A stretch of 64,000 bases of DNA, from NCBI GenBank assembly GCA_025934695.1, contig JAICWS010000005.1:1-64000 (forward strand). Direction: 5' to 3'. This document shows, piece after piece, positions 1 through 64,000 of the stretch; positions within the stretch are counted from its first letter, which is position 1; the number at the start of each line of letters is the position of its first letter. The notes under the pieces were generated by a model. That model was given only the letters and a program-made list of their open reading frames with translations, did no database searches and was not told the DNA's origin. The position numbers were made by a program, and so were the translations under genes. The stretch is from Alphaproteobacteria bacterium (lineage in GTDB: Bacteria; Pseudomonadota; Alphaproteobacteria; Micavibrionales; UBA2020).

Positions 1-852
1 CTTGACCTCTTTGAGCATGAAGGCGCAGCGTTTGGCAATCTGCACCGTGTTCTCGATCGCCTCGGGCAGATCCTTGAACAGTTCGGCCATCTGGTCGGCC
101 GACTTGAAGTAATGTTCGGGCGTTGCCTTGCGGCGGTTGGTATCCTGGACATAGGCGCTTTCGGCGATGCACATGAGGGCGTCATGCGCCTCGTACATGT
201 CGGGTTCCGAAAAGAAGCAGTTGTTCGTCGCGACGATGGGGATATTGTGCTTGAACGCGAGATCGAGCAGCCCATCCTCGATGCTCACCTCGTCCGCCGT
301 GCCATGGCGTTCCAGCTCGACGTAAAGGCGGTCGCCGTAAATCGTGTGGAGGCGCTGAAGTGTTTTTTCCGCCTCGCCCGCGCGGTTTTCGAGCAGCATG
401 CGCCCGACCGCGCCCTTGACGCCCGCGGTCAGCACGATCAGCCCGGCGTTATATTTTTCGAGTTCTTCCCAGGTGACGGCGGGTTTTTCGGTATGTTCGA
501 GCGGCTCGAGGAAGGCGCGGCTCGTCATCTTCATCAGGTTCTTGTAGCCCTGCTCGTTCTGACACAGCAGGACGAGCTGGTCGGGCACCTCCGGCTTCTT
601 GTTCTTCTGGCCGATCTGCTCGGGACGTTCCACCCAGAACTGGCAGCCGATGATGGGCTGGATGCCCTCCTTCGCGGCGGTGGTCGAGAATTCAATCGCC
701 CCAAAGAGGTTACCCGTGTCGGTCACGGCAACGGCAGGCATGTTGAGCTGCTTCGTCAGGGGCACCAGTTCCTTGATCTTGATCGCGCCTTCGGCCAGCG
801 AATAAGCCGAATGGACCCTCAAATGGATGAACTGGGCGGGTGTGTCTGACAT
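1..852 (-). CDS. dnaE: DNA polymerase III alpha subunit, N-terminal part (runs off the left edge)
   Basis: This is the replicative polymerase subunit. 284 residues are visible, starting at the ATG at 852 and still open at base 1. The N-terminus is the PHP domain, opening with FIHLRVHSAYSLAEGAIKI, which holds the HxH metal-site motif typical of DnaE. It is followed by the DTGNLFGAIEF and QPIIGCQF segments of the same domain. The polymerase core lies outside the window. It sits near lolD, lolC and proS, a common alphaproteobacterial arrangement, here interrupted by two plus-strand unknown genes. The long open frame on the opposite strand is a shadow caused by high-GC codon use. Confidence 0.93.
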   Translation of the reverse strand, partial: MSDTPAQFIHLRVHSAYSLAEGAIKIKELVPLTKQLNMPAVAVTDTGNLFGAIEFSTTAAKEGIQPIIGCQFWVERPEQIGQKNKKPEVPDQLVLLCQNEQGYKNLMKMTSRAFLEPLEHTEKPAVTWEELEKYNAGLIVLTAGVKGAVGRMLLENRAGEAEKTLQRLHTIYGDRLYVELERHGTADEVSIEDGLLDLAFKHNIPIVATNNCFFSEPDMYEAHDALMCIAESAYVQDTNRRKATPEHYFKSADQMAELFKDLPEAIENTVQIAKRCAFMLKEVK

Positions 853-932
853 GCCTTAAACCGGAATTGATGCGCTGAAGTTTGCATATAAAGCCATTGA
901 AACTCAACAGCTTTTTCAAAAAATACGCTGTC

Positions 933-961
933 TTGACATAAGATTTTATTTTTTATAAGAT
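933..961 (+). promoter_or_regulatory. Probable sigma-70 promoter for the gene at 1003
   Basis: A perfect TTGACA -35 box (933-938) is followed after 17 bp by TAAGAT (956-961), four of six matches to TATAAT. It lies in the AT-rich divergent spacer between dnaE and the plus-strand unknown pair, about 40 bp upstream of the first candidate start codon. Transcription would begin near 968. Assigned by inspection only. Confidence 0.55.
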
Positions 962-1002
962 GGCGCCCGCAACCCCTGAGTAAAGAGCCTTAATAAAATC
1001 AT

Positions 1003-1707
1003 ATGGTTATAAAGCTCAATATGCCCAAAGACGATCAACCCGCGAATGACGATAAAGCTGTTCCGGCCGCGACCGAAGCGGCGGCGACTGCGCCGGTGGC
1101 GCCGACCGATCCGACTCTGCTGACCGACACCACGCCGGAAAGCCTGTCGTCCGTCTTCAAGGCGATTGTCGCGCAAAAGCGCGACCTGCGCGCGCAATAC
1201 CGCCCCACGCTGGCGAAACTGAACGAGATCGTTTCCAAATTCAACGCCATCGGCTGCGACCAGGTCGGCGTCGAGCTCGCGAACTTCGAGAAGCTGCGCG
1301 ACTATAACCTGATCTCCAAGCCGAGCGGCGAGGAAGCCCCCTTCTACGGCATCCTGAGCGTCCACGAGGCGCGGTTCCTGATCCGCATCTATCCCGAGAT
1401 GCAGGTCGACTGCTACACCGAAAACCTCGCGCGCCCGTCTGCCACGGTGCAGTCGCTCGATAGCGATGCGTTTTGGTACAAGTCCGAGACTTCTTCGGGC
1501 GGCTCGCTCAAGATAAACAAGTCCGACCCCAAGTTCCTGCGCTTCAACCTCGACAATACCGAAGACGCGGTCGAGTTCATGAAGGCCATCGTCAGCACCG
1601 CCGCCATCTGCACGGCGAACGAGGAGCTGAAGGAATATGACGTCACGCCCGCGCGCGACAGCGCCCTGACGACGAAGATCCAGGGCCTTAAAATCCGCAA
1701 GCCATGA
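1003..1707 (+). CDS. Hypothetical protein, first of an overlapping pair
   Basis: 234 residues, not recognised. No signal peptide or membrane segment is visible. The first ~45 residues are Ala/Pro/Asp/Thr-rich and probably disordered. Residues ~50-85 look helical, and the rest is a mixed alpha/beta domain with FYGILSVHEARFLIRIYP and a C-terminal DNTEDAVEFMKAIV helix. An alternative in-frame ATG at 1021 gives MPKDDQPANDD, and neither start has a clear ribosome binding site. The stop overlaps the next ATG as ATGA, so the two genes are probably translationally coupled. It is separated from dnaE by a divergent promoter region. Confidence 0.75.
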   Translation: MVIKLNMPKDDQPANDDKAVPAATEAAATAPVAPTDPTLLTDTTPESLSSVFKAIVAQKRDLRAQYRPTLAKLNEIVSKFNAIGCDQVGVELANFEKLRDYNLISKPSGEEAPFYGILSVHEARFLIRIYPEMQVDCYTENLARPSATVQSLDSDAFWYKSETSSGGSLKINKSDPKFLRFNLDNTEDAVEFMKAIVSTAAICTANEELKEYDVTPARDSALTTKIQGLKIRKP

Positions 1708-2294
1708 AAGCCCAGAAGCCCCTTCCCGGCCCGTCCGAACTGCGCGACAGCTTCGACAAGGCGCGCCGCGACGAGAGCGATTTTCTCGAAAAGACCGGCA
1801 TCGCGGGTATCCTGCGCGGCATGAGCGAAGCGATCAAAGCGTTGCAGGATTGTGGGGCAGATGTGCGCCTGGATGTCATTCCTGGATCGAGCGCCACCTC
1901 CTACGACCTGCAGGAATCGTTGTGCGGCCCAAATCATAAAGGCGACTCCAATATCACCGTCTACGGTTACATCCGGTTCGCCAGCGCCTCGCGGCTATTC
2001 GCGGTATCGCGCATGCACGACGGTGTCGCGGAGCAGAAGCTTTATGTGTCGAGCTGGGATGTCCCCGGGCCGGCCACGACCGGACAACTCGTGGTGAACG
2101 GCGCCTATGCACGCGTGCAGATCGAGGGACAAATGTTCGACTTCAAGACGGACAGTGAGGCGCTGAAGAAATTTCAGGAGTTTCTCGTCAAAAACGCCGC
2201 GGACAGCGCGGCCGTGCTTGAGAATGACAGCGCCGGCATCTTCAATAAAGAGCCCGCGCCGGTGATCCGCAAGCCGCTGGCTCTGAAGCTTTAA
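1704..2294 (+). CDS. Hypothetical protein, second of the pair
   Basis: 196 residues, function not recognised. It starts at the ATG overlapping the upstream stop by 4 bp. The domain order resembles its partner: an N-terminal helical part, a central strand-rich stretch (VYGYIRFASASRLFAVSRM, compare FYGILSVHEARFLIRIYP upstream), then a helix with TDSEALKKFQEFLVKNAA. The two may be diverged paralogues; this is inference from aligned patterns, not a measured similarity. It is convergent with lolD, and the two stop codons overlap at 2291-2294 with no terminator between them. Confidence 0.75.
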   Translation: MKAQKPLPGPSELRDSFDKARRDESDFLEKTGIAGILRGMSEAIKALQDCGADVRLDVIPGSSATSYDLQESLCGPNHKGDSNITVYGYIRFASASRLFAVSRMHDGVAEQKLYVSSWDVPGPATTGQLVVNGAYARVQIEGQMFDFKTDSEALKKFQEFLVKNAADSAAVLENDSAGIFNKEPAPVIRKPLALKL

Positions 2295-2962
2295 ACAAGC
2301 CCTTCTTTCAATTCCAGCATCCGGTCCATGCGTTTGCCCAGCTCGATGTTATGCGTGACGACGAGCGCGCCGATGTTTTCGCGCCGGATGGTGGCGAGTA
2401 GCATCTTGAACACCTCTTCCGCCGTATGCGGGTCGAGGTTCCCGGTGGGCTCGTCCGCGAGCAGCAGCGCCGGATGGTTGACGAGGCCGCGCACGATGGC
2501 GACGCGCTGCTGTTCGCCTCCCGAGAGCTGCGAGGGGTAATGGTGCGCGCGCTTGGACAGGCCGACGCTGGCCAGCAGCTCGTCCGCCCGCGCTTTCGCT
2601 TTCTCCTTCGGCACGCCCGCGACATATTGCGGCAGCATCAGGTTTTCGAAAGCCGTGAAGTCCGACAGCAGGTGATGGAACTGGTAAACGAAGCCGAGTT
2701 TCGTGCGCCGAACGCGCGTGCGGTAATCGTCCGCCTGGCTCGAAACCACCTGGCCATCGACGATGACTTCCCCGCTGGTCGGGCTTTCGAGCAGGCCGGA
2801 AATCTGCAGCAGCGTCGTTTTGCCCGAGCCGCTGGGACCCAGGAGCGCCACGATCTCGCCGCGCTTGATGGACAGGTTGACGCCGTTGAGCACATGGAGG
2901 GTTTCGCCCCCCTGCTCGAAGTTGCGCCGGATGTTTTTGAGCTGGAGAACGGGGCTATTCAC
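2291..2962 (-). CDS. lolD: Lipoprotein-releasing system ATP-binding protein LolD
   Basis: 223 residues, normal length for the ATPase that powers lipoprotein extraction from the inner membrane by LolCDE. Visible motifs: Walker [10 protein letters not shown] (42-50), Q-loop with YQFHHLL (~93-99), signature LSGGEQQR (146-153), Walker [10 protein letters not shown] (166-174) and the switch His in VVTHN (~204). The FHHLL stretch after the Q-loop is typical of LolD rather than of MacB relatives. It overlaps the end of lolC by 8 bp and is the last gene of a proS-lolC-lolD operon. Confidence 0.95.
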
Positions 2963-4202
2963 GGCGCAGCGCCTCCACCGGGTCGAGGCGCGACGCGCGC
3001 CAGGCCGGATAGATCGTAAAGATGAAGACGATCAGCACCGCGATGCCGGTGATCAGCACAACCTGGTCGGGGATCATCTTCACCGGCATCTGCGAGAGGA
3101 AATACACCTCCGCCGGGAACAGGTTCCAGCCGGTCAGATGCTTCAGCCACTGGCGGATATTCTCGATATTCTCGGCAAAGGCGACACCGAGGACGACGCC
3201 AGCGACCGTGCCGGTCAGGCCGATCATCGTGCCGGTATAAAAGAAAATCCGCGTGATCATGCCACGCGTGGCGCCCATGGTGCGCAGGATGGCGATGTCG
3301 CGCCCCTTGTCCTTCACCAGCATGATCAGGCTGGAAATGATGTTGAAGGCGGCGATCACGATCATCAGCGTCAGGATCAGGAACATCACGTTGCGCTCGA
3401 CATCGACGGCGCTCGCGAGGCTCGAGTTATTAGCGCGCCAGTCGGCGACTTCGTATTGCGGCGTCAGCTGCGCTGCGATTTCCGCCTCGACGTCCATGAG
3501 GTTGGCGGCGTCAGGCGTGCGGATTTCGATCGCCGTGATCCCCTCGCCCATATCGAAGAAGGCTTGCGCGCGATCCAGCGGCATATAGACGAAGCTGTTG
3601 TTGTACTCGAACATGCCGACATCGAAGACGCAGCCGATCTGGAAAGCGCTCGAGCGCGGCATGGTGCCGAAGGGCGTCGTGCGGCCCTTGGGGGCGATCA
3701 GCACGATTTTGTCGCCGACGGTGAGGCCCAGGCGGTCAGCCATGGCGGTGCCGATAGCGACGCGGCCGTCATCGAGGCATTCGCCACTGTCCGGATGCTT
3801 GATGATACCCTTGGCGATCAGCGGATTGCCTTTGAAATCATCCGGCTTGATGCCGCGCACGGCAACGCCGGAAGCCGCGCCGTTGATCGTGAGCAGCGCC
3901 TGCCCCTCGATCGAGGCCCGCGCGCTTGTCACGCCCGGCACCTTCAAAATAGTGTCGATCAGCGGCTGATACGGATACATCGGCCCGGCGCGCTCGTAGA
4001 CATTCATATGGCCGTTGAGGCCGAGGATCTTGCCGATCAGCTCTTCCTTGAAGCCGTTCATGACCGAGGTCACGATGATCAGGACGGCCACGCCCAGCAT
4101 GATGCCGAGGAACGAAAAGACGACGATGACGGAAATGAATCCCTCCCGCCGCCGCGAGCGCAGGTAGCGCCCTGCCACCATCTTTTCGAAGGAAAAGGAC
4201 AT
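2955..4202 (-). CDS. lolC: Lipoprotein-releasing system permease LolC/LolE
   Basis: 415 residues with the FtsX/LolC layout: one N-terminal membrane helix (~20-45), a large periplasmic domain (~50-265) and three C-terminal helices (~270-300, 320-350, 375-400). The family ending APAWRASRLDPVEALR-like is present as [18 protein letters not shown]. As in many alphaproteobacteria, a single LolC/E-type permease is seen, so it may act as a homodimer with LolD. Its ATG overlaps the proS stop by one base (TGATG), suggesting coupled translation. Confidence 0.93.
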   Translation of the reverse strand: MSFSFEKMVAGRYLRSRRREGFISVIVVFSFLGIMLGVAVLIIVTSVMNGFKEELIGKILGLNGHMNVYERAGPMYPYQPLIDTILKVPGVTSARASIEGQALLTINGAASGVAVRGIKPDDFKGNPLIAKGIIKHPDSGECLDDGRVAIGTAMADRLGLTVGDKIVLIAPKGRTTPFGTMPRSSAFQIGCVFDVGMFEYNNSFVYMPLDRAQAFFDMGEGITAIEIRTPDAANLMDVEAEIAAQLTPQYEVADWRANNSSLASAVDVERNVMFLILTLMIVIAAFNIISSLIMLVKDKGRDIAILRTMGATRGMITRIFFYTGTMIGLTGTVAGVVLGVAFAENIENIRQWLKHLTGWNLFPAEVYFLSQMPVKMIPDQVVLITGIAVLIVFIFTIYPAWRASRLDPVEALRRE

Positions 4203-5680
4203 CAGTAAGCTTTCGCCACGATCACCTTCTGGCCGTTGTCTTCGAACGGAAGGCAGCGCGTCGTGACGGCGTATTCCTGCTTGATGGCGGCGAATTCTTC
4301 CGAGCCCTTGACGAGGCTGTAGTCGAGCTTGAGGCCGCCCTGCTTTTCGGCCGCGAAGTAATCGCGCACGTCCTTCAGCGACTTCACGTCGGTGATCTGC
4401 GATTGCAGGCGCTTGCGGGCGTTGGCCAGCAGATCTTTCTGCATCTGTTCAAGAGCGGCGGCGATTTTAGCCGCGCATTCCGCCACCGGCACCTTCACTT
4501 TGCCGTCTTTGCCGAGGTCGCGCCGAGTCAGGGTGAGCTGGCCTTCGGCGATCTCGCGCGCGCCGACTTCGAGACGCACCGGAACACCTTTCTTGATGGC
4601 CGCCCACATCTTGTCGGAGGAACGCGCGTCGGATTTATCCGTCTGCACCGAGATATCCTTGGAGCGCAGTTCTTTCTGGATTTTCTCGCAGAACTCGAGA
4701 ATGTTCGCCTTGTCCGCATCGTCTTTCACGAACGGCAATATCGCGACCTGGTGCGGCGCCACGCGCGGCGGCATGATCATGCCGTCGTCGTCGCCGTGGA
4801 CCATGATGAGCCCGCCGATGGTGCGCGTCGACATGCCCCAGGAGGTCGTCCAGGCCAGTTTCTGCGTGCCGTCCTTGTCGAGGTATTTGATGTCGGACGA
4901 CTTCGCGAAGGTCTGGCCGAGGTTGTGCGAGGTCGCGCTCTGCAGCGCCTTGCCGTCCTGCATGAAGGCTTCGACGGTATAAGTCTCGATGGCGCCGGGA
5001 AAACGTTCTTCCGGTGTCTTCGAGCCCGCGATCACGGGCACGGCCAGGTAATTCTCGATGAAGTCGCGGTAGACCTCGAGCATCCGGCGCGCGTCGCGGT
5101 CCGCCTCTTCCGCGGTCGCGAAGGCATTGTGGCCTTCCTGCCAGAGGAATTCGGTCGTGCGCAGGAACACGCGCGGGCGCATTTCCCAACGCATGACGTT
5201 GCACCATTGATTGAGCTTCAAAGGTAAATCGCGGTAAGACTGCACCCAGTTATGCATGGACTCGCCGATAATCGTTTCCGACGTGGGGCGAATGATCATG
5301 GGCTCGGTCAGGATCGAGGCGGGATCGGCCGCGAGTTCGCCCTTCTCGTTCTTGGACAGGCGATGGTGCGTGACGACCGCGCATTCCTTGGCGAAACCTT
5401 CTATATGTTCCGCTTCCCTGGCGATATAGCTCAAGGGGATCAACAGCGGGAAGTAGGCATTCTGCACCTCTTCCGCCTTGATCATGCGGTCGAAATGCTT
5501 CTGGATGTTCTCCCAGACCGAGAAGCCATAGGGCTTGATGATCATGCAGCCGCGCACGGGCGCGTTTTCTGCCATGTCGGCGGCCTTGATGACGTTCTGA
5601 TACCACTCGGGGAAGTTTTCCTCCCGCGTCGGGGTGATTGCCGTCTTGGCATTCTTGAGATTTTTCGCCGGTTCAGCCAT
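4202..5680 (-). CDS. proS: Prolyl-tRNA synthetase, archaeal/eukaryotic type
   Basis: 492 residues, charging tRNA-Pro with proline. Class II motifs are visible: MIIKPYGFSVWENIQ near the N-terminus, motif 2 as RWEMRPRVFLRTTEFLWQEGHNA, and motif 3 in TSWGMSTRTIGGLIMVHGDDDG. The length, the absence of a ~180-residue editing insertion, and the C-terminus ending in Ala-Tyr (VIVAKAY) identify the archaeal/eukaryotic-like form, not the bacterial form most alphaproteobacteria carry beside lolC. It is the first gene of the proS-lolC-lolD operon, with 60 bp separating it from the unrelated upstream gene. Confidence 0.93.
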   Translation of the reverse strand: MAEPAKNLKNAKTAITPTREENFPEWYQNVIKAADMAENAPVRGCMIIKPYGFSVWENIQKHFDRMIKAEEVQNAYFPLLIPLSYIAREAEHIEGFAKECAVVTHHRLSKNEKGELAADPASILTEPMIIRPTSETIIGESMHNWVQSYRDLPLKLNQWCNVMRWEMRPRVFLRTTEFLWQEGHNAFATAEEADRDARRMLEVYRDFIENYLAVPVIAGSKTPEERFPGAIETYTVEAFMQDGKALQSATSHNLGQTFAKSSDIKYLDKDGTQKLAWTTSWGMSTRTIGGLIMVHGDDDGMIMPPRVAPHQVAILPFVKDDADKANILEFCEKIQKELRSKDISVQTDKSDARSSDKMWAAIKKGVPVRLEVGAREIAEGQLTLTRRDLGKDGKVKVPVAECAAKIAAALEQMQKDLLANARKRLQSQITDVKSLKDVRDYFAAEKQGGLKLDYSLVKGSEEFAAIKQEYAVTTRCLPFEDNGQKVIVAKAY

Positions 5681-5742
5681 ATGTGCCGCCTTTATAGGTA
5701 AGAGCCTGCAACGAAATTACCGAAGCGGGCCGAATTAATCAA

Positions 5743-6198
5743 TCATTGATTATGTTTATTCTGGTACGCCTTTTCGGCTTTTGGCTTGGACACGCACAGG
5801 TCGCGCAGCGCCGCCTGGGCATTGCCTTCCAGCGGCTGGCCGTTGAAGGTCGCCTGTCCCGTCTTGGTGTCGATTTCGATCTTGCCTATGACCGCCTCGC
5901 CTTCAAGACCCGTCGGCGCCTGAAGACCCATGTACTTCGCCAGATCGACCGTGAGGTTGAATTGAACCTTCTCAGGGACCGCGATGGGGCTCGGGTTCAG
6001 GTCAGCCTCGACGACCGGCTTGCCGTGCACGTCGACGCCGGGTTTGTAATCCGGCCCGTTATTAGGATCAGGAATGTAAGCAACCATCTCCTGGCAGACT
6101 TTGGGATCAAGCTCGGGCGGCGCTTTCTTCTCGTTCGCGACGGCCTGATAAGCCAGCAGGGCGCCGATGACGGCGAAGGCAACGGCGCAGCGCCTCAT
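5743..6198 (-). CDS. Small exported hypothetical protein
   Basis: 151 residues beginning MRRCAVAFAVIGALLAYQAVA, a signal peptide with a probable cleavage after AVA. The mature part carries VCQEMVAYIPDPNNGPDYKPGVDVHG, resembling the LTDKP/hedgehog-free DxDxxGKPVVEADL pattern of small alphaproteobacterial periplasmic proteins, and a conserved-looking ALRDLC with a second Cys, so a disulfide is possible. A longer in-frame start at 6408 is rejected because it reads through the DUF1467 gene. The chosen ATG overlaps the DUF1467 stop as ATGA, which places the gene in the rnj-DUF1467 transcript. Function unknown. Confidence 0.75.
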   Translation of the reverse strand: MRRCAVAFAVIGALLAYQAVANEKKAPPELDPKVCQEMVAYIPDPNNGPDYKPGVDVHGKPVVEADLNPSPIAVPEKVQFNLTVDLAKYMGLQAPTGLEGEAVIGKIEIDTKTGQATFNGQPLEGNAQAALRDLCVSKPKAEKAYQNKHNQ

Positions 6199-6449
6199 TT
6201 GATCGCGTCCCGGAACCATTCGTCCCAGCGGATGATGTGGAAATAGACCAGCAGCCAGATGACTGCGACGATCACTGCGCTGAGGGCGCTGTTGAGGATG
6301 ATCTTCTTCTTCAGCATCGGGTTGACGGGCGCACCCGCGTCGTGCCCTTTGGCGGCGTCCGCATTGCGCTCGACGCCGAGGGGCAGCACGGTGAACAGCA
6401 TGACCCACCAGACCAGCAGATAGACGAAAACCAGATTCCAGAAACCCAT
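6195..6449 (-). CDS. DUF1467 family membrane protein
   Basis: 84 residues with two membrane helices (about 4-24 and 52-70) and a short loop between them. The opening (MGFWNLVFVYLLVWWVMLFTVLPLGV) is characteristic of DUF1467, a small alphaproteobacterial inner membrane family usually encoded beside rnj and proS, as here. It starts 2 bp after the rnj stop and overlaps the next gene by 4 bp, so all are probably one transcript. No function is established for the family. Confidence 0.85.
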   Translation of the reverse strand: MGFWNLVFVYLLVWWVMLFTVLPLGVERNADAAKGHDAGAPVNPMLKKKIILNSALSAVIVAVIWLLVYFHIIRWDEWFRDAIK

Positions 6450-6451
6450 CT

Positions 6452-8131
6452 TCAGATCCTCACCAGATGCACGCGCGTCTGCGGCTTGCGGTCGAAACGC
6501 TCGTTGAAGAAGCGCCGCGCCGTGACGCGCACCAGTTCCGACAGCGCCGCATCGTCGGCGCGCTGGGGCTTGGGCATGTCGCGCACTTTGTCCGAGATTT
6601 CCTTCACCACGTCCTGCATGTATTCGACGTCAAGCTCGCTCGTGTCGTCGAGCAGCCCCATGGCCGTGACCTTCGGATCCGCCACCAGGTCGCCGCGGCG
6701 ATCGACGACGATAGTCACGACGACGCTGCCGTTGTACATGATGCGGCGGCGCATGAGGATCGCTTCATGGTCGATGGCGACGATGCGCCGGCCTTCGATC
6801 GCCAGCATGCCGCTTTTGACCTCGCCCATTTCGCGCACGCCGTCGTTCGACAGCTCGAAAATCTTGCCGTTCGCGGGAATGGCAGTATGCGGCACACCGC
6901 TGTCCTTGGCGAGCTCGGCGTGTTTTTCCAACTGCATCTGTTCGCCGTGGACGGGAATGGCGATTTTGGGCTTCAGCCAGCTGTAGAGCTGCTTGAGTTC
7001 CTCGCGGTACGGATGGCCCGAGACATGCACGGGCGCGTCGCGGTCGGTGATGACGTTGACGCCGCCCAACAGGAAGCGGTTCTTGATGCGGTCGATGGCG
7101 CGCTCGTTGCCGGGAATGGCGCGGGACGAGAAAATCACCACGTCCCCTTCCGCGAGTTTCAGCGCCGGATGGTCGTCGTTCGAAATGCGCGACAGAGCCG
7201 CGCGCGGCTCGCCCTGCGACCCGGTGCAGACGTAAATCACGCTCTCAGGCTCCAGCATATCCGCCTGCTCGTCGTCGAGGAACGGCGGTACGTCTTTCAG
7301 GTAGCCGCTGCGCCGCGCGGCCTCGTCGACGTTCCAGAGCGAGCGGCCGATCAGGCAGACGTTCCGGCCGCAGCGCTGGGCCGCCTCGTAAATGCTGTGC
7401 AGGCGCGCGACATTGGTCGCGAAACAGGTGATGGCGATGCGGTTTTTGAACTCGCCGAACAGCTCGATCAGGTTGTTGCGCACCGTGCCTTCGGAACCCG
7501 AATGGCCGGGGACCATGGCGTTAGTGGAATCGCCCACGACGGCCAATACGCCTGCGTCGCCGAGCGCGCGCAGCTCATTCTCGTCGGTCGAATTGCCAAC
7601 GATGGGCTCGTGGTCGATCTTCCAGTCGCCGGTGTGCAGGATAGTGCCGACGTCCTTGACGTTGATGGCCAGCGAATGCGCTTCCGGTATCGAATGCGCC
7701 ATGCGCACATACTGGACCGAGAACGGGCCGAGGTAAACGGGCGTCTTGAGCTGCACTTCTTCCAGGCGCGCCTGGAAGCCCCATTCCACTTCGCTTAAAG
7801 CCTGGCGGATGCGCTCGGCGGTGAACTTGGTGGCATAGAGCGGCGCCTTGAGGCGCGGCCAGAGCGAATTGATCGCGCCGATATGGTCCTCATGCGCGTG
7901 CGTCAGCACGATGCCGAGCAGATCTTCGCCCAGCGATTCAGCGAAAGTCGGGTCGGGCAGCAGGATATCGATGCCGGGCATTGTTTCGTCGGCGAAGCCC
8001 ATGCCGCAATCGACCATGATCCACTTGCCCTTGTATCCGTAGAGCGTCATGTTCGCGCCGAAAATCCCGCAACCGCCAAGCGGCACGAGATAGATGGCAT
8101 CAGGCTCCATCGTGAAATCGAGTTTGGCCAT
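6452..8131 (-). CDS. rnj: Ribonuclease J
   Basis: 559 residues, the usual length. A metallo-beta-lactamase/beta-CASP ribonuclease acting in mRNA decay and rRNA 5' maturation. The zinc-binding HAHEDH motif is at residues 78-83, further ligands lie around HTGDWK (~165) and the beta-CASP region includes GDSTNA and TGSQGEP, with VSGHPYREEL (motif C) toward the C-terminal third. The start codon abuts the birA stop, and DUF1467 follows after 2 bp, so it reads as part of the nuo-birA-rnj run. Confidence 0.95.
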   Translation of the reverse strand: MAKLDFTMEPDAIYLVPLGGCGIFGANMTLYGYKGKWIMVDCGMGFADETMPGIDILLPDPTFAESLGEDLLGIVLTHAHEDHIGAINSLWPRLKAPLYATKFTAERIRQALSEVEWGFQARLEEVQLKTPVYLGPFSVQYVRMAHSIPEAHSLAINVKDVGTILHTGDWKIDHEPIVGNSTDENELRALGDAGVLAVVGDSTNAMVPGHSGSEGTVRNNLIELFGEFKNRIAITCFATNVARLHSIYEAAQRCGRNVCLIGRSLWNVDEAARRSGYLKDVPPFLDDEQADMLEPESVIYVCTGSQGEPRAALSRISNDDHPALKLAEGDVVIFSSRAIPGNERAIDRIKNRFLLGGVNVITDRDAPVHVSGHPYREELKQLYSWLKPKIAIPVHGEQMQLEKHAELAKDSGVPHTAIPANGKIFELSNDGVREMGEVKSGMLAIEGRRIVAIDHEAILMRRRIMYNGSVVVTIVVDRRGDLVADPKVTAMGLLDDTSELDVEYMQDVVKEISDKVRDMPKPQRADDAALSELVRVTARRFFNERFDRKPQTRVHLVRI

Positions 8132-8875
8132 TTAAACCGTAAAGACCTCTCCGGACGAAATGTCCTTGCGGCTGCCATCGTCCATCTCCAGCTGCAGCGC
8201 GCCGGAAGTATCGATGCCGATGAACGTGCCTGAAAATGTTTCCTTGGGCAGGCGCACGTTGATCGTGACGCCAATGTTGTGGGCGTAGCGCAGCCATTCG
8301 GCGCGGATGGGCTCGAAGCCCTTCTTCTGCCAGATGTCGTAAAGGGATTTAAGCCGGATGCTCAGCTTTTCCAGCACCTGCCCCGCCTCGACGCCGGTCA
8401 CGCCGAAATCCTGGAATCCGACCGCGCCTTCGGGCGCGCCCGCCACATTGACGCCGATGCCGACGACGATCCAGTCGATCGCCCGCACGCCGTTCATTTC
8501 CGATTCCAGCAGGATGCCGGCCGCCTTCTTGCCGTTGAGCAGCACGTCGTTGGGCCATTTGAGGGCGATCTGGACATTCTGCGGCAGGAATTCGCGCAAG
8601 GTTTCGGCGAGCGCGACGGCCGCGACGAAAGACAACTGGCCCGCCACGCTGGCGTTCTTGTCGGGGCGCAGGATCATCGTCATGAACAGGTTGCCGGGCA
8701 GCGACAGCCAGGTATTTCCCTGCCGTCCCCGCCCCGAGGTCTGCGCGCGCGCCCAGACGACCGTGCCGGCGGGATAGCCGTTCTTCGCCAGCCTCTTGGC
8801 ATGGTCGTTCGTGCTGCCGATGGACTCGAGCTCGATCAGGCTGAGCGGCGGCGGCAATTGCGGCTTATAGGGCAT
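8132..8875 (-). CDS. birA: Biotin--[acetyl-CoA-carboxylase] ligase
   Basis: 247 residues from the ATG at 8875 (a longer start at 8908 would overlap nuoN and is less likely). It activates biotin with ATP and attaches it to the carboxyl carrier protein. Ligase motifs are clear: STNDHAKRLA, GRGRQGNTW for biotinyl-AMP binding, and KWPNDVLLNGKKAAGILLE with the catalytic Lys. There is no N-terminal helix-turn-helix, so it cannot be a BirA-type repressor. Seven bases separate it from nuoN, and its stop abuts rnj, a linkage seen widely in alphaproteobacteria. Confidence 0.93.
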   Translation of the reverse strand: MPYKPQLPPPLSLIELESIGSTNDHAKRLAKNGYPAGTVVWARAQTSGRGRQGNTWLSLPGNLFMTMILRPDKNASVAGQLSFVAAVALAETLREFLPQNVQIALKWPNDVLLNGKKAAGILLESEMNGVRAIDWIVVGIGVNVAGAPEGAVGFQDFGVTGVEAGQVLEKLSIRLKSLYDIWQKKGFEPIRAEWLRYAHNIGVTINVRLPKETFSGTFIGIDTSGALQLEMDDGSRKDISSGEVFTV

Positions 8876-8882
8876 AGGCGCT

Positions 8883-10334
8883 CTATTTAAACAGCGACTG
8901 CGCGGCATCGGCGGCGCTTGTCAGCAGCGGGCCCGGGAAGACGATAAACAGCACGATCAGCGCCGATGAGATGCCGAGCAGCAGGTTCAGCCTGCCGTCG
9001 CTGGCCTTGTCGATGACGTCGTCGCCCGCGGTTTCGAAATACATGACCTTGATGATGCGCAAATAATAGTAAGCGCCGATGACCGAGGCCAGCACGCCGA
9101 GCACGGCCAGCGTGTAAAGGCCCGATCCGATGGCCGCCTGGAAGATGAACAACTTGCCGAAGAAGCCGGCCAGCGGCGGAATGCCTGCCATCGAGAACAT
9201 CATGATCGTCATGGCCAGTGCGAGAAGCGGCTGGCGGTCGCCCAAGCCCGAGAGGTCAGAAATCTGCTCGACCATGCGGTCTTTCTGTTTCATCATCAGC
9301 ACGACGGCGAAGGCGCCGATCGTCATGACCATGTAGATCGCGGCATAGATCATGATCGCCTGTACGCCCGCCGGGCTGGCGGCGGCGAGCCCCACGAGCG
9401 CATAGCCCATATTGCCGATGGAGCTGTACGCCAGCAGGCGCTTGATGTTGTTTTGGCCGATGGCCGCGACGCTGCCCAGGACCATCGAGGCGACCGAGAT
9501 CACCACGACGACCTGGCGCCACTGGTCGGCCAGGTGGCCGAAGGGACCCATGAACGTGCGGGTCAAGAGCGCGAGCGCCGCCAGCTTGGGGGCGATCGCG
9601 AAGAAGGCCGTCACGGAAGTGGGCGCTCCTTCGTAAACGTCGGGCGTCCACATATGGAATGGCACGGCGGAAATCTTGAACGCGAGGCCTGAAAGCAGCA
9701 GCACCATGCCGACGATGATGCCGAGGCCCGCGGGATGGCCAGCGAGCGCCGTGCTGATGGCGTCAAAGCCGGTCGCGCCCGTATAGCCGTAAATCAGCGA
9801 CGCGCCGTACAGCAGCATGCCAGATGAGAGCGCGCCGAGGACGAAATATTTAAGCCCCGCCTCCGTCGAACGGACGGTATCGCGCTGCATCGCGGCCAGC
9901 ACGTAGAGCGGCAGGCTCTGCATCTCGAGGCCCATGTAGAGGGCGATCAGATCGTTGGCCGAGATCATCAGCATCATGCCCAGCGTCGCGAAGAGGATAA
10001 GGATGGGATATTCGAAGCGCATGATGCGCTGGCGCTCGACATATTTGGCCGCCAGCATGATCGAGACGAAGGAACCGGTCACAACCAGGGCTTTCATGAA
10101 CGCGCCGAAGGCGTCGGCGATGAACATGCCGTTGAAGGTCGTGGCGGTCTCGGTGCAGAATTTGCACAGCGTCATGAAGACGGCGGCCAGCGCGAGCATG
10201 CTCAGGTTCGAGACGCTGTTATAGTCTTCCTCTTTCCGGCTGATGCCGAACAGCAGGATCAGCATGGCGGCGATCGCTAGCGAAATTTCGGGGAATGCCG
10301 GCATCAGCTCGGGCGTTATGAACGACTTGATCAC
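8883..10334 (-). CDS. nuoN: NADH-quinone oxidoreductase subunit N
   Basis: 483 residues, about 14 membrane helices. It is an antiporter-like proton channel subunit of complex I. The family segment around SLPLYVLAAMQRD and the KISAVPFHMWTPDVYEGAPT region carry the Lys/His residues of the proton path; the broken helix with KLAALALLTR follows. Last nuo gene; its ATG overlaps the nuoM stop by 4 bp. Confidence 0.96.
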   Translation of the reverse strand: MIKSFITPELMPAFPEISLAIAAMLILLFGISRKEEDYNSVSNLSMLALAAVFMTLCKFCTETATTFNGMFIADAFGAFMKALVVTGSFVSIMLAAKYVERQRIMRFEYPILILFATLGMMLMISANDLIALYMGLEMQSLPLYVLAAMQRDTVRSTEAGLKYFVLGALSSGMLLYGASLIYGYTGATGFDAISTALAGHPAGLGIIVGMVLLLSGLAFKISAVPFHMWTPDVYEGAPTSVTAFFAIAPKLAALALLTRTFMGPFGHLADQWRQVVVVISVASMVLGSVAAIGQNNIKRLLAYSSIGNMGYALVGLAAASPAGVQAIMIYAAIYMVMTIGAFAVVLMMKQKDRMVEQISDLSGLGDRQPLLALAMTIMMFSMAGIPPLAGFFGKLFIFQAAIGSGLYTLAVLGVLASVIGAYYYLRIIKVMYFETAGDDVIDKASDGRLNLLLGISSALIVLFIVFPGPLLTSAADAAQSLFK

Positions 10335-11941
10335 TTTTTCTTCCCTTCATTGGGCGCCTTGGCAGGCGCTTTGACCGGCGGCGCCTTCGCCGGACCTTTG
10401 ACGGGCGCGGGCGCGGCCTCGGCAGCGGCCGACGGCGCGGTAAAATGCGCATGGTAACTGTTCACGAGGCGCGTCAGCGACGGCTCCATCGGAGCGGTGA
10501 AGCTGGTGGGATAAATTCCCATCCAGAGCACGAGCGCAATCATCGGCACGAACATGGCGATTTCGCGCACATTAAGATCCTTCATCGCCCGGACGTCGGA
10601 TTTGTTCAGTTCCCCGAACACCACGCGCTTGTAGAGGTACAGCATATAAGCGGCGCCCAGGATGACGCCCGTCGCGGCCAGCGCCGTCACGGTGGTATTA
10701 ACCTGGTAGGAACCGGCCAGTACCAGAAATTCCCCGACGAAGCCGCTCGTCCCCGGCAGGCCGACGGAGGCGAGCGTGAAGACCATGAAGGCGGTCGCGT
10801 ATCTGGGCATGTTGTTGACAAGGCCGCCGTAGCGCCGGATCTCGCGCGTATGGAGGCGATCGTAAATGACGCCGACACAAAGGAACAGCGCGGCCGAGAC
10901 GACGCCGTGCGACAGCATCTGGAACATCGAGCCGTCGATGCCCTGCTGCGTGAAGGTGAAGATGCCGAGGGTCACGAAACCCATATGGGCGACCGACGAA
11001 TAGGCGATCAGTTTCTTCATATCCTCCTGCGCGAGCGCGACCAGCGAGGTGTAAATGACCGCAATGACGCTGAGTGCGAACATGAGCGGCGTGAAATAGG
11101 CGCAGGCATCGGGCAACAGGGGGATGGAAAGCCGCAGGAAACCGTAACCACCCATCTTCAGCAGCACGCCGGCCAGGATGACGGAACCCGCCGTCGGCGC
11201 CTCGACGTGCGCGTCGGGCAACCAGGTGTGCACAGGCCACATCGGCACCTTGACCGCGAAGGAGGCGAAGAAGGCCAGCCACAGCCATTTCTGCATGGCC
11301 GAGGAGATGACGATCTTGCCCGAGGCGATGTTGTCGGTCAGCTGCTGGATGTCGGTGGTGCCGAACTGGTAATAAATCGTCAGCATGGCCAGCAGCAGCA
11401 GGACCGAGCCCAGCAGCGTATAAAGGAAGAACTTGAACGCCGAATAGACCCGGCGGGGCCCGCCCCAGACGCCGATGATGACGAACATCGGGATCAGCAC
11501 GCCCTCGAAGAAGACATAGAACAGGATCAGGTCGAGCGAGGAGAACATGCCGACCATCATCGTCTCGAGCAGCAGGAAGGAGATCATATACTCCTTCACG
11601 CGGTGCGTGATCGACTCCCAGCTTGCCATGATGCAGATCGGCGTCAGGAAGGTGGAGAGCAGGATAAAGAAGACGGAAAGCCCGTCGACGCCCATATGAT
11701 AGAAGATCTTGAAGCCCGGCAGCCAAGGCTCCCGCTCGACGAACTGGAGGTCCGCCGACGAAGTGTCGAAGGCAGCATACATATATAATGACAGCGCGAA
11801 GGTGAAGAGCGAGGTCAGGAGCGCAGTCTTGCGCGCGTTACTTGCGGCTGCGGCCTCATCTCCCCGGATGAAGAGGATGAACAGCACCCCCAGGAGCGGC
11901 AGGAAGGTGATCAGCGACAGGATTGGGAAAGAGACAGTCAT
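10331..11941 (-). CDS. nuoM: NADH-quinone oxidoreductase subunit M
   Basis: 536 residues, a 14-helix antiporter-like proton channel of complex I. Conserved features include the glutamate of the FLLLETMMVGMF helix and the VPMWPVHTWLPDAHVEAPT segment. The C-terminus has an unusual ~35-residue hydrophilic tail rich in Ala, Pro and Lys (APAPVKGPAKAPPVKAPAK) after the last membrane helix. It starts 3 bp downstream of nuoL and overlaps nuoN by 4 bp. Confidence 0.96.
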   Translation of the reverse strand: MTVSFPILSLITFLPLLGVLFILFIRGDEAAAASNARKTALLTSLFTFALSLYMYAAFDTSSADLQFVEREPWLPGFKIFYHMGVDGLSVFFILLSTFLTPICIMASWESITHRVKEYMISFLLLETMMVGMFSSLDLILFYVFFEGVLIPMFVIIGVWGGPRRVYSAFKFFLYTLLGSVLLLLAMLTIYYQFGTTDIQQLTDNIASGKIVISSAMQKWLWLAFFASFAVKVPMWPVHTWLPDAHVEAPTAGSVILAGVLLKMGGYGFLRLSIPLLPDACAYFTPLMFALSVIAVIYTSLVALAQEDMKKLIAYSSVAHMGFVTLGIFTFTQQGIDGSMFQMLSHGVVSAALFLCVGVIYDRLHTREIRRYGGLVNNMPRYATAFMVFTLASVGLPGTSGFVGEFLVLAGSYQVNTTVTALAATGVILGAAYMLYLYKRVVFGELNKSDVRAMKDLNVREIAMFVPMIALVLWMGIYPTSFTAPMEPSLTRLVNSYHAHFTAPSAAAEAAPAPVKGPAKAPPVKAPAKAPNEGKKK

Positions 11942-11944
11942 TGG

Positions 11945-13879
11945 TTAGAAAACCCCGCGGAAGAAGTAAAGGTATCCCGCCACGATCGCGACCACGCCGA
12001 TGAGCATGGCGAAGGCATAGTGGTAGATATAGCCTGACTGGACCTGGTGCGCCTTGACCGCGGAAGCCGAAACGACTTCTGCGATGCCGTCGGGGCCAAG
12101 ACCGTCGATCACCTCGCCGTCGCCGGTCTTCCACAGTGCGCGGCCGAGGAAGAAGGTCGGGATGACGCCGATGATGTTATACAGCTCGTCGAAATACCAT
12201 TTGTGGTACAGGAAGTCGTGAATGCGGCCGAAAGTGCCCGCCATGACCGCCGGCAGATGCCGGGCGCGGATATAGAACAGGTAGGCGAGCGCGATGCCGA
12301 AAGCGCCCACGATGGTCGGCAGGAACTTGTAAATGCCGGTCACGCCTTCTTCGGTGCGCGACAGCACGTCGTTGTCGTGCAGGACGAAGATCGCGTTGCC
12401 CCAGAACTCGCCCCTCGCCTCGCCCACGAAGAACTTGCTGAAGAACAGGCCCGCGCCGATCGCGCCAAGGGCAAGCACCGCCAACGGCACGGTCATAATG
12501 GGAGGTGATTCATGGACGTGCGCCATGACCTTTTCATCCGCGCGCGGCGCGCCGTGGAAGGTCAGGAAGATCAGCCGCCAGGAATAGAAGGCCGTCATGA
12601 AGGCCGCCACGATGCCGAGCCAGTAAGCCATCATACTGAAAGGCGTATGGGCGACGAAGGCGGATTCAAGGATGGTATCCTTCGAGAAGAAGCCGGCGAA
12701 GGGCGGAACGCCCGCGAGCGCGAGGCTGCCGATCCACATCACCGCGTAGGTGAAGGGAATAAGCCGCCAGATGCCGCCCATGCGGTTCATGTCCTGCTCG
12801 TCCGACATGGCGTGAATGACGGAGCCGGCGCCGAGGAACAGAAGCGCCTTGAAGAAGGCGTGGGTGAAGAGGTGGAATACGGCCGCCCCATAGGCCGAAA
12901 CGCCGAGCGCGAAGAACATGTAACCCAGCTGGCTCATCGTCGAATAGGCGATGACGCGCTTGATATCGAACTGCGTCATGCCGATGGTGGCCGCGACGAA
13001 GGCGGTCAGCGCGCCGATGAAGGTGATGAACTCCCGCGCATGGGGCGCATATTCGTAAATCGGCGACATGCGGGCGACGAGGAACACGCCGGCCGTCACC
13101 ATCGTGGCGGCATGGATGAGCGCTGAAACAGGCGTCGGGCCTTCCATGGCATCCGGGAGCCAGGTATGGAGGCCGAGCTGGGCCGACTTGCCCATCGCGC
13201 CGATGAACAGCAGGAAGCCGATCAGCTCGAGCGCCGGGAATTGGTGGTCGAGGAAGGTCACCATCAGGTCCTTCTTGCTCGCCGCGGCGGCGAAAACCGT
13301 GTCATAGTCGAGCGTGCCGAAGACCATGAAGATGGCGAAGATGCCGAGCGCCAGGCCCCAGTCGCCGATGCGGTTCATGACGAAGGCCTTCACGGCCGCG
13401 GCATTCGCGCTTTCCTTGTGGTTCCAGAAACCGATCAGCAGGTAGGACGCGAGGCCCACCCCTTCCCAGCCGAAGAACAGCTGGATGAAATTGCCTGCCG
13501 TCACCAGCATCAGCATCGCGAAGGTGAAGAGGCTCAAATACGACATGAAGCGGGCTTTATGCTCGTCATGGTGCATGTAGCCGACGGAATAGATATGCAC
13601 CATGCAGGACACGACGTTGATGACGACCGCCATAACGGCCGTCAGCTGGTCGAACTTGACCGACCAGGACACATGCAGGCTGCCCGACGAAATCCAGTCG
13701 AAGAGCGTGATGGTGTGGGGGGCCGTGCCCAGGAAGCAGATATCGCGGAACAGCAACAGCGACACGAAAGCCGCGACGACCATCAGCGCGCAGGTCAGGA
13801 ACTGGGCCGGCTTTTCCTCGAGGAAGAGCCCGGCCGCGATGGCGCCGATAAGCGGGGCGATGACTGCGATGACTTCCAT
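11945..13879 (-). CDS. nuoL: NADH-quinone oxidoreductase subunit L
   Basis: 644 residues, the distal proton channel subunit with the long lateral helix near the C-terminus. Visible motifs: FFGWEGVGLASYLLIGFW with the conserved Glu, and KSAQLGLHTWLPDAMEGPTPVSALIHAATMV, the strongest NuoL hallmark. The C-terminal third (from ~500) contains the lateral helix and final membrane segment. It lies between nuoK (7 bp) and nuoM (3 bp). Confidence 0.97.
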   Translation of the reverse strand: MEVIAVIAPLIGAIAAGLFLEEKPAQFLTCALMVVAAFVSLLLFRDICFLGTAPHTITLFDWISSGSLHVSWSVKFDQLTAVMAVVINVVSCMVHIYSVGYMHHDEHKARFMSYLSLFTFAMLMLVTAGNFIQLFFGWEGVGLASYLLIGFWNHKESANAAAVKAFVMNRIGDWGLALGIFAIFMVFGTLDYDTVFAAAASKKDLMVTFLDHQFPALELIGFLLFIGAMGKSAQLGLHTWLPDAMEGPTPVSALIHAATMVTAGVFLVARMSPIYEYAPHAREFITFIGALTAFVAATIGMTQFDIKRVIAYSTMSQLGYMFFALGVSAYGAAVFHLFTHAFFKALLFLGAGSVIHAMSDEQDMNRMGGIWRLIPFTYAVMWIGSLALAGVPPFAGFFSKDTILESAFVAHTPFSMMAYWLGIVAAFMTAFYSWRLIFLTFHGAPRADEKVMAHVHESPPIMTVPLAVLALGAIGAGLFFSKFFVGEARGEFWGNAIFVLHDNDVLSRTEEGVTGIYKFLPTIVGAFGIALAYLFYIRARHLPAVMAGTFGRIHDFLYHKWYFDELYNIIGVIPTFFLGRALWKTGDGEVIDGLGPDGIAEVVSASAVKAHQVQSGYIYHYAFAMLIGVVAIVAGYLYFFRGVF

Positions 13880-13886
13880 AGTATCT

Positions 13887-14216
13887 TTACCCTTTGAGCG
13901 CGCTGATGTCCTCGACCGCGATGGAATCCCGGTTGCGGAAGAAGACGACGAGAATGGCGAGGCCGATGGCGGCTTCGGCGGCCGCGACGGTGAGGATGAA
14001 CATCGAGAAGACCTGGCCGGTCAGGTCATGCAGATGGGCGGAGAAAGTGACCAGGTTCAGGTTGACCGACAGTAGGATCAGCTCGATAGACATCAGGATG
14101 ATGATGACGTTGCGGCGGTTCAGGAAGATGCCGAACACGCCCAGCGTGAAGAGCATGCCGGAGACCAGCAGGAAGTGCTGCATGCCGATTTGCATATGTT
14201 GCGCCTGTTCGAGCAT
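13887..14216 (-). CDS. nuoK: NADH-quinone oxidoreductase subunit K
   Basis: 109 residues with three membrane helices; members usually have about 101. The two membrane glutamates of the E-channel are visible in [13 protein letters not shown] and [13 protein letters not shown]. The start at 14216 overlaps the nuoJ stop as TAATG, which favours it over the internal Met at 14195 that would give a shorter, more typical N-terminus. Confidence 0.95.
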
Positions 14217-14827
14217 TAGTGGACCCCCGATCCCGACGTGATTTTTTCGACTTTGAGAACATCCTTGGGATTGCGGGCGACTTGGATCGCGACCTTCTGC
14301 GTGCGGTTATCCGGACGGCGGCGGTGCGTCAACGTGATCGCGCCGATCATGGCGACCAGGAGGATCAGTCCCGAAATCTGGAACAGGTAGACGTAATGGG
14401 TGTAAAGTACCATGCCGAGCGCCTGCGTGTTATTGACCTGCGCCATATCCGGCGTCGGCATCATCACATGCGGGGTCACCTGGCTCATGCCCCACCGCAA
14501 ATACATCCAGACGAATTCCGCCAGCAGGACGCCGCCCACGATGAAGCCGACGAAGGCGTTCTTGACCAGCCCCGCCTTGAGCTTGACGAAGTCGATGTCG
14601 AGCATCATGACCACGAAGAGGAACAGCACGGCCACCGCGCCGACATAGACGATGACCATGATCATCGCGAGGAATTCCGCCCCGAGCATGACGAACAATC
14701 CCGCCGCGTTGAAGAACGCCAGGATCAGAGCCAGGACCGAATGCACCGGATTGCGGGACGATATCACCCAAGCCGCGCTGCCGATCAGCACCGCCGAAAA
14801 CACGTAGAAGAAAATGGCCTCGATCAT
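14216..14827 (-). CDS. nuoJ: NADH-quinone oxidoreductase subunit J
   Basis: 203 residues with five predicted membrane helices, a subunit of the membrane arm near the quinone end. Family features include [20 protein letters not shown] and the [20 protein letters not shown] helix that contains the pi-bulge region involved in coupling. The C-terminal ~35 residues are basic and cytoplasmic (THRRRPDNR). It overlaps nuoK by one base and follows nuoI after 9 bp. Confidence 0.95.
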
Positions 14828-14836
14828 GACTAGTCC

Positions 14837-15325
14837 TTATCTGTAGGGCGCGTCCGCCTCGATGTTGGCGGCGAGCTGGGCTTCCCAGCGGTCGCCGTTG
14901 GCGAGCAGCTTGTCCTTGTTGTAATAGAGCTCGGCGCGGGTTTCCGTCGCGAACTCGAAATTCGGGCCCTCGACGATAGCGTCGACCGGGCAGGCTTCCT
15001 GGCACAGGCCGCAATAGATGCACTTCGTCATATCAATATCGTACCTGGTCGTCCGGCGGCTGCCGTCGTCGCGCGGCTCGGCCTCGATGGTGATGGCGAG
15101 CGCGGGGCAGATGGCCTCGCACAGCTTGCAGGCGATGCAGCGCTCTTCCCCGTTGGGATAGCGGCGCAACGCATGCTCGCCGCGGAAGCGCGGGCTCAAG
15201 GGGCCCTTCTCGAACGGATAGTTCAGAGTCACCTTCGGCCGGAAGATATAGCTGAAGGTCAGCGCGAAACCTTTCACGATCTCGACGAGGAGGAAACTTT
15301 TGGCTGTCCTGTCAAAAAACGACAT
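14837..15325 (-). CDS. nuoI: NADH-quinone oxidoreductase subunit I
   Basis: 162 residues carrying the two [4Fe-4S] clusters N6a and N6b that pass electrons toward NuoB. Two ferredoxin motifs are visible: [12 protein letters not shown] and [12 protein letters not shown]. The amphipathic N-terminus ([19 protein letters not shown]) associates with the membrane arm. Length is normal for the alphaproteobacterial form. It starts directly at the end of nuoH. Confidence 0.97.
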
Positions 15326-16387
15326 TTATCCTCCTTGCATGCCCGGCAGGGCATGGTTGTAAAGCAGCACGGCCGCCATGAAGACGAGCCAGACCAGCGT
15401 GAACGGCAGGAACACTTTCCAGCCCAGGCGCATCAGCTGGTCGTAGCGGAAGCGCGGCAGCGTCGCGCGCGTCCAGATGAAGACGAAGAGCACGAAGCAG
15501 ACCTTGAGCGCGAACCAGATGAAGCCCGGCACCACGGCCAGTGCCGAAATGCCAAACGGCGGCAGCCAGGCGCCCAGGAAAAGGACCGACGTCATGCCGC
15601 TCATGAGGATCATGTTCGAATATTCGCCGAGGAAGAACAGCGCGAAGGTCATCGAGGAATATTCGACGTTATAGCCGCCGACAAGCTCGGACTCGCCTTC
15701 GGGCAGGTCGAAGGGCGCGCGGTTGGTTTCGGCCAGCGCCGAGATCACGAAGACGATGAACATCGGGAACAGCATCAGGCTCACCCAGAAGGGATGCTGC
15801 GCGTCGACGATGGCGGTCAGGTTCAGCGAGCCGGTCGTCAGCAGCACGGAGACGAGGACGAAGCCCATCGAGACTTCGTATGACACCATCTGCGCCGCGG
15901 ACCGCAGGCCGCCCAGGAACGCATAGCGCGAGTTCGAGGCCCAGCCGGCCATCAGGATGCCATAGACGCCCAGCGACGAGATCGCGAAAAGGTAGAGGAC
16001 GCCGACGTTGATATTGGAAACGACCCAGCCCGCGTTGACGGGGATAACCGCCCATGCGACGAGGCTGAGCAGGAAGGTCAGCATCGGCGCGAACAGGAAC
16101 ACGCCGCGGTTCGCGCCGCTCGGAATGATGGTTTCCTTGGCCAGCAGTTTGAGCCCGTCGGCCAGCGGCTGCAGCAGGCCGAAGGGGCCGACCACGTTGG
16201 GCCCTTGCCGCATCTGCATCGCGGCCAGCACCTTGCGCTCGGCATAGGTCAGGTAAGCGACCGCGATAATCAGCGGAACGACGAATTCCAGCACATGCAG
16301 GCCGGCAAAGGCCGTCGGCTGCACGTAAGCGACAGAAAAATCCGAATTCCACAAGCCTTGAATTTGTTCGGTGACGGAATTAGCCAT
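15326..16387 (-). CDS. nuoH: NADH-quinone oxidoreductase subunit H
   Basis: 353 residues from the ATG at 16387, eight membrane helices. It forms much of the quinone-binding chamber. Conserved segments: [23 protein letters not shown] in the first cytoplasmic loop and [26 protein letters not shown] in a later loop with its acidic residues. A longer in-frame start at 16468 lies inside nuoG and has no family similarity, so it is not used. The start overlaps the nuoG stop by 8 bp. Confidence 0.96.
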
Positions 16388-18416
16388 GGGTGCCCGTCTT
16401 CTCCTTCTTGCCTTGTTCGAAAGCATCGGTGCATTCCGCCATGACTTTCGACGCGCGCGAGATAGCATCGGTCATGTAGAAATTCGCGATATATTCGCCG
16501 AAGGGCGATTTGTCGCAGTCGCCGTCCTTGCCGAACGGCTTCCAGGTGGCGGGTTTGATGGCGTCGATGGCGCCGAAGATCGGGTTCGCCTCGACCAGCC
16601 GTGCGCGGACCTGCGCGATATCGTCATAGGGCAATGCCTTGCCGGCGATTTCGGACAAGGCGCGGATGATCTTCCAGTCCTCGCGCGCCTCGCCGGGGGC
16701 GAAGACGGCCTGCTTGGCCAGCTGCGGGCGGCCTTCGTTGTTGACGTAGATCGCGTTCTTCTCGGTATAGGCGGCGCCGGGCAGGATCACGTCGGCGCGC
16801 GCGGCGGCGCGGTCGCCATGGTGGCCCTGGTAGATCACGAAAGTGTCCTTGCCGATGCGGTTGACCGGAATCTCATCCGCGCCCAGCAGGTAGAGCACAT
16901 CGCCTTTCAGCATCTTGTCGAGGTCGCCGCCCGTAAAGCCGAGCTCGAGCGCGCCGACGCGGCTCGCCTGCGTGTGCAGCAGGTTGAAGCCATTCCAGCC
17001 GTCGCGCAGCATGTTGTATTTTTCGGCGACTTTGCGCGCGAGCGCGTGGATTTCGAGGCCGTCGTCGCGGCAAACCGCGCCGGGCCCGAGGATGAGCATC
17101 GGGGCCTGCGCCTTCAGCAGCACATCCGCGAAAGCGCCCTTCCCTTTCGCGAGTTCTTCCAGCGTCTCGGGCCCCGCGCCCAGATATTTATAGGGATAGT
17201 TGAGGTCGATCTGCTGGCCTATGACGCCGATCTTGATGTGTTTGGCGAGCCAGGTCTTGCGGATGCGCGCGTTGATCAGCGCGGCTTCGGTGCGCGGGTT
17301 GGTGCCGATCAGCAGGATGGCGTCCGCCTTCTCGATGCCGGCGATGGTCGTGTTGAAGCGCCAGCCGCAGGGCTCGGATGCGTCGAACTGCGCGCCGTCC
17401 TGGCGGCATTCGATATTGGTCGAGCCGAGCGTGCGCATGAAATCCTTCAGCGCGATGATGGACTCGCAATCCGCGAGGTCGCCCACGACCGCGCCGATGC
17501 GCTCGCCCTTGACGCCCTTCAGGCGCTTGGCGATTTCCTCGAAGGCCTGCGGCCAGTTGGCGGGCTGGAGCTTGCCGTTCTGGCGGATATAAGGCCTGTC
17601 GAGACGCTGGTTCTTCAACCCGTCGATGCAGAAGCGCGCCTTGTCGGAAATCCATTCTTCGTTCACGTCTTCATGCAGGCGCGGCAGGACGCGCAGCACT
17701 TCGCCGCCGCGCGTATCGATGCGGATGTTGGAGCCCACCGCGTCGGAAACGTCGACGCTCTGCGTCTTGCGCAACTCCCAAGGGCGCGCCGTGAATTCAT
17801 AGGGTTTGGAGGTCAGCGCGCCGACCGGGCAGATGTCGATGATATTGCCCGACATCTCGGAGGTGACGAGCTGCTGGATATAGGTGCCGATTTCCAGGTA
17901 TTCGCCGCGGTTGAGCACGCCGAGTTCCTCGACGCCCGCGATTTCCTCCCCGAAGCGGACGCAGCGCGTGCAGTGGATGCAGCGGGTCATGACGGTCTTG
18001 ACGAGCGGACCCAGGTCTTTGTCCTTCACCGCGCGCTTTTCCTCGCGGTAACGCGAGCGGTCGAAACCGTAGGCAACCGTCTGGTCCTGCAAGTCGCACT
18101 CCCCGCCCTCGTCGCAGATCGGGCAGTCGAGGGGGTGGTTGATGAGCAGCATCTCGATCACGCCCTTGCGCGCCTTTTGCGCCATGGGCGAGTTCGTGTA
18201 GACCTTCATGTCGTCCGCGCAGGGCATCGCGCAGGACGCGACCGGCTTGGGCGATTTCTCGACCTCGACCAGGCACATGCGGCAGTTGGCCGGCACGGAC
18301 AGCTTGTCGTGATAGCAGAAACGTGGGATTTCGATGCCGAGCTGTTCCACCGCCTGGATGATCGACGTTCCGGGCTCGACCGTGACTTCCAATCCATCAA
18401 TGGTGAGTTTTGGCAT
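16380..18416 (-). CDS. nuoG: NADH-quinone oxidoreductase subunit G
   Basis: 678 residues from the ATG at 18416 ([18 protein letters not shown]). The N-terminus has the [2Fe-2S] ferredoxin domain with CRMCLVEVE, then the His/Cys cluster region with [14 protein letters not shown] and the ferredoxin pair around [14 protein letters not shown]. The remainder is the molybdopterin-oxidoreductase-like domain, which binds no molybdenum in complex I. In-frame sequence upstream of this Met is nuoF in another frame and is excluded. The gene lies 11 bp after nuoF. Confidence 0.96.
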
Positions 18417-18427
18417 GTCCCGCTCCC

Positions 18428-19710
<1,283 letters not shown>

Positions 19711-19711
<1 letters not shown>

Positions 19712-20448
19712 TATTTTTTCTTCCCCTTCGGCTTCGTATCGGTGGGCGTCGAGTCTTTGGGTTCTGTCGGCACGGCGGCGGCCTTGGCCGCTTTCTTCGC
19801 CGGCGCCGGTTCGCCCATGATCTGGTTGCCCGTATCGTGTGCCTGCTTGGCCAGACTGGTCGCGCCCAATGGGCCGAGCGATGTCTGGCGGCCCGTCTGC
19901 GAGCCGATCTTCGGCTGCTTGCCAGCCTTCAGCGCCTCGATAACGGGGATGACGTTGTCGGGCGTCAGGTCTTCGTAGAATTCGTCGCCGTTGCGCTGCA
20001 CGACCGGCGCGTTCACGCAGGCGCCGAGGCATTCGACCTCGGTCATCGTGAACTGGCCATCTTTCGTCGTCTCGCCCATGTGGATGCCGAGATGTTTTTC
20101 ACATGCCTTTACCACATCCGCCGAGCCCATCAGCCAGCAGGGCGTGGTGGTGCAGAACTGCAGGTGATGCTTGCCGCGCGGCTCGAGGTTGTACATCGTG
20201 TAGAAAGTCGCGACCTCGAACACCTTGATGCGCGTCATGTCAAGCAGGCGCGCGATTTCTTCCATCGCCGCTTCCGGGATCCAGTTGTCGTTCTGGCGCT
20301 GCGCGATGTCGAGCAGCGGCATGACCGCGCTCGCCTGGCGGCCCTTCGGATACTTGGCGATATGCGCCTCGACCAGCTTCATGTTCTCCTTGGAGAACTT
20401 GAATTCCCTGGGCTGGACGAAATCGGTTCTTTTTAAAGCGCCGGACAT
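19711..20448 (-). CDS. nuoE: NADH-quinone oxidoreductase subunit E
   Basis: 245 residues. A thioredoxin-like subunit holding [2Fe-2S] cluster N1a; the ligands are in CTTTPCWL and [10 protein letters not shown]. The conserved domain ends near residue 175. It is followed by about 70 residues of Ala/Lys/Pro/Thr-rich low-complexity tail ending KPKGKKK, longer than in E. coli but of a kind seen in other alphaproteobacteria. It overlaps nuoF by one base and follows nuoD after 9 bp. Confidence 0.96.
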
Positions 20449-20457
20449 GGTTTCCTC

Positions 20458-21660
20458 TTAACGGTCAATCTCGCCGAACACGATATCGAGCGAGCCGATG
20501 ATCGCGACTGCGTCGGCCAGCATGTGGCCTTTGGACATGAAGTCCAGCCCCTGCAGGTGCGCGAATCCCGGCGCCCGGATGTGGCAGCGGTACGGCTTGT
20601 TCGTGCCGTCGGAGACGAGATAGACGGCGAACTCGCCCTTGGGGGCCTCGACCGCAGTGTAAGTCTCGCCCGCGGGCACGTGATAGCCTTCGGTGTAAAG
20701 CTTGAAGTGGTGGATGAGCGCTTCCATCGAGTTCTTCATCTCGGCGCGCTTGGGCGGCGTGACCTTGTTGTCGTCGACCATCACTGGCCCTTTGGGCATC
20801 TTTTCCAGGCACTGGCGCATGATGCGCGCGCTCTGGCGCATTTCCTCGACGCGGACGAGATAGCGGGCATAGCAGTCGCCCGTCGTCCCCGTGGGGATGT
20901 CGAAATCCATCTCGGCATAGACGTCGTAGGGCTGCGACTTGCGCAGATCCCACGGCACGCCCGAGGCGCGCAGCATGGGGCCCGAGAAGCCCCAGTCCAG
21001 CGCTTCCTTTTTCGAGACGATACCGATATCGACGGTGCGCTGCTTGAAGATGCGGTTTTCGGTGAGCAGGCTTTCCATGTCGTCGACGAATTTGAGCACC
21101 TTGGCCGCCCATTCGTACATGTCGTCGGCCAAGCCCGCCGGCAGGTCCTGGTGGACACCGCCGGGGCGGAAATAGTTGGCGTGCAGGCGCGCGCCGCAGA
21201 CGCGTTCATAGAATTCCATCCCGATCTCGCGCTCTTCGAAGCCCCAGAGCGCGGGCGTCAAAGCGCCCACGTCCAGCGCGTAAGTCGTGACGTTCAGGAT
21301 ATGGTTGATGATGCGGGTCAGTTCCGAGAACAGCACGCGGATATACTGCGCGCGCAGGGGCGCCTTGATCTTGAGCAGCTTTTCGACGCCCAGCGCGAAA
21401 GCATGCTCCTGGTTCATGGGTGCTACGTAATCGAGCCGGTCGAAATAGGGTATCGCCTGGAGATAGGTTTTATATTCGATAAGCTTTTCGGTGCCGCGGT
21501 GCAGCAGGCCGATATGCGGGTCCGCGCGCTCGACCACTTCGCCGTCCATCTCGAGCACGAGGCGCAGCACGCCATGCGCGGCCGGGTGCTGGGGGCCGAA
21601 GTTCATTGTGAAGGGCTTGATCTTCGTCTGGCTGGCGACGTCTTTGTCTTCGGTGCTCAT
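20458..21660 (-). CDS. nuoD: NADH-quinone oxidoreductase subunit D
   Basis: 400 residues, the quinone-site subunit related to the large subunit of NiFe hydrogenases. Visible family segments: [21 protein letters not shown] with the quinone-site His near the N-terminus, [16 protein letters not shown], and the C-terminal [20 protein letters not shown] ending in FGEIDR. It is separate from nuoC, not fused as in enterobacteria. Confidence 0.97.
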
Positions 21661-21663
21661 GGC

Positions 21664-22314
21664 TTACTCCTCGCCTTCCAGCGGCGGCAATCCGAGGCCG
21701 ACCTTCTGCTTGCGCGCTTTTTCGTCGCCGGGAAGCTGGACGTCCGTCATGCCTTCCCAGGGGCTGATGAAATCGAAATTGCGGAAGTCCTGCTGCAACT
21801 TCACCGGTTCATAAACGACGCGCTTCTGCGTTTCGTCGTAGCGCAACTCGACGAAGCCGGTCAGCGGGAAATCCTTGCGCAGGGGATGGCCCTCGAAGCC
21901 GTAGTCGGTCAGGATGCGGCGCAGATCCGGATGATCGTTGAAATAGACGCCATACATGTCCCACACCTCGCGCTCGAACCAGTTGGCGGCGCTGTAGACG
22001 GTGGTCATGGAGTCGAGCGGCGTGTTCTCGTCGGTGCGCACCTTCACGCGGACGCGGAAGTTGTGCTTGAGGCTGAGCAGATTGTAAACGACTTCAAATC
22101 TTTCGTCCTGCTCGGGATAATCGACGCCGCAGATGTCGACAAGCTGCTTGAAGTCACAGTTGGCGTCGTTGAGCAAAAAGGTCATGAAGCGCTTGAGCGC
22201 CTCGCGCCGCACGGTGAAAATCAATTCACCCGCGATGAAATCCTTGCGCAGGATCGCCGGCTGCATCGCCATCTCGATGTATTCGCCCAGGGCCTGTACG
22301 TTTTCGACCGACAT
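21664..22314 (-). CDS. nuoC: NADH-quinone oxidoreductase subunit C
   Basis: 216 residues, 30-kDa subunit family. The hallmark [42 protein letters not shown] stretch is intact (about residues 110-150). The C-terminus ends in an acidic/basic tail ([10 protein letters not shown]). Its start overlaps the nuoB stop by one base as TGATG, and nuoD follows after 3 bp. Confidence 0.96.
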
Positions 22315-22871
22315 CAGCGCACCAGCCTTGTATCTTCGCGGGAAATCTTTTTCTGCAGCTGCAGGATGCCGTAGACCAGCGCCTCGGCGGTCGGCGGGCA
22401 GCCCGGCACGTAGATATCGACGGGAACGATGCGGTCGCAGCCGCGCACGACCGAATAGGAATAGTGATAATAGCCGCCGCCGTTCGCGCAGGAGCCCATC
22501 GAAATCACCCAGCGCGGCTCGGCCATCTGGTCATAGACCTTGCGCAGCGCGGGCGCCATTTTGTTGCAGAGCGTGCCCGCCACGATCATCACGTCGGACT
22601 GGCGCGGGCTGGGGCGCGGAATGACGCCAAATCTGTCGAGGTCGTAGCGGCTCATGTAGCTGTGGATCATCTCGACGCCGCAGCAGGCCAGACCGAAAGT
22701 CATCGGCCACAAGGAACCGCGCCGCGCCCAATCGAGCAGCATGTCGAGCTTTGACACAAGAAAGCCTTTGTCCTGCAGCTGCGTGGTCGCGGCTTTGACG
22801 ATTTCGTCCTGCAGGTGTCCCGGCGGGATCGGCTGGATGACGTCCGGCGGTAGGATTTTCGGGTCTGCCAT
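22314..22871 (-). CDS. nuoB: NADH-quinone oxidoreductase subunit B
   Basis: 185 residues from the ATG at 22871, which lies 2 bp after the nuoA stop; a longer start at 22904 would overlap nuoA. It binds cluster N2, the last electron donor to quinone: the adjacent cysteines are in [12 protein letters not shown], with further ligands in GSCANGGG and GCPPTAEAL. Length and motifs are normal. Confidence 0.96.
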
Positions 22872-22873
22872 GA

Positions 22874-23245
22874 TTACTCCCAGTCCAGGGCGCCTTTGCG
22901 CCACTCATATATAAAGCCGACGGTCAGCACGCCTAAGAACACCATCATCGACCAGAAACCGTACAGTCCGATTTTGCCCAGTGTGATCGCCCAGGGGAAC
23001 AGGAACGCAACCTCGAGGTCGAAGATGATGAAGAGGATCGAGACAAGATAAAAACGCACGTCGAACTTCATGCGCGCATCGGCAAAAGCCTCGAAGCCGC
23101 ATTCGTAGGCAGAAATCTTTTCCGTGTCCGGCTTCTGCTTGGCGGCGAGGAAGGAGACGCCCACCATGAGCATGGACAGTCCCGTCGCGATCACCAGGAA
23201 AACGACGATGGGAAAGTAATTGGTCAGAAGGTCGGTTGCGATCAT
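22874..23245 (-). CDS. nuoA: NADH-quinone oxidoreductase subunit A
   Basis: 123 residues with three membrane helices, first gene of the nuo operon. The quinone-side loop carries the conserved [21 protein letters not shown]-type segment including the reactive Cys. The upstream 170 bp to tRNA-Asp should hold the operon promoter, but I could not pick out a convincing -35/-10 pair there. Confidence 0.96.
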
Positions 23246-23416
23246 TTCTGTCAGCCGTGTTTGTTTGAGCTACCCCCAGCAGCCCCGAGAGCGGGAATCA
23301 CCGCGCAACAATATTACTGCGGACCCGGGTGCTGTTAAAGGTCTAAAGTCTAGATAATGAAGGATTTTTTGATGATATTTGAGCGACTGAAATAGATACC
23401 GTCGCCGGAAAAGGAA

Positions 23417-23493
23417 TGGCGCGAGAGACGGGACTTGAACCCGCGGCCTTCGCCGTGACAGGGCGACGCTCTAACCAGCTGAGCTACTCCCGC
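23417..23493 (-). tRNA. tRNA-Asp (anticodon GTC)
   Basis: 77 nt with a complete cloverleaf. Acceptor strands GCGGGAG and CTCTCGC pair with one G-T. The D arm is AGCTCAGCTGGTTAGAGC, the anticodon loop CTGTCAC gives GTC, and the T loop is TTCAAGT. Discriminator is G and CCA is encoded (23419-23417). It lies upstream of nuoA on the same strand. Confidence 0.95.
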
Positions 23494-23634
23494 AATTCCT
23501 TTTAAAGCTCGGGCTTCTTAATGACGGTTTTCCGCAGGAAAGTCAAACATAAAATAGCTTATGTGTAATTTATTTGAGCGGATCTAGCTTGTTAGAAATC
23601 GCGTTTATGCAGCTGATATATAGCGGTTTTCGCC

Positions 23635-24675
23635 CTAGACAACCTCTTTCGGCGCCAGCCGACAGGTTTCGGGCGCATTGCCGGCTTCGACCTGGATGGT
23701 GGAATGGCTGATCTGAAAGCGGTCGTGCAGCTCGCGCGCGACATTGTGCAGGAAGTGGTCGTCGACCGGCTTGTTGGGACGGATCAGATGGACGGTCAGC
23801 GCCGTCTCGGTCGTGCTCATCGCCCAGATGTGCAGGTCATGCACGCCCGTCACGCCCGCGAGTTCGTGCAGGTAGACGATGACGCCGCGGCGGTCGATGT
23901 GCTTGGGCACCCCGTCGAGCGAGAGGTGGATCGCCTCTTTCGCGATGTCCCAGCAGCCGAGGACGACGATGGTCGAAATGACGAGGCTGGTCGCCGGGTC
24001 AAGCCATTGCCAGCCGTGTCCCTGCAGCCGGATAATCAGTGCGGCCATCACGACGCCGAAGGAAATCGCGGCATCGCCGATCATGTGCATGAAGGCGGCG
24101 CGCAGGTTCAGGTCGTGCTTCTGCCCCTTCCAGAACATCATGGCGGTCGTGAAGTTGATCACAATGCCGAAGGTCGCGACCCAGGCCATAATGCCGGTAT
24201 TCAGGAACTGCGGGCTGCCGAAGCGCTGGACCGCCTCGATGATAATGCCTCCGGTGACGAGGAACAGCAGGCCCGCGTTGGCTAGGCTGGCGAGAATGGA
24301 GGCGCGCCGGTAGCCGTAGGTGCGCTCGTCCGTCGGGCTGCGGCGGCCGAGCCAAGCGGCGCCCCAGGCCAGCAGCAGGCTGACCACGTCGGAAAAATTA
24401 TGCACCGCATCCGCGACAAGGGCGAGCGACTTGGCGAAATAGCCGTAATACAGTTCCGCCCCGACGAAGGCGAAGTTCAGGAACGCGCCGATGGCGAAGC
24501 TGCGGTCGAAATTCTTCGGCACATGGTGATGGTGGCCGCCGCTGCCGTGGGAATGCCCGTGGTCATGGCCGTGATGGTGGCCGTGATCATGATCGTGGTG
24601 ATGATGGTGGTCATGGTCGTGGGAATGGTCATGATGACCATGGTCGTGTCCCGACTCTTTACCCTTTTTACCCAT
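23635..24675 (-). CDS. Cation diffusion facilitator, zinc-type exporter
   Basis: 346 residues from the ATG at 24675, which has GGGAAG about 8 bp upstream; an in-frame start at 24780 is less likely. CDF proteins export Zn(II) or similar ions in exchange for protons. The N-terminal ~50 residues are almost entirely His, Asp, Gly and Ser (a metal-binding tail). Six membrane helices follow, with the two HxxxD metal sites in ADAVHNFSD and HMIGDAAIS. The C-terminal cytoplasmic dimerisation domain ends near HSTIQVE. CzcD/ZitB subgroup by motif. Stand-alone gene. Confidence 0.9.
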   Translation of the reverse strand: MGKKGKESGHDHGHHDHSHDHDHHHHHDHDHGHHHGHDHGHSHGSGGHHHHVPKNFDRSFAIGAFLNFAFVGAELYYGYFAKSLALVADAVHNFSDVVSLLLAWGAAWLGRRSPTDERTYGYRRASILASLANAGLLFLVTGGIIIEAVQRFGSPQFLNTGIMAWVATFGIVINFTTAMMFWKGQKHDLNLRAAFMHMIGDAAISFGVVMAALIIRLQGHGWQWLDPATSLVISTIVVLGCWDIAKEAIHLSLDGVPKHIDRRGVIVYLHELAGVTGVHDLHIWAMSTTETALTVHLIRPNKPVDDHFLHNVARELHDRFQISHSTIQVEAGNAPETCRLAPKEVV

Positions 24676-24857
24676 GAACTTCCCGAAAACCGATGCTTTA
24701 AGGCTACCTGAAAGCCCCCGGCGAATACAATGAATTTGCGTTTTTTGCGACTCGTTCTCAGACGTCTGGAATATATCCATAATTTAATGTCTGACGGCCT
24801 GTCCTAATGTGGGGTCAACAAGTCATATTTCCCACTCGTAAGTCATCAAAGACACTC

Positions 24858-24976
24858 GTTATCCCCGCGAAGACGGGGATCCAGTACCGTTCTTATTAAA
24901 ACGGCGTCCTCGGCAAATTGCACTGGAAGCTGTTTTATAATCCACGGTACTGGATTCCCGCCTTCGCGGGAATGAC
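24858..24976. repeat. Intergenic inverted-repeat element
   Basis: About 119 bp. The left arm holds the hairpin ATCCCCGCGAAGACGGGGAT followed by CCAGTACCGT; the right arm is ACGGTACTGGAT followed by TCCCGCCTTCGCGGGAATGA. The arms are inverted copies of each other and each is itself a hairpin. The middle is AT-richer and unique. Member of the family repeated in this window; it fills most of the 24781-25031 spacer. Confidence 0.75.
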
Positions 24977-25031
24977 GGCAGATCTGTCGAGCAGGCTTGC
25001 CAAATTTATCGATTTATAAGCATGTTAAGGG

Positions 25032-26273
25032 ATGCGATTGCCGGTCCTGCAGACATGCCGTCTCAAACCCGCCGTCGCCGGCTTCGCGCTGCTGTTGGTG
25101 GCTTCCGCGCTGCTGGTGGCGGGGGTGCTGCTGGCGGCGTACCTGCACTGGTACCAGATCCAGCTGGAGAAAGAGCGCCTCGACACGACGCGGGCGCGCC
25201 TCGCCGCCATTCATGAGGCCATCACCCGCTATTCCCTGCAGCACCGGAAATTCCCCTGCCCCGAAAACCCGGTGCCGAACCCGAACGCTGAAAACCGCTT
25301 TGACGATACCGGCAACAAGGACGAGGACTGCGCGCCCGACGATACCGGCCTGAAGGATACGAATATCGAACAGTCGCCGGTCTGGCGCGGTGTCGTGCCG
25401 CTGAAGGCGCTGCACCTCGACGCGCAGGCGGGCCTCGACGGCTGGGGCAACAAGATCACTTACGTGGTGACGCACTATCTGACGATGGACCAGGCGCTAT
25501 TCCCTGGCAAACCGCACGCCGGCATCCTGCGCGTCTATGACCAGAACATGCAGAACCTGCTGCCGGTCCAGGACACGGGCAGCTACCTGCTGATTTCCCA
25601 CGGGCCGACCGGCGGTGGCGCCTGGACGCCGCAGGGAATGCGACGGCCCTGCCCGACAGGCACAATGGACGCGCATAATTGCGACGGCGGGGAGATCTTC
25701 ATCAAAGCGCCCTTCACCACCACGCCTGGCGCGAATTTTTACGACGACATCGTGCTGACCGATGCCGTGCGCGACCGCAACCTGGTCGAAAAAATCGCCA
25801 TCTGCAACAGCCGTCACGCGTTTTTCTCGCCGGAGGAAAGGTCGGCGGATCCTGATGGCTGCATCCCGCGCAATCACATCTGGAAGGGCGGCTGCCTGTC
25901 GACGACGGTGGCCACAGGCAGCCCGGTGCAAACGGTCGCCATGGCCAAAGCGATGGCGCCCCCATCGATCGCGACGCCTGCGCCAGATGCGGGTGCGCTT
26001 GTAGCAAGCGGAAAGATTCCGCCCAATATCCAGGCTGGCAGCTGCGCCTGCGGCGAGGGCATGGTGAATTTTTCAGGCGGCCAATGGGACGACCGCCGGA
26101 CGCTGCCGCCCTACGCGCCGACCGGGTTTTTAAACCAGAGCAATGCCTGCATGGTGCCGGTCGCCGGGAAACCAGTGATTGGAAGACCGCTGACCGCGAC
26201 AGCGCGTCCCGCCAGCTGGTGTCTTGTCTCCACGACGAAGCGGACGGAACTGAATGCCTGCACGATGCAATAA
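25032..26273 (+). CDS. Pseudopilin-like exported protein
   Basis: 413 residues. A short basic leader ends in AVAG, then a long hydrophobic helix FALLLVASALLVAGVLLAAY runs into an amphipathic helix (QIQLEKERLDTTRARLAAIHEAITRY-like), the layout of type IV pilins and type II secretion pseudopilins. Glu at position +5 is missing, as in GspK-type minor pseudopilins. The mature domain includes RKFPCPENP, DGWGNKITYVV as in pseudopilin-like 'major pilin' G-type proteins, and several Cys. No other pilus or secretion genes adjoin it. The start is uncertain; the predicted ATG has a poorly spaced AAGG. Confidence 0.7.
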   Translation: MRLPVLQTCRLKPAVAGFALLLVASALLVAGVLLAAYLHWYQIQLEKERLDTTRARLAAIHEAITRYSLQHRKFPCPENPVPNPNAENRFDDTGNKDEDCAPDDTGLKDTNIEQSPVWRGVVPLKALHLDAQAGLDGWGNKITYVVTHYLTMDQALFPGKPHAGILRVYDQNMQNLLPVQDTGSYLLISHGPTGGGAWTPQGMRRPCPTGTMDAHNCDGGEIFIKAPFTTTPGANFYDDIVLTDAVRDRNLVEKIAICNSRHAFFSPEERSADPDGCIPRNHIWKGGCLSTTVATGSPVQTVAMAKAMAPPSIATPAPDAGALVASGKIPPNIQAGSCACGEGMVNFSGGQWDDRRTLPPYAPTGFLNQSNACMVPVAGKPVIGRPLTATARPASWCLVSTTKRTELNACTMQ

Positions 26274-26275
26274 CG

Positions 26276-27988
26276 TTAGCGGCGGCCGGAACGGCGTTCC
26301 CACAGCACGGGCAGCTTGACGGTCAGGATCGTGCCCTCGCCCTCGTTGCTCTCGATGAGCAGGTTGCCGCCGAGCTTCTGCACCTCGGCCTTGATGACAT
26401 TCATTCCGATGCCCCGGCCCGAATGCAAGTCGGCCCCGTCGCGGGTCGAAAAATCCTCGTCGAAAATGTGCTGGATGATTTCAGACGGCGCCTTGCCGTC
26501 GACCGGCTTGCCCTTTTCGCGCAGCCGGTCGGAAATAGCGCGATGCGAAATACCCTTGCCGTCGTCGGCGATGGTGAGGCGAAACATGTTGCGCGTGCCG
26601 CCCTCGTAGTTCGTCCGGATATGGATCTGCAGCTCGGGCGGCTTGCCGCGCGTGCGGCGCTGCAATGGCGGTTCGGCCGCATGGTCGACGATGTTGCGCG
26701 CGATATGGGTCAGGCTGTCGAAAAATTCGCGGTAGAAGTCGGGAAACACACGCACCTCGTCGCCCGGATCGTGGTGGATGCTGATCTTGCGACCCGCGGC
26801 TTCGGCGAAATGCGACAGCTGGGTTTCGAAGAAGGTCAGCAGGTCCTGCACGGGGAGCGAGGCCACGCTCTCGAAGAACATGCGCTCGGCGCTCTCCGGC
26901 GAGGCGCCGCCCTCCTCCATCACGCGCCGCAGCTCCTTGCCGAAGCGCAGCAGGTGGGTTGAGTCCATGCAGATCAGGTCTTCGACGCTTTCGAACGCGC
27001 CGCCCCAGATTTCGCGTCCCAGCCAGCGAGCATAGTCGATGCTGCGGTCGAGCCGCGCGCGGGCGGCGGCGCAGATCTTCGCGAAGGCGGGCTCCCACCC
27101 CTGCGCGGGCAGCGCTCCCAGCTGGTCTTCCAGCTCGTGCAGCAGTTCGGCGAGGTCGTGGAGGTAAAAGAAGGCGGCCATGCTTTTGAGCGTGTGCAGG
27201 TCACGTTTGAGCACGCCGCGGTCGCGAGTCGTGCCGCCGTCGGAAAACACCGCATGGATCGTGCGGTAGAAATGAACATAGCTGCCGCGGTTGGAAGCGA
27301 TGCGCAGCGTGCGCAGCACCTGCTCTTCCTTGGCCTTCAGCTCTGCATCCGCCCGCGCGCGCTGCGAGACGTCGGTCGCCACGAGCAGGATGCCGGTGAC
27401 CGACCCGTCGGCCGCATACATGGCGCGATAGGCGAGCGCCACGGTCAATCCCAGCGAGTGCACATATTGCTGCGGGGCGAGCGCCGCCAGCTCCTCGAAC
27501 GAATGGGCCGTCATGGTGTGGCAGAACATGACCTCGATGAGCGCGGCGAAATCATTGCGCGCAACGCCGTCGAGCTTGAGCACGTCAGCCACGTGCCTGC
27601 CGGACGGATCGCCCTCGAGCAGCGCGAGGCACGCCTGCGAGTACGTGCCGCCGCAGATGCCCTGGTTGTCGAAGAACAGCAGCGCTTGCCCCAAGCTTTC
27701 CAGCATCGCGCGGTTGGCGATGTTGAGCCGTTCGAGCTCGGCGTTCGCCGTCGTCAGCTCGGCCGAGCTCAAGGACAGGTTGCGCATCGCCATTTTCAGC
27801 TGGTCGTCGTTTTCGGTCAGCGCGCCGTTGACGCCGGCAAGCAGTTCGCCCAGCGAGGAGAGCACTTTCTGCGCCTCGGGCGGCAGGCCCGGCGTCGCGG
27901 CCGCAGCCTTCACCGCCGCCAGCGCAGTTTCAGGATCTTCCATCCCGAAGTGGCGCTTGAGCAGACGTGACAGCCGCTTGGCGTACAT
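26276..27988 (-). CDS. Hybrid sensor protein with PAS-like, HPt-like and HATPase domains
   Basis: 570 residues, cytoplasmic. A coiled coil (~55-92) leads into a PAS-like domain (~93-208). An HPt/CheA-P1-like helix bundle follows with the phosphorylatable His in LHTLKSMAAFF (His ~265). The C-terminal GHKL ATPase has an N-box HIARNIVDHA (~428-437), G1 ADDGKGIS (474-481) and G2 GRGIGMNVIK (524-533). There is no standard HisKA dimerisation domain, so it is CheA-like in logic. It is the last gene of the FIST operon, 3 bp after the FIST gene, and probably phosphorylates the receiver at 29684-30118. Confidence 0.8.
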   Translation of the reverse strand: MYAKRLSRLLKRHFGMEDPETALAAVKAAAATPGLPPEAQKVLSSLGELLAGVNGALTENDDQLKMAMRNLSLSSAELTTANAELERLNIANRAMLESLGQALLFFDNQGICGGTYSQACLALLEGDPSGRHVADVLKLDGVARNDFAALIEVMFCHTMTAHSFEELAALAPQQYVHSLGLTVALAYRAMYAADGSVTGILLVATDVSQRARADAELKAKEEQVLRTLRIASNRGSYVHFYRTIHAVFSDGGTTRDRGVLKRDLHTLKSMAAFFYLHDLAELLHELEDQLGALPAQGWEPAFAKICAAARARLDRSIDYARWLGREIWGGAFESVEDLICMDSTHLLRFGKELRRVMEEGGASPESAERMFFESVASLPVQDLLTFFETQLSHFAEAAGRKISIHHDPGDEVRVFPDFYREFFDSLTHIARNIVDHAAEPPLQRRTRGKPPELQIHIRTNYEGGTRNMFRLTIADDGKGISHRAISDRLREKGKPVDGKAPSEIIQHIFDEDFSTRDGADLHSGRGIGMNVIKAEVQKLGGNLLIESNEGEGTILTVKLPVLWERRSGRR

Positions 27989-27991
27989 GGT

Positions 27992-29134
27992 TTAAGCCGC
28001 GAGGTCTTCTTCGGCGATATGGGTGATCGTCATGGTCTGGTTGTGCAACTCGGAAAAGCCGGTCTGGTGAAACGGGCAGATTTCGCCGTAGGAATAAAAG
28101 CCCGCGAAGACCGAATTCTTGCCGATGGCGTTGACCACGGCTTCGACTTCCTCGTCGACCGAGCCGCCCATGATGATTTTGCGGCCCACGCAGGAAACGA
28201 GCAGCGTGGCCGAACTGCCGGCGTTTTTGAAATTCGCCTCTTCCGCCGCCTCGCCCGCACCGTCGACGAGCGAGTCCGTGTCGGCGTACATGAGGCTGAC
28301 AAGGCTGCCCTGCGGCAGGTCGCCGGCCATGGTCAGGCTTTTCGCCTTGTGATCGACGTCGAGAATAGTGCGGATGAGCCCCGTTTCCTGCCGGTCTTCC
28401 TCGCGCAGGATGGCGAAAGGATAGAGCAGACCGCTCGCGGGCAGGCCCGCCGCCTTATCGCCCAGATATTCCTTGTACAGGTCGAGCGCCGGCTTGCCGT
28501 CGAGCTCGAACAGCACGTTGCCGGCAGCCTTGGTCACGCGGCGCGCCGGTCCGAAGGGCTTCCAGCCGCCGCGGCTGCCGCTTTTCACGCGCACCTTGTC
28601 GCCGTAGAGGCCGAAGGCGACCGCATGGTCTTCGAACACCTTGCCGTTGAGCAGCGTATGCGTCTTGCTGAAAGAGGTGCCGTCGCCGGCAAGCCCGCCA
28701 GTGATGACGATGTTCTTGCCCACCGCGTCGGAGATGCCGCGCACGAACTCGCTGCCGTTCACATGCAACCCCGGCGAGAGCACGAAAATGCTTTTCAGGT
28801 TCGGCCCGATGAGCTGCTGGCCAAGGCTGAGGCCCGCCTGGCGCGAGGATTCCACGCCCGTCAGCCCGGCATCGGCGACCTTCACCTCGGTCGCGTCGAA
28901 ATGCATGGCCACGACCGAGCAGCTGTCATCCGACACGCCCTCGGCTGAAATTTCGCCCGCGGTCGAGCAGCCGATGATGTTGAGGCCCGCATCCGCGCAG
29001 GCTTTTTCGGCCGCCTTGTCGCCGAAGAAGCCGGGCGCCGCGAACAGCACCGAAATCTGCGGCCCGATCGCTTTCGACTTGGCCAGCGCCTCGGCCAGCC
29101 CCTTGCGATCCGATTTGAATGAATAGGTTTTCAT
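27992..29134 (-). CDS. FIST domain sensory protein
   Basis: 380 residues with the FIST_N and FIST_C domains that are found in signal transduction proteins and are thought to bind small ligands such as amino acids. Characteristic segments: GCSTAGEIS near residue 55, GGLAGDGTSF (~145), and the C-terminal GFYSYGEICPF ending in HNQTMTITHI. No membrane helix. A GGGGGA ribosome binding site lies 8 bp upstream of the ATG. It lies between the CheX-like gene and the kinase, and presumably provides input to that kinase. Confidence 0.85.
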   Translation of the reverse strand: MKTYSFKSDRKGLAEALAKSKAIGPQISVLFAAPGFFGDKAAEKACADAGLNIIGCSTAGEISAEGVSDDSCSVVAMHFDATEVKVADAGLTGVESSRQAGLSLGQQLIGPNLKSIFVLSPGLHVNGSEFVRGISDAVGKNIVITGGLAGDGTSFSKTHTLLNGKVFEDHAVAFGLYGDKVRVKSGSRGGWKPFGPARRVTKAAGNVLFELDGKPALDLYKEYLGDKAAGLPASGLLYPFAILREEDRQETGLIRTILDVDHKAKSLTMAGDLPQGSLVSLMYADTDSLVDGAGEAAEEANFKNAGSSATLLVSCVGRKIIMGGSVDEEVEAVVNAIGKNSVFAGFYSYGEICPFHQTGFSELHNQTMTITHIAEEDLAA

Positions 29135-29165
29135 GGCAATTCCCCCGTCCCTTTATTTAGATGTC

Positions 29166-29687
29166 TTAATGAAGATATTCGCCGCCCGCGGCTCTCTGGT
29201 CGCGGATGGTGAAATCGACCGTCACGCCGCCATCGCTTACCTGCCCGCTCGCGTCGTTGTAAGCGAAATGCATGTGCAGTGCGCCCAGGCCCGCCTCCGC
29301 CTCGCCCGGCTGGACCGGATAGGGGAAAGTCATCTCGAATTTGTAGCCGTTGGCGTTGAGGCAGTTCTTGACCCTTGTGCCCACGATGTTGGCGACTGCC
29401 GCCGCGATGTCGTTGCGGATATGCGGGTCGTTCGACAATTCGGTGCTGAAGAAATTGAGCGCGGTCAGTGCCAGCATGCGGTCGTCGAAGCTGAAATAGA
29501 ATCGCGCCGGCAACCCGCCCTCGTTCTTCAGGACAAGGCCGACGCTGGTGCGGCCCTCGCGCGCCTGCGCCTCGTGGCCGACCGAGGCCGTGACGACCGA
29601 CTGGCCGAACATACCGTTGAAGGTCTCGACCACCGTGGCGGCCACGATCTGCGATATTTCGGCGAACAGCTGGCCCTTATCCGTCAT
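29166..29687 (-). CDS. CheX-like chemotaxis phosphatase family protein
   Basis: 173 residues from the ATG at 29687, whose ATGA overlaps the receiver stop. The pattern FFSTELSNDPHIRNDIAAAVANIVGTRVKN matches the CheX/CheC-type helix in which acidic residue and Asn (ExxN-like) take part in dephosphorylating CheY. Here the first position of the motif is within NDIAAAVANIV, with Asp instead of Glu, so activity is uncertain. Flanking strands resemble the CheX fold. Likely acts on the neighbouring receiver. Confidence 0.65.
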   Translation of the reverse strand: MTDKGQLFAEISQIVAATVVETFNGMFGQSVVTASVGHEAQAREGRTSVGLVLKNEGGLPARFYFSFDDRMLALTALNFFSTELSNDPHIRNDIAAAVANIVGTRVKNCLNANGYKFEMTFPYPVQPGEAEAGLGALHMHFAYNDASGQVSDGGVTVDFTIRDQRAAGGEYLH

Positions 29688-30118
29688 GCCGCGCCCCCGC
29701 TCGTGCGCTGCGCGGTAGTGCGGCGTTTTTCGAGCCACTCCAGCACCTTCACCATCTTTTCCTGGAAGGTCACGGGCGTGACCGGCTTGATGATATAGGC
29801 GGTCGCGCCTGCCTTGATGGCTTCGATCATATGGTGCTTGTCGTTCTCCGACGTGACCATGACGAAGGCGACGTCGTCAAAGGCGCGGTCCTGCCGGCAT
29901 TCCTGCATCAGGGCAAAGCCGCTCTTGCCCGGCATCAGCCAGTCGCAGAACAGGATGTCGTATTTCTTGGCGGCCAGTTTTTCCTGCGCCTCGGCCACGT
30001 CGGCCGCCATGTCGATGCGCGTAAATCCGAGGTTGCGCAGGTTTTTTTCGATAGCCTGGCGGATGATCAGATGGTCGTCGAGCACAAGAGCTTCGAGCTG
30101 CGCCGTATTAATCGTCAT
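29684..30118 (-). CDS. CheY-like single-domain response regulator
   Basis: 144 residues from MTINTAQ at 30118 (an in-frame start at 30136 is possible). A receiver domain with acidic pair in VLDDH, the phospho-acceptor Asp in ILFCDWLMPGKSG, Thr in VMVTSE and Lys in YIIKP. No output domain, so it must act by protein contact, for example on motility or on another partner. First gene of a four-gene operon with CheX-like, FIST and HPt-kinase genes. Confidence 0.88.
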   Translation of the reverse strand: MTINTAQLEALVLDDHLIIRQAIEKNLRNLGFTRIDMAADVAEAQEKLAAKKYDILFCDWLMPGKSGFALMQECRQDRAFDDVAFVMVTSENDKHHMIEAIKAGATAYIIKPVTPVTFQEKMVKVLEWLEKRRTTAQRTSGGAA

Positions 30119-30424
30119 GAAAGTCAGCCTCCCCACTCTCTTATAATAGGCCTCATTTATTAAGAGGAGATTGAGGAGTTTTCACATAGCGCGGAGGGGC
30201 AAGACTTTGATGGGAAGCGAAGCGGGGTGGAGATCGATAATCCGCCAGGCATATAGGTGCCCCAGAAATTTCCGACCGGCGTTTCTCTGGACGAATCAGA
30301 GGAATTATGACTTACGGCCAAAGACAGTATCAGCATTTTCAGTAGCTTAGACGGAATTATACTCAGTTTATGAAAAATAATGTAGAATGAGAGCGATGGT
30401 GTTAAGAGCAAACAGGAGCAGCAG

Positions 30425-30949
30425 ATGTTTGAAGGTATGAAAGCCCGCAAAAGTCTTTCCCAGGTCTCGCCCGCCTTGCAGGCGCTGGATGCGGATCTCG
30501 CCAAGGTCGCAAATGTTTCTGATCCGATTAGCCGGCTGGTTCAGTTCTTCGAAGCCGTCTCCACTTTCAACGACAAGCAGGAGCAAACTCCCGTGAACGT
30601 CGGCGTCGCGGCGACGGCCTTCCGGAAGGCGAATGACCAGGGACAATATGCGCAGACTGTGGAGGCGCTGGAATCCCTCCAGACCCATTTCCGCCAGGCG
30701 GGCCGCGAGCCCTATGGCATTAACCGTACCCAGCCGGGCGAGCATGTGACGGAGAACAACGTTTATCTCGGCAACGTTTTCGGCCTGTGGACCTTCACGG
30801 CCAGCGACTGGCGCGCGAAGCTGAGCCGCGACGACGCGCAGACGAAGGAAAACAAGCAGATCATCGAAGGGCAGGCCGCGGGCTTCGTGAAAAGCCACCT
30901 CGAGCCCATGCGAAAACTGATCGCAACGGTCGCTGCGCCGAAGCGCTAG
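30425..30949 (+). CDS. Hypothetical cytoplasmic protein
   Basis: 174 residues, mostly helical and soluble, not recognised. No signal peptide. Features: ALQALDADLAKVANVSDPISRLVQFFEAV and a Trp-containing LWTFTASDWRAKLSRDDAQ segment. An AGGAG-like sequence (AACAGGAGCAGCAG) sits upstream of the ATG at 30425, supporting the start; the second Met at 30437 is an alternative. It stands alone; the spacer 30119-30424 holds the divergent upstream regions of this gene and of the receiver operon, with no further feature seen. Confidence 0.7.
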   Translation: MFEGMKARKSLSQVSPALQALDADLAKVANVSDPISRLVQFFEAVSTFNDKQEQTPVNVGVAATAFRKANDQGQYAQTVEALESLQTHFRQAGREPYGINRTQPGEHVTENNVYLGNVFGLWTFTASDWRAKLSRDDAQTKENKQIIEGQAAGFVKSHLEPMRKLIATVAAPKR

Positions 30950-31072
30950 TCAATTTGAAGGGTCTATTGATTAGGTATTGGGTTACCGGAATTCGCAAAG
31001 GTACCGGAGCGCGAGACCCGACCGGAATTTGATATTATTTTGTTAAGTACGTGTCCCTAGAATTCCGGAATT

Positions 31073-31501
31073 TCAATGACGGGGCTTATTACGCATCGCC
31101 GCGCGGACGGTGGCGGCGCGTTTGATGCCGCCCTCTTCTTTCGGCGCGGATGCTTCGATCGATTTCAGGCGCGGGACGACGCTCTCCCATTTGTCCATCT
31201 TATAGCCCTTCGCTTGCCCCGCTTCGGCGAGGGTCAGCAGGCGCTTTTCGAGCGAGGCCGCCGGGTCGCCTTCCATGCCGAGGTTCTGTTCCGCGTTGAC
31301 GAGCGACTGGCGCATCCAGGCGCCGCGGCAGGAGCGGTTGAAAGCGGCGGTGAGCGGCGTCGCCGCCTTCTCCACCCGGTCCAGCCATTGCAGGGTCAGG
31401 CTGCCCAGCATGCCGAAATAAATATCGTCGAGCCCGCCGCCGAGCCGGACATTGTACGGTTGGGGCAGCGCGGAAAAAGGGTTGTTGAAGTCGGAACGCA
31501 T
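31073..31501 (-). CDS. Hypothetical protein
   Basis: 142 residues from the ATG at 31501, chosen because a strong GGAGG lies 9 bp upstream; the longer frame to 31588 lacks support. Sequence begins MRSDFNNPFSALPQPYNVRLG and is predicted helical with a basic C-terminus (RAAMRNKPRH). The DPFxxFxxP-like opening followed by a QWLDRVEKA helix resembles phasin-like small proteins in outline only; no family is assigned. A single gene facing the downstream peptidase gene divergently. Confidence 0.65.
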   Translation of the reverse strand: MRSDFNNPFSALPQPYNVRLGGGLDDIYFGMLGSLTLQWLDRVEKAATPLTAAFNRSCRGAWMRQSLVNAEQNLGMEGDPAASLEKRLLTLAEAGQAKGYKMDKWESVVPRLKSIEASAPKEEGGIKRAATVRAAMRNKPRH

Positions 31502-31772
31502 GGCAAAACACCTCCAAAAAAAAGAAACCGGCGATGTTTTGGGAATGCGGGCTGGACGGCAGGGCGGGAAACGAAAACCGTCTTTCACGACGGAAAAACC
31601 GCGCCTGCCAAAAACGGCACATTCGGCTTGGCTCTTTTATACGATAGCGAGGCGGTTACGTCAAATGGTTGGCGGTAATTGGCTGATTCCACTCAAGAGT
31701 TCGCCTCAAGAAGCCTTTATTCCACGCCAACAGCCGATTGTGTTCAGTGGAATTCCTGTCCATGCTGTCGGA

Positions 31773-32708
31773 ATGGGTATGAAAAGCTATTCCCTGCTGC
31801 TGATGATGATAGCCTGGCTGACGATGGGCCTGGCGCCCGCGCGCGCCACGGATCTCGCCGCTACCTTCAACATGAACGATCTGCTGCATACATATAATAT
31901 GTCGTGCGCCGAGCAGGCGGCGCTGCGCCACCGCAATATCCTGCCCGAGCACTTCCACGGGCGTCCGCAGGAATTCCTCAACCCGTCCGAGGCGCTCGTC
32001 ATCTACTCCCCGGCGCTCACCCGCGAGGAGCGGCAGGAGGCGGAGAAGCTTTATAACTCCATACCCAAATATGCGCTGCCTATCGCCTGGCGCGGGGGGG
32101 CGGTTTACGTGTTCACGCGCCGCGGCATCGTGGAAGCGGTGCCGGCGCTGGCCATCGAGCGCGACTGGTTCGAAGATTTCGGGCTCTACATGGAGGTCGA
32201 GCGCCGCATGTATGTGCCGTTCGAAAAAGGCGAAGGCTTCGACTGGCGCAACGGCCATATGACGGCGAAGCGCTGGGTGCGCTCGGCGCGCGACCAGTTC
32301 CGCGTCATCAACCATGAAACCGGCCATATGATCGACGAAATGCTGGGTGCCTACAGCTACGGCAGCCTCGAAGAGGACGGGCAATACCGCCTCAGCAACC
32401 GGCCCGATTTCCAGGCCGCGATCAGATCCGATCTTGCGCGCCTCGCCTCGCCGCGCCGGCCCATTCCGCTCGCGCGCATCCACAAGCTCGGCTATTATAT
32501 GCCGTATAAATTCAACGGCGTCCGCCTCGGCATCCACGACCCGCAGCGCGCGCGGCGCGAAGTCTTCGCCGAACTCTGGGCCGAGGTGCAGGGCTACAAC
32601 CTGAACAAGCTGTACGAGGCTTATCCGGATTCATTCAAGGTCGTGAAAAACTATGCGGATTTCCTGAAGAAACTGGATGCGGACAAGCCGGCGTGCGAAT
32701 TTAACTAG
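31773..32708 (+). CDS. Exported zinc metallopeptidase-like protein (HETGH)
   Basis: 311 residues starting MGMKSYSLLLMMIAWLTMG, a signal peptide with likely cleavage at ARA/TD. The zincin motif HETGH is in FRVINHETGHMIDEML, and a later EVFAELWAEVQG supplies a candidate third-ligand Glu, which is the gluzincin layout seen in anthrax lethal factor-like (ATLF) peptidases. The mature protein would act in the periplasm or outside. The start could be the second ATG at 31779; the longer open frame from 31452 lacks a signal peptide at its N-terminus and is rejected. Substrate unknown. Confidence 0.75.
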   Translation: MGMKSYSLLLMMIAWLTMGLAPARATDLAATFNMNDLLHTYNMSCAEQAALRHRNILPEHFHGRPQEFLNPSEALVIYSPALTREERQEAEKLYNSIPKYALPIAWRGGAVYVFTRRGIVEAVPALAIERDWFEDFGLYMEVERRMYVPFEKGEGFDWRNGHMTAKRWVRSARDQFRVINHETGHMIDEMLGAYSYGSLEEDGQYRLSNRPDFQAAIRSDLARLASPRRPIPLARIHKLGYYMPYKFNGVRLGIHDPQRARREVFAELWAEVQGYNLNKLYEAYPDSFKVVKNYADFLKKLDADKPACEFN

Positions 32709-32760
32709 CCACGCTTTCAAGCGAACCTGTCAATGCTTGATCTGCCAGCTGCCATTGGTG

Positions 32761-32871
32761 TCACCCCCGGCGAAGGCCGGGGTCCACGGACTTGGTAGTA
32801 TGGGCTGGAACCGGCGGATGTCTGTTATGCTGAGAAAATATAGTCCGTGGACCCCGGCCTTCGCCGGGGTA
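32761..32871. repeat. Intergenic inverted-repeat element
   Basis: About 111 bp with near-perfect inverted arms: CCCGGCGAAGGCCGGGGTCC (plus ACGGACT) on the left and AGTCCGT plus GGACCCCGGCCTTCGCCGGG on the right. Each arm is also a hairpin. The central ~50 bp is unique. It occupies the spacer between the HETGH peptidase and the membrane glycosyltransferase-like gene. Confidence 0.8.
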
Positions 32872-32965
32872 GCGCTGTGGGGATAAGACAGCGCGGGCCG
32901 TCCCCTTTCAATTTGCCGAAGGGAAGAGTATCCTTATTCTTCTCAGCCCCACCGATGCGAGCCGC

Positions 32966-34810
32966 ATGGTTTTCCGCTTAAAAACATTCCTGGTGTCTGC
33001 GCGCTGGCTGCGCGACCTGCCAGTCTTCGCGGCGTTGTTTGCGGCGATCGGGTTCATGGTGGTGCCCGCGCGCGTCGATAACATGTGGTACGACCCCGAC
33101 TTCACCGGCTGGGTCGCGCCGCTGGCGCGGCGGCTGGCGGAAGGGCAGGTGTTTTACACCGACGGCGCGCATTTCCCGATGCCGCCCCTGTCTTTCGTGC
33201 TGATGCGCCTGCTGTTCGGCGCGCACGCGGTGTGGCTGGATGAAAGCCTGGTGAACTTCCTGCTTCAGTGCGGCATGGTACTGCTGGGCTATGCAGCGCT
33301 ATCGCGCTGGCTGCCGCGCCCCCTGCCGCTCATCGCCGCGCTCAGCGCCGCAGGATATTATTTCGCCCTGCCCAAATCGATCGTTTACGATGCGCTGGCC
33401 GAATTCATCGCCGCCGCCGCCATCGCCGCCGCGAGCGTCGCGCTGCAAGACCCGGACGCCAAACGGAAGATGCCCTTCGCGATCTGGGGCGCCTGCCTGC
33501 CCGCGCTGGCGCTGACCAAACAGACGACCTTTATCGGCCTCGCGGCGGGCACGGTCGCGGCGCTGGGCTTCGCGCTGGCGGCGCTGCCACCTTCGCGGCG
33601 CAAAGAGATTTTGCTGTGGTTCGCCCTCGGCCTCGCCGGTGGAAGCGCTGTTTTCGGCGCGCTGGTGACGCCGTGGATTTCCTGGAGCGGCTTCATCAAC
33701 GACGCCTATCTGTCGAGCCGCGAGCTCAAGGCGCCGGGGATGCGCGAGGATGTGTTCCTGCAATATGCGGGGCGCTATATTTTCGCGGTCGGCGCCAGCG
33801 GACTGTTCCCGCTCGCCTGCCTTTATCTAGCGACACGGCGGTTCTCTCCGAAGAAGCAGAAGGCCGGGTTCGACACTGTCGCCGCCGACATGCCGGACAA
33901 GCTCGACTGGCTGGCGCCCATAGCGGCGGGCGCCGCGATCATCCTCTGCCTGGTCGCGCCGCTGGGGCGGATACCGGGCCTGCTCCATGGCGCGCGCACC
34001 GCGGGCACCTGGGATTTTCTGGACGGGTTTTTCATCCCCTCCGCTTTCGCGCTGGTCACGTTGCTGATCCTGCGGGCGCTGACGGGAAAGCGCGACGAAC
34101 TTGCGCGCTTCGGCCTCCTCTGCCTGCTCGCGCTCGCGGCCGCTCTCGCCCATAATCTGTCGCAGCCCGCGCAACTGCGCCTGTCCTACGACAATAACAC
34201 GGTCATCATGCTGGGAATCGCGGCCCTGTTAAGCCTGTTCGTTGCGGCACTCCAGCGGCTTGCACTGTCGCGGCTGCTGCCGGCGCTCACCCTGTGCTGC
34301 TTCGCCGTTGTTTTCTGCGGCTGGCTGCCCATGGCGGGCGAGATGCAGGGCGTGCGCGAGACGGCCGAAAGCTGGCCCGAGATCGCCTGGCTCGCGGGCG
34401 GGCGGATGAAACCCTCGGCCGGGGCCTTGCGCGCGCTCACCGCCACCGTCGCGAAGAACAGCGCGCCCGCCGACACCGTGCTGCTGCTGCCTGAAGACCC
34501 CGACCTCGAAAGCTGGTGGAACCGCCCGCGCCCCGCGCTCGATGGCGCCATCGTCTTCACCGATCAGTACTGGAAACGCCTTGTCTCCACCGACCTGCAG
34601 CGGCTGGAGCAGGCGCCGCCCAAGCTCATCGTCATCGGCCCGCGCAACGCCTGGCCGGGGTTCAGCGCGCTCTTCGGCGGCGGCGACGCGGCGCTCGTCG
34701 CGGGCCTGCGCAAGCACCTGCTGCCGAGCCGCTACCGGCTGCTGAAGGCCCAGCCCATCACCTTCCAGGGCAAGCCGGATTTCATGGATGTGTGGATCAG
34801 GCGGGAGTGA
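32966..34810 (+). CDS. Polytopic membrane protein, GT-C glycosyltransferase-like
   Basis: 614 residues with about 11-12 membrane helices. After the first helix comes WYDPDFTGWVAPLARRLAEGQ and YTDGAHFPMPPLSF, matching the GT-C fold pattern in which an acidic residue in the first periplasmic loop binds the lipid-linked sugar donor and a 'G..Y.d....PPl' segment follows. The C-terminal ~150 residues form a soluble domain (DTVLLLPEDPDLESWWN). ArnT/PMT-like families have this outline, but the acceptor cannot be inferred. Monocistronic, flanked on both sides by repeat elements. Confidence 0.65.
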   Translation: MVFRLKTFLVSARWLRDLPVFAALFAAIGFMVVPARVDNMWYDPDFTGWVAPLARRLAEGQVFYTDGAHFPMPPLSFVLMRLLFGAHAVWLDESLVNFLLQCGMVLLGYAALSRWLPRPLPLIAALSAAGYYFALPKSIVYDALAEFIAAAAIAAASVALQDPDAKRKMPFAIWGACLPALALTKQTTFIGLAAGTVAALGFALAALPPSRRKEILLWFALGLAGGSAVFGALVTPWISWSGFINDAYLSSRELKAPGMREDVFLQYAGRYIFAVGASGLFPLACLYLATRRFSPKKQKAGFDTVAADMPDKLDWLAPIAAGAAIILCLVAPLGRIPGLLHGARTAGTWDFLDGFFIPSAFALVTLLILRALTGKRDELARFGLLCLLALAAALAHNLSQPAQLRLSYDNNTVIMLGIAALLSLFVAALQRLALSRLLPALTLCCFAVVFCGWLPMAGEMQGVRETAESWPEIAWLAGGRMKPSAGALRALTATVAKNSAPADTVLLLPEDPDLESWWNRPRPALDGAIVFTDQYWKRLVSTDLQRLEQAPPKLIVIGPRNAWPGFSALFGGGDAALVAGLRKHLLPSRYRLLKAQPITFQGKPDFMDVWIRRE

Positions 34811-34816
34811 ATACAT

Positions 34817-34902
34817 TGTCATCCCGAGCGCCAGCGAGGGATCTTCCCCGCTTTCCGCAATTCGGGAAAGATTCCTCGGTCGCAGGCTCCCTCGGAATGA
34901 CA
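34817..34902. repeat. Intergenic inverted-repeat element, variant
   Basis: About 86 bp. GTCATCCCGAGCGCCAGCGAGGGATC on the left and GATTCCTCGGTCGCAGGCTCCCTCGGAATGAC on the right are imperfect inverted copies. It lies between the convergent ends of the membrane protein gene and the VHL-like peptidase gene, so it could also serve as a bidirectional terminator. A more diverged member of the family. Confidence 0.65.
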
Positions 34903-34909
34903 ATATTAT

Positions 34910-35893
34910 CTACGGCATCACATCCACATGCTGCCCGAGCGGGCCGACGGTGAGGCCGGCCAGGCACTTGCCGCCCGAACCGATTTCCCACACCTGCCTG
35001 GCATAGGTGGGCTGCGAGCGGTAGCCGCCTGCCGGAATGTCCTTGTAGGGCACCCGCACCCCGTCTCCCCGCACCCAGGAAAAGCTCAAGGGCGCCTCCG
35101 TCCAGTTGTGGATGCTGATGACAGCTTTCATGTTGCGCTGGCGCGGCGCATAATCGGAGGAGCAGCCCGGCGGCGCCGGCTTCGAAATTTTGAACTGCGG
35201 CTGCGGGCCGGGGCGGTCTTCCCAGGCGCTGCGCACGGCGGCATAGCCTTGCGGATCGTAGGCTTTCAGCTCCGCATTGTCGAAGGGGAAATAGCCGCTT
35301 TTCCAGTAATAGGCCTGCGTCAGCAGCGCGAAATATTCCGCCTTGTTGGTGAGCGCGTAGGATTTGGCGACCGTCGCGCCGTTCGCGCGCCTGACGTTTT
35401 CATACAGGTGCGTATCCACCGCATGCTGGTAGGCCGCGATGATGGCGGGATCATCCAGACCCAGCACCTGGTCGTGATAGGCGTGCGAGAACTCGTGCAG
35501 GATGCCCGACGGCACGCGGTCGAGCCAGTCGAGCACGCGCTGCGGATTGGCGAGGGCGACGCCGCCCTGCACGCCTGCGGGGGACTCTGCCCCGTCTTCG
35601 GCGAAGTCGCTGCCGTTAGCGTAATAGGCGCCGTGTTTGGTATCGCCTGGCGCCTGCCAGACGAAGACCGGCACGTGGCGCAGCTCCTCGACCCGCTGGG
35701 GCGGCAGCAGCGTGGTGATGGTATGCAGCTTGTCGCGCAGCGCCGCGCGCATCTTTTCGGCCATGTCCTTTGGCACGCCGTCATCGACATAGACGCGCCA
35801 GCCCTCGATGCCTTCCGCCCGGAACGCCGCCTGCGCGGGCGTCAGCGCGGACGCGAGGAAAAGGAAAACCAGTGCCGTGAAAAGTATGCGCAT
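34910..35893 (-). CDS. Exported gluzincin-like metallopeptidase with C-terminal VHL-beta-like domain
   Basis: 327 residues from the ATG at 35893 (MRILFTALVFLFLASALTPAQAA), a clear signal peptide; the longer frame to 36004 has none at its start. The zinc motif is HEFSH in GILHEFSHAYHDQVLG, and TNKAEYFALLTQAYY about 60 residues later supplies the downstream Glu, fitting a gluzincin. The last ~75 residues (VISIHNWTEAPLSFSW, VPYKDIPAGG, TYARQVWEI) match the von Hippel-Lindau beta-domain pattern: N, W, G, PY, PG, Y and W occur in the same order as in human VHL. Function unknown; likely extracytoplasmic. Confidence 0.75.
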   Translation of the reverse strand: MRILFTALVFLFLASALTPAQAAFRAEGIEGWRVYVDDGVPKDMAEKMRAALRDKLHTITTLLPPQRVEELRHVPVFVWQAPGDTKHGAYYANGSDFAEDGAESPAGVQGGVALANPQRVLDWLDRVPSGILHEFSHAYHDQVLGLDDPAIIAAYQHAVDTHLYENVRRANGATVAKSYALTNKAEYFALLTQAYYWKSGYFPFDNAELKAYDPQGYAAVRSAWEDRPGPQPQFKISKPAPPGCSSDYAPRQRNMKAVISIHNWTEAPLSFSWVRGDGVRVPYKDIPAGGYRSQPTYARQVWEIGSGGKCLAGLTVGPLGQHVDVMP

Positions 35894-36056
35894 GTTCGGC
35901 CCCCAGGCGAATGAACATAGGAAAGAAGCGCCGCAGGCTTTTTCCTTCTGAAACAAAATTAACCCAACGATGGACACAGATAAACTAGGGATATTCGCTG
36001 TCATCTGTGTTTATCCGTGTCCATCTGCGGGGTCCTGAACTGCTTGCGGTGCAACA

Positions 36057-36091
36057 CAAAAAATGACCCGCCGGTTGGCACAACCAGCGGG
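36057..36091 (-). terminator. Intrinsic terminator downstream of the NAD-binding protein gene
   Basis: On the minus strand, CCCGCTGGTTG and CAACCGGCGGG form an 11-bp stem with one mismatch around a 3-nt loop, followed by TCATTTTTTG. It lies about 170 bp past the stop of the gene at 36261-36920. The rest of the spacer 35894-36260 holds no gene that I can support. Confidence 0.7.
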
Positions 36092-36260
36092 CGTTAAGGA
36101 GGCACAGTTCTGATCTAAATTCACAAACGAAACTTTACAGCCCGGCCGTCCAAACCGGCTGTGGTATTGTTATACCCGATTCGTCTGTATTATGTCAAAT
36201 ATAAAAATATGCGGCTGAATTTACTGACTTTTCCGAGCGAGCTTGGCACCATTATATATA

Positions 36261-36920
36261 TCACTGCCGCCCCAGCGCATTCAGCTCTGCCGTATTCAGC
36301 CGCTTCTTGGCGCTGCCCACTTGCGCCAGCTTCAGCATCGCCGCGCCCAGAAGATCGGTCGAGGTCACGAAGCGCGCCATATGCCGCTGCAGGAACGGGT
36401 AGATGTGCGCGCTGAAGGCATAGAGGACGCGCAAAGAGCGGAGGCGGCTTTTGACCCCGCGCAGCGGCTGGATGAAACCGGGGCGCAGCCCATAAGCGTC
36501 GCGGAAACCGAGGGCAAAGAGCGCATCCTCCGTCTCCGCCTTCACGCGCGCCCATGCCTGGCGCGAGCGCGCATCCGTCCTCTCGCCCGAGATATATTCG
36601 AACACCATGCGCGGGTTGAACGGCAGCAGCGTTTTGGCGACGCTGAGCGTAAGATCATAGGTCACGCGCCGATATTCCACTGCATCCATCCCGACCGAGC
36701 TTACGCCGAGGCAGAAAAAACACGCGTCGAAATCCTTGAGTTTATCGAGCTGGCGCAGGTTGAACATATCGGGCTCGATCACCATCTCCAGCTTCGCGTC
36801 CTTGACCGTCAGCTCCTTCCGCGCCACCGCCACCACGCGCGCGACCTTCGGCGAGTCAATCAGCCACCGCAGCACCCCCTCGCCCACCATGCCCGAGGCG
36901 CCGAAGAGGAGGATGTTCAT
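36261..36920 (-). CDS. NAD(P)-binding Rossmann-fold protein, TIP30/HTATIP2-like
   Basis: 219 residues. An atypical short-chain dehydrogenase: the dinucleotide motif is LLFGASGMVGEGVLRWL at the N-terminus, followed by a VVAVARKEL strand typical of the NADP-binding edge. The middle has DACFFCLGVSS and the position of the usual YxxxK is replaced by a YRRVTYDL helix; FEYISGERTD follows. This resembles the NmrA/TIP30-like group of NAD-dependent epimerase relatives. Cytoplasmic, monocistronic. Substrate unknown. Confidence 0.8.
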   Translation of the reverse strand: MNILLFGASGMVGEGVLRWLIDSPKVARVVAVARKELTVKDAKLEMVIEPDMFNLRQLDKLKDFDACFFCLGVSSVGMDAVEYRRVTYDLTLSVAKTLLPFNPRMVFEYISGERTDARSRQAWARVKAETEDALFALGFRDAYGLRPGFIQPLRGVKSRLRSLRVLYAFSAHIYPFLQRHMARFVTSTDLLGAAMLKLAQVGSAKKRLNTAELNALGRQ

Positions 36921-37200
36921 GGGGTTTTCCCTTCAAAGGGCGGTTTGTTATGCGCCCGCAGCCTACCACTCCGTCCAACGCTGCGAAAGCCGGGATCCAG
37001 GGGCATGGAGAAGGGCCCGAAAGCACCAGCCCGGCAGCGTTTCGCGAGGTTTCGCCGGAGGTTAGGGCTTGACCCTCCCTGCATCGAAGAAAATCCGGCC
37101 CCAGCGCAGGTAATATTCCCGGCAGCATCCATTCAGTGGTATAATTGAAGAAAGCGGCTATCCCGCGGCTTTTCCACCCCTCGCCACATGTATCAAGGCC

Positions 37201-37455
37201 ATGACGCCCGACCTCTCCACCATCGCCCAGCTTATGCGCAAATGCGTCGACCGGATGCAGAAGGACGGTACCCTGCGCCCCCGCGGCAACCGGATCATCC
37301 TGCTGCAGGACGTTTTTCCCTTCCGGCCGCAGGACGTGGAGCGCATCGGCTACGACAGCCAGTCCGGCTCCTCCGCCAGCATCCGCTTTCACCTGCGCAA
37401 CGGGAAGGTGTTTGACGGGAATGGGAAGTTGGCGGAGGGGGTGGCGAAGGGGTGA
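37201..37455 (+). CDS. Small hypothetical protein
   Basis: 84 residues, soluble, host-like GC content. N-terminal helix (TIAQLMRKCVDRMQKDG) followed by strands: NRIILLQDVFPFRPQDVERIGYD and SASIRFHLRNGKVFDGNGK. Not recognised. The ATG at 37201 follows CAAGGCC. It is the last gene with host base composition before the AT-rich island. The spacer 36921-37200 upstream holds part of one arm of the repeat family (around 36980-37002) and the start region of the divergent gene. Confidence 0.5.
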   Translation: MTPDLSTIAQLMRKCVDRMQKDGTLRPRGNRIILLQDVFPFRPQDVERIGYDSQSGSSASIRFHLRNGKVFDGNGKLAEGVAKG

Positions 37456-37926
37456 AGGTTGGTTGGGCGGTTCTCAAGCATAGGCAGCGGCCGCTTCCCC
37501 AATATGATTTCACCTCATTGGCATGGGCGAGATGGCAACTAAACCGCCGCGCGCGGAAGAAATTGTCATCGTAAGACACAATATCAATTCACCCCGGATC
37601 TCACTTGTAGCAGGGATATATCTGAGATGCCGGAAGTATTTGACCTTCTCGGCGACGCAATGGCTAACAACATTAGACGATGTCGAAAGAAGTTTGAGGA
37701 CAAGCATGAAAAGATGCTGGACAAATATGCTCATCTCAAATGACGCTCGTTCCCGGGGGAAGGCTGCTGGCCAGTCAACGTTTTGAGTTGGGGGGGGCAA
37801 ATATCTAGCTGAAATTTATGAAGATTTTTGTTAATGTAAATGGGCGCGCTGACAAAAAATTGGGTGCCCCCGAATCTAATAATATGGTAAGAATGAGCCG
37901 ATCAACCGAAGCGCTGGGTATTAACC
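37456..37926. other. Transition from host DNA to AT-rich island
   Basis: Base composition falls sharply across this stretch. No clear gene is present. A 38-residue open frame at 37627-37743 (plus strand, MPEVFDLLGDAMANNIRRCR onward, Lys/Glu-rich helix) and an overlapping frame at 37523-37786 both look like possible remnants of a disrupted gene. Neither has a convincing ribosome binding site. The left end of the island is probably inside this stretch, but no direct repeat or integrase is visible. Confidence 0.4.
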
Positions 37927-37927
37927 A

Positions 37928-39444
37928 ATGGCAAGATTAAGGTGGGAAAAACTCCTTAATGAGGCGAGATTTTCTGACTTAGATAAGAAAGCTAAGGCAG
38001 CTAAAAAGAAATCTGAGCCTGAAAAAGAGAATAAAGAACCGCTACCCGAGTGGCTGCTCCAAAACTCGAGAACGGAAATCGAGCGGGACTATGATCGTAT
38101 CCTATTCTCTTCGGCGACAAGGAGATTGGGGGATAAAACTCAAGTCTTTCCGCTGGACAAGGATATCAGCATTAGGAATAGGCTTACTCATTCGCATGAG
38201 GTTTCTAACCTTGCGCGGTCGATAGGAACATACTTGGCTTACAACCATAAGCCACTAATCAAAGAAATTGGTCCCAGCATTACCCGAGATTTGCCGTCAA
38301 TACTGGCAGCTATCGGTCTTGTGCATGACTTGGGCAATCCCCCGTTTGGACACCAAGGGGAGAAGGCAATTTCGTATTGGGTGAAAAAAAATCAGGCCGC
38401 AATATTCAAGGGGGCGTCGTTTAGTAATGCACAGAAGAATGATTTCCTTGCATTCGAAGGCAACGCTCAAACCTTGCGCTTACTAACAAAAATACAAGTT
38501 GTCGATAGGCCGTATGGGTTCAACCTCACCTTCGCTACGTTGGCCGCTGTTATGAAGTACACTGTTCCAAGCAACAAATCGGATGGAAAAACTGCGGCGC
38601 GGAAAAAGCACGGCTTCTTTCAATCTGAACAAGATACGGTAAAAACCATTTGGGAACAAACAGGCTTAAGCGAGGGACTTAGGCATCCATTGACCTATAT
38701 CATGGAAGCTTGCGATGACACGGCTTATTCCGTCATTGATGCGGAGGACAGCGTAAAAAAAGGTCTGGTATCATTTGCGGATTTAATTGCTTGGCTCGAA
38801 AAAGCTAAAATCGTTAAGAATGAAGAGGGTAACGAGACCGAAGATGAGGTCGTCAAATGGGTTCTAGCTAAATCGCTTCAGGACCACAGAAAACACCTTG
38901 AGCTCAAGTTGTCGCCGCTCAATTGGATGATCTCTCCACTAACAAATTTAGAGTTCATGCACTAAATGCGATGGTTTCGGCGGTAGCGAAGGCATTTGAA
39001 GCGCATTATGAAGATATAATGACAGGTGCTTGGCCGCATGCGCTTGTGAAGAAAAGCAAGGCGAGTGTTTTGTGCAAGGCACTCAAGGATTTCGACACGG
39101 AGTATGGCTATAAGCATCGCGGGGTACTGGAAATTGAATTAAAAGGTTTCAATATCCTGCAAGATATCATGGACATGATTTGGAAGGCGATCACCCAGAG
39201 AGAAGTCAGTAAGGACCTCGGTTCCGAGAGAACGACTCCTTTCGCGAAATATGTCTATTTCAGAATTTCGGAGAATTATCGCCGTTTCTTTGAAGGTAAG
39301 CAGCCCTTTAATGAATCCAAGATGCCAATTAGATATCGCGAGATTCAATTGCTAACTGACATGATCGCAGGAATGGCTGACGGGTTTGCCGTTGATCTTC
39401 ATGAGGAGCTGAGCAAGTTCCATGTTGGAGCAAGCGCGAAATGA
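37928..39444 (+). CDS. dgt: dGTPase-type HD triphosphohydrolase, split by a -1 frameshift
   Basis: Dgt family: hydrolyses dNTPs, classically dGTP, to nucleoside and triphosphate. Frame 1 (37928-38965) has the family opening ERDYDRILFSSATRRLGDKTQVF (51-73), NRLTHSHEVSNLARS (84-98), the HD pair in VHDLGNPPFGHQGE (132-145) and EACDDTAYSVIDAED (260-274). It stops at 38965, but the C-terminal helical part continues in the -1 frame to 39444 (RVHALNAMVSAVAKAFEAH onward). Joining at the A-AAT-TTA heptamer gives 505 residues, the length of E. coli Dgt. It could be programmed frameshifting, a disabling mutation or a sequence error. Base composition is far lower in GC than its surroundings. The stop overlaps the next ATG. 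Confidence 0.8.
38944..38950 (+). promoter_or_regulatory. Candidate -1 ribosomal frameshift heptamer in dgt
   Basis: The heptamer A AAT TTA is in the right phase with frame 1 (codons ending ACA, then AAT, TTA). A -1 slip would move decoding to AAA TTT and continue in the frame holding the Dgt C-terminus. The frame-1 stop lies 15 bp downstream. A small hairpin TTTCG-(7 nt)-CGAAG lies about 25 nt downstream, farther than usual for a stimulator. The -1 frame is closed just upstream by TGA at 38899-38901, so the switch must occur between there and 38965. Confidence 0.45.
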
Positions 39445-40217
39445 AAGGAAGCGCGCTCAAAAAGCGGGTAGAGTACTTCTTCTCGTCGTCGAAACGCGGG
39501 CGAAGTGAGCCAGTCGAGATCATCAACGAGATGATGAAATTTGGTCCGATGGTCGTTATTGGTGGAATGATTCGCGATCTTGCGGTTCTTGGTAACAAGA
39601 ATTTCTGTTCAGACCTCGATTTAGTGATCAATCCATCTGACGTTGGGAAATTTGATCGCTTTATGTCTGTATATGCGGCGAGCAAAAATAAATATGGCGG
39701 TTATCAGCTAGTAGCAGGCAGGTGGAAAGTAGAAGTATGGCCACTTGAGCGAACTTGGGCTAAAGAAAAGAATTATGTAGACGTGAAAAATTTTCGTGAT
39801 TTGTTAAATATCACATTCTTTAATTGGGATGCAATTCTCTATGATATAACGAATAGGCAATTGATTTCATCGGAACATTATTTTAACGAGCTTGAAAGAC
39901 GAATTTTGGATATCAATTTACGACATTCATTAAATCCATTAGGCAATGCTATTAGAGCGTTAAGATCGTTATATCGATATGACGCCAAATTTAGTTACTC
40001 TCTATCGAGATTCGTATTCGAGCAGATGGCCTCACATGGGGTGGAGACTGTCTTGGAGAAGGAGAAACTATCTTTTCCCAAGACGTTTCTCCATCGTAAT
40101 GACCTCTTACAAATTCAATCCAGGCTTGCCCACCATTTGGAAAGCAATCGAGATCAGATATTTGACTTCAATATCAACAAACAGATGGCGCTGCCTTTGG
40201 AACACGCCAATATGTAG
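39441..40217 (+). CDS. Small nucleotidyltransferase, CCA/poly(A)-polymerase head-like
   Basis: 258 residues. The pol-beta-type signature GG-MIRDL (41-47) followed by SDLDLVI (57-63) matches the head domain of CCA-adding enzymes and poly(A) polymerases: G-G, R-D and the D-x-D metal ligands. A further acidic strand (KVEVWPLERTW) may give the third ligand. A helical part (LNPLGNAIRALRSLYRY) resembles the neck region in which an Arg-rich helix recognises the nucleotide. It lacks the body and tail that hold tRNA. The ATG overlaps the dgt stop as ATGA. AT-rich like the rest of the island. Target unknown: RNA, tRNA, protein or a second messenger are all possible. Confidence 0.7.
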   Translation: MKGSALKKRVEYFFSSSKRGRSEPVEIINEMMKFGPMVVIGGMIRDLAVLGNKNFCSDLDLVINPSDVGKFDRFMSVYAASKNKYGGYQLVAGRWKVEVWPLERTWAKEKNYVDVKNFRDLLNITFFNWDAILYDITNRQLISSEHYFNELERRILDINLRHSLNPLGNAIRALRSLYRYDAKFSYSLSRFVFEQMASHGVETVLEKEKLSFPKTFLHRNDLLQIQSRLAHHLESNRDQIFDFNINKQMALPLEHANM

Positions 40218-40219
40218 TT

Positions 40220-41194
40220 TTATTGGTTATATACATCCAACCAATCAATAGATTTTGATAGAATTGGCGATCCCGCAGGCATTACTATTTTGACGGCCTT
40301 ACCCATTGCGGTGAGATTTTCGGCGGCCGTAATTGCAGCTTGCTGACCTGCTTTCGATTTGTCGTTATCGCCGTAAATAATGACTTTGGTGGTATTAGTA
40401 GGAACAGAGATATCTACTAAAAGAGAAGTTGACGTTGCTGCCCAAACATTAAGTCCCGTCATCAGTCGAACGGCTAATGCAGTTTCTATTCCCTCGCAAA
40501 TTCCAATCTTCTCGTCCGCCGGATATAGATGGATTGCGCCCGCAGCACGACCGGGAAGCAATTTTCGGACCGTCGGAATGGGTGCCTTTTTTCCGTCTAA
40601 GGTGATGTATGTTCGATGTAACGTGACTGTGGCGCCGGCACAATCTTTCATAATCGCCACCAATGTAGGAAAATAAGTTTTTTTTCCACCCTCACCGTAA
40701 AAGGGGAGATGCGGGTGAAACAAAAAATCGTCGGGAAGATCGCGTAAAATTTTGTCCAAGCCCCTGTTCTTCAGATAGAGACGCGCGGGCTCGGATTTAC
40801 TGTGATCAATGGATAGGCAAGATTTTAAAATATTTTTTATCTGCCCACTGTTATCACGTTTGGCCGTTGATCGGGTTTCGGTGACGGAAAACGGCTTACG
40901 ATCAACCGTGCAAATGCCGCCAAGGTCCTTTAATGCACCCTTGAAGTCGAGGCCATATTTTTTTGAATGAAAGCTTATGAGGTCTCCACCTTTAGCCCGG
41001 CAACTAAAGCATTTGAATGCGCCAGTGTCGCGGTTGATTCCAAAGCTACCGGGGCTTTTGTCTGCATGGAACGGACATAGACCGCTCATTATCCATTTGT
41101 CGCCATTGTTCCTGGGCTTAAACTTCTCTATATGCATAGAATAGTAATCGAGCGGCGAAATGTTGTCCTTTATTTTGCTTGCTGCAAGAAACAT
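40220..41194 (-). CDS. CHC2 zinc-finger and Toprim primase-like protein
   Basis: 324 residues. The zinc ribbon is C-x2-H...C-x2-C: GLCPFHADKSP (C40, H43) and FKCFSCRAKGGD (C62, C65). The C-terminal Toprim domain has the Glu in GICEGIETALAV (E234) and DxD in IIYGDNDKSKAG (D276, D278). This is DnaG-type primase architecture without a helicase or DnaB-interacting tail, as in many phage and integrative-element primases. It starts 12 bp after the RT stop, with AAAGGG as ribosome binding site, so it is cotranscribed with the RT. Its stop lies 2 bp from the stop of the convergent nucleotidyltransferase gene. Confidence 0.8.
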   Translation of the reverse strand: MFLAASKIKDNISPLDYYSMHIEKFKPRNNGDKWIMSGLCPFHADKSPGSFGINRDTGAFKCFSCRAKGGDLISFHSKKYGLDFKGALKDLGGICTVDRKPFSVTETRSTAKRDNSGQIKNILKSCLSIDHSKSEPARLYLKNRGLDKILRDLPDDFLFHPHLPFYGEGGKKTYFPTLVAIMKDCAGATVTLHRTYITLDGKKAPIPTVRKLLPGRAAGAIHLYPADEKIGICEGIETALAVRLMTGLNVWAATSTSLLVDISVPTNTTKVIIYGDNDKSKAGQQAAITAAENLTAMGKAVKIVMPAGSPILSKSIDWLDVYNQ

Positions 41195-41206
41195 TAAGGA
41201 TACCCT

Positions 41207-43222
41207 TTAGAAATCTTCCGAGATTTGGCGGAGTTCGGCAGCATCATTAATCTCGATAATGGCGTCTTGAACGGAGTTCTCATTGCTGGGCGCATAACTG
41301 GAGACGAGGTCTTGATGCAATTGCTGAACTTGTTTTCTGTGTCCTCGATGCGTCAACTGATCCATATTTTCTTTCAATTTTCGGATAAGGGTTTTCTTGA
41401 TGGAACGCATTTCAGGGGCGGCAATGTACGAGAGTAGATATAATTCAGGCATACAATCGCAAAGTCGAAGCGATAGGTCGTATTTCTTGTCAAACAGATA
41501 ATTAATTTTACGCGAGGCTGTATTTTGATTCCATTTGATGGATCGGAAATACTTGCCGACTCGTTTTACTTTTTCGTTAGGATGGAAGACTAGAGATTTA
41601 AGAATTTCGGAATGTTTGCCTCTAAATTTTACAAGGTTTCCAGCCAGAGCTACTTGTACTTCTTGATTTGTTTCCTGATTGAACAGCTTAAGTAAATCAC
41701 GATATTGTTTTTGGCTAAGCTCTACCCTTGTCAGCAATTGTAAAGCTTTGACCCGAACATAAAAATGCCTGTTCGCATCGAACGCAAGGCTTAAACAATA
41801 ATCAACGATACCTTGGGGAATTTCAGATAGAAACCGAAAGGCTTCCAAGATTTCTGCTTCCTGATGTGGAAAAATGTTGAGATCGGATTTAATGAATTCA
41901 AACAATTCTTCCGCCAGCTTCATCTGCCCTGGAAACGACTTAAAGGTTCTCGTTACCAGCATTGTCATTTTGAAGTCGGGGTTATTCTTGATCTCATAAA
42001 GAATTTTTTTGACGTATCCCGGACTGTTTAGCGATATGTGTGCATGCACCCATCTCTTAAACAGGCGCAAATCTAAACTGTCATTAAGTGGGCGTTTTCT
42101 AATACCCAAAATGCATTGGGAGTTGGGTCGAGCCGCACTCTCTTTGACTAAAGCATTCGCTTTCTTTATCAGCTTTTTCCTCTTGTCTTGTGTTAATTTT
42201 TGACTTTTATGAAGAGCATGAATGTCTTTAATCAAGAGATTCATCTGATCAAGCCTCTTATCAATGAGCGCATTGCTGATCTCTTTATTTTGCTCTTTAA
42301 GAATTTTGGTTTTTGCCGATTGAGCATTTAAATGTTGGGCTTTTAATGCTCGATCAAGTTCGAGTACCGCTTGCCGTGCATCCTTTTCCTGTTTGGTAAA
42401 AATGCGGATGTCATCCATGTATCTATAGTATTCGGCATCTTTATCCTGACAAAAACGTTCAAATTTTTTGTCTACTGGGATGAGAAACGCGTTACCCAAA
42501 AAACTCGAGATCGAATTTCCTTGTGGAATGCCTCGCCATTGAGCGCGCCCATCACTCGTTTTTGTCGCCCATGCTTCTAAAAAGGAAACCAACGAATTTA
42601 CGATTTTAGTTTCGTCATGGAAAATCTGAATTAACTGGTCCCGTAAAATCGGAATTTGAATATTCTCAAAATACGCGGAAATGTCAGAAGTAGCCATGAA
42701 AGGCAGCTTCTGCTTCTCAAAAGATTTTCTGCTCTTTTCGTCGAACTCTGGCCAGTTTAAATACCAAGGATCAAACGGATCGAGCCGCGTGGAAATCGTC
42801 TTCCTTTTCAAGTAGGGAATATCCAAGAGATCGGTTTCTCTAAAAATAGATCGTTTATCGTCTGCAAACTTTTCCTTGAGACGATAGCTGTAAACGTTGT
42901 CATGAAGCTTCGTGTCGACCGGTTGGGCTATGAGAAACATTATCGTATGAAGAACGATGCTATCGTCGATAGAAATGTAAGATCCCGGGCGCGTTGCGAG
43001 AGAATTTTTTGGAATTTCTATGTGTATAAGAGGAGATGGGCGATAGGTCCCGGATATTAGGCGGTTCCGAATTTCTAAAATGTTGTTTTCAAAATCTTCC
43101 GTAAACGCATCAATTAAATAGGGTTCCTGTATGAATGCCTTCTTCGCATCTTCACGAGCAAGGTGCCAACCTCTTTTTAGGTTTCCCTCGTGAGTCAATT
43201 TTTCCCAAAGTTTTTGAGACAT
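41207..43222 (-). CDS. Reverse transcriptase, UG/Abi (DRT-like) type with helical-repeat C-terminus
   Basis: 671 residues. RT motifs: first catalytic Asp in TSDISAYFENI (D180), QGNSISSFLGN (motif B, 234-244), and YYRYMDDIRIF with the YMDD box (268-271). No maturase X domain, HNH or integrase domain is seen, so it is not a typical group II intron or DGR RT. From about residue 385 to the end the protein is helical with a repeating pattern (for example ETNQEVQVALAGNLVKF and PNEKVKRVGKYF) resembling HEAT/alpha-Rep tails of defence RTs. I cannot assign a UG number. First gene of an operon with the Toprim gene. AT-rich. Confidence 0.8.
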   Translation of the reverse strand: MSQKLWEKLTHEGNLKRGWHLAREDAKKAFIQEPYLIDAFTEDFENNILEIRNRLISGTYRPSPLIHIEIPKNSLATRPGSYISIDDSIVLHTIMFLIAQPVDTKLHDNVYSYRLKEKFADDKRSIFRETDLLDIPYLKRKTISTRLDPFDPWYLNWPEFDEKSRKSFEKQKLPFMATSDISAYFENIQIPILRDQLIQIFHDETKIVNSLVSFLEAWATKTSDGRAQWRGIPQGNSISSFLGNAFLIPVDKKFERFCQDKDAEYYRYMDDIRIFTKQEKDARQAVLELDRALKAQHLNAQSAKTKILKEQNKEISNALIDKRLDQMNLLIKDIHALHKSQKLTQDKRKKLIKKANALVKESAARPNSQCILGIRKRPLNDSLDLRLFKRWVHAHISLNSPGYVKKILYEIKNNPDFKMTMLVTRTFKSFPGQMKLAEELFEFIKSDLNIFPHQEAEILEAFRFLSEIPQGIVDYCLSLAFDANRHFYVRVKALQLLTRVELSQKQYRDLLKLFNQETNQEVQVALAGNLVKFRGKHSEILKSLVFHPNEKVKRVGKYFRSIKWNQNTASRKINYLFDKKYDLSLRLCDCMPELYLLSYIAAPEMRSIKKTLIRKLKENMDQLTHRGHRKQVQQLHQDLVSSYAPSNENSVQDAIIEINDAAELRQISEDF

Positions 43223-43249
43223 GAACTTTTGCGATCAATTTATTTTTTG

Positions 43250-43263
43250 TGCAAAGATTTGCA
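43250..43263. promoter_or_regulatory. 14-bp palindrome upstream of the RT gene
   Basis: TGCAAAGATTTGCA, two 6-bp half-sites around GA, lies 28-41 bp upstream of the RT start codon in an AT-rich leader. Position and symmetry would suit an operator, but no regulator gene is in the island. No ribosome binding site is seen before the RT ATG. The remaining leader to 43399 has no recognisable retron-type RNA. Confidence 0.3.
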
Positions 43264-43399
43264 ATAATACTTGGGCTGTGGATAAAAACAAGCCGCGATA
43301 GCCTTCCAGATGCTTGAAGACGAATAGATTGATGGTCCGTATCAGGTATCTATTCAGAAATTCAAATTTGTGAGAATTGCAGGAAACCCCTTATTTTTT

Positions 43400-43446
43400 T
43401 GGAGTACGCGACGAGGATTTAACCCGCGACTTTTCAGCTTCGGAAG
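43400..43446 (-). other. Degenerate 3' half of a tRNA, possible attachment-site remnant
   Basis: On the minus strand: TTCCGAAGCTG (an anticodon-loop TTCCGAA with CCG, plus the 3' stem), then AAAAGTC, a T arm with loop TTAAATC instead of TTCAAATC, acceptor 3' strand CGCGTAC, discriminator T and CCA. The 5' half is missing. It resembles a tRNA-Arg(CCG) 3' half. Such fragments typically mark att sites of elements that integrate into tRNA genes. It lies between the RT and tRNA-Glu at the island's right side. Confidence 0.5.
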
Positions 43447-43490
43447 GAAAATGTGAGCGATCGATATTACCGAAGTATTACCTAAGAAAT

Positions 43491-43515
43491 GAAAAAGCCC
43501 GGTTGATACCGGGCT
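43491..43515 (-). terminator. Intrinsic terminator of tRNA-Glu
   Basis: Minus-strand hairpin AGCCCGGT-ATCA-ACCGGGCT, a perfect 8-bp stem, followed by TTTTTC. It starts 17 bp beyond the 3' end of tRNA-Glu. Confidence 0.85.
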
Positions 43516-43531
43516 AAACACTTGAAAAGAT

Positions 43532-43607
43532 TGGCGTCCCCTAGGGGATTCGAACCCCTGTTACATCCGTGAAAGGGACGTGTCCTAGGCCTCTAGACGA
43601 AGGGGAC
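43532..43607 (-). tRNA. tRNA-Glu (anticodon TTC)
   Basis: 76 nt, intact cloverleaf. Acceptor strands GTCCCCT and AGGGGAC pair fully; the anticodon loop CTTTCAC gives TTC; the T loop is TTCGAAT; discriminator G and encoded CCA. The AT-rich island lies on its 3' side, the usual arrangement for elements inserted at tRNA genes, but I found no direct repeat of its 3' end near 37.5 kb. Confidence 0.95.
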
Positions 43608-43871
43608 GCATGTCTATTTGAGGTCGTGAATATGTATCGTTATTGTAAAATAAAAGCAAGAAGTTTTTTTGCAAGGCGGGACATGGCGGAGCGGCGCGGG
43701 AATTGCTCAACATTTTGAAATCTCATGATTTTTATCTCGTAAAAGATCATTCCTCCCCGCCCCCCGCCCTAATCGGTGTGGATTCGGCAAGGAGGGCGCC
43801 GGTCGCCCGGCGGAACGGCGCCTGGCCCGTCCCGTTGGCGTTGGGACAGTGAAACGACAGTGAGGGCTTTG

Positions 43872-44162
43872 ATGGGCATGTTCTCGCGCGCGAAGATTTT
43901 TGGGCTGGGCGTTGCGGCCGGTGCGGTTCTTCTCGCCGGCGCGGGCGCGGCGAAGGCGCAGTATTTTTCCTGGGCCTACAGCAACGAACACTGGAACAGC
44001 GAGCGCCTCGCCTGCACGTCGCAGGGAGGGCGGTGGGATTGGGATAATGGCATCTGCTATCTGCCCAACCAGACCAGCTGGCGCTACGACGCGACCGTCA
44101 GCCACACCGCACCGACTGTGCGCGGCCACTGGTATAATGGCACTTATTACGTCACGCATTGA
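43872..44162 (+). CDS. Small secreted Cys-containing protein
   Basis: 96 residues starting at the ATG preceded by GAGGG at 7 bp. Signal peptide MGMFSRAKIFGLGVAAGAVL with cleavage near AKA/QY. The mature ~65 residues are rich in Trp and Tyr with two Cys in RLACTSQGGRWDWDNGIC, which probably form a disulfide, and end in HWYNGTYYVTH. The same R-x2-C-x3-GG...G-x-C pattern occurs in the next gene. No family recognised. Confidence 0.7.
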   Translation: MGMFSRAKIFGLGVAAGAVLLAGAGAAKAQYFSWAYSNEHWNSERLACTSQGGRWDWDNGICYLPNQTSWRYDATVSHTAPTVRGHWYNGTYYVTH

Positions 44163-44396
44163 GCGCGGACGCTAAGTGCATGCGGGCGTTCCTTTCCCCG
44201 CTGAATTCATCAATCCGACAGTCGCCCGCCGCGGCTCCTCGCCATCATTTGCCGGACGGCGAAACAACTGCGACATCCGCGGCTTTATGCTCCCGCGCCC
44301 GCATGCTCGCCCTATTCCTGGTGTCATCCGCAAGGAACGGCCTCTCATTCTTTCTGTTGGCATAAGCGATGCGTAACAACTGAAATGAGGTCTGTC

Positions 44397-44669
44397 ATGA
44401 ATACCAAATTGAAACTCGTCGCCGCCGCCCTGACGATCGCCGCTGGCACGCTCGCCGCCTGCATCGGCCCGGCCAAGGCGGATACGATCGTCATCCACCG
44501 ACACCACTTTGGCCATGCGCGCATGGTCTGCCTCGATAACGGCGGCTATTTCCGCGATGGCGAGTGCCTCTATCCGCGTCACATCCACTATCGCGGCTAT
44601 TATCCGGAGCGCGTCCGCCATTACGATAATAATGGCTACTGGTCGCACGGCGTCTGGTACAACGACTAA
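44397..44669 (+). CDS. Small exported Cys-containing protein, probable paralogue
   Basis: 90 residues from the ATG at 44397 with GAGG about 8 bp upstream. N-terminus MNTKLKLVAAALTIAAGTLA leads to either a signal peptidase I site (AKA/DT) or a lipobox (LAAC), so it may be a lipoprotein. RMVCLDNGGYFRDGEC repeats the motif of the preceding gene, and the C-terminus (GYWSHGVWYND) is again Trp/Tyr-rich. The spacer 44163-44396 has no other supported gene. Confidence 0.7.
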   Translation: MNTKLKLVAAALTIAAGTLAACIGPAKADTIVIHRHHFGHARMVCLDNGGYFRDGECLYPRHIHYRGYYPERVRHYDNNGYWSHGVWYND

Positions 44670-44683
44670 ACAAGTCTAAAAAA

Positions 44684-44731
44684 CCGCGGCCGCGGCGCCT
44701 TCAACGCGAGGGCGCCGCGGCTGCGGCTTTT
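44684..44731 (+). terminator. Strong intrinsic terminator
   Basis: A 16-bp stem with a single G-T (CCGCGGCCGCGGCGCC with GGCGCCGCGGCTGCGG) around an 11-nt loop, followed by CTTTTCTG, 15 bp past the stop of the small secreted protein gene. Confidence 0.8.
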
Positions 44732-44739
44732 CTGTAACT

Positions 44740-44838
44740 TCCACCCCGACGAAAGCCGGGGTCCAGTCATTTAACTTCTACCTCATAAATCTAGCGATAG
44801 AAGTTGTATAGACTGGATACCGGCTTTCGCCGGGATGG
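44740..44838. repeat. Intergenic inverted-repeat element
   Basis: About 99 bp. Left arm CCACCCCGACGAAAGCCGGG plus GTCCAGTC, right arm GACTGGAT plus ACCGGCTTTCGCCGGGATGG. The central part is AT-rich. It lies directly after the strong terminator and before the end of the acyltransferase-like gene. Confidence 0.75.
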
Positions 44839-44856
44839 TCGTTCAGTGAGTGACCG

Positions 44857-45888
44857 TCAAACCGCCAGCTTGCGCTGCTCGTCCATCCCCATCGCGATGA
44901 TGTAGGGGTTTTCTTTCTGCCGCTTCGCAAAATCTTCCTTCGAGGTCCAGCCTTGCCAGTTGATGCCGATCAGGCTTTGCGCGACCGCGCCGCCGAGCGT
45001 CGATCCGGGGCCCAGGATGATGACGTTATCGGGCGCGAATTCCTTCGCCGCCACCTGCACCGCCGCCGTAAAATCGTAATGCCTGTGCACCTGGTGGCCC
45101 AGCGTATAGCGCCAGATATCGGCGGCGCTGGTCGAATAGGGCGTCCACACATGGCCGCGGCCGTCGACCAGCGGATGCGCCGGGTGCCGGAACAGGGTTT
45201 CATCCATCTTGCCGAGCGCGGCTTCCGAAATCGGGTCCATCAGCGGCGTATGGAAGGCCGCGTGGTTCTGCAGCCGCATGGGAAAGCGCCCCTCGGGTTT
45301 CAGCGCTTTTTCGAGCTCCGAAAGCGCTGCCGCATTGCCGCCGAAGACCAGCATGCCGCCCAGCTCGATGCTGGTGTAAAGCGCGCAGCCCTCTTTGGCG
45401 TTGATCTCGGCCATCAACTGCATCAAATATTCGCGCCGGCCGGGAATGACTTTCCAGTTTTCGTCGACCAGCGAATAGATCATCTGCCCGCCGATGAGCT
45501 TTTCCTGCATCATCGTGCCCATGGTGTTCACGATATGCAGCGCATTGTCGTTCGACGCCGCCCCGCCGCAGGCAAGCGCGATGTACCAGCCCATCGAATT
45601 GCCCGTCACCGCCACGATGTCGAATTTATCGCGGTCGATGGACAGGAAATCGGCATAGGCGCAGGCGTAGATGAGCGGCGAGGCATTGTCGCCCCGGCTA
45701 TGTTCCGACAGGCTGAAGCTGCTTTTGGAATCAAGGTCGGTCACGGTCGTCTGGCCGTGTTTCGCGCGGTAATCGTCGATGGCGGCGATCAGGTCTTTCT
45801 TGTCGGCGTGGAAGCGCTTGATGTATCCCAGCTCTTCCTTGTTATAGGTGCCGCGGCCCGGAGCGATGACGAGAGCTTTTTTCTTCAT
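44857..45888 (-). CDS. FabD-like acyltransferase-domain protein
   Basis: 343 residues. The malonyl/acyl-CoA:ACP transacylase fold is suggested by the nucleophile elbow VTGNSMGWYIALACGG (GNSMG in place of the usual GHSLG), the catalytic His region in NHAAFHTPLMDPI, and a final LGPGSTLGGAVAQSL. The Arg that selects malonyl groups is not obvious, so the acyl donor is uncertain. It lies downstream of the fused 2-oxoacid dehydrogenase E1 gene on the same strand, separated by a repeat element, so the two may be linked functionally. Confidence 0.7.
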   Translation of the reverse strand: MKKKALVIAPGRGTYNKEELGYIKRFHADKKDLIAAIDDYRAKHGQTTVTDLDSKSSFSLSEHSRGDNASPLIYACAYADFLSIDRDKFDIVAVTGNSMGWYIALACGGAASNDNALHIVNTMGTMMQEKLIGGQMIYSLVDENWKVIPGRREYLMQLMAEINAKEGCALYTSIELGGMLVFGGNAAALSELEKALKPEGRFPMRLQNHAAFHTPLMDPISEAALGKMDETLFRHPAHPLVDGRGHVWTPYSTSAADIWRYTLGHQVHRHYDFTAAVQVAAKEFAPDNVIILGPGSTLGGAVAQSLIGINWQGWTSKEDFAKRQKENPYIIAMGMDEQRKLAV

Positions 45889-45907
45889 ATTGAGTCCATC
45901 CTCTTTT

Positions 45908-46004
45908 CCACCCCGGCGAAAGCCGGGGTCCAGCCCGGCGGCATCAGCCGCCGCATTTATAAATGGCGCTCCGCGCAGCTGGATCCCGGCTTTCGCCGGG
46001 ATGG
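45908..46004. repeat. Intergenic inverted-repeat element
   Basis: About 97 bp. CCACCCCGGCGAAAGCCGGG plus GTCCAGC on the left; GCTGGATCCCGGCTTTCGCC plus GGGATGG on the right. It fills the 124-bp spacer between the acyltransferase-like gene and the E1 gene. Confidence 0.8.
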
Positions 46005-46012
46005 GCTGTTTG

Positions 46013-48238
46013 TTAAGCCGATCTGCGCACCTTGTCCTGCGCCTTCACCAGTTGCACCGCCGCTTCGATAATGCTGTCCTTGCCGGGCATCGTCACGGTT
46101 GCGACGCGGCCGAGCGGAATAAAGCTGTCTTCGGCGGCCAAACGCTTCGTCTTCGGCGGCGGCTGCAGTTTTTCCATGACCAGGCTCATCAGCGTTTCCG
46201 ACAGGCTGCCCGTCGTGCGGCATTCGTCGACGATGAGCAAATTTTTGCAAGGCGCGACCGCTGCGAGGATCTTGTCCTCCGCCAGCGGCGCCAGCCAGCG
46301 CAGGTCGATGATGCGCAGTTTGATGCCGTGTTTTTCCTCCAGCTCCTTCGCCGCCTGCCGCGACAGGTAATAGCCATTAGCATAGGTCAGGATGCAGAGA
46401 TCCTTCCCCTCCCCGTACTGGCCGATATCGCCCAAACGAACCGGCTTCGCTTTCGGGTCGGGATATTCCGACATCCAGAGCCCGTCCTTCGCCGCATGCA
46501 GGTCGCGCATCGAATAAAGCGCGATGGGTTCCAAGAATACCACCACGCGCTGTTCCTCGCGCGCCAGGCGCACGCATTCGCGCAGCATCTGCACCGCGTC
46601 CGCGCCGTTTGATGGGCAGGCAATAACAACGCCAGGAATATCGCGCAGCACCGCGACCGAATTGTCGTTGTGAAAGTGCCCGCCGAAGCCTTTCTGATAG
46701 CCGAGGCCCGCGATGCGGATCACCATCGGGTTCGTGTATTTGCCGGAGGAGAAAAAGCTTAAAGTGGCGGCCTCCCCCCGCACCTGGTCCTCGGCATTGT
46801 GCAGATAGGCCAGGAACTGGATTTCGGGGATCGGGATGATATTGTTATGCGCCATGCCGATGGCGAGGCCCAGGATGCTCTGCTCGTCCAGCAACGTATT
46901 GATGACGCGGTGCTGGCCGAAGCGCGACGACAGCCGCTGCGTTACCGCATAGACGCCGCCCTTGGGCCCGATATCCTCGCCCGCCAGCACGACGTTCGGA
47001 TTCTCCAGCATGACGTCGGTCAATCCCCAGCTGATCAGCTTCGACATGATCTGCGGCGTTTTCAACGACGCGATATCGTCGCCGAATACTTTTTCTCGTT
47101 CAGCCTGCGTGATCGTGGGCGGCTCTATCTGTTTTTTAGGCGGAATGATCGAGGCCATGACGTCGGCAGCCGTCTTCATCTTCGGGCGCTTGATCGCCTC
47201 TTCCGCCGCGCGCGCCACGCGCTCGGCGGTGCCGTTATAGATATCGAGCACCTGCGCGGCATTGAGCACTCCATTGTCGATCAGCAGCCGCGCCGAATAA
47301 AGCAGCGGGTCGTTCGCCTCGGTCGCCTCGATATCCTTCATGTTCAGATAAACATGCTGCGCATCCGCGCCGGCATGGCCGAACAGGCGCACGCAGTTCA
47401 TATGCAGGAAGGCGGGCCTGCGCGTGGTGCGCACATAGTTTTCGACTTCGCGCGCCGCGCGATAGGTCTCGACCAGGTTCAGCCCGTTGCAGGCAAAATA
47501 CTTGATGCCGGGGCGGTCCTTCATGCTGGCCTCGATCCAGCCGCCCGGCGTCTGCGTCGAAATGCCGATGCCATTGTCCTCGCAGACGAAGACGATAGGC
47601 AGCGGCACATTCTGATACGCCGTCCAGCCCGCGGTGTTGAAAGCGCCCTGCGAGGTTGAATGGTTGACCAACGCATCGCCGAAGCTGCAAATGATCACGC
47701 CGTCGTTCTTCAGCACGCCCTCGTTCTTCAGGCGGCGGTTGAGGCCGATGCTATAGGCGGCCCCCACCGCCTTGGGTAGGTGCGAGGCGATGGTGCTGGT
47801 CTGCGGCGGAATGAACAGCTCCTTGCTGCCCAGCACCTTGTGCCGCCCGCCGGAGATCGGGTCTTCGCTTGAAGTCGTGAAACTCAGCAGCATGTCCCAC
47901 AGCGGCGTCTGGCCGGGCAGCTTCTTCGACCGCTGGATCAGGAAGGCCGCGTCGCGGTAATGCAGGAAAGCCATATCGTCAAGGCGGAAAGCCGCGGCGA
48001 TGGCGGCGTTGCCTTCATGGCCGGAACTGCCGATGGTGTAAAACCCCTCGCCCCGCGCCTGCAGTTTCCGCGAAATGAAATCGAGCTGGCGGCTCAGGAC
48101 CTGGCTTTCGAACATCTCGGCCAGCTGCGCGCCGGCGAGGCCGGCAGATTGCAGGTCGGCGCCGTCTGCATCCGGCAGGTCGCCGGCTTTGACGCGCCTG
48201 AGGAAATTTTCGTTGACGATTTCCGGGCGATCCTGCAT
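46013..48238 (-). CDS. 2-oxoacid dehydrogenase E1, fused alpha and beta subunits
   Basis: 741 residues. Thiamine-diphosphate enzyme decarboxylating a 2-oxoacid (branched-chain or pyruvate type) and passing the acyl group to a lipoyl E2. The alpha half (1-~370) has YTIGSSGHEGNAAIAAAF, FLHYRDAAFL and the ThDP motif beginning GDA (GDALVNHSTSQGAFN) and ending in CEDNG. The beta half (~395-741) has EDIGPKGGVYAVT, QRVVVFLEPIALY and IIDLRWLAPLAEDKIL. Fusion of alpha and beta is known in some lineages. No E2 or E3 gene adjoins it. The start at 48238 is likely; the nearby spacer 48239-48413 is AT-rich and divergent. Confidence 0.88.
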   Translation of the reverse strand: MQDRPEIVNENFLRRVKAGDLPDADGADLQSAGLAGAQLAEMFESQVLSRQLDFISRKLQARGEGFYTIGSSGHEGNAAIAAAFRLDDMAFLHYRDAAFLIQRSKKLPGQTPLWDMLLSFTTSSEDPISGGRHKVLGSKELFIPPQTSTIASHLPKAVGAAYSIGLNRRLKNEGVLKNDGVIICSFGDALVNHSTSQGAFNTAGWTAYQNVPLPIVFVCEDNGIGISTQTPGGWIEASMKDRPGIKYFACNGLNLVETYRAAREVENYVRTTRRPAFLHMNCVRLFGHAGADAQHVYLNMKDIEATEANDPLLYSARLLIDNGVLNAAQVLDIYNGTAERVARAAEEAIKRPKMKTAADVMASIIPPKKQIEPPTITQAEREKVFGDDIASLKTPQIMSKLISWGLTDVMLENPNVVLAGEDIGPKGGVYAVTQRLSSRFGQHRVINTLLDEQSILGLAIGMAHNNIIPIPEIQFLAYLHNAEDQVRGEAATLSFFSSGKYTNPMVIRIAGLGYQKGFGGHFHNDNSVAVLRDIPGVVIACPSNGADAVQMLRECVRLAREEQRVVVFLEPIALYSMRDLHAAKDGLWMSEYPDPKAKPVRLGDIGQYGEGKDLCILTYANGYYLSRQAAKELEEKHGIKLRIIDLRWLAPLAEDKILAAVAPCKNLLIVDECRTTGSLSETLMSLVMEKLQPPPKTKRLAAEDSFIPLGRVATVTMPGKDSIIEAAVQLVKAQDKVRRSA

Positions 48239-48413
48239 CTCTCGGCTTCCTTTGGTGCTATGATGACGCGGCTATTTTGCCCGAAGCCGGAGCGATTTGT
48301 CACATATATTTGGTCGCAGGGATAATTTGCATAATTTCTCTTCACCGCATTGATAGTGCGGCAATCACTGCCTTAGAATAGCCGAGTGCGCCGGTGAAAG
48401 GACGCATCATGCG

Positions 48414-49187
48414 ATGAAATATGCTCTTCCCCTGCTCGCGGCCGCGGCCGCCGTTTTCCTCCCCGCTCCGGCCCGCGCCGATGCCTGGGCCGATTACAGC
48501 GCGCTCATGAACCGCTATTACCTGATCGACAGGGAAGAAAATACCACCATCACCTGCCGCATCAGCTCCTCCGCCTTCGAGCAGCTGATGCACCAGGCGC
48601 CCGCGGCCTCCACCATGATCCAGGAAGCCGTCGAGCGGTTCCGCGTCTCCGTCCATCCGGACGGCCAGATCACTTTCGAGACGCCCTACTCGCATATCGA
48701 GCAGGGACCTTACGAGGCCGCGGAGGAGCTTTCCAGCGTCCTGACCAAGGTCATCGGCGGCGTCGAGCAGGTCGTGCACGGCGTGCTGGAAGGGCTGGTG
48801 TCGGAACAGCGCGACAACCTGAAAGACCTTTCCGTCACTGCCAAGGGCGGACAGACAATGGTGTCTTTCTCGCATCGCGAATTCGATGGCACGCCCGCGA
48901 AGGTCGAGGTCCTCTATTCCGGCGATACCGACGCGACGCGCGAAGAGACGGCGCAGGGCATCACAAATTCGACGACGAAATATACGGTGTTGAATGGCAA
49001 ACTTGCCATCAGCGCCAGCAAGGCGCGCCGTGAAGGCACCGACGGATTTTTTGACGGCGGCATCCAGGTGGAGTACCAGAAAGTCGGAAACACTTACTTC
49101 CCGGAAAGCATCATCACCGACTTCCAGTTCGGCCCCAAGCATATGCCCGAGCACCTGAAAGTCGAATTCAACGACTGCACGCAGTAG
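48414..49187 (+). CDS. Exported hypothetical protein
   Basis: 257 residues with signal peptide MKYALPLLAAAAAVFLPAPA cleaved near ARA/DA. The mature protein looks like a beta-rich periplasmic domain with alternating strands (DGQITFETPYSHIE, FDGTPAKVEVLYSGDTD, FFDGGIQVEYQKVG) and a short C-terminal FNDCTQ; the second Cys is in TITCRIS, so a disulfide is possible. The pattern suggests an outer-membrane-lipoprotein-sorting-like (LolA/RseB-like) fold only in outline. Divergent from the E1 gene and convergent with the TlpA-like gene. Confidence 0.7.
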   Translation: MKYALPLLAAAAAVFLPAPARADAWADYSALMNRYYLIDREENTTITCRISSSAFEQLMHQAPAASTMIQEAVERFRVSVHPDGQITFETPYSHIEQGPYEAAEELSSVLTKVIGGVEQVVHGVLEGLVSEQRDNLKDLSVTAKGGQTMVSFSHREFDGTPAKVEVLYSGDTDATREETAQGITNSTTKYTVLNGKLAISASKARREGTDGFFDGGIQVEYQKVGNTYFPESIITDFQFGPKHMPEHLKVEFNDCTQ

Positions 49188-49190
49188 CGG

Positions 49191-50117
49191 TTATTTGCTC
49201 CAGGTCTTCTCGTACTTCACGGTTTTCGTCGCCATCTGCGCGGAATCGAGGCGCGAAGAAAGGTTGCAGGTGATCTTGGTCGACACTACGCCGGGCGGCG
49301 TCTTGTCATAGGCAGTCAGCGGCGCGTGGGCCGTGAAATGGCCGACCTGGGCGATCGCGGGCAGCATCCCAAAGGGGGATTCACCCTTTTCGGTAAAGGG
49401 ATCGCAGTCGATATAAACACGCTGGGTGCCGTGATCCCCGGAGTAGTAATAATCGACATCCACGTCCATCTCGGTCGGCGTCTCGTGCGCGACCTTGATG
49501 TCGAAGATTTCATCTTTCTGCGCGCTCTTGTCGGAGCCGGCGACAGGCTTGATTTCCGGCGGATCGACCTTGATCAGCGACGCGCCCTGCTTCTTGACGA
49601 AGTCTTCCTTCGAGATCGCCTTGTCCTGCTTCTTCAGCTGCTGATTGACCTTGAGATGTGCGCCGAGCAAAACCGGCACGTCGATCGGGTTCACCGCCTG
49701 GTATTGGATGCTGCCGTCGACGCCGATGATGACCGTGGTGGGGTAAGCATTGACGCGAAGCGCAGATGACAGCGCGCCGCCGTCCAGGAGGATCGGGTAA
49801 CTGATCTTCATCCATGCGGCGAAGGATTTGACAAGCGACGGGTTTTCGACGACATCCACGCCGACGAGCGCAAGGCCGTCCTTTTTGTGCTCGGCATAGA
49901 ATTTGTCCAATGCCGGCATTTCATCGCGGCACGGCGCGCAGGTCGTCGTGAAGAAATTGAGGACGATGACATCCTTGCCGATATGGTCTTCGATGCGGAA
50001 CGTATCGCCCGACAGAAGTTTGCCTTCAAAATCCGGCGCAAGTTTGTCATCGGCCCGGCAGACGCCGGCCATCAGCACGCATGCAGCAAGCAACGAGAGG
50101 AAGACTTTCAGTTTCAT
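49191..50117 (-). CDS. TlpA-like thiol:disulfide oxidoreductase with C-terminal extension
   Basis: 308 residues. Signal peptide MKLKVFLSLLAACVLMAGVC; the CVLMAGVCRAD end also allows a lipobox reading. The thioredoxin-like domain (~25-165) has the active site CAPC in NFFTTTCAPCRDEMPAL and the cis-Pro in NAYPTTVIIG. The ~140 residues after it are an unrecognised strand-rich domain (DVDVDYYYSGDHGTQRVYIDCDP) with two more Cys. Its ATG overlaps the pyroglutamyl peptidase stop, so they are one operon. Likely reduces or oxidises periplasmic disulfides. Confidence 0.82.
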   Translation of the reverse strand: MKLKVFLSLLAACVLMAGVCRADDKLAPDFEGKLLSGDTFRIEDHIGKDVIVLNFFTTTCAPCRDEMPALDKFYAEHKKDGLALVGVDVVENPSLVKSFAAWMKISYPILLDGGALSSALRVNAYPTTVIIGVDGSIQYQAVNPIDVPVLLGAHLKVNQQLKKQDKAISKEDFVKKQGASLIKVDPPEIKPVAGSDKSAQKDEIFDIKVAHETPTEMDVDVDYYYSGDHGTQRVYIDCDPFTEKGESPFGMLPAIAQVGHFTAHAPLTAYDKTPPGVVSTKITCNLSSRLDSAQMATKTVKYEKTWSK

Positions 50118-50800
50118 GGTTTTGGACCATCCTGTTTGTGCCGGGGCGCCGGTTTCGCCTTCAGCGCCAGTTCCGGCTCCAGCGTGTCGAGGGCAAAGTC
50201 GATGACGCGTCTCAGGCCCTTTTCGATCTCGGCGTCGTCAAGGCGCGGCGATTCATCACCAAGGCCGGGATCGCCTTTCTGCGAGGCCAGCAGCGGCAGG
50301 TGAATGAACCCCGCGTGCTTTTCTTCGTTCCGTGCCCAGTTGACGGCGTTGAACATCGTGGCGTTGCAGACATAGCGGCCCGCATTGTAGGAGCATTCCC
50401 ACAGGGGCGATTCCTCCAGCTCATGCCAGGGAAAAGTCGCCTTGAGGATCGAGGGCGCGCCCTTGATGACGGGACCTTTGGGTTTCGCGCCGTCATTGTC
50501 CGGGATGCCGGCCTGCATCCAGTTGAGCGCCATGCGCTCGAGCGAAATTTGCGTCGTACCCTCCGCCTGCCCCATGCAGATGATGCCTTTAAGGTCGGGA
50601 TAGCGCTTCATTTCCTGCTCGATCACGGGCCAGGCCTCGGCGAAGGAGACCGGCACGGGGCCGAAGAAGGCGACGCGCCCGCCCCAGTCCTTCTCCGCCA
50701 GTTTTTCCAGCATGATCAGCGACGAATTCGTCTTCGCGCCGTCGAAGGGCTCGAAGGCCGTGATCAGCAGCACGGGTCCTTTTTTCTTATGCGAGGTCAT
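50114..50800 (-). CDS. Pyroglutamyl-peptidase I-like protein
   Basis: 228 residues from MTSHKKKGP at 50800 (longer in-frame start at 50848). C15 family, removing N-terminal pyroglutamate. Opening VLLITAFEPFDG is the family hallmark. Catalytic triad candidates: Glu in ISLERMALNW, Cys in SYNAGRYVCNATMFN, His in KHAGFIHLPLL. The C-terminal ~40 residues are a basic, probably disordered extension (ALKAKPAPRHKQDGPKP). Cytoplasmic. It is translationally coupled to the downstream TlpA-like gene. Confidence 0.88.
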   Translation of the reverse strand: MTSHKKKGPVLLITAFEPFDGAKTNSSLIMLEKLAEKDWGGRVAFFGPVPVSFAEAWPVIEQEMKRYPDLKGIICMGQAEGTTQISLERMALNWMQAGIPDNDGAKPKGPVIKGAPSILKATFPWHELEESPLWECSYNAGRYVCNATMFNAVNWARNEEKHAGFIHLPLLASQKGDPGLGDESPRLDDAEIEKGLRRVIDFALDTLEPELALKAKPAPRHKQDGPKP

Positions 50801-50865
50801 GATGCTGGACATTAGCAGAAGAGCCGCGCTGGCTACAGGGGCTTTCAACCTGCCGTATTATGTCA

Positions 50866-52611
50866 TCAAGAACCGGCGGTGCCTTTTGCGCACTTCTCAT
50901 AGGCGTGCAGCACATTGCCGATGCTGTCGAAGAAACATTCGGCGCCGACGAGGCCGGTGAGCTCATAGGCCTCAAGCGTTTTGCGGACATCGTCCGAGAC
51001 CTGCGCGAACAGCAGGCGGATGTTTGACGCCTTCAGGATGTCGTGGATGGAGCGCAGCGTGACCGCGCCCGTATAATCCACATCGTCGATGGCGGCGGCA
51101 TCGATGCAGAACCAGGAAATTTTTGGCAACGCGCTGGTGGCGAGCGTCGTGACCTGGCTGAACAGCATTTCGGTGTTCGCGTAATAGATGCTGTGCGAGA
51201 AACGGTAGACGATCAGGCCGGGCTCGAGTTCCACCGGCGGATGGTTCGTATTCTTCAGGCGCGCCAGCGGCAGCGATTTGATGCCATGCGCGTCGCGGAT
51301 CAGCACCGCGTTATGCGGCCGGTAGCCCTGCCGCGTATGGTCGAGCAGCGACAGGGTGATCGCCAGCAGGATGCTCTGCTCCACGCCGACGCAGACGACG
51401 GTCAGCGCCGTGGTGAGCGCGATCCAGAATTCCGAGCGCCGCGCGCGATAGATGCGGCGCATGCCCTTGATGTCGACGAGCTCGACGCCGATCAGGAAGA
51501 TGATGGCGGCAAGCGCGGCCTCCGGCAGGTAGGCCAGCGGCCCGGTCAGGAAGAACAGTACCAGCAACACGACCCCGCTGGAGGCCAGCTGCGCGAGCTG
51601 GCTCCGCCCGCCCGCGCTTTCGACCATCTGCGTCTTGGTGGGGCTGCCGTTGACGACGAAGGTGCCGGAGAATGCGGCGCCGATATTCGCCATGGCAAGG
51701 CCGACAAGATCGGTATTTTCGCTGAAGCGCTCGTTCTCGATCGCAGCGAAGGCGCGCGATGTAGCGGCGCTCTGCGCCAGAATCACCACGAACAAGGCGA
51801 AAGCCGTCGGCACGAGACTGCCGAGGAGGGCAGGATTCCACGGGCCTGGCGGCAGGCCGAATTTGGGCAGGCCGCTCGGTACTGGACCGAGCAGTTTCAC
51901 GCCCATATGCTCGAGCCCCATGAATTTAGCTGCCAGGATTGCGCCCGTCACTGCGATCAGCGCGCCCGGGATTTTTTTCGACAGCTCCCTGCAGCCGAAG
52001 ATAACAACAAGCATGACGGAAGCAAGCGCCAGCGAGGGCACATTAATGTCGCCCGGATGCTGCGCGATATACCACAGCTTTTGGAATATGCCACCATGCG
52101 CCTTTTCGACGCCCAGCATATCCGCCACCTGCCCGAGCGCGACCTGGATGCCGACACCGGTCAGGAAGCCCACTAACACCGTGCGCGACAGGAAATCCGC
52201 GAGAAAGCCCAGCTTCAATAGGCGTGCGAGCAGCAGGAACGCCGCCGCCATCAGGGCGAGCACGCCCGAGAGCGACAGCCATTCGGGCGAGCCGGGCTGA
52301 AGAGTCCCTGTCGTGCCAGGCAGCGTCATTGCACCCAGCGTCGCGGCCAGGATGGCGGCCGTCGCGGAGTCCGCGCTCACCACCAAGTGGCGCGAGCCGC
52401 CGAAGACGGCGTAAAGGATCATCGGTACCAGCATCGTGTACAGGCCGGTAATGACCGGCGTCCCCGCGATCCGCGTATAGCCCAGCACCTCAGGCAGCGC
52501 CAGCGCCGCCAGCGTCACCCCCGCCACGATATCCGGCATCACCCGCGACTTATTGATCGGCAGCAGGCCCTGGAAGAGCTGGAGGATAGGTTCTTTTGGG
52601 TTGGTGGTCAT
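50866..52611 (-). CDS. SulP family anion transporter with STAS domain
   Basis: 581 residues. About 12-14 membrane helices with the SulP signature region near the N-terminus (LAALALPEVLGYTRIAGTPVITGLYTM), then a C-terminal cytoplasmic STAS domain (~445-570) with FCIDAAAIDDVDYTGAVTLRSIHD. Likely a sulfate, bicarbonate or dicarboxylate carrier; the substrate cannot be told from sequence. Monocistronic. The 65-bp spacer to the pyroglutamyl peptidase is too short for a separate gene. Confidence 0.9.
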   Translation of the reverse strand: MTTNPKEPILQLFQGLLPINKSRVMPDIVAGVTLAALALPEVLGYTRIAGTPVITGLYTMLVPMILYAVFGGSRHLVVSADSATAAILAATLGAMTLPGTTGTLQPGSPEWLSLSGVLALMAAAFLLLARLLKLGFLADFLSRTVLVGFLTGVGIQVALGQVADMLGVEKAHGGIFQKLWYIAQHPGDINVPSLALASVMLVVIFGCRELSKKIPGALIAVTGAILAAKFMGLEHMGVKLLGPVPSGLPKFGLPPGPWNPALLGSLVPTAFALFVVILAQSAATSRAFAAIENERFSENTDLVGLAMANIGAAFSGTFVVNGSPTKTQMVESAGGRSQLAQLASSGVVLLVLFFLTGPLAYLPEAALAAIIFLIGVELVDIKGMRRIYRARRSEFWIALTTALTVVCVGVEQSILLAITLSLLDHTRQGYRPHNAVLIRDAHGIKSLPLARLKNTNHPPVELEPGLIVYRFSHSIYYANTEMLFSQVTTLATSALPKISWFCIDAAAIDDVDYTGAVTLRSIHDILKASNIRLLFAQVSDDVRKTLEAYELTGLVGAECFFDSIGNVLHAYEKCAKGTAGS

Positions 52612-52683
52612 TAGGAAGCCCCGAAGCAGGAAACTTCAGTTTACACCGGTGCCGGCGATTTAAAAACCCCGGCACCAAACTTC

Positions 52684-52788
52684 CCACCCCGGACTTGTTC
52701 CGGGGTCCAGCACGCCGCGTCTGCGGCGTATATGAATCATATGACGCGTTGACGCGCTTTTGGACCCCGGAACAAGTCCGGGGTGGAA
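52684..52788. repeat. Intergenic inverted-repeat element
   Basis: About 105 bp. CCACCCCGGACTTGTTCCGG plus GGTCCA on the left; TGGACCCCGGAACAAGTCCG plus GGGTGG on the right, a near-perfect inverted match. A nested smaller palindrome (CGCCGCGTCTGCGGCG) is in the middle. It occupies most of the 52612-52879 spacer. Confidence 0.8.
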
Positions 52789-52879
52789 TGTGGATGGTTA
52801 TGTCAAAATAATCGACGCCATTCCGTGCCTCCGCCGCGATGCGCTGCTATCATCAACTCAACAAGTGCAGGCCCTCCCC

Positions 52880-53497
52880 ATGAAAAAAACCCAACGCCAC
52901 AACTCCATCGATCTCTCACAGCTGAAGCCCACGCAGGTCACTGTCGGCATGCTGGAGGTCGAGCATAAGCGCAGGCGGCTCCAGTCGCTCGTGCGGCGGC
53001 CGGGAGAGCTAATCGCCTTCATCCTCGAACATCCGATCCGGGTCGTCATGGGCCCGGCGGGGAAGTTTTACGTGGTCGATCATCACCACCTCGCCCTCGC
53101 CCTGATCCGCGAGAATTTCGAAACCGCGCCGATGGACATCGACGGCGATTTCTCGAAACTGTCGGGCGAGAACTTCTGGAAGAAGATGCAGGCGATGAAA
53201 TTCGTCCATCTCTGCGACGAGCAAGGCCGTGCCTGCAAGGTCACGCGCATCCCGAAAGACCTCGAGGACCTGGTGGACGACCCGTACCGCAGCCTCGCCG
53301 GATTCGCACGCGAGGCAGGCGCGTACGAAAAAGTGCCGACGCCCTTTGCGGAATTCCTGTGGGCGGATTTCTTCCGCGCCCGCATCCACCATCATGTCGT
53401 GAAGAAGTCGTTCGAGAAAGCGCTCAAGCACGCCATCAAGCTCGCGCGCACGCCGGAAGCGAAAAAACTGCCGGGATACAAAAGAACGCGGAAGTAA
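52880..53497 (+). CDS. ParB-like nuclease-domain protein (ParBc_2 type)
   Basis: 205 residues from MKKTQRHNSIDLSQLKPTQ at 52880. The N-terminal domain follows the ParB/Srx pattern: LKPTQVTVGMLEVEHKRRRL, then VVDHHHLALALI, the diagnostic D-x-HH segment of the small ParBc_2 proteins. The rest is helical and ends in KKLPGYKRTRK. ParBc_2 members are not chromosome-partition proteins; their function is poorly known. It converges on the EH-signature gene (3 bp between stops), so it is not in that operon. Confidence 0.75.
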   Translation: MKKTQRHNSIDLSQLKPTQVTVGMLEVEHKRRRLQSLVRRPGELIAFILEHPIRVVMGPAGKFYVVDHHHLALALIRENFETAPMDIDGDFSKLSGENFWKKMQAMKFVHLCDEQGRACKVTRIPKDLEDLVDDPYRSLAGFAREAGAYEKVPTPFAEFLWADFFRARIHHHVVKKSFEKALKHAIKLARTPEAKKLPGYKRTRK

Positions 53498-53500
53498 GTC

Positions 53501-55126
53501 TCAATACCTCCACCACCCTCTTCCCGCTTTCCAGCGGAAGCCGAGCGCAGCCAGGCGCTGGGCGAGATAGTAGTTGTCTTTCACGTCACCGACGACCCAC
53601 AGGGCGCCGCCTTGCGGCCTTGTATCTTCGGCCTGCAGATGCGCCTCGCGCAGGAGAACCTGGAATGCTTCGTTGTCGAGCGGCGCCCGTGCCGGTTTTG
53701 CCGCCTTCGGCGTGGGCGAAGCGGCTTTGGCCCTGGCGGCCCCAGCGTCGGCGCGGCGGATGCCGAGGGTCGCGAGTTCGGTGACGAGCTTGTCTTCCCA
53801 CATGCCTTCGAGTGTGTCCTGCCGCGCGAGCTTAAAATCCGCCGCCCCGTTCTTGCGCAGACACGGCAGGTCAACCTCCGCCGCATCGGCCTGGAACGGC
53901 GCCTGGGCAAGGCGATAGCCGTAGAGCGGCGTGTTGGGAATATTTGTCTCGACCAGCAGCCAGACGCCCATTTTCATGACCAGTGCACTCGTATCATCGG
54001 GGCAGCCGGCCAGTTTTGCCGCCGTGGATCGCGCGCGCAACTGCGCGATGGCGGGTTGCGGCGCGCGCTGGGCCTCGGGGCCGATCAGCACGCGGTGGAA
54101 TTCGATGGACTTGAAATAGCGGTTCCAGAAGCTCAGCTTGCGCTCGTCGTCTCCGAACAGGGTCAGAAAATCCTTCACGTCGTCGCGCACCAGCCATTCC
54201 TGGAACATGGCGCGCGCTTCGGCGCTGAGCAGGTCATATTGCGGATGTTCGCTTAAAGGCGGCGCGCCCCAGCACTCGAGGACGGTGTTCCTTAAATCCT
54301 CCTGCATGCCGATGTCGCCGGCTTTGACGCAGCGTTCCAGAAACTGGCGCAACAGCTGGTCCCGCAGCCCCTCGGGCAGGAAGTAAGCGGCCTGCAGGAG
54401 CGCCGGCACCGCCGCTATGAAACCCGCGTCCTTCAGCTTCACGGCCTGCGACGCGCGCGCAACGGTCAGCTCGCGCCAGAACCAGCTGTTGTCGGGGACG
54501 CCCAAGGAACGGCGCATTGCCTCGATTCCGCCGGGCTTTCCCGCCAGCATCTGCGCAGCGGCTGCCTTGCAGGGTTCCTTCGTCAGAATATCGCTATTGT
54601 CCTGGATGTCCTTCGGCCAATGGAACGGATAACCGGTATCGACATCGATGAGTGGCGAGATTTCCACCAACAGGTCGCGCAGCATTTCGCAGCACACCGT
54701 GCGGTCGGGTGCCGCAATATAGCATTGCAGCAGGTCGTACCAGCTCTCGGCATGCAGCTTCTTCTCCTTGAAGCCATGAGCGATGCGAGTGAGCAGCTCG
54801 TTCGCGGCATCCGGTGCCGCGTTCATGAGGCTGAAGCCGTTGCAAACGACGCAGGCATGGTTGAGCCCTGCGCAGAGCGCCCGCACCTCGCGGCGGTTGA
54901 GGCGGTCGGCGCCCTTGGCGCGGAAAGCCATCACGGCGCGGCATTGCTCCTTGTCCGAGAGGCCGGAGCCGGGCATGACGGTGGCGCGGATCGCTTCCTC
55001 CGCCTTGCGCATCTTCTCGGGGGCGCCGAAGGCGGGCATTTGCGGAAGCGCGTCGAGAAACGACTGGAAGGCGGAGGACAGCCTTGCGATCGGCGACGAT
55101 GCCGGGGCTGCCGACGGGCCGCTCAT
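53501..55126 (-). CDS. EH-signature (ZorC-like) protein
   Basis: 541 residues. The domain pattern of EH_Signature proteins, found in ZorC of Zorya anti-phage systems, is visible: FIAAVPALLQAAYFLPEGLRD (~236-255), MFQEWLVRDDVKDFLTLFGDDERKLSFWNRYF with the R..FW core (307-338), VMKMGVWLLVETNIPN (383-398), and WEDKLVTELATLGI (443-456). The C-terminus GGALWVVGDVKDNYYLAQRL then GFRWKAGRGWWRY is a small tail of a kind seen on nucleic-acid-related proteins. Its ATG overlaps the ZorA-like stop as ATGA. The usual His before WE appears replaced. Host-like GC content. Family assignment by motif reading, not by search. Confidence 0.65.
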   Translation of the reverse strand: MSGPSAAPASSPIARLSSAFQSFLDALPQMPAFGAPEKMRKAEEAIRATVMPGSGLSDKEQCRAVMAFRAKGADRLNRREVRALCAGLNHACVVCNGFSLMNAAPDAANELLTRIAHGFKEKKLHAESWYDLLQCYIAAPDRTVCCEMLRDLLVEISPLIDVDTGYPFHWPKDIQDNSDILTKEPCKAAAAQMLAGKPGGIEAMRRSLGVPDNSWFWRELTVARASQAVKLKDAGFIAAVPALLQAAYFLPEGLRDQLLRQFLERCVKAGDIGMQEDLRNTVLECWGAPPLSEHPQYDLLSAEARAMFQEWLVRDDVKDFLTLFGDDERKLSFWNRYFKSIEFHRVLIGPEAQRAPQPAIAQLRARSTAAKLAGCPDDTSALVMKMGVWLLVETNIPNTPLYGYRLAQAPFQADAAEVDLPCLRKNGAADFKLARQDTLEGMWEDKLVTELATLGIRRADAGAARAKAASPTPKAAKPARAPLDNEAFQVLLREAHLQAEDTRPQGGALWVVGDVKDNYYLAQRLAALGFRWKAGRGWWRY

Positions 55127-56874
55127 GCCGCGGGTTTGCGCAGGAGTTCCGGCAGTTCCTGCAGCGCCGAGGTGAGGTTGCGCATCTGCACCGAGATCAA
55201 CTCGACCGAATTGCTCATGGAGCTGTGGAAGGCCGTGGTCGATTTCTCGAGGTTTTCATGCACAGACTTGCCGAAGCCGCTAAAGCCGGTCGACAGCACG
55301 TCGGAAACCTGGTGCAGATATTGGTCGGTCTGCGCCTGCACTTCTTTCAGGCGGTCGGCCACCTTCTGCATGTCGCTGACCAGCGACTGATTGATGGTGA
55401 CCTTGGTATCGACGTCCTTGACCATGCTCTGGAGGGAGGCGACCAATCCCGCTATGCTGTCGCGCGCCTTGCCGTAGTCGGCGATGGTCTGCGACAGCGC
55501 CTGCGTCGAACCATTGAGCGCGGCGCCGCTTTCCATCATGTGGCGCGAGAGACTGTGGGCGTGGGAAATCTGCGAATTCATCACCTGTCCCGCCTCGCCG
55601 AATTTTTCGGCGGCGCCAAGAATGGTCTTTGCGCTTAAGTCCATCTTCTCGATGGAGGCGTTGGTCAGGTTCGACACATGCTCGATATTCTTCTTGAGGT
55701 CGTCCATCATCTGGCCGATGTTCTGGCGCATGTCGTGAAGCGACTTCGCGTTCTCCATCATCAGGACGTTCAGTCCCTTGATTTGATCTTTGGACGCATC
55801 CTCGACCTTGGCGACCATCTGCGACATGGTGTTCTGCAGGAGGCGGTCGACATTTTCGGCCTGGCGGCCCGACTGCTCGACGACCTGCACCATCTGGCCC
55901 AGCGGTTTTTCGAAGGTTTTCGCGATTGCCTGGGTGATATCGCGCGCCATGGCGGCCATGGCATCCTTCATGACATGCTCGATGCTTTCGGCCTGTTTCG
56001 CCGACTGCTGCGATGCGAGAACGATCTTTTCCAGCGGCTGCTCCATCGCACGGCCCACCGACTTGACGATGTCGGCGGTGATCGACGCAGTGGAGGACTG
56101 GATCGACATGGTCTGCCGGCCGATCTGCTGCGCGAGGACCTCGCCCAGCACCCGGGCCAGCATGTCGCGCATCAACGCCGCTTCCTCGGCCCGTTTGGCC
56201 TCGATGACGGCGGCGTTGGCGACGACGACTGCCTGTTCCGGCGCCGCGTCCGCCGCGGGATAAAGATTGGCGAGCGCCTGCACGACCTCATCGGCCAGCA
56301 CCGGCAGCGCCGCCGGCAAGGTTTTCATGAGGCCTGAAGCGGCAAGCCCGAGGAGCAGCGGCACCAGCGCGAGCGCCATGGCGCCGACCGGTCCCGCCGA
56401 GGTGAAGCCTTCTCCATCTTCCTGTAAATAGGCGCCTGCAATCGCGGCAAAGAGCGCGACAGCGCCCAGCACCGTGGCGGCGCAGGGCAGATGGCGCGCG
56501 GAACCGGTTTCATAGCCGCTATCGATCAGCGTGTTGCGGGCAAACAGGATCGCGGGCTGCGACGCCATGCGCACATCCTTCACGATGGTTTCGCCGTTGA
56601 TCTCCTCCGTTTGCTTGCGCAGCGTGTTTTCCCAGGCGTGCCAAGCCTGCGCCCAGGCAAGATTATCCGCGAACAGCGACGCGACGAGCGTCAGCGGCGT
56701 AACGCCCCCGCCCGCCTTCGCCTCGGCGATGCCGCGCTTAAGCTTTTCGAGCGCCGCGCGCTGGCGGCGGATGGGCGAAATGAATCCGGTGTAGAAAAAG
56801 ATAAAGGCCAGCGCGCCCAAGGCGGAGGCCAGTAATGATCCCTGGTTTAAATACAGGTCGAGACTGTCAGGCAT
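55123..56874 (-). CDS. ZorA-like membrane protein with long coiled-coil tail
   Basis: 583 residues from the ATG at 56874 (MPDSLDLYLNQ), with GGAG 10 bp upstream. One N-terminal membrane helix (~15-35), a cytoplasmic stretch including WAQAWHAWENTLRKQ, then two helices (about 125-145 and 155-180) with ARHLPCAATVLGAVALFAAIAGAYL, in the place where ZorA/MotA-type proteins have their P-x-L-TGLG-like helix. The C-terminal ~380 residues are a long helical coiled coil with regular heptads, as in the ZorA tail. No ZorB (peptidoglycan-binding partner) gene is next to it, unlike typical Zorya loci. Confidence 0.65.
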   Translation of the reverse strand: MPDSLDLYLNQGSLLASALGALAFIFFYTGFISPIRRQRAALEKLKRGIAEAKAGGGVTPLTLVASLFADNLAWAQAWHAWENTLRKQTEEINGETIVKDVRMASQPAILFARNTLIDSGYETGSARHLPCAATVLGAVALFAAIAGAYLQEDGEGFTSAGPVGAMALALVPLLLGLAASGLMKTLPAALPVLADEVVQALANLYPAADAAPEQAVVVANAAVIEAKRAEEAALMRDMLARVLGEVLAQQIGRQTMSIQSSTASITADIVKSVGRAMEQPLEKIVLASQQSAKQAESIEHVMKDAMAAMARDITQAIAKTFEKPLGQMVQVVEQSGRQAENVDRLLQNTMSQMVAKVEDASKDQIKGLNVLMMENAKSLHDMRQNIGQMMDDLKKNIEHVSNLTNASIEKMDLSAKTILGAAEKFGEAGQVMNSQISHAHSLSRHMMESGAALNGSTQALSQTIADYGKARDSIAGLVASLQSMVKDVDTKVTINQSLVSDMQKVADRLKEVQAQTDQYLHQVSDVLSTGFSGFGKSVHENLEKSTTAFHSSMSNSVELISVQMRNLTSALQELPELLRKPAA

Positions 56875-57010
56875 GAAAACTCCGATCTTTCCCAATCATC
56901 AAATCAATGCCGTGGTTTTAATATGTGAAAGCGCCGAATGCCGGCTGGCGCTGATATCCCCATGCTATTTGTATCAATGAGATGTAAATGAGTGCTTAAT
57001 TCCAGTAAGT

Positions 57011-57077
57011 GTCATTCCCGCGAAAGCGGGAATCCTGTGCAGCATGCGGACGGAGATCGCGCTTTTGCGGGAATGCC
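57011..57077. repeat. Intergenic palindromic element, short form
   Basis: About 67 bp. TCATTCCCGCGAAAGCGGGA plus ATCCTG on the left and GCGCTTTTGCGGGAATGCC on the right form inverted arms. The remaining spacer 56875-57185 is AT-rich and holds the upstream region of the enoyl-CoA hydratase gene; no other gene seen. Confidence 0.65.
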
Positions 57078-57185
57078 GCTGAATTATGACATATAATCCA
57101 TTTCATTTGCCCTGCTCCCACCCCTCTGATACAAAACTCACATATGACAAAACACTAAAAACCGCCAGCGTGGGGGAACATCCGC

Positions 57186-57944
57186 ATGTCAGACCTCGTG
57201 ACCACATCGGTAAAGGACGGCATCCTGACCATCCGCATGAACCGGCCGGACAAGAAGAACGCGCTGACGGTCGAGATGTATGACGATCTGACCAAGGCGA
57301 TCAAGGACGCCGAGAAGGACAAAAACGTCCGCGTCATCCTCATCACCGGTGCGGGCGATAGTTTCTGCGCGGGGAACGACCTGAAGGATTTCCTCGAAAA
57401 TCCGCCGAAATCAAAGAATGCGCCGGTGCTGAAGTTCGTGCGCGCGATTGCGGACGCAAAACTGCCCATCGTGGCGGCCGTCAACGGCACTGCCGTGGGA
57501 CTTGGCGTCACCATGCTGCTGCATTGCGATTTCATCTATGTGGCGAAGGATGCGACCCTGTCCCTCCCCTTCGTGAACCTGGGATTAGTGCCCGAGGCCG
57601 CCGCCAGCCTGCTGCTGCCGCGCCTGGCGGGGCACCCGCGCGCGGCCGAAATGCTGATGCTGGGCGAGCCTTTCAGTGCGAAGGCGGCGGTCGACGCCGG
57701 CATCGCCAATGCCGTCTGCGAACCCGAAGACCTCGAGGCGACCGCACTCAAAACCGCGAAGAAACTCGCCGCCAAGCCGCGCAACGCGCTGCTCCACACC
57801 AAGGCCCTGTTGCGCCGCGACTTCGAATCCGTCGCCGCCCGCATCGACGCCGAGGCCGATATCTTCCGGGAATGTCTGGACTCCGACGATGCCAAGGAAG
57901 CCTTCACCGCCTTCAAAGAAAAGCGCAAACCGAAGTTTCAATAG
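57186..57944 (+). CDS. Enoyl-CoA hydratase/isomerase family protein
   Basis: 252 residues. Crotonase fold: IRMNRPDKKNALTVEMYDDL near the N-terminus, the oxyanion-hole segment AGDSFCAGNDLKDFLEN, and AAVNGTAVGLGVTMLLHCDF. The first catalytic Glu site is replaced by NGTAVGLGV-type sequence, while LVPEAAASLLLPRLAGHPRA carries the E-A-A region, fitting the isomerase-leaning branch (ECI/PaaG-like). Cytoplasmic fatty acid metabolism; substrate not inferable. GGGGGA lies upstream of the ATG. Single gene. Confidence 0.88.
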   Translation: MSDLVTTSVKDGILTIRMNRPDKKNALTVEMYDDLTKAIKDAEKDKNVRVILITGAGDSFCAGNDLKDFLENPPKSKNAPVLKFVRAIADAKLPIVAAVNGTAVGLGVTMLLHCDFIYVAKDATLSLPFVNLGLVPEAAASLLLPRLAGHPRAAEMLMLGEPFSAKAAVDAGIANAVCEPEDLEATALKTAKKLAAKPRNALLHTKALLRRDFESVAARIDAEADIFRECLDSDDAKEAFTAFKEKRKPKFQ

Positions 57945-58006
57945 GCATCCCGACACGCGCGCCGCAGACGCGGCGCGGCTGGATCTCGGCTTTCGCCGGG
58001 GTGGCA
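57945..58006. repeat. Intergenic palindromic element, fragment
   Basis: About 62 bp between the convergent ends of the enoyl-CoA hydratase and the coiled-coil protein genes. It contains GCGCGCCGCAGACGCGGCGCG hairpin material and a right arm CTGGATCTCGGCTTTCGCCG plus GGGTGG; the left arm is truncated (ATCCCGACACG). Confidence 0.6.
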
Positions 58007-58022
58007 CGGAAACTGTGAGAGA

Positions 58023-58814
58023 CTATTGCTTCGGCCCTTGCGGCTTCTGCGCCTGGGGAGCTTCCGGCTTTTGCGGCTGCTGGGGCAGCGGCTGTTCGCG
58101 CGTGATGCTGAACGGCGTAGGTTCGTTGTAGCCCTCGCCCGCTTTCTTTGCCGAGCGGTGGAAGACATGGATGACTTCGCCCGCGCCGCGCTTGGTCGCT
58201 TTCGCGAAGCGGACGGTCAGGTCGGGGAAGAAGGCGACGGCTTCCTTGGTCGTGCGCTTGAAGGTGTTCCAGCGCTCGCGGCGGATCTGCTTGCCGGTCT
58301 TTTTATAGACGGCGCCGCGTTCTTTCCTGGCGGCCTTGATGCCGGTCTTGAGTTCTTTTTTCTTCTTGCTGTAGGCGTCCTTGTTCTCCTTCGTCACGTT
58401 GCGGCTCTCGGTCAGGAGATCCTGCGTCGCGGTGTTGAGCGCGTTCTGTGAGCGTTCCTGTTTCGCGCGCTCCTCGGCGATCTTTTTATTCAGCTCGTCG
58501 ATGATTTTTTGCGCTTCGCCGACTTCGTTGGTCAGATTCTCGACCGCTTCGCGGCGCACCGTCAGGCGCTTCTCGCCCGCTTCTTTCAGCGCGAGGCCGT
58601 GTTGCTCGAGCGTGGGAGCATAGGCACGCGTCGCGGCGATGACCTTGCTGTCGACTTCCTTGCGCTCCAGCGAGGTGGACTCCAGCACCGCATTCGTCTT
58701 CGCCGCCTCGTGCGAGAAGATGGCGAAGGGCCGCGGCTTGTCCTTGATCTGGTTTTCGTTCGCGGGTTCCTGGTTGTTGCCGGGTTTGCTGTTGTTTTCG
58801 CTGGGTTGTGCCAT
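58023..58814 (-). CDS. Charged coiled-coil hypothetical protein
   Basis: 263 residues. Very hydrophilic; Lys, Glu, Gln and Arg dominate. The middle (residues ~65-170) is a predicted long coiled coil (NEVGEAQKIIDELNKKIAEE). The C-terminal ~30 residues are Pro/Gln-rich repeats (QPLPQQPQKPEAPQAQKPQG). No signal peptide or membrane helix. Not recognised. The spacer 58815-58993 upstream holds its 5' region and the divergent TPM gene. Confidence 0.7.
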   Translation of the reverse strand: MAQPSENNSKPGNNQEPANENQIKDKPRPFAIFSHEAAKTNAVLESTSLERKEVDSKVIAATRAYAPTLEQHGLALKEAGEKRLTVRREAVENLTNEVGEAQKIIDELNKKIAEERAKQERSQNALNTATQDLLTESRNVTKENKDAYSKKKKELKTGIKAARKERGAVYKKTGKQIRRERWNTFKRTTKEAVAFFPDLTVRFAKATKRGAGEVIHVFHRSAKKAGEGYNEPTPFSITREQPLPQQPQKPEAPQAQKPQGPKQ

Positions 58815-58993
58815 GTGACCTGCCGTCCTTATTTTCCGAAATAAAAGTTATTGCGATGCAATATTTTTGAAGGCCAAACCATAGGGGAATTGGAGGCGAA
58901 GAGTCAATGGGGCCAGCTGGAGGAACCCGAAAATCCACCGGTTAACCGCCCGTCAATCCTTCCCGTCTCATAATGCCATGGGGAGGACAAGAC

Positions 58994-59872
58994 ATGAACG
59001 CCACCACGCACATCTCGGTAATTCCAAGGCGCCCTACCGGCTTGCGCTGCCTTGTCGCTGCGACACTCATGATACTGCTCTGCGCATCGTACGCGGTCGC
59101 GGCGGTCAAATTTCCGGCTCTGACGGGCCGGGTCGTCGATGACGCGCACCTCCTTTCGGATGATGCGGCGAGTGCGCTGACGCAGGAACTAAAGGCGCTG
59201 GAGGACAAAACGGGGGACCAGCTGGTCGTGGTGACCCTCACTTCGCTGCAGGGGCTGACCATCGAGGAATATGGTGTGGAGCTCGGCCGCTCCTGGGGGA
59301 TCGGTAAAAAGGGCAAGGACAATGGCGTGCTTCTGCTCGTGGCGCCGAAGGACCACAAAGTCCGCATCGAAGTCGGCTACCGGCTGGAAGAGACTATCAC
59401 CGATGCGGTGTCCAGCCATATCATCTACGGCATCCTCCTCCCGGCCTTTCGCAAGGGCGAGATGGAGCAAGGCATCCGCGACGCGGCAGATGCGCTTGTC
59501 ACGCTCATGGGCGGCGACGTGTCCCCGGCAACGAAAACCTCCGCAGCTTCAGCAGCTTCCGGCGGTGGCGATGCAGATGACGCCGATGATCCCGACTTCG
59601 ACCGCACCGTTGCGAATGTATTGGCGATGCTGATGGGCGCAGGAATTTTGTACGGTTTCTTTTGCGCCATCCGCCAGGCCTGCCGCGAGGTGAAACAGCA
59701 GGACGCGATTCCCAGTTCCACCGGCTCAAAATCATCCTACAGATCGTCCCGCTCTTCCGGCTCCTCCAACTCAGACGACGATGAGGAGGAGGAGGAGGAG
59801 GATGACGATAAGGAGAGCTTCAGCGGCGGCGGCGGAAGTTTCGGCGGCGGCGGGGCATCGGGCGAATGGTAA
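58994..59872 (+). CDS. TPM-domain protein (YgcG-like)
   Basis: 292 residues from the ATG at 58994, with GGAGG 9 bp upstream. Signal peptide or N-terminal anchor (LVAATLMILLCASYAVAAV), then the TPM phosphatase-like domain: LTGRVVDDAHLLSDDAASAL, TGDQLVVVTLTSLQGLTIEEYG and NGVLLLVAPKDHKVRIEVGYRLEE. A single membrane helix follows at ~217-236 and the C-terminus is Ser-rich, then acidic (DDDEEEEEEDDDK) and ends in GGGGSFGGGGASGEW, the usual Gly-rich/GASG tail of YgcG proteins. Predicted inner-membrane protein; role unclear. Confidence 0.85.
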   Translation: MNATTHISVIPRRPTGLRCLVAATLMILLCASYAVAAVKFPALTGRVVDDAHLLSDDAASALTQELKALEDKTGDQLVVVTLTSLQGLTIEEYGVELGRSWGIGKKGKDNGVLLLVAPKDHKVRIEVGYRLEETITDAVSSHIIYGILLPAFRKGEMEQGIRDAADALVTLMGGDVSPATKTSAASAASGGGDADDADDPDFDRTVANVLAMLMGAGILYGFFCAIRQACREVKQQDAIPSSTGSKSSYRSSRSSGSSNSDDDEEEEEEDDDKESFSGGGGSFGGGGASGEW

Positions 59873-59992
59873 GAATATATTGTAAAAGACGTTCGCTGGA
59901 ACGCATGATTGGCCCGGAACCAAACCATAGGAGAATTTAGCGCTCGGGTGCCAATGGCGGCAGGCGAAGAAAATATCGTCCCAAACGGCAAT

Positions 59993-60460
59993 TCAATCGC
60001 TATTGGGCCACGTGAGAACGCCCGCAGTACCGGGAACGGTGAAGTAATAATCTCCGGGCGGATCGAAGGTAACGTGGATCCAGGCTTCCACGCACTCCTT
60101 CAGGCGGCTGCGGTCGACACGCATCTTGAGCTCTTTGATGGTGGGATGCCGGGCGAAGAGCGCATCGAGAAAATCGGCCGTCTCTTCATCGATCTCGCTG
60201 TAGCAATGCCCCTTCCATTTCGGCCCCTCATAAAAGAACCGGAACAATTCCTTCACAAAGCCTTCCGTCGCCGCCGCATCATCCTCGATATCGAGCGGGA
60301 CATAGATGCCTTCCATCCGCGGCTGGAGACAGGACAGGCCACCGGCCTGGTTTGTATAAATAACGCCGGTCGGATAAGGGAGAATGAGCCCGAGACCGCA
60401 AGCGGAGTAAAGCGAGACCAACGGTTTATCCGCGGATGTTTGTGACGGCAGAGTGTTCAA
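59993..60460 (-). CDS. Hypothetical protein, DUF6210-like
   Basis: 155 residues, soluble. The N-terminal half has GLILPYPTGVIYTNQAGGLSC followed by EGIYVPLDI, a pattern I associate with DUF6210. The C-terminal half (TADFLDALFARHPTIKELKM, EAWIHVTF) reads as an alpha/beta domain. The start ATG at 60460 is the only in-frame choice that keeps the domain. No known function; possible conflict-system immunity proteins have similar small folds, but nothing here shows that. Confidence 0.65.
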   Translation of the reverse strand: MNTLPSQTSADKPLVSLYSACGLGLILPYPTGVIYTNQAGGLSCLQPRMEGIYVPLDIEDDAAATEGFVKELFRFFYEGPKWKGHCYSEIDEETADFLDALFARHPTIKELKMRVDRSRLKECVEAWIHVTFDPPGDYYFTVPGTAGVLTWPNSD

Positions 60461-60492
60461 GGTTTGCCTTCCGAAATCATCACAGGAAAATT

Positions 60493-60569
60493 TGGTGGGC
60501 CCGGAGGGACTTGAACCCCCGACCAGACCGTTATGAGCGGCCCGCTCTAACCAACTGAGCTACAGGCCC
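60493..60569 (-). tRNA. tRNA with CAU anticodon, probably tRNA-Ile2
   Basis: 77 nt, complete cloverleaf. Acceptor strands GGGCCTG and CGGGCCC, D arm TAGCTCAGTTGGTTAGAGC, anticodon loop CTCATAA (CAT), T loop TTCAAGT, discriminator A and encoded CCA. The stem GGCCGCTCATAACGGTC resembles lysidine-modified tRNA-Ile2 of other alphaproteobacteria more than elongator tRNA-Met, but automatic callers may label it Met. Confidence 0.85.
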
Positions 60570-60660
60570 CGCCAAGGTGCAGACTATAACATAGGCCGGG
60601 TTTATGGGGAAAGAGCCGGGTTTACCAATGAAATCGCGTGTTTGCGGGCCCAAATGAGGA

Positions 60661-60687
60661 GGGAGCGGCCCTGCTTTTGCCGCTCCC
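60661..60687. terminator. Hairpin between tRNA and an exported protein gene, possible terminator
   Basis: GGGAGCGGC and GCCGCTCCC form a 9-bp perfect stem around a 9-nt loop (CCTGCTTTT). No T-run follows closely on either strand, so it could be a weak bidirectional terminator. It lies about 70 bp past the stop of the gene at 60757-61521. Confidence 0.4.
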
Positions 60688-60756
60688 CTCGCCTCTTGAA
60701 CGCTTCTTTTTTAGATCAGGCTCCTGGGTCTCACCCTTCACACACGAAGTCTTGCA

Positions 60757-61521
60757 TCAGTTGAAGTACGGCACGAACGGGCCGATGAAATCTTTTGGCA
60801 CGGGCGGCAGCGGGGTGGGCTCGGGGTAAGCGGCGGTCACCGCATTGAAGGCCGGCAGCCATTTGCACGGCAGGCTGTTCTTGAAGTCGGCTGGCAGGTC
60901 TTTGAGCGAGACCGGCTCGCCCTTTGCCATGCGGGTGATTTCGTAGAACATTACGATGGCAGTCAGGTCGTCGGCGTCCGCATGCAGGAACAGGTCGCTC
61001 TTGTACATCGAAATCAGCTTGGACGGGTTCGCAAGGTCGCTCCAGGTCAGCTTCTGCGGCACGTTCTGCTGGTTCTGCGCCATGCAGGCGGCGACGGCCG
61101 GGTCGGCGGGATCGTTGATGTCGGTCAGGTTGGGGTCATAGTCGCGGCGCTGGAAATGCAGGTGATGACGTTGTTCCTCGGCCTGCGCTTGCTTGTGCAC
61201 GTTCTGCATCCAGGCCCAGTCGTTCGCGGCCTGCGCCCAGTCGGCGGGAAAAAGGATATTGGAGGCAATGCCGCAGGCGCCCAGCGCGAAGGCGCCGAGA
61301 GCCAGGCTCTTGGCGGCGATTTTGAGACGTTCCCAGCCGGTGCCGCTGACAACGGGCTGGACGCGCGGAGTGCGGCAGGCAACGGCAGCCGCTGCGGCCG
61401 GGACGGCGGGCATCGGCGTCGCGCAGGCGGGCGTCAAGCCGGCGGCGGTGGATTCAGCGATCGCTTCTGCGATGATCTTCTTGATGGCGTCCTTGAGAAC
61501 CGCTTCCAGCGCGTCCGACAT
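60757..61521 (-). CDS. Hypothetical membrane-anchored protein
   Basis: 254 residues. An Ala/Pro-rich N-terminus with an amphipathic helix (EAVLKDAIKKIIAEAIAES), one membrane helix at ~72-92 (KSLALGAFALGACGIASNILF), and a C-terminal ~160-residue domain with NLTDINDPADPAVAACMAQ and a paired Cys in NSLPCKWLPAF. Ends in a proline-rich tail (PEPTPLPPVPKDFIGPF). Not recognised. The spacer 61522-61754 upstream has no gene I can support. Confidence 0.65.
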   Translation of the reverse strand: MSDALEAVLKDAIKKIIAEAIAESTAAGLTPACATPMPAVPAAAAAVACRTPRVQPVVSGTGWERLKIAAKSLALGAFALGACGIASNILFPADWAQAANDWAWMQNVHKQAQAEEQRHHLHFQRRDYDPNLTDINDPADPAVAACMAQNQQNVPQKLTWSDLANPSKLISMYKSDLFLHADADDLTAIVMFYEITRMAKGEPVSLKDLPADFKNSLPCKWLPAFNAVTAAYPEPTPLPPVPKDFIGPFVPYFN

Positions 61522-61754
61522 CGATACACCCTCCCCCTCATGAAACCCGTTTGGCTTTTCTTTTATCTCTTAATTTCATTAAAGCACGGTTAGCAATCCG
61601 GGTTGTGAGGCACCTGTGTGGGAGTTGTAAGAAGTTTGTAAGAAGCGGTTGCCGCTTGAAAAGACATAAGAATTCGCCCGCTTTCGCAGGAAAGAAAATT
61701 TCTTTTGGAGGATTGTGAGACTGGTCGTGGGCGCCTGTATAGCCCGGCGGAAGG

Positions 61755-62891
61755 TCAGAATCGCTTCAGAGCAACGGTATTAGGATATGCACGGCCGAGG
61801 ACGCATCCCGCGGCCCACCACATCAGGCTGACGCAGATAATGGACACATAGCTGTCGAGCGCATAGTGAAAGCCGAACAGGACGGTCGCAAGATAGATCG
61901 CGACGCAGAAGACGGCGCCGGCATAGCCCGCCCGGCGGTTGATGCTGAACCCGTAAAGCATCGCCAGCCAGGCGATGGCGATATGCATGCTGGGAAAAGC
62001 CGCGACGGCGTTCAGGTTCACGAGATCGCCGTTCGTTGTCCACATTAATAAGTGCTCTCCCGACCATTGCGCCATCGGGAAGTCGTGCTTTCCGGCCGTG
62101 GCGATATATTCGACGAAGTCCGCATAAGGATCGGGCCGGCTCGGAAAAAAGTCATGATAGAACAAGGGCCCTGCCGCCGAAAACCAAGTGCCGAGGACCG
62201 AGCCCAGCAGGATCCAGGACAACAGGAAGCACCACAGGAACCGCAGGCGGCGCTTGAGGTCGCCGTCCCAGAACAGCCCATAGCCCATCGACAGGTACAT
62301 CATGACGAACCACAGGAAATACAGGACGTCGAGCACGGGCCCTAAGGAGAGCGCCCGCGTCAGCGGCACGATGAATTCATTGGGCAAATGGCCAAAGTGC
62401 AGGAAACGGTCGGCGGCGATGAAGAAATCGTCCCAGGCATAGGGGTGCAGCACATGGATCAGCGACTTCTGCACGAAGTAAAAGCCGTTCGCCACGATGA
62501 CCAGCAAGCCGATGCAGGCGAAGGGGAAGACGTCGCCGTCGAAGAGATATTTCAGCCCGACATCGAGCGCATGCCGCGCCGCCGCGCGCGGGCCTTTTCG
62601 CTGGGTGGCCCAGGCCTTGACGAAGACGCCGAACCCCATCGTAGCGAGCAGGATGAAACATTTCAGAATAATGACCGGGATGACGAGCCCAATGCGCATG
62701 AACTGCGTGAAGGGCACATGGACATAGACGGATTCAGCGACGATGGCGAGGATGTAGAGCAGCCCCGTCAGCAGTATTCCCTTCTGTGCCTGGAACGCGC
62801 GGGACCAGCGGGCATCCGACGACGCTGCGGGGTTTTCGGCTTTGAGCGAGGCCTGTTTTTTCAGGCGCGATTTTGTTGCAGTAACTGACAT
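61755..62891 (-). CDS. PAP2-superfamily membrane protein, AUR1/inositolphosphotransferase-like
   Basis: 378 residues with about 8-10 membrane helices. Phosphatase/transferase motifs: AFPSMHIAIAWLAM (the S-x-x-H motif 2) and LFGFHYALDSYVSI (motif 3 with His and Asp). Motif 1 is not clear, which fits the PAP2_3 (AUR1/Ipt1-like) subgroup that moves phosphoalcohol groups between lipids. The N-terminus (SRLKKQASLKAENPAASSD) is a basic cytoplasmic leader. Precedes rpoD on the same strand, separated by a repeat element. Confidence 0.82.
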   Translation of the reverse strand: MSVTATKSRLKKQASLKAENPAASSDARWSRAFQAQKGILLTGLLYILAIVAESVYVHVPFTQFMRIGLVIPVIILKCFILLATMGFGVFVKAWATQRKGPRAAARHALDVGLKYLFDGDVFPFACIGLLVIVANGFYFVQKSLIHVLHPYAWDDFFIAADRFLHFGHLPNEFIVPLTRALSLGPVLDVLYFLWFVMMYLSMGYGLFWDGDLKRRLRFLWCFLLSWILLGSVLGTWFSAAGPLFYHDFFPSRPDPYADFVEYIATAGKHDFPMAQWSGEHLLMWTTNGDLVNLNAVAAFPSMHIAIAWLAMLYGFSINRRAGYAGAVFCVAIYLATVLFGFHYALDSYVSIICVSLMWWAAGCVLGRAYPNTVALKRF

Positions 62892-62911
62892 GCGCTATCC
62901 GCTATACCGCG

Positions 62912-63023
62912 CCACCCCAAGCTCGTCCCGGGGTCCAAAAGCGCGCCCGCGCGTCACATGAATCCGCCATCGATTCATATGACGGCCCGACGGCCTTTTG
63001 GATGCCGGAACAAGTCCGGCATG
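62912..63023. repeat. Intergenic inverted-repeat element
   Basis: About 112 bp. Left arm CCACCCCAAGCTCGTCCCGGG plus GTCCAAAAG; right arm CTTTTGGATGCCGGAACAAG plus TCCGGCATGG. A nested palindrome ATGAATCCGCCATCGATTCAT is in the centre. It fills the spacer between rpoD and the PAP2-like gene. Confidence 0.75.
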
Positions 63024-63063
63024 GAAAAACGGAAGAATGCCGGAATGCGTCCGGCATCGCACC

Positions 63064-64000
<937 letters not shown>

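What the first reader, a model, noticed from the sequence alone, without database searches (positions are those of the whole stretch)
53501..56874. Two-gene Zorya-like module: ZorA-like protein plus EH-signature protein, no ZorB
A membrane protein with MotA/ZorA-like helices and a ~380-residue coiled-coil tail is coupled by an ATGA overlap to a protein with the EH-signature blocks of ZorC. Typical Zorya is ZorA-ZorB-ZorC with ZorD or ZorE. Here both flanking genes are on the opposite strand, so ZorB and the helicase/nuclease are absent locally. GC content matches the host, suggesting long residence. It may be a minimal derivative or a related housekeeping or defence pair.
Basis: partly seen in the sequence, partly recalled or inferred. 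Interest (0 to 1): 0.65.

Follow-up and report, generated by a model that had tools for sequence, protein, structure and literature searches.

The report
Motorless Zorya pair: ZorA and ZorC
Two neighbouring genes encode half of a known bacterial anti-phage machine, a membrane-anchored rod and its DNA-targeting partner, without the other half of the motor and the nuclease, and the rod has lost the residues that let the motor run, which suggests the pair was kept for a job that needs no motor.

Summary
Window 53501-56874 (- strand) holds a zorA-like (583 aa) and a zorC-like (541 aa) gene with an ATGA overlap; PADLOC calls them ZorA1 (6e-66) and ZorC1 (3e-64). No ZorB or ZorD was found in the genome by searches whose positive controls rang. 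A second such pair (57% identical, other neighbourhood) sits in a same-genus MAG. All 40 other EH-signature loci that I fetched (of 43 found outside the window in 398 Pseudomonadota genomes) carry a ZorB.

The proteins have changed to match. All 49 ZorAs from ZorB-bearing loci keep the pore Thr and Ser; the two pairs have neither. All 32 comparable ZorCs have a His after the EH Glu; the two pairs have none. The ZorA tail tip is instead the best-kept part (84% against 40% for the pore). The same family holds the mirror image: ZorA-ZorB without ZorC, pore kept, tip missing. So pore residues go with ZorB and the tip with ZorC.

Best reading: a reduced, motor-dead derivative of type I Zorya, under purifying selection, that tethers ZorC at the membrane. 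Function untested; not a Zorya system by definition.

The parts
55123..56874 (-). zorA-like gene, 583 aa (P0001), ATG start, upstream GATCGGAG also present before the FW300 homologue
53501..55126 (-). zorC-like gene, 541 aa (P0002), EH_Signature domain, starts inside the stop of zorA (ATGA)
56779..56835 (-). ZorA predicted membrane helix 1 (residues 14-32)
   Evidence: hydropathy
56434..56490 (-). ZorA predicted membrane helix 2 (residues 129-147); Leu141 stands where 49 of 49 ZorAs from ZorB-bearing loci have Thr
56326..56382 (-). ZorA predicted membrane helix 3 (residues 165-183); Ala169 stands where the others have Ser; the stretch before it is shortened
   Evidence: position by alignment and by counting back 37 residues from the conserved LY
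55126..55530 (-). ZorA tail tip (residues 449-583), most conserved part, present in ZorAs that have a type I ZorC partner
53948..53950 (-). ZorC Glu393, the kept Glu of the EH signature
53822..53824 (-). ZorC Arg435 in place of the EH-signature His; no His at all between Glu393 and Trp443
53504..53680 (-). C-terminal segment of ZorC (residues 483-541, ending KAGRGWW), shared with several type I ZorCs

Best explanation
The pair is a reduced derivative of a type I Zorya (ZorABCD) operon that has lost ZorB and ZorD. Shown by sequence: ZorA and ZorC are type I homologues, the partner genes are not found in the genome, ZorA lacks the pore Thr and Ser that all sampled ZorB-accompanied ZorAs keep, ZorC lacks the EH-signature His, both genes are under purifying selection, and the ZorA tail tip is the most constrained part. 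Inferred: ZorA still assembles as a membrane-anchored cytoplasmic rod but is not an ion-driven motor; ZorC docks on the tail tip and is held near the inner membrane, where it binds or hinders DNA without the ZorD nuclease. It would then work somewhat like Kiwa (membrane protein plus DNA-binding, non-cutting partner) rather than like Zorya.
For: Profiles. Partner absence with rung controls. Recurrence in a second genome, same gene order and overlap. Pore residues 49 of 49 against 0 of 2. His 32 of 32 against 0 of 2. dN/dS 0.35 for ZorA, 0.11 for its last block of 82 codons, 0.27 for ZorC (synonymous sites are near saturation). Constraint inverted: tip 84%, TM2-TM3 40%. Tip HMM trained without the pair scores 93.2 and 90.3 on the pair, but 1.4-10.0 on three complete ZorAs of ZorAB-only loci and 3.8-5.2 on two ZorA-like orphans. 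Type I placement of ZorC 100/100.
Against: No experiment. The tip-ZorC docking is an association that rests on few independent events (one pair clade, one ZorAB-only clade, two long-branch orphans). Loss of the His, whose importance I recall from the Zorya literature, could mean that ZorC no longer works on DNA. In Serratia Zorya I every gene is needed for defence (PMC11890865, section 6), so a two-gene remnant is not expected to defend by the known route. Both AlphaFold models were poor (pLDDT 45.0 and 39.7), so neither the pentamer nor the docking was modelled.
Confidence: 0.5

Rival explanations
1. A decaying remnant of a type I Zorya operon without present function.
For: Half the operon is gone, and the pore residues and the His are lost.
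Against: Both frames are intact in two genomes 57% apart, dN/dS is 0.27-0.35 overall and about 0.1 in the tip, and the coupling ATGA is kept in both.
Confidence: 0.12
2. The pair was taken over for a cellular task that has nothing to do with phage (for example anchoring or organising DNA or envelope components), with ZorA as scaffold.
For: GC matches the host and the neighbours are metabolic genes; ZorA-like orphans without ZorB or ZorC stand beside an exopolysaccharide-type locus (G142) and a trp cluster (G265); loss of the EH His argues for a changed ZorC task.
Against: Patchy: found in the window genome and 1 of 5 other genomes of the genus, and in different neighbourhoods, which is unlike a core housekeeping gene.
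Confidence: 0.27
3. The pair is a working motor that borrows another B subunit (flagellar MotB or an ExbD/TolR-type protein).
For: A MotB gene exists in the genome.
Against: That MotB sits beside its own MotA; ZorA has no Thr or Ser at the ion-binding positions and the stretch before helix 3 is shortened.
Confidence: 0.04
4. A complete Zorya with unlinked or unrecognised ZorB and ZorD.
For: Genome is in 7 contigs, 99% complete, so a small gap is possible.
Against: Alignment searches with rung controls found none in this genome or in FW300_bin.31, and the pore residues are lost.
Confidence: 0.03

Closest known systems
Zorya type I (ZorA-ZorB-ZorC-ZorD)
   Same: ZorA and ZorC families, gene order A before C with overlap, long ZorA tail with the type I tip, ZorC C-terminal segment
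   Different: No ZorB, no ZorD; pore Thr/Ser and EH His lost; constraint moved from pore to tip
Zorya types II and III (ZorAB with ZorE, or with ZorF/ZorG)
   Same: A ZorA-family membrane protein
   Different: These keep ZorB and use other effectors; the pair has ZorC and no ZorB (types as described in PMC11890865 and PMC8565338, passages read)
Kiwa (KwaA-KwaB)
   Same: Two genes, a membrane protein plus a DNA-binding partner that does not cut (as described in a passage of PMC12904381)
   Different: No homology was tested or is claimed; likeness is of plan only
ZorA-ZorB-only pairs of the same family (L118, L119, L120 here)
   Same: Also a two-gene remnant of type I Zorya in the same GTDB family
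   Different: Mirror image: ZorB and pore residues kept, ZorC, ZorD and the tail tip missing

Membership tests
Zorya type I | ZorA homologue | tested here: met
   PDLC00598 6.1e-66; NCBIfam equivalog cut-off not reached
Zorya type I | ZorC with EH_Signature domain | tested here: met
   PF15611 80.6 bits, cut-off 27.5; PDLC00613 3.2e-64
Zorya type I | ZorB next to ZorA | tested here: not met
   no room between the genes; genome search with controls
Zorya type I | ZorD helicase-nuclease | tested here: not met
   genome search with controls
Zorya type I | Ser/Thr ring of ZorA facing the ZorB Asp | tested here: not met
   Leu141 and Ala169; 49 of 49 others keep Thr and Ser
Zorya type I | Glu and His of the EH signature in ZorC | tested here: not met
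   Glu kept, His replaced by Arg and no other His in the segment
Zorya type I | ZorA tail tip | tested here: met
   HMM score 93.2, trained without the pair
Zorya type I | 5:2 ZorA-ZorB motor assembly | not testable with these tools
   no ZorB; structure model of ZorA poor
Anti-phage defence system | protects against phage | not testable with these tools
   needs an experiment
Kiwa | KwaA and KwaB homologues | tested here: not met
   no Kiwa family among the PADLOC hits up to E=1 of either protein

The most novel reading that the evidence does not exclude
Zorya has come apart in one alphaproteobacterial family into two complementary two-gene modules: ZorA-ZorC, a motor-free membrane tether for a DNA-acting ZorC, and ZorA-ZorB, a motor without effectors whose ZorA has lost the effector-docking tip. 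The two together map ZorA naturally: the pore serves ZorB, the last about 130 residues serve ZorC. The ZorA-ZorC pair would be a motor-independent, nuclease-free immune or DNA-tethering module.
Probability: 0.3. Interest if true: 0.82.

Novelty: new variant of a known kind. Interest (0 to 1): 0.6.

Why it matters
How the ZorA tail passes the signal to ZorC and ZorD is an open question in Zorya work. These remnants act as natural separation-of-function mutants: one keeps what ZorC needs, the other what ZorB needs. That points to the ZorA tip as the ZorC dock and makes it directly testable in a laboratory type I Zorya. If the pair is active by itself, it would show that a ZorA-ZorC module can work without the rotary motor and nuclease.

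Tried and rejected
AlphaFold models of ZorA (A1) and ZorC (A6), two-sequence alignments: mean pLDDT 45.0 and 39.7; too poor, so no fold search was run. Phage and virus collections: no ZorC relative in 50,697 phage records, none in IMG/VR by pattern search with A2 or A1. Plasmids: 24 records with distant ZorC (under 60% identity, none covering 80% of the query; 20 Klebsiella) and one with distant ZorA; the four that I opened carry A-B-C-D. Orphan pairing survey: A2 in 385 genomes of the class rang in 4, A5 in 6 of 385; of the latter G223 is a complete A-B-C-D. A single ZorB and a single ZorD protein as queries gave nothing and had no control, so I repeated them as alignments with controls. Simple idea that any ZorA without a Pfam MotA_ExbB hit is motor-dead: rejected, because a ZorA with ZorB (L118) also gives no hit. 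Ser position in the orphan G142 ZorA: ambiguous, a Ser lies one residue off in the alignment, so I claim loss of Ser only for the two pairs. Fisher tests ignore kinship and include training rows; I do not lean on them. Rows dropped: 16 of 50 ZorC rows lack the segment; 3 of 43 non-window EH places were not fetched (G622 C525, G576, G748). Literature: term searches listed nothing on a ZorB-less ZorA-ZorC pair; one search held 65 papers of which 20 were listed, and those 20 were off-topic (the term 'zorac' matched other words). The library lacks Hu et al. 2025 (Nature) and the Kiwa paper, so this is not proof of absence in print.
Full report
What is there. On the - strand, 56874..55123 encodes a 583-residue ZorA-like protein and 55126..53501 a 541-residue ZorC-like protein; stop and start overlap as ATGA. 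Flanking genes run on the + strand: ParBc_2 family (52760-53497) and enoyl-CoA hydratase (57186-57944). PADLOC assigns ZorA1 (6.1e-66) and ZorC1 (3.2e-64), Pfam EH_Signature 1.9e-22. NCBIfam finds the type I ZorA1 and ZorC models at 3e-34 and 1.7e-39, well below their curated cut-offs, so these are divergent members. PDB profile searches reach solved ZorA (8qyd) and ZorC (8r68).

ZorB and ZorD are missing. An alignment of ten ZorBs finds the three control genomes at 5.3e-95 to 3.9e-98 but in the window genome only three partial matches (best 4.5e-8), none covering the N-terminal helix, and in FW300_bin.31 two partial matches (best 6.2e-7). An alignment of eight ZorDs gives E=0 in G181 and G478 and nothing in the window genome or FW300_bin.31. 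The only MotB_plug hit of the genome is a 351-residue MotB-like gene next to a MotA gene.

A second pair. It has ZorA (563 aa) and ZorC (551 aa), again with ATGA and no ZorB. Both proteins are 57% identical to the window's. The neighbours differ (two response-regulator-like genes upstream, a polysaccharide deacetylase downstream). The ParBc_2 neighbour of the window has a 52% identical homologue in G001 on another contig, so 57% is about what other genes show; one gene is a thin yardstick. The four other genomes of the genus have neither protein.

How rare it is. EH_Signature rang in 5 of 143 relatives and in 37 of 398 Pseudomonadota genomes, at 44 places with the window's own. I fetched 40 of the 43 others; all 40 have a ZorB in the stretch (in L093 it lies about 3.4 kb from the match). 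Of the five relatives, G015, G017 and G028 have A-B-C or A-B-C-D, the window and G001 have A-C only. The four plasmid loci that I opened are A-B-C-D.

The pore is dead. Zorya ZorA offers a ring of Ser/Thr to the ion-carrying Asp of ZorB (PMC11890865, section 6 read in full). In a ZorA head model built without the pair, 49 of 49 ZorAs from ZorB-bearing loci have Thr in helix 2 and Ser in helix 3; the window has Leu141 and the FW300 protein Ile140 at the first. At the second, one search's model alignment is unsure for the pair (it reads Leu for the window, Ala for FW300); the MAFFT alignments and a gapless count of 37 residues back from the conserved LY place Ala169 and Ala174 there. The stretch before helix 3, part of the periplasmic collar that packs against ZorB according to that paper, is shortened in both. 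Three hydrophobic segments remain.

ZorC has changed too. The Glu of the EH signature is kept (Glu393). At the column of the His both pairs have Arg. Because that column aligns unevenly (23 of 50 rows have His there, 19 a gap), I counted any His between the Glu and the following Trp: 32 of 32 other ZorCs that have the segment carry at least one, the two pairs carry none; 16 of 50 rows lack the segment and were set aside. That these residues matter for E. coli ZorC is recalled from Hu et al. 2025, which the library does not hold.

Selection. Between the two pairs, Nei-Gojobori dN/dS is 0.35 for ZorA, 0.27 for ZorC and 0.11 for the last 82 aligned codons of ZorA; dS is high, so these are rough, but dN is far below dS. 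TM2-TM3 is 40% identical and the last 130 residues 84%. In seven comparisons of complete ZorABC(D) ZorAs the order is the reverse in six (for example 0.69 and 0.65, 0.84 and 0.66, 0.77 and 0.52) and about equal in one (0.61 and 0.64). Constraint has moved from the pore to the tip.

The mirror image. A profile of the pair's ZorA rang in 8 of 143 relatives. Three genomes of one genus in the same family, G007, G012 and G014, hold a ZorA (528-538 aa) and a ZorB with no ZorC or ZorD beside them and no EH_Signature match in the genome. They sit at one site: peptidase M32 on one side (L119, L120; also L121 of G017, whose contig ends inside ZorA), prephenate dehydratase on the other (L119 by Pfam; L118 and L120 by my reading). 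Their ZorAs keep Thr and Ser but lack the tail tip: an HMM of the last 130 residues, trained on 14 type I ABCD ZorAs, scores 90.3-93.2 on the two pairs and 106.3 on the G015 ABC ZorA, but 10.0, 5.9 and 1.4 on these three, which keep only a short end piece. The head tree joins them with 100/99 to the G015 ABC protein, so they look like a derived ABC system that lost C and the tip. Two further ZorA-like proteins, in G142 and G265, have no ZorB or ZorC beside them (in G265 the contig ends about 180 bases after the gene), lack the helix 2 Thr and the tip (5.2 and 3.8). No ZorC rang in these two genomes. The tip HMM also scores low (4.4-16.9) on ZorAs of the other, distant ZorABC(D) branch, so the tip rule is one for type I relatives of this branch only.

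Descent. The ZorC tree places the pair with 16 others in a type I clade (100/100), the pair itself 100/100. The ZorA head tree groups the four ZorB-less proteins when compared with the ZorAB-only group (100/99), but with long branches, so their common origin is not shown. Loss from a complete operon is the simplest account; the number of independent events behind the pore and tip rules is small (one pair clade, one ZorAB-only clade, perhaps one or two orphan lines).

Mechanism. In the known system ZorAB senses envelope disturbance and, powered by ion flow, its tail recruits ZorC and ZorD (PMC11890865 passages and section 6; PMC12904381 passages). In Serratia Zorya I each gene is needed. The pair cannot run this cycle: no B, no pore residues, no D. 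What it keeps under strong selection is the tip and a ZorC. I infer that ZorA is now a static rod that holds ZorC at the membrane, where ZorC acts on DNA without cutting, in plan like Kiwa as described in PMC12904381. The loss of the His is the main reason for doubt, and a non-defence task is the main rival.

Verdict. Confirmed observation; a new variant of a known kind, not a member of Zorya type I by its defining features. Interest 0.6, chiefly for the complementary ZorA-ZorC and ZorA-ZorB remnants, which make the docking site of ZorC testable.

Noticed in passing
window 37900-43600: Low-GC stretch (0.41-0.44 against about 0.6) ending at tRNA-Glu 43532-43607, with a UG21-type defence reverse transcriptase (41207-43222 -, PDLC03759 4e-132), a DnaG-like primase fragment with Toprim (40220-41194 -) and a dGTPase-like HD protein (37928-38965 +, PDLC02374 3e-63): probably a defence island.
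   Followed up: partly
L118, L119, L120, L121 (G014, G012, G007, G017): ZorA-ZorB-only pairs at one chromosomal site beside peptidase M32 and prephenate dehydratase genes, with the ZorA tail tip missing; complete in three, cut by the contig end in G017.
   Followed up: yes
L122/L134:17256-18944 (G142) and L132:3996-5819 (G265): ZorA-like orphans without ZorB or ZorC beside them, helix 2 Thr lost; G142's lies beside a TPR protein and other genes that look like an exopolysaccharide locus, G265's beside trp genes.
   Followed up: partly
L079, L081-L091, L094: Recurring operons of a very large ZorA (1157-1358 residue frames), ZorB (about 315) and a short ZorC (about 435) whose C-terminal half does not align with the EH Glu-His segment, with no ZorD model hit in the fetched stretches.
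   Followed up: partly
L092 (G740): Two ZorA-ZorB pairs in tandem (454-2945 and 4371-7096).
   Followed up: no
L009 (G015), 8887-12784: ZorA-ZorB-ZorC without ZorD next to it; ZorC is only 392 aa and ends before the EH Glu.
   Followed up: partly
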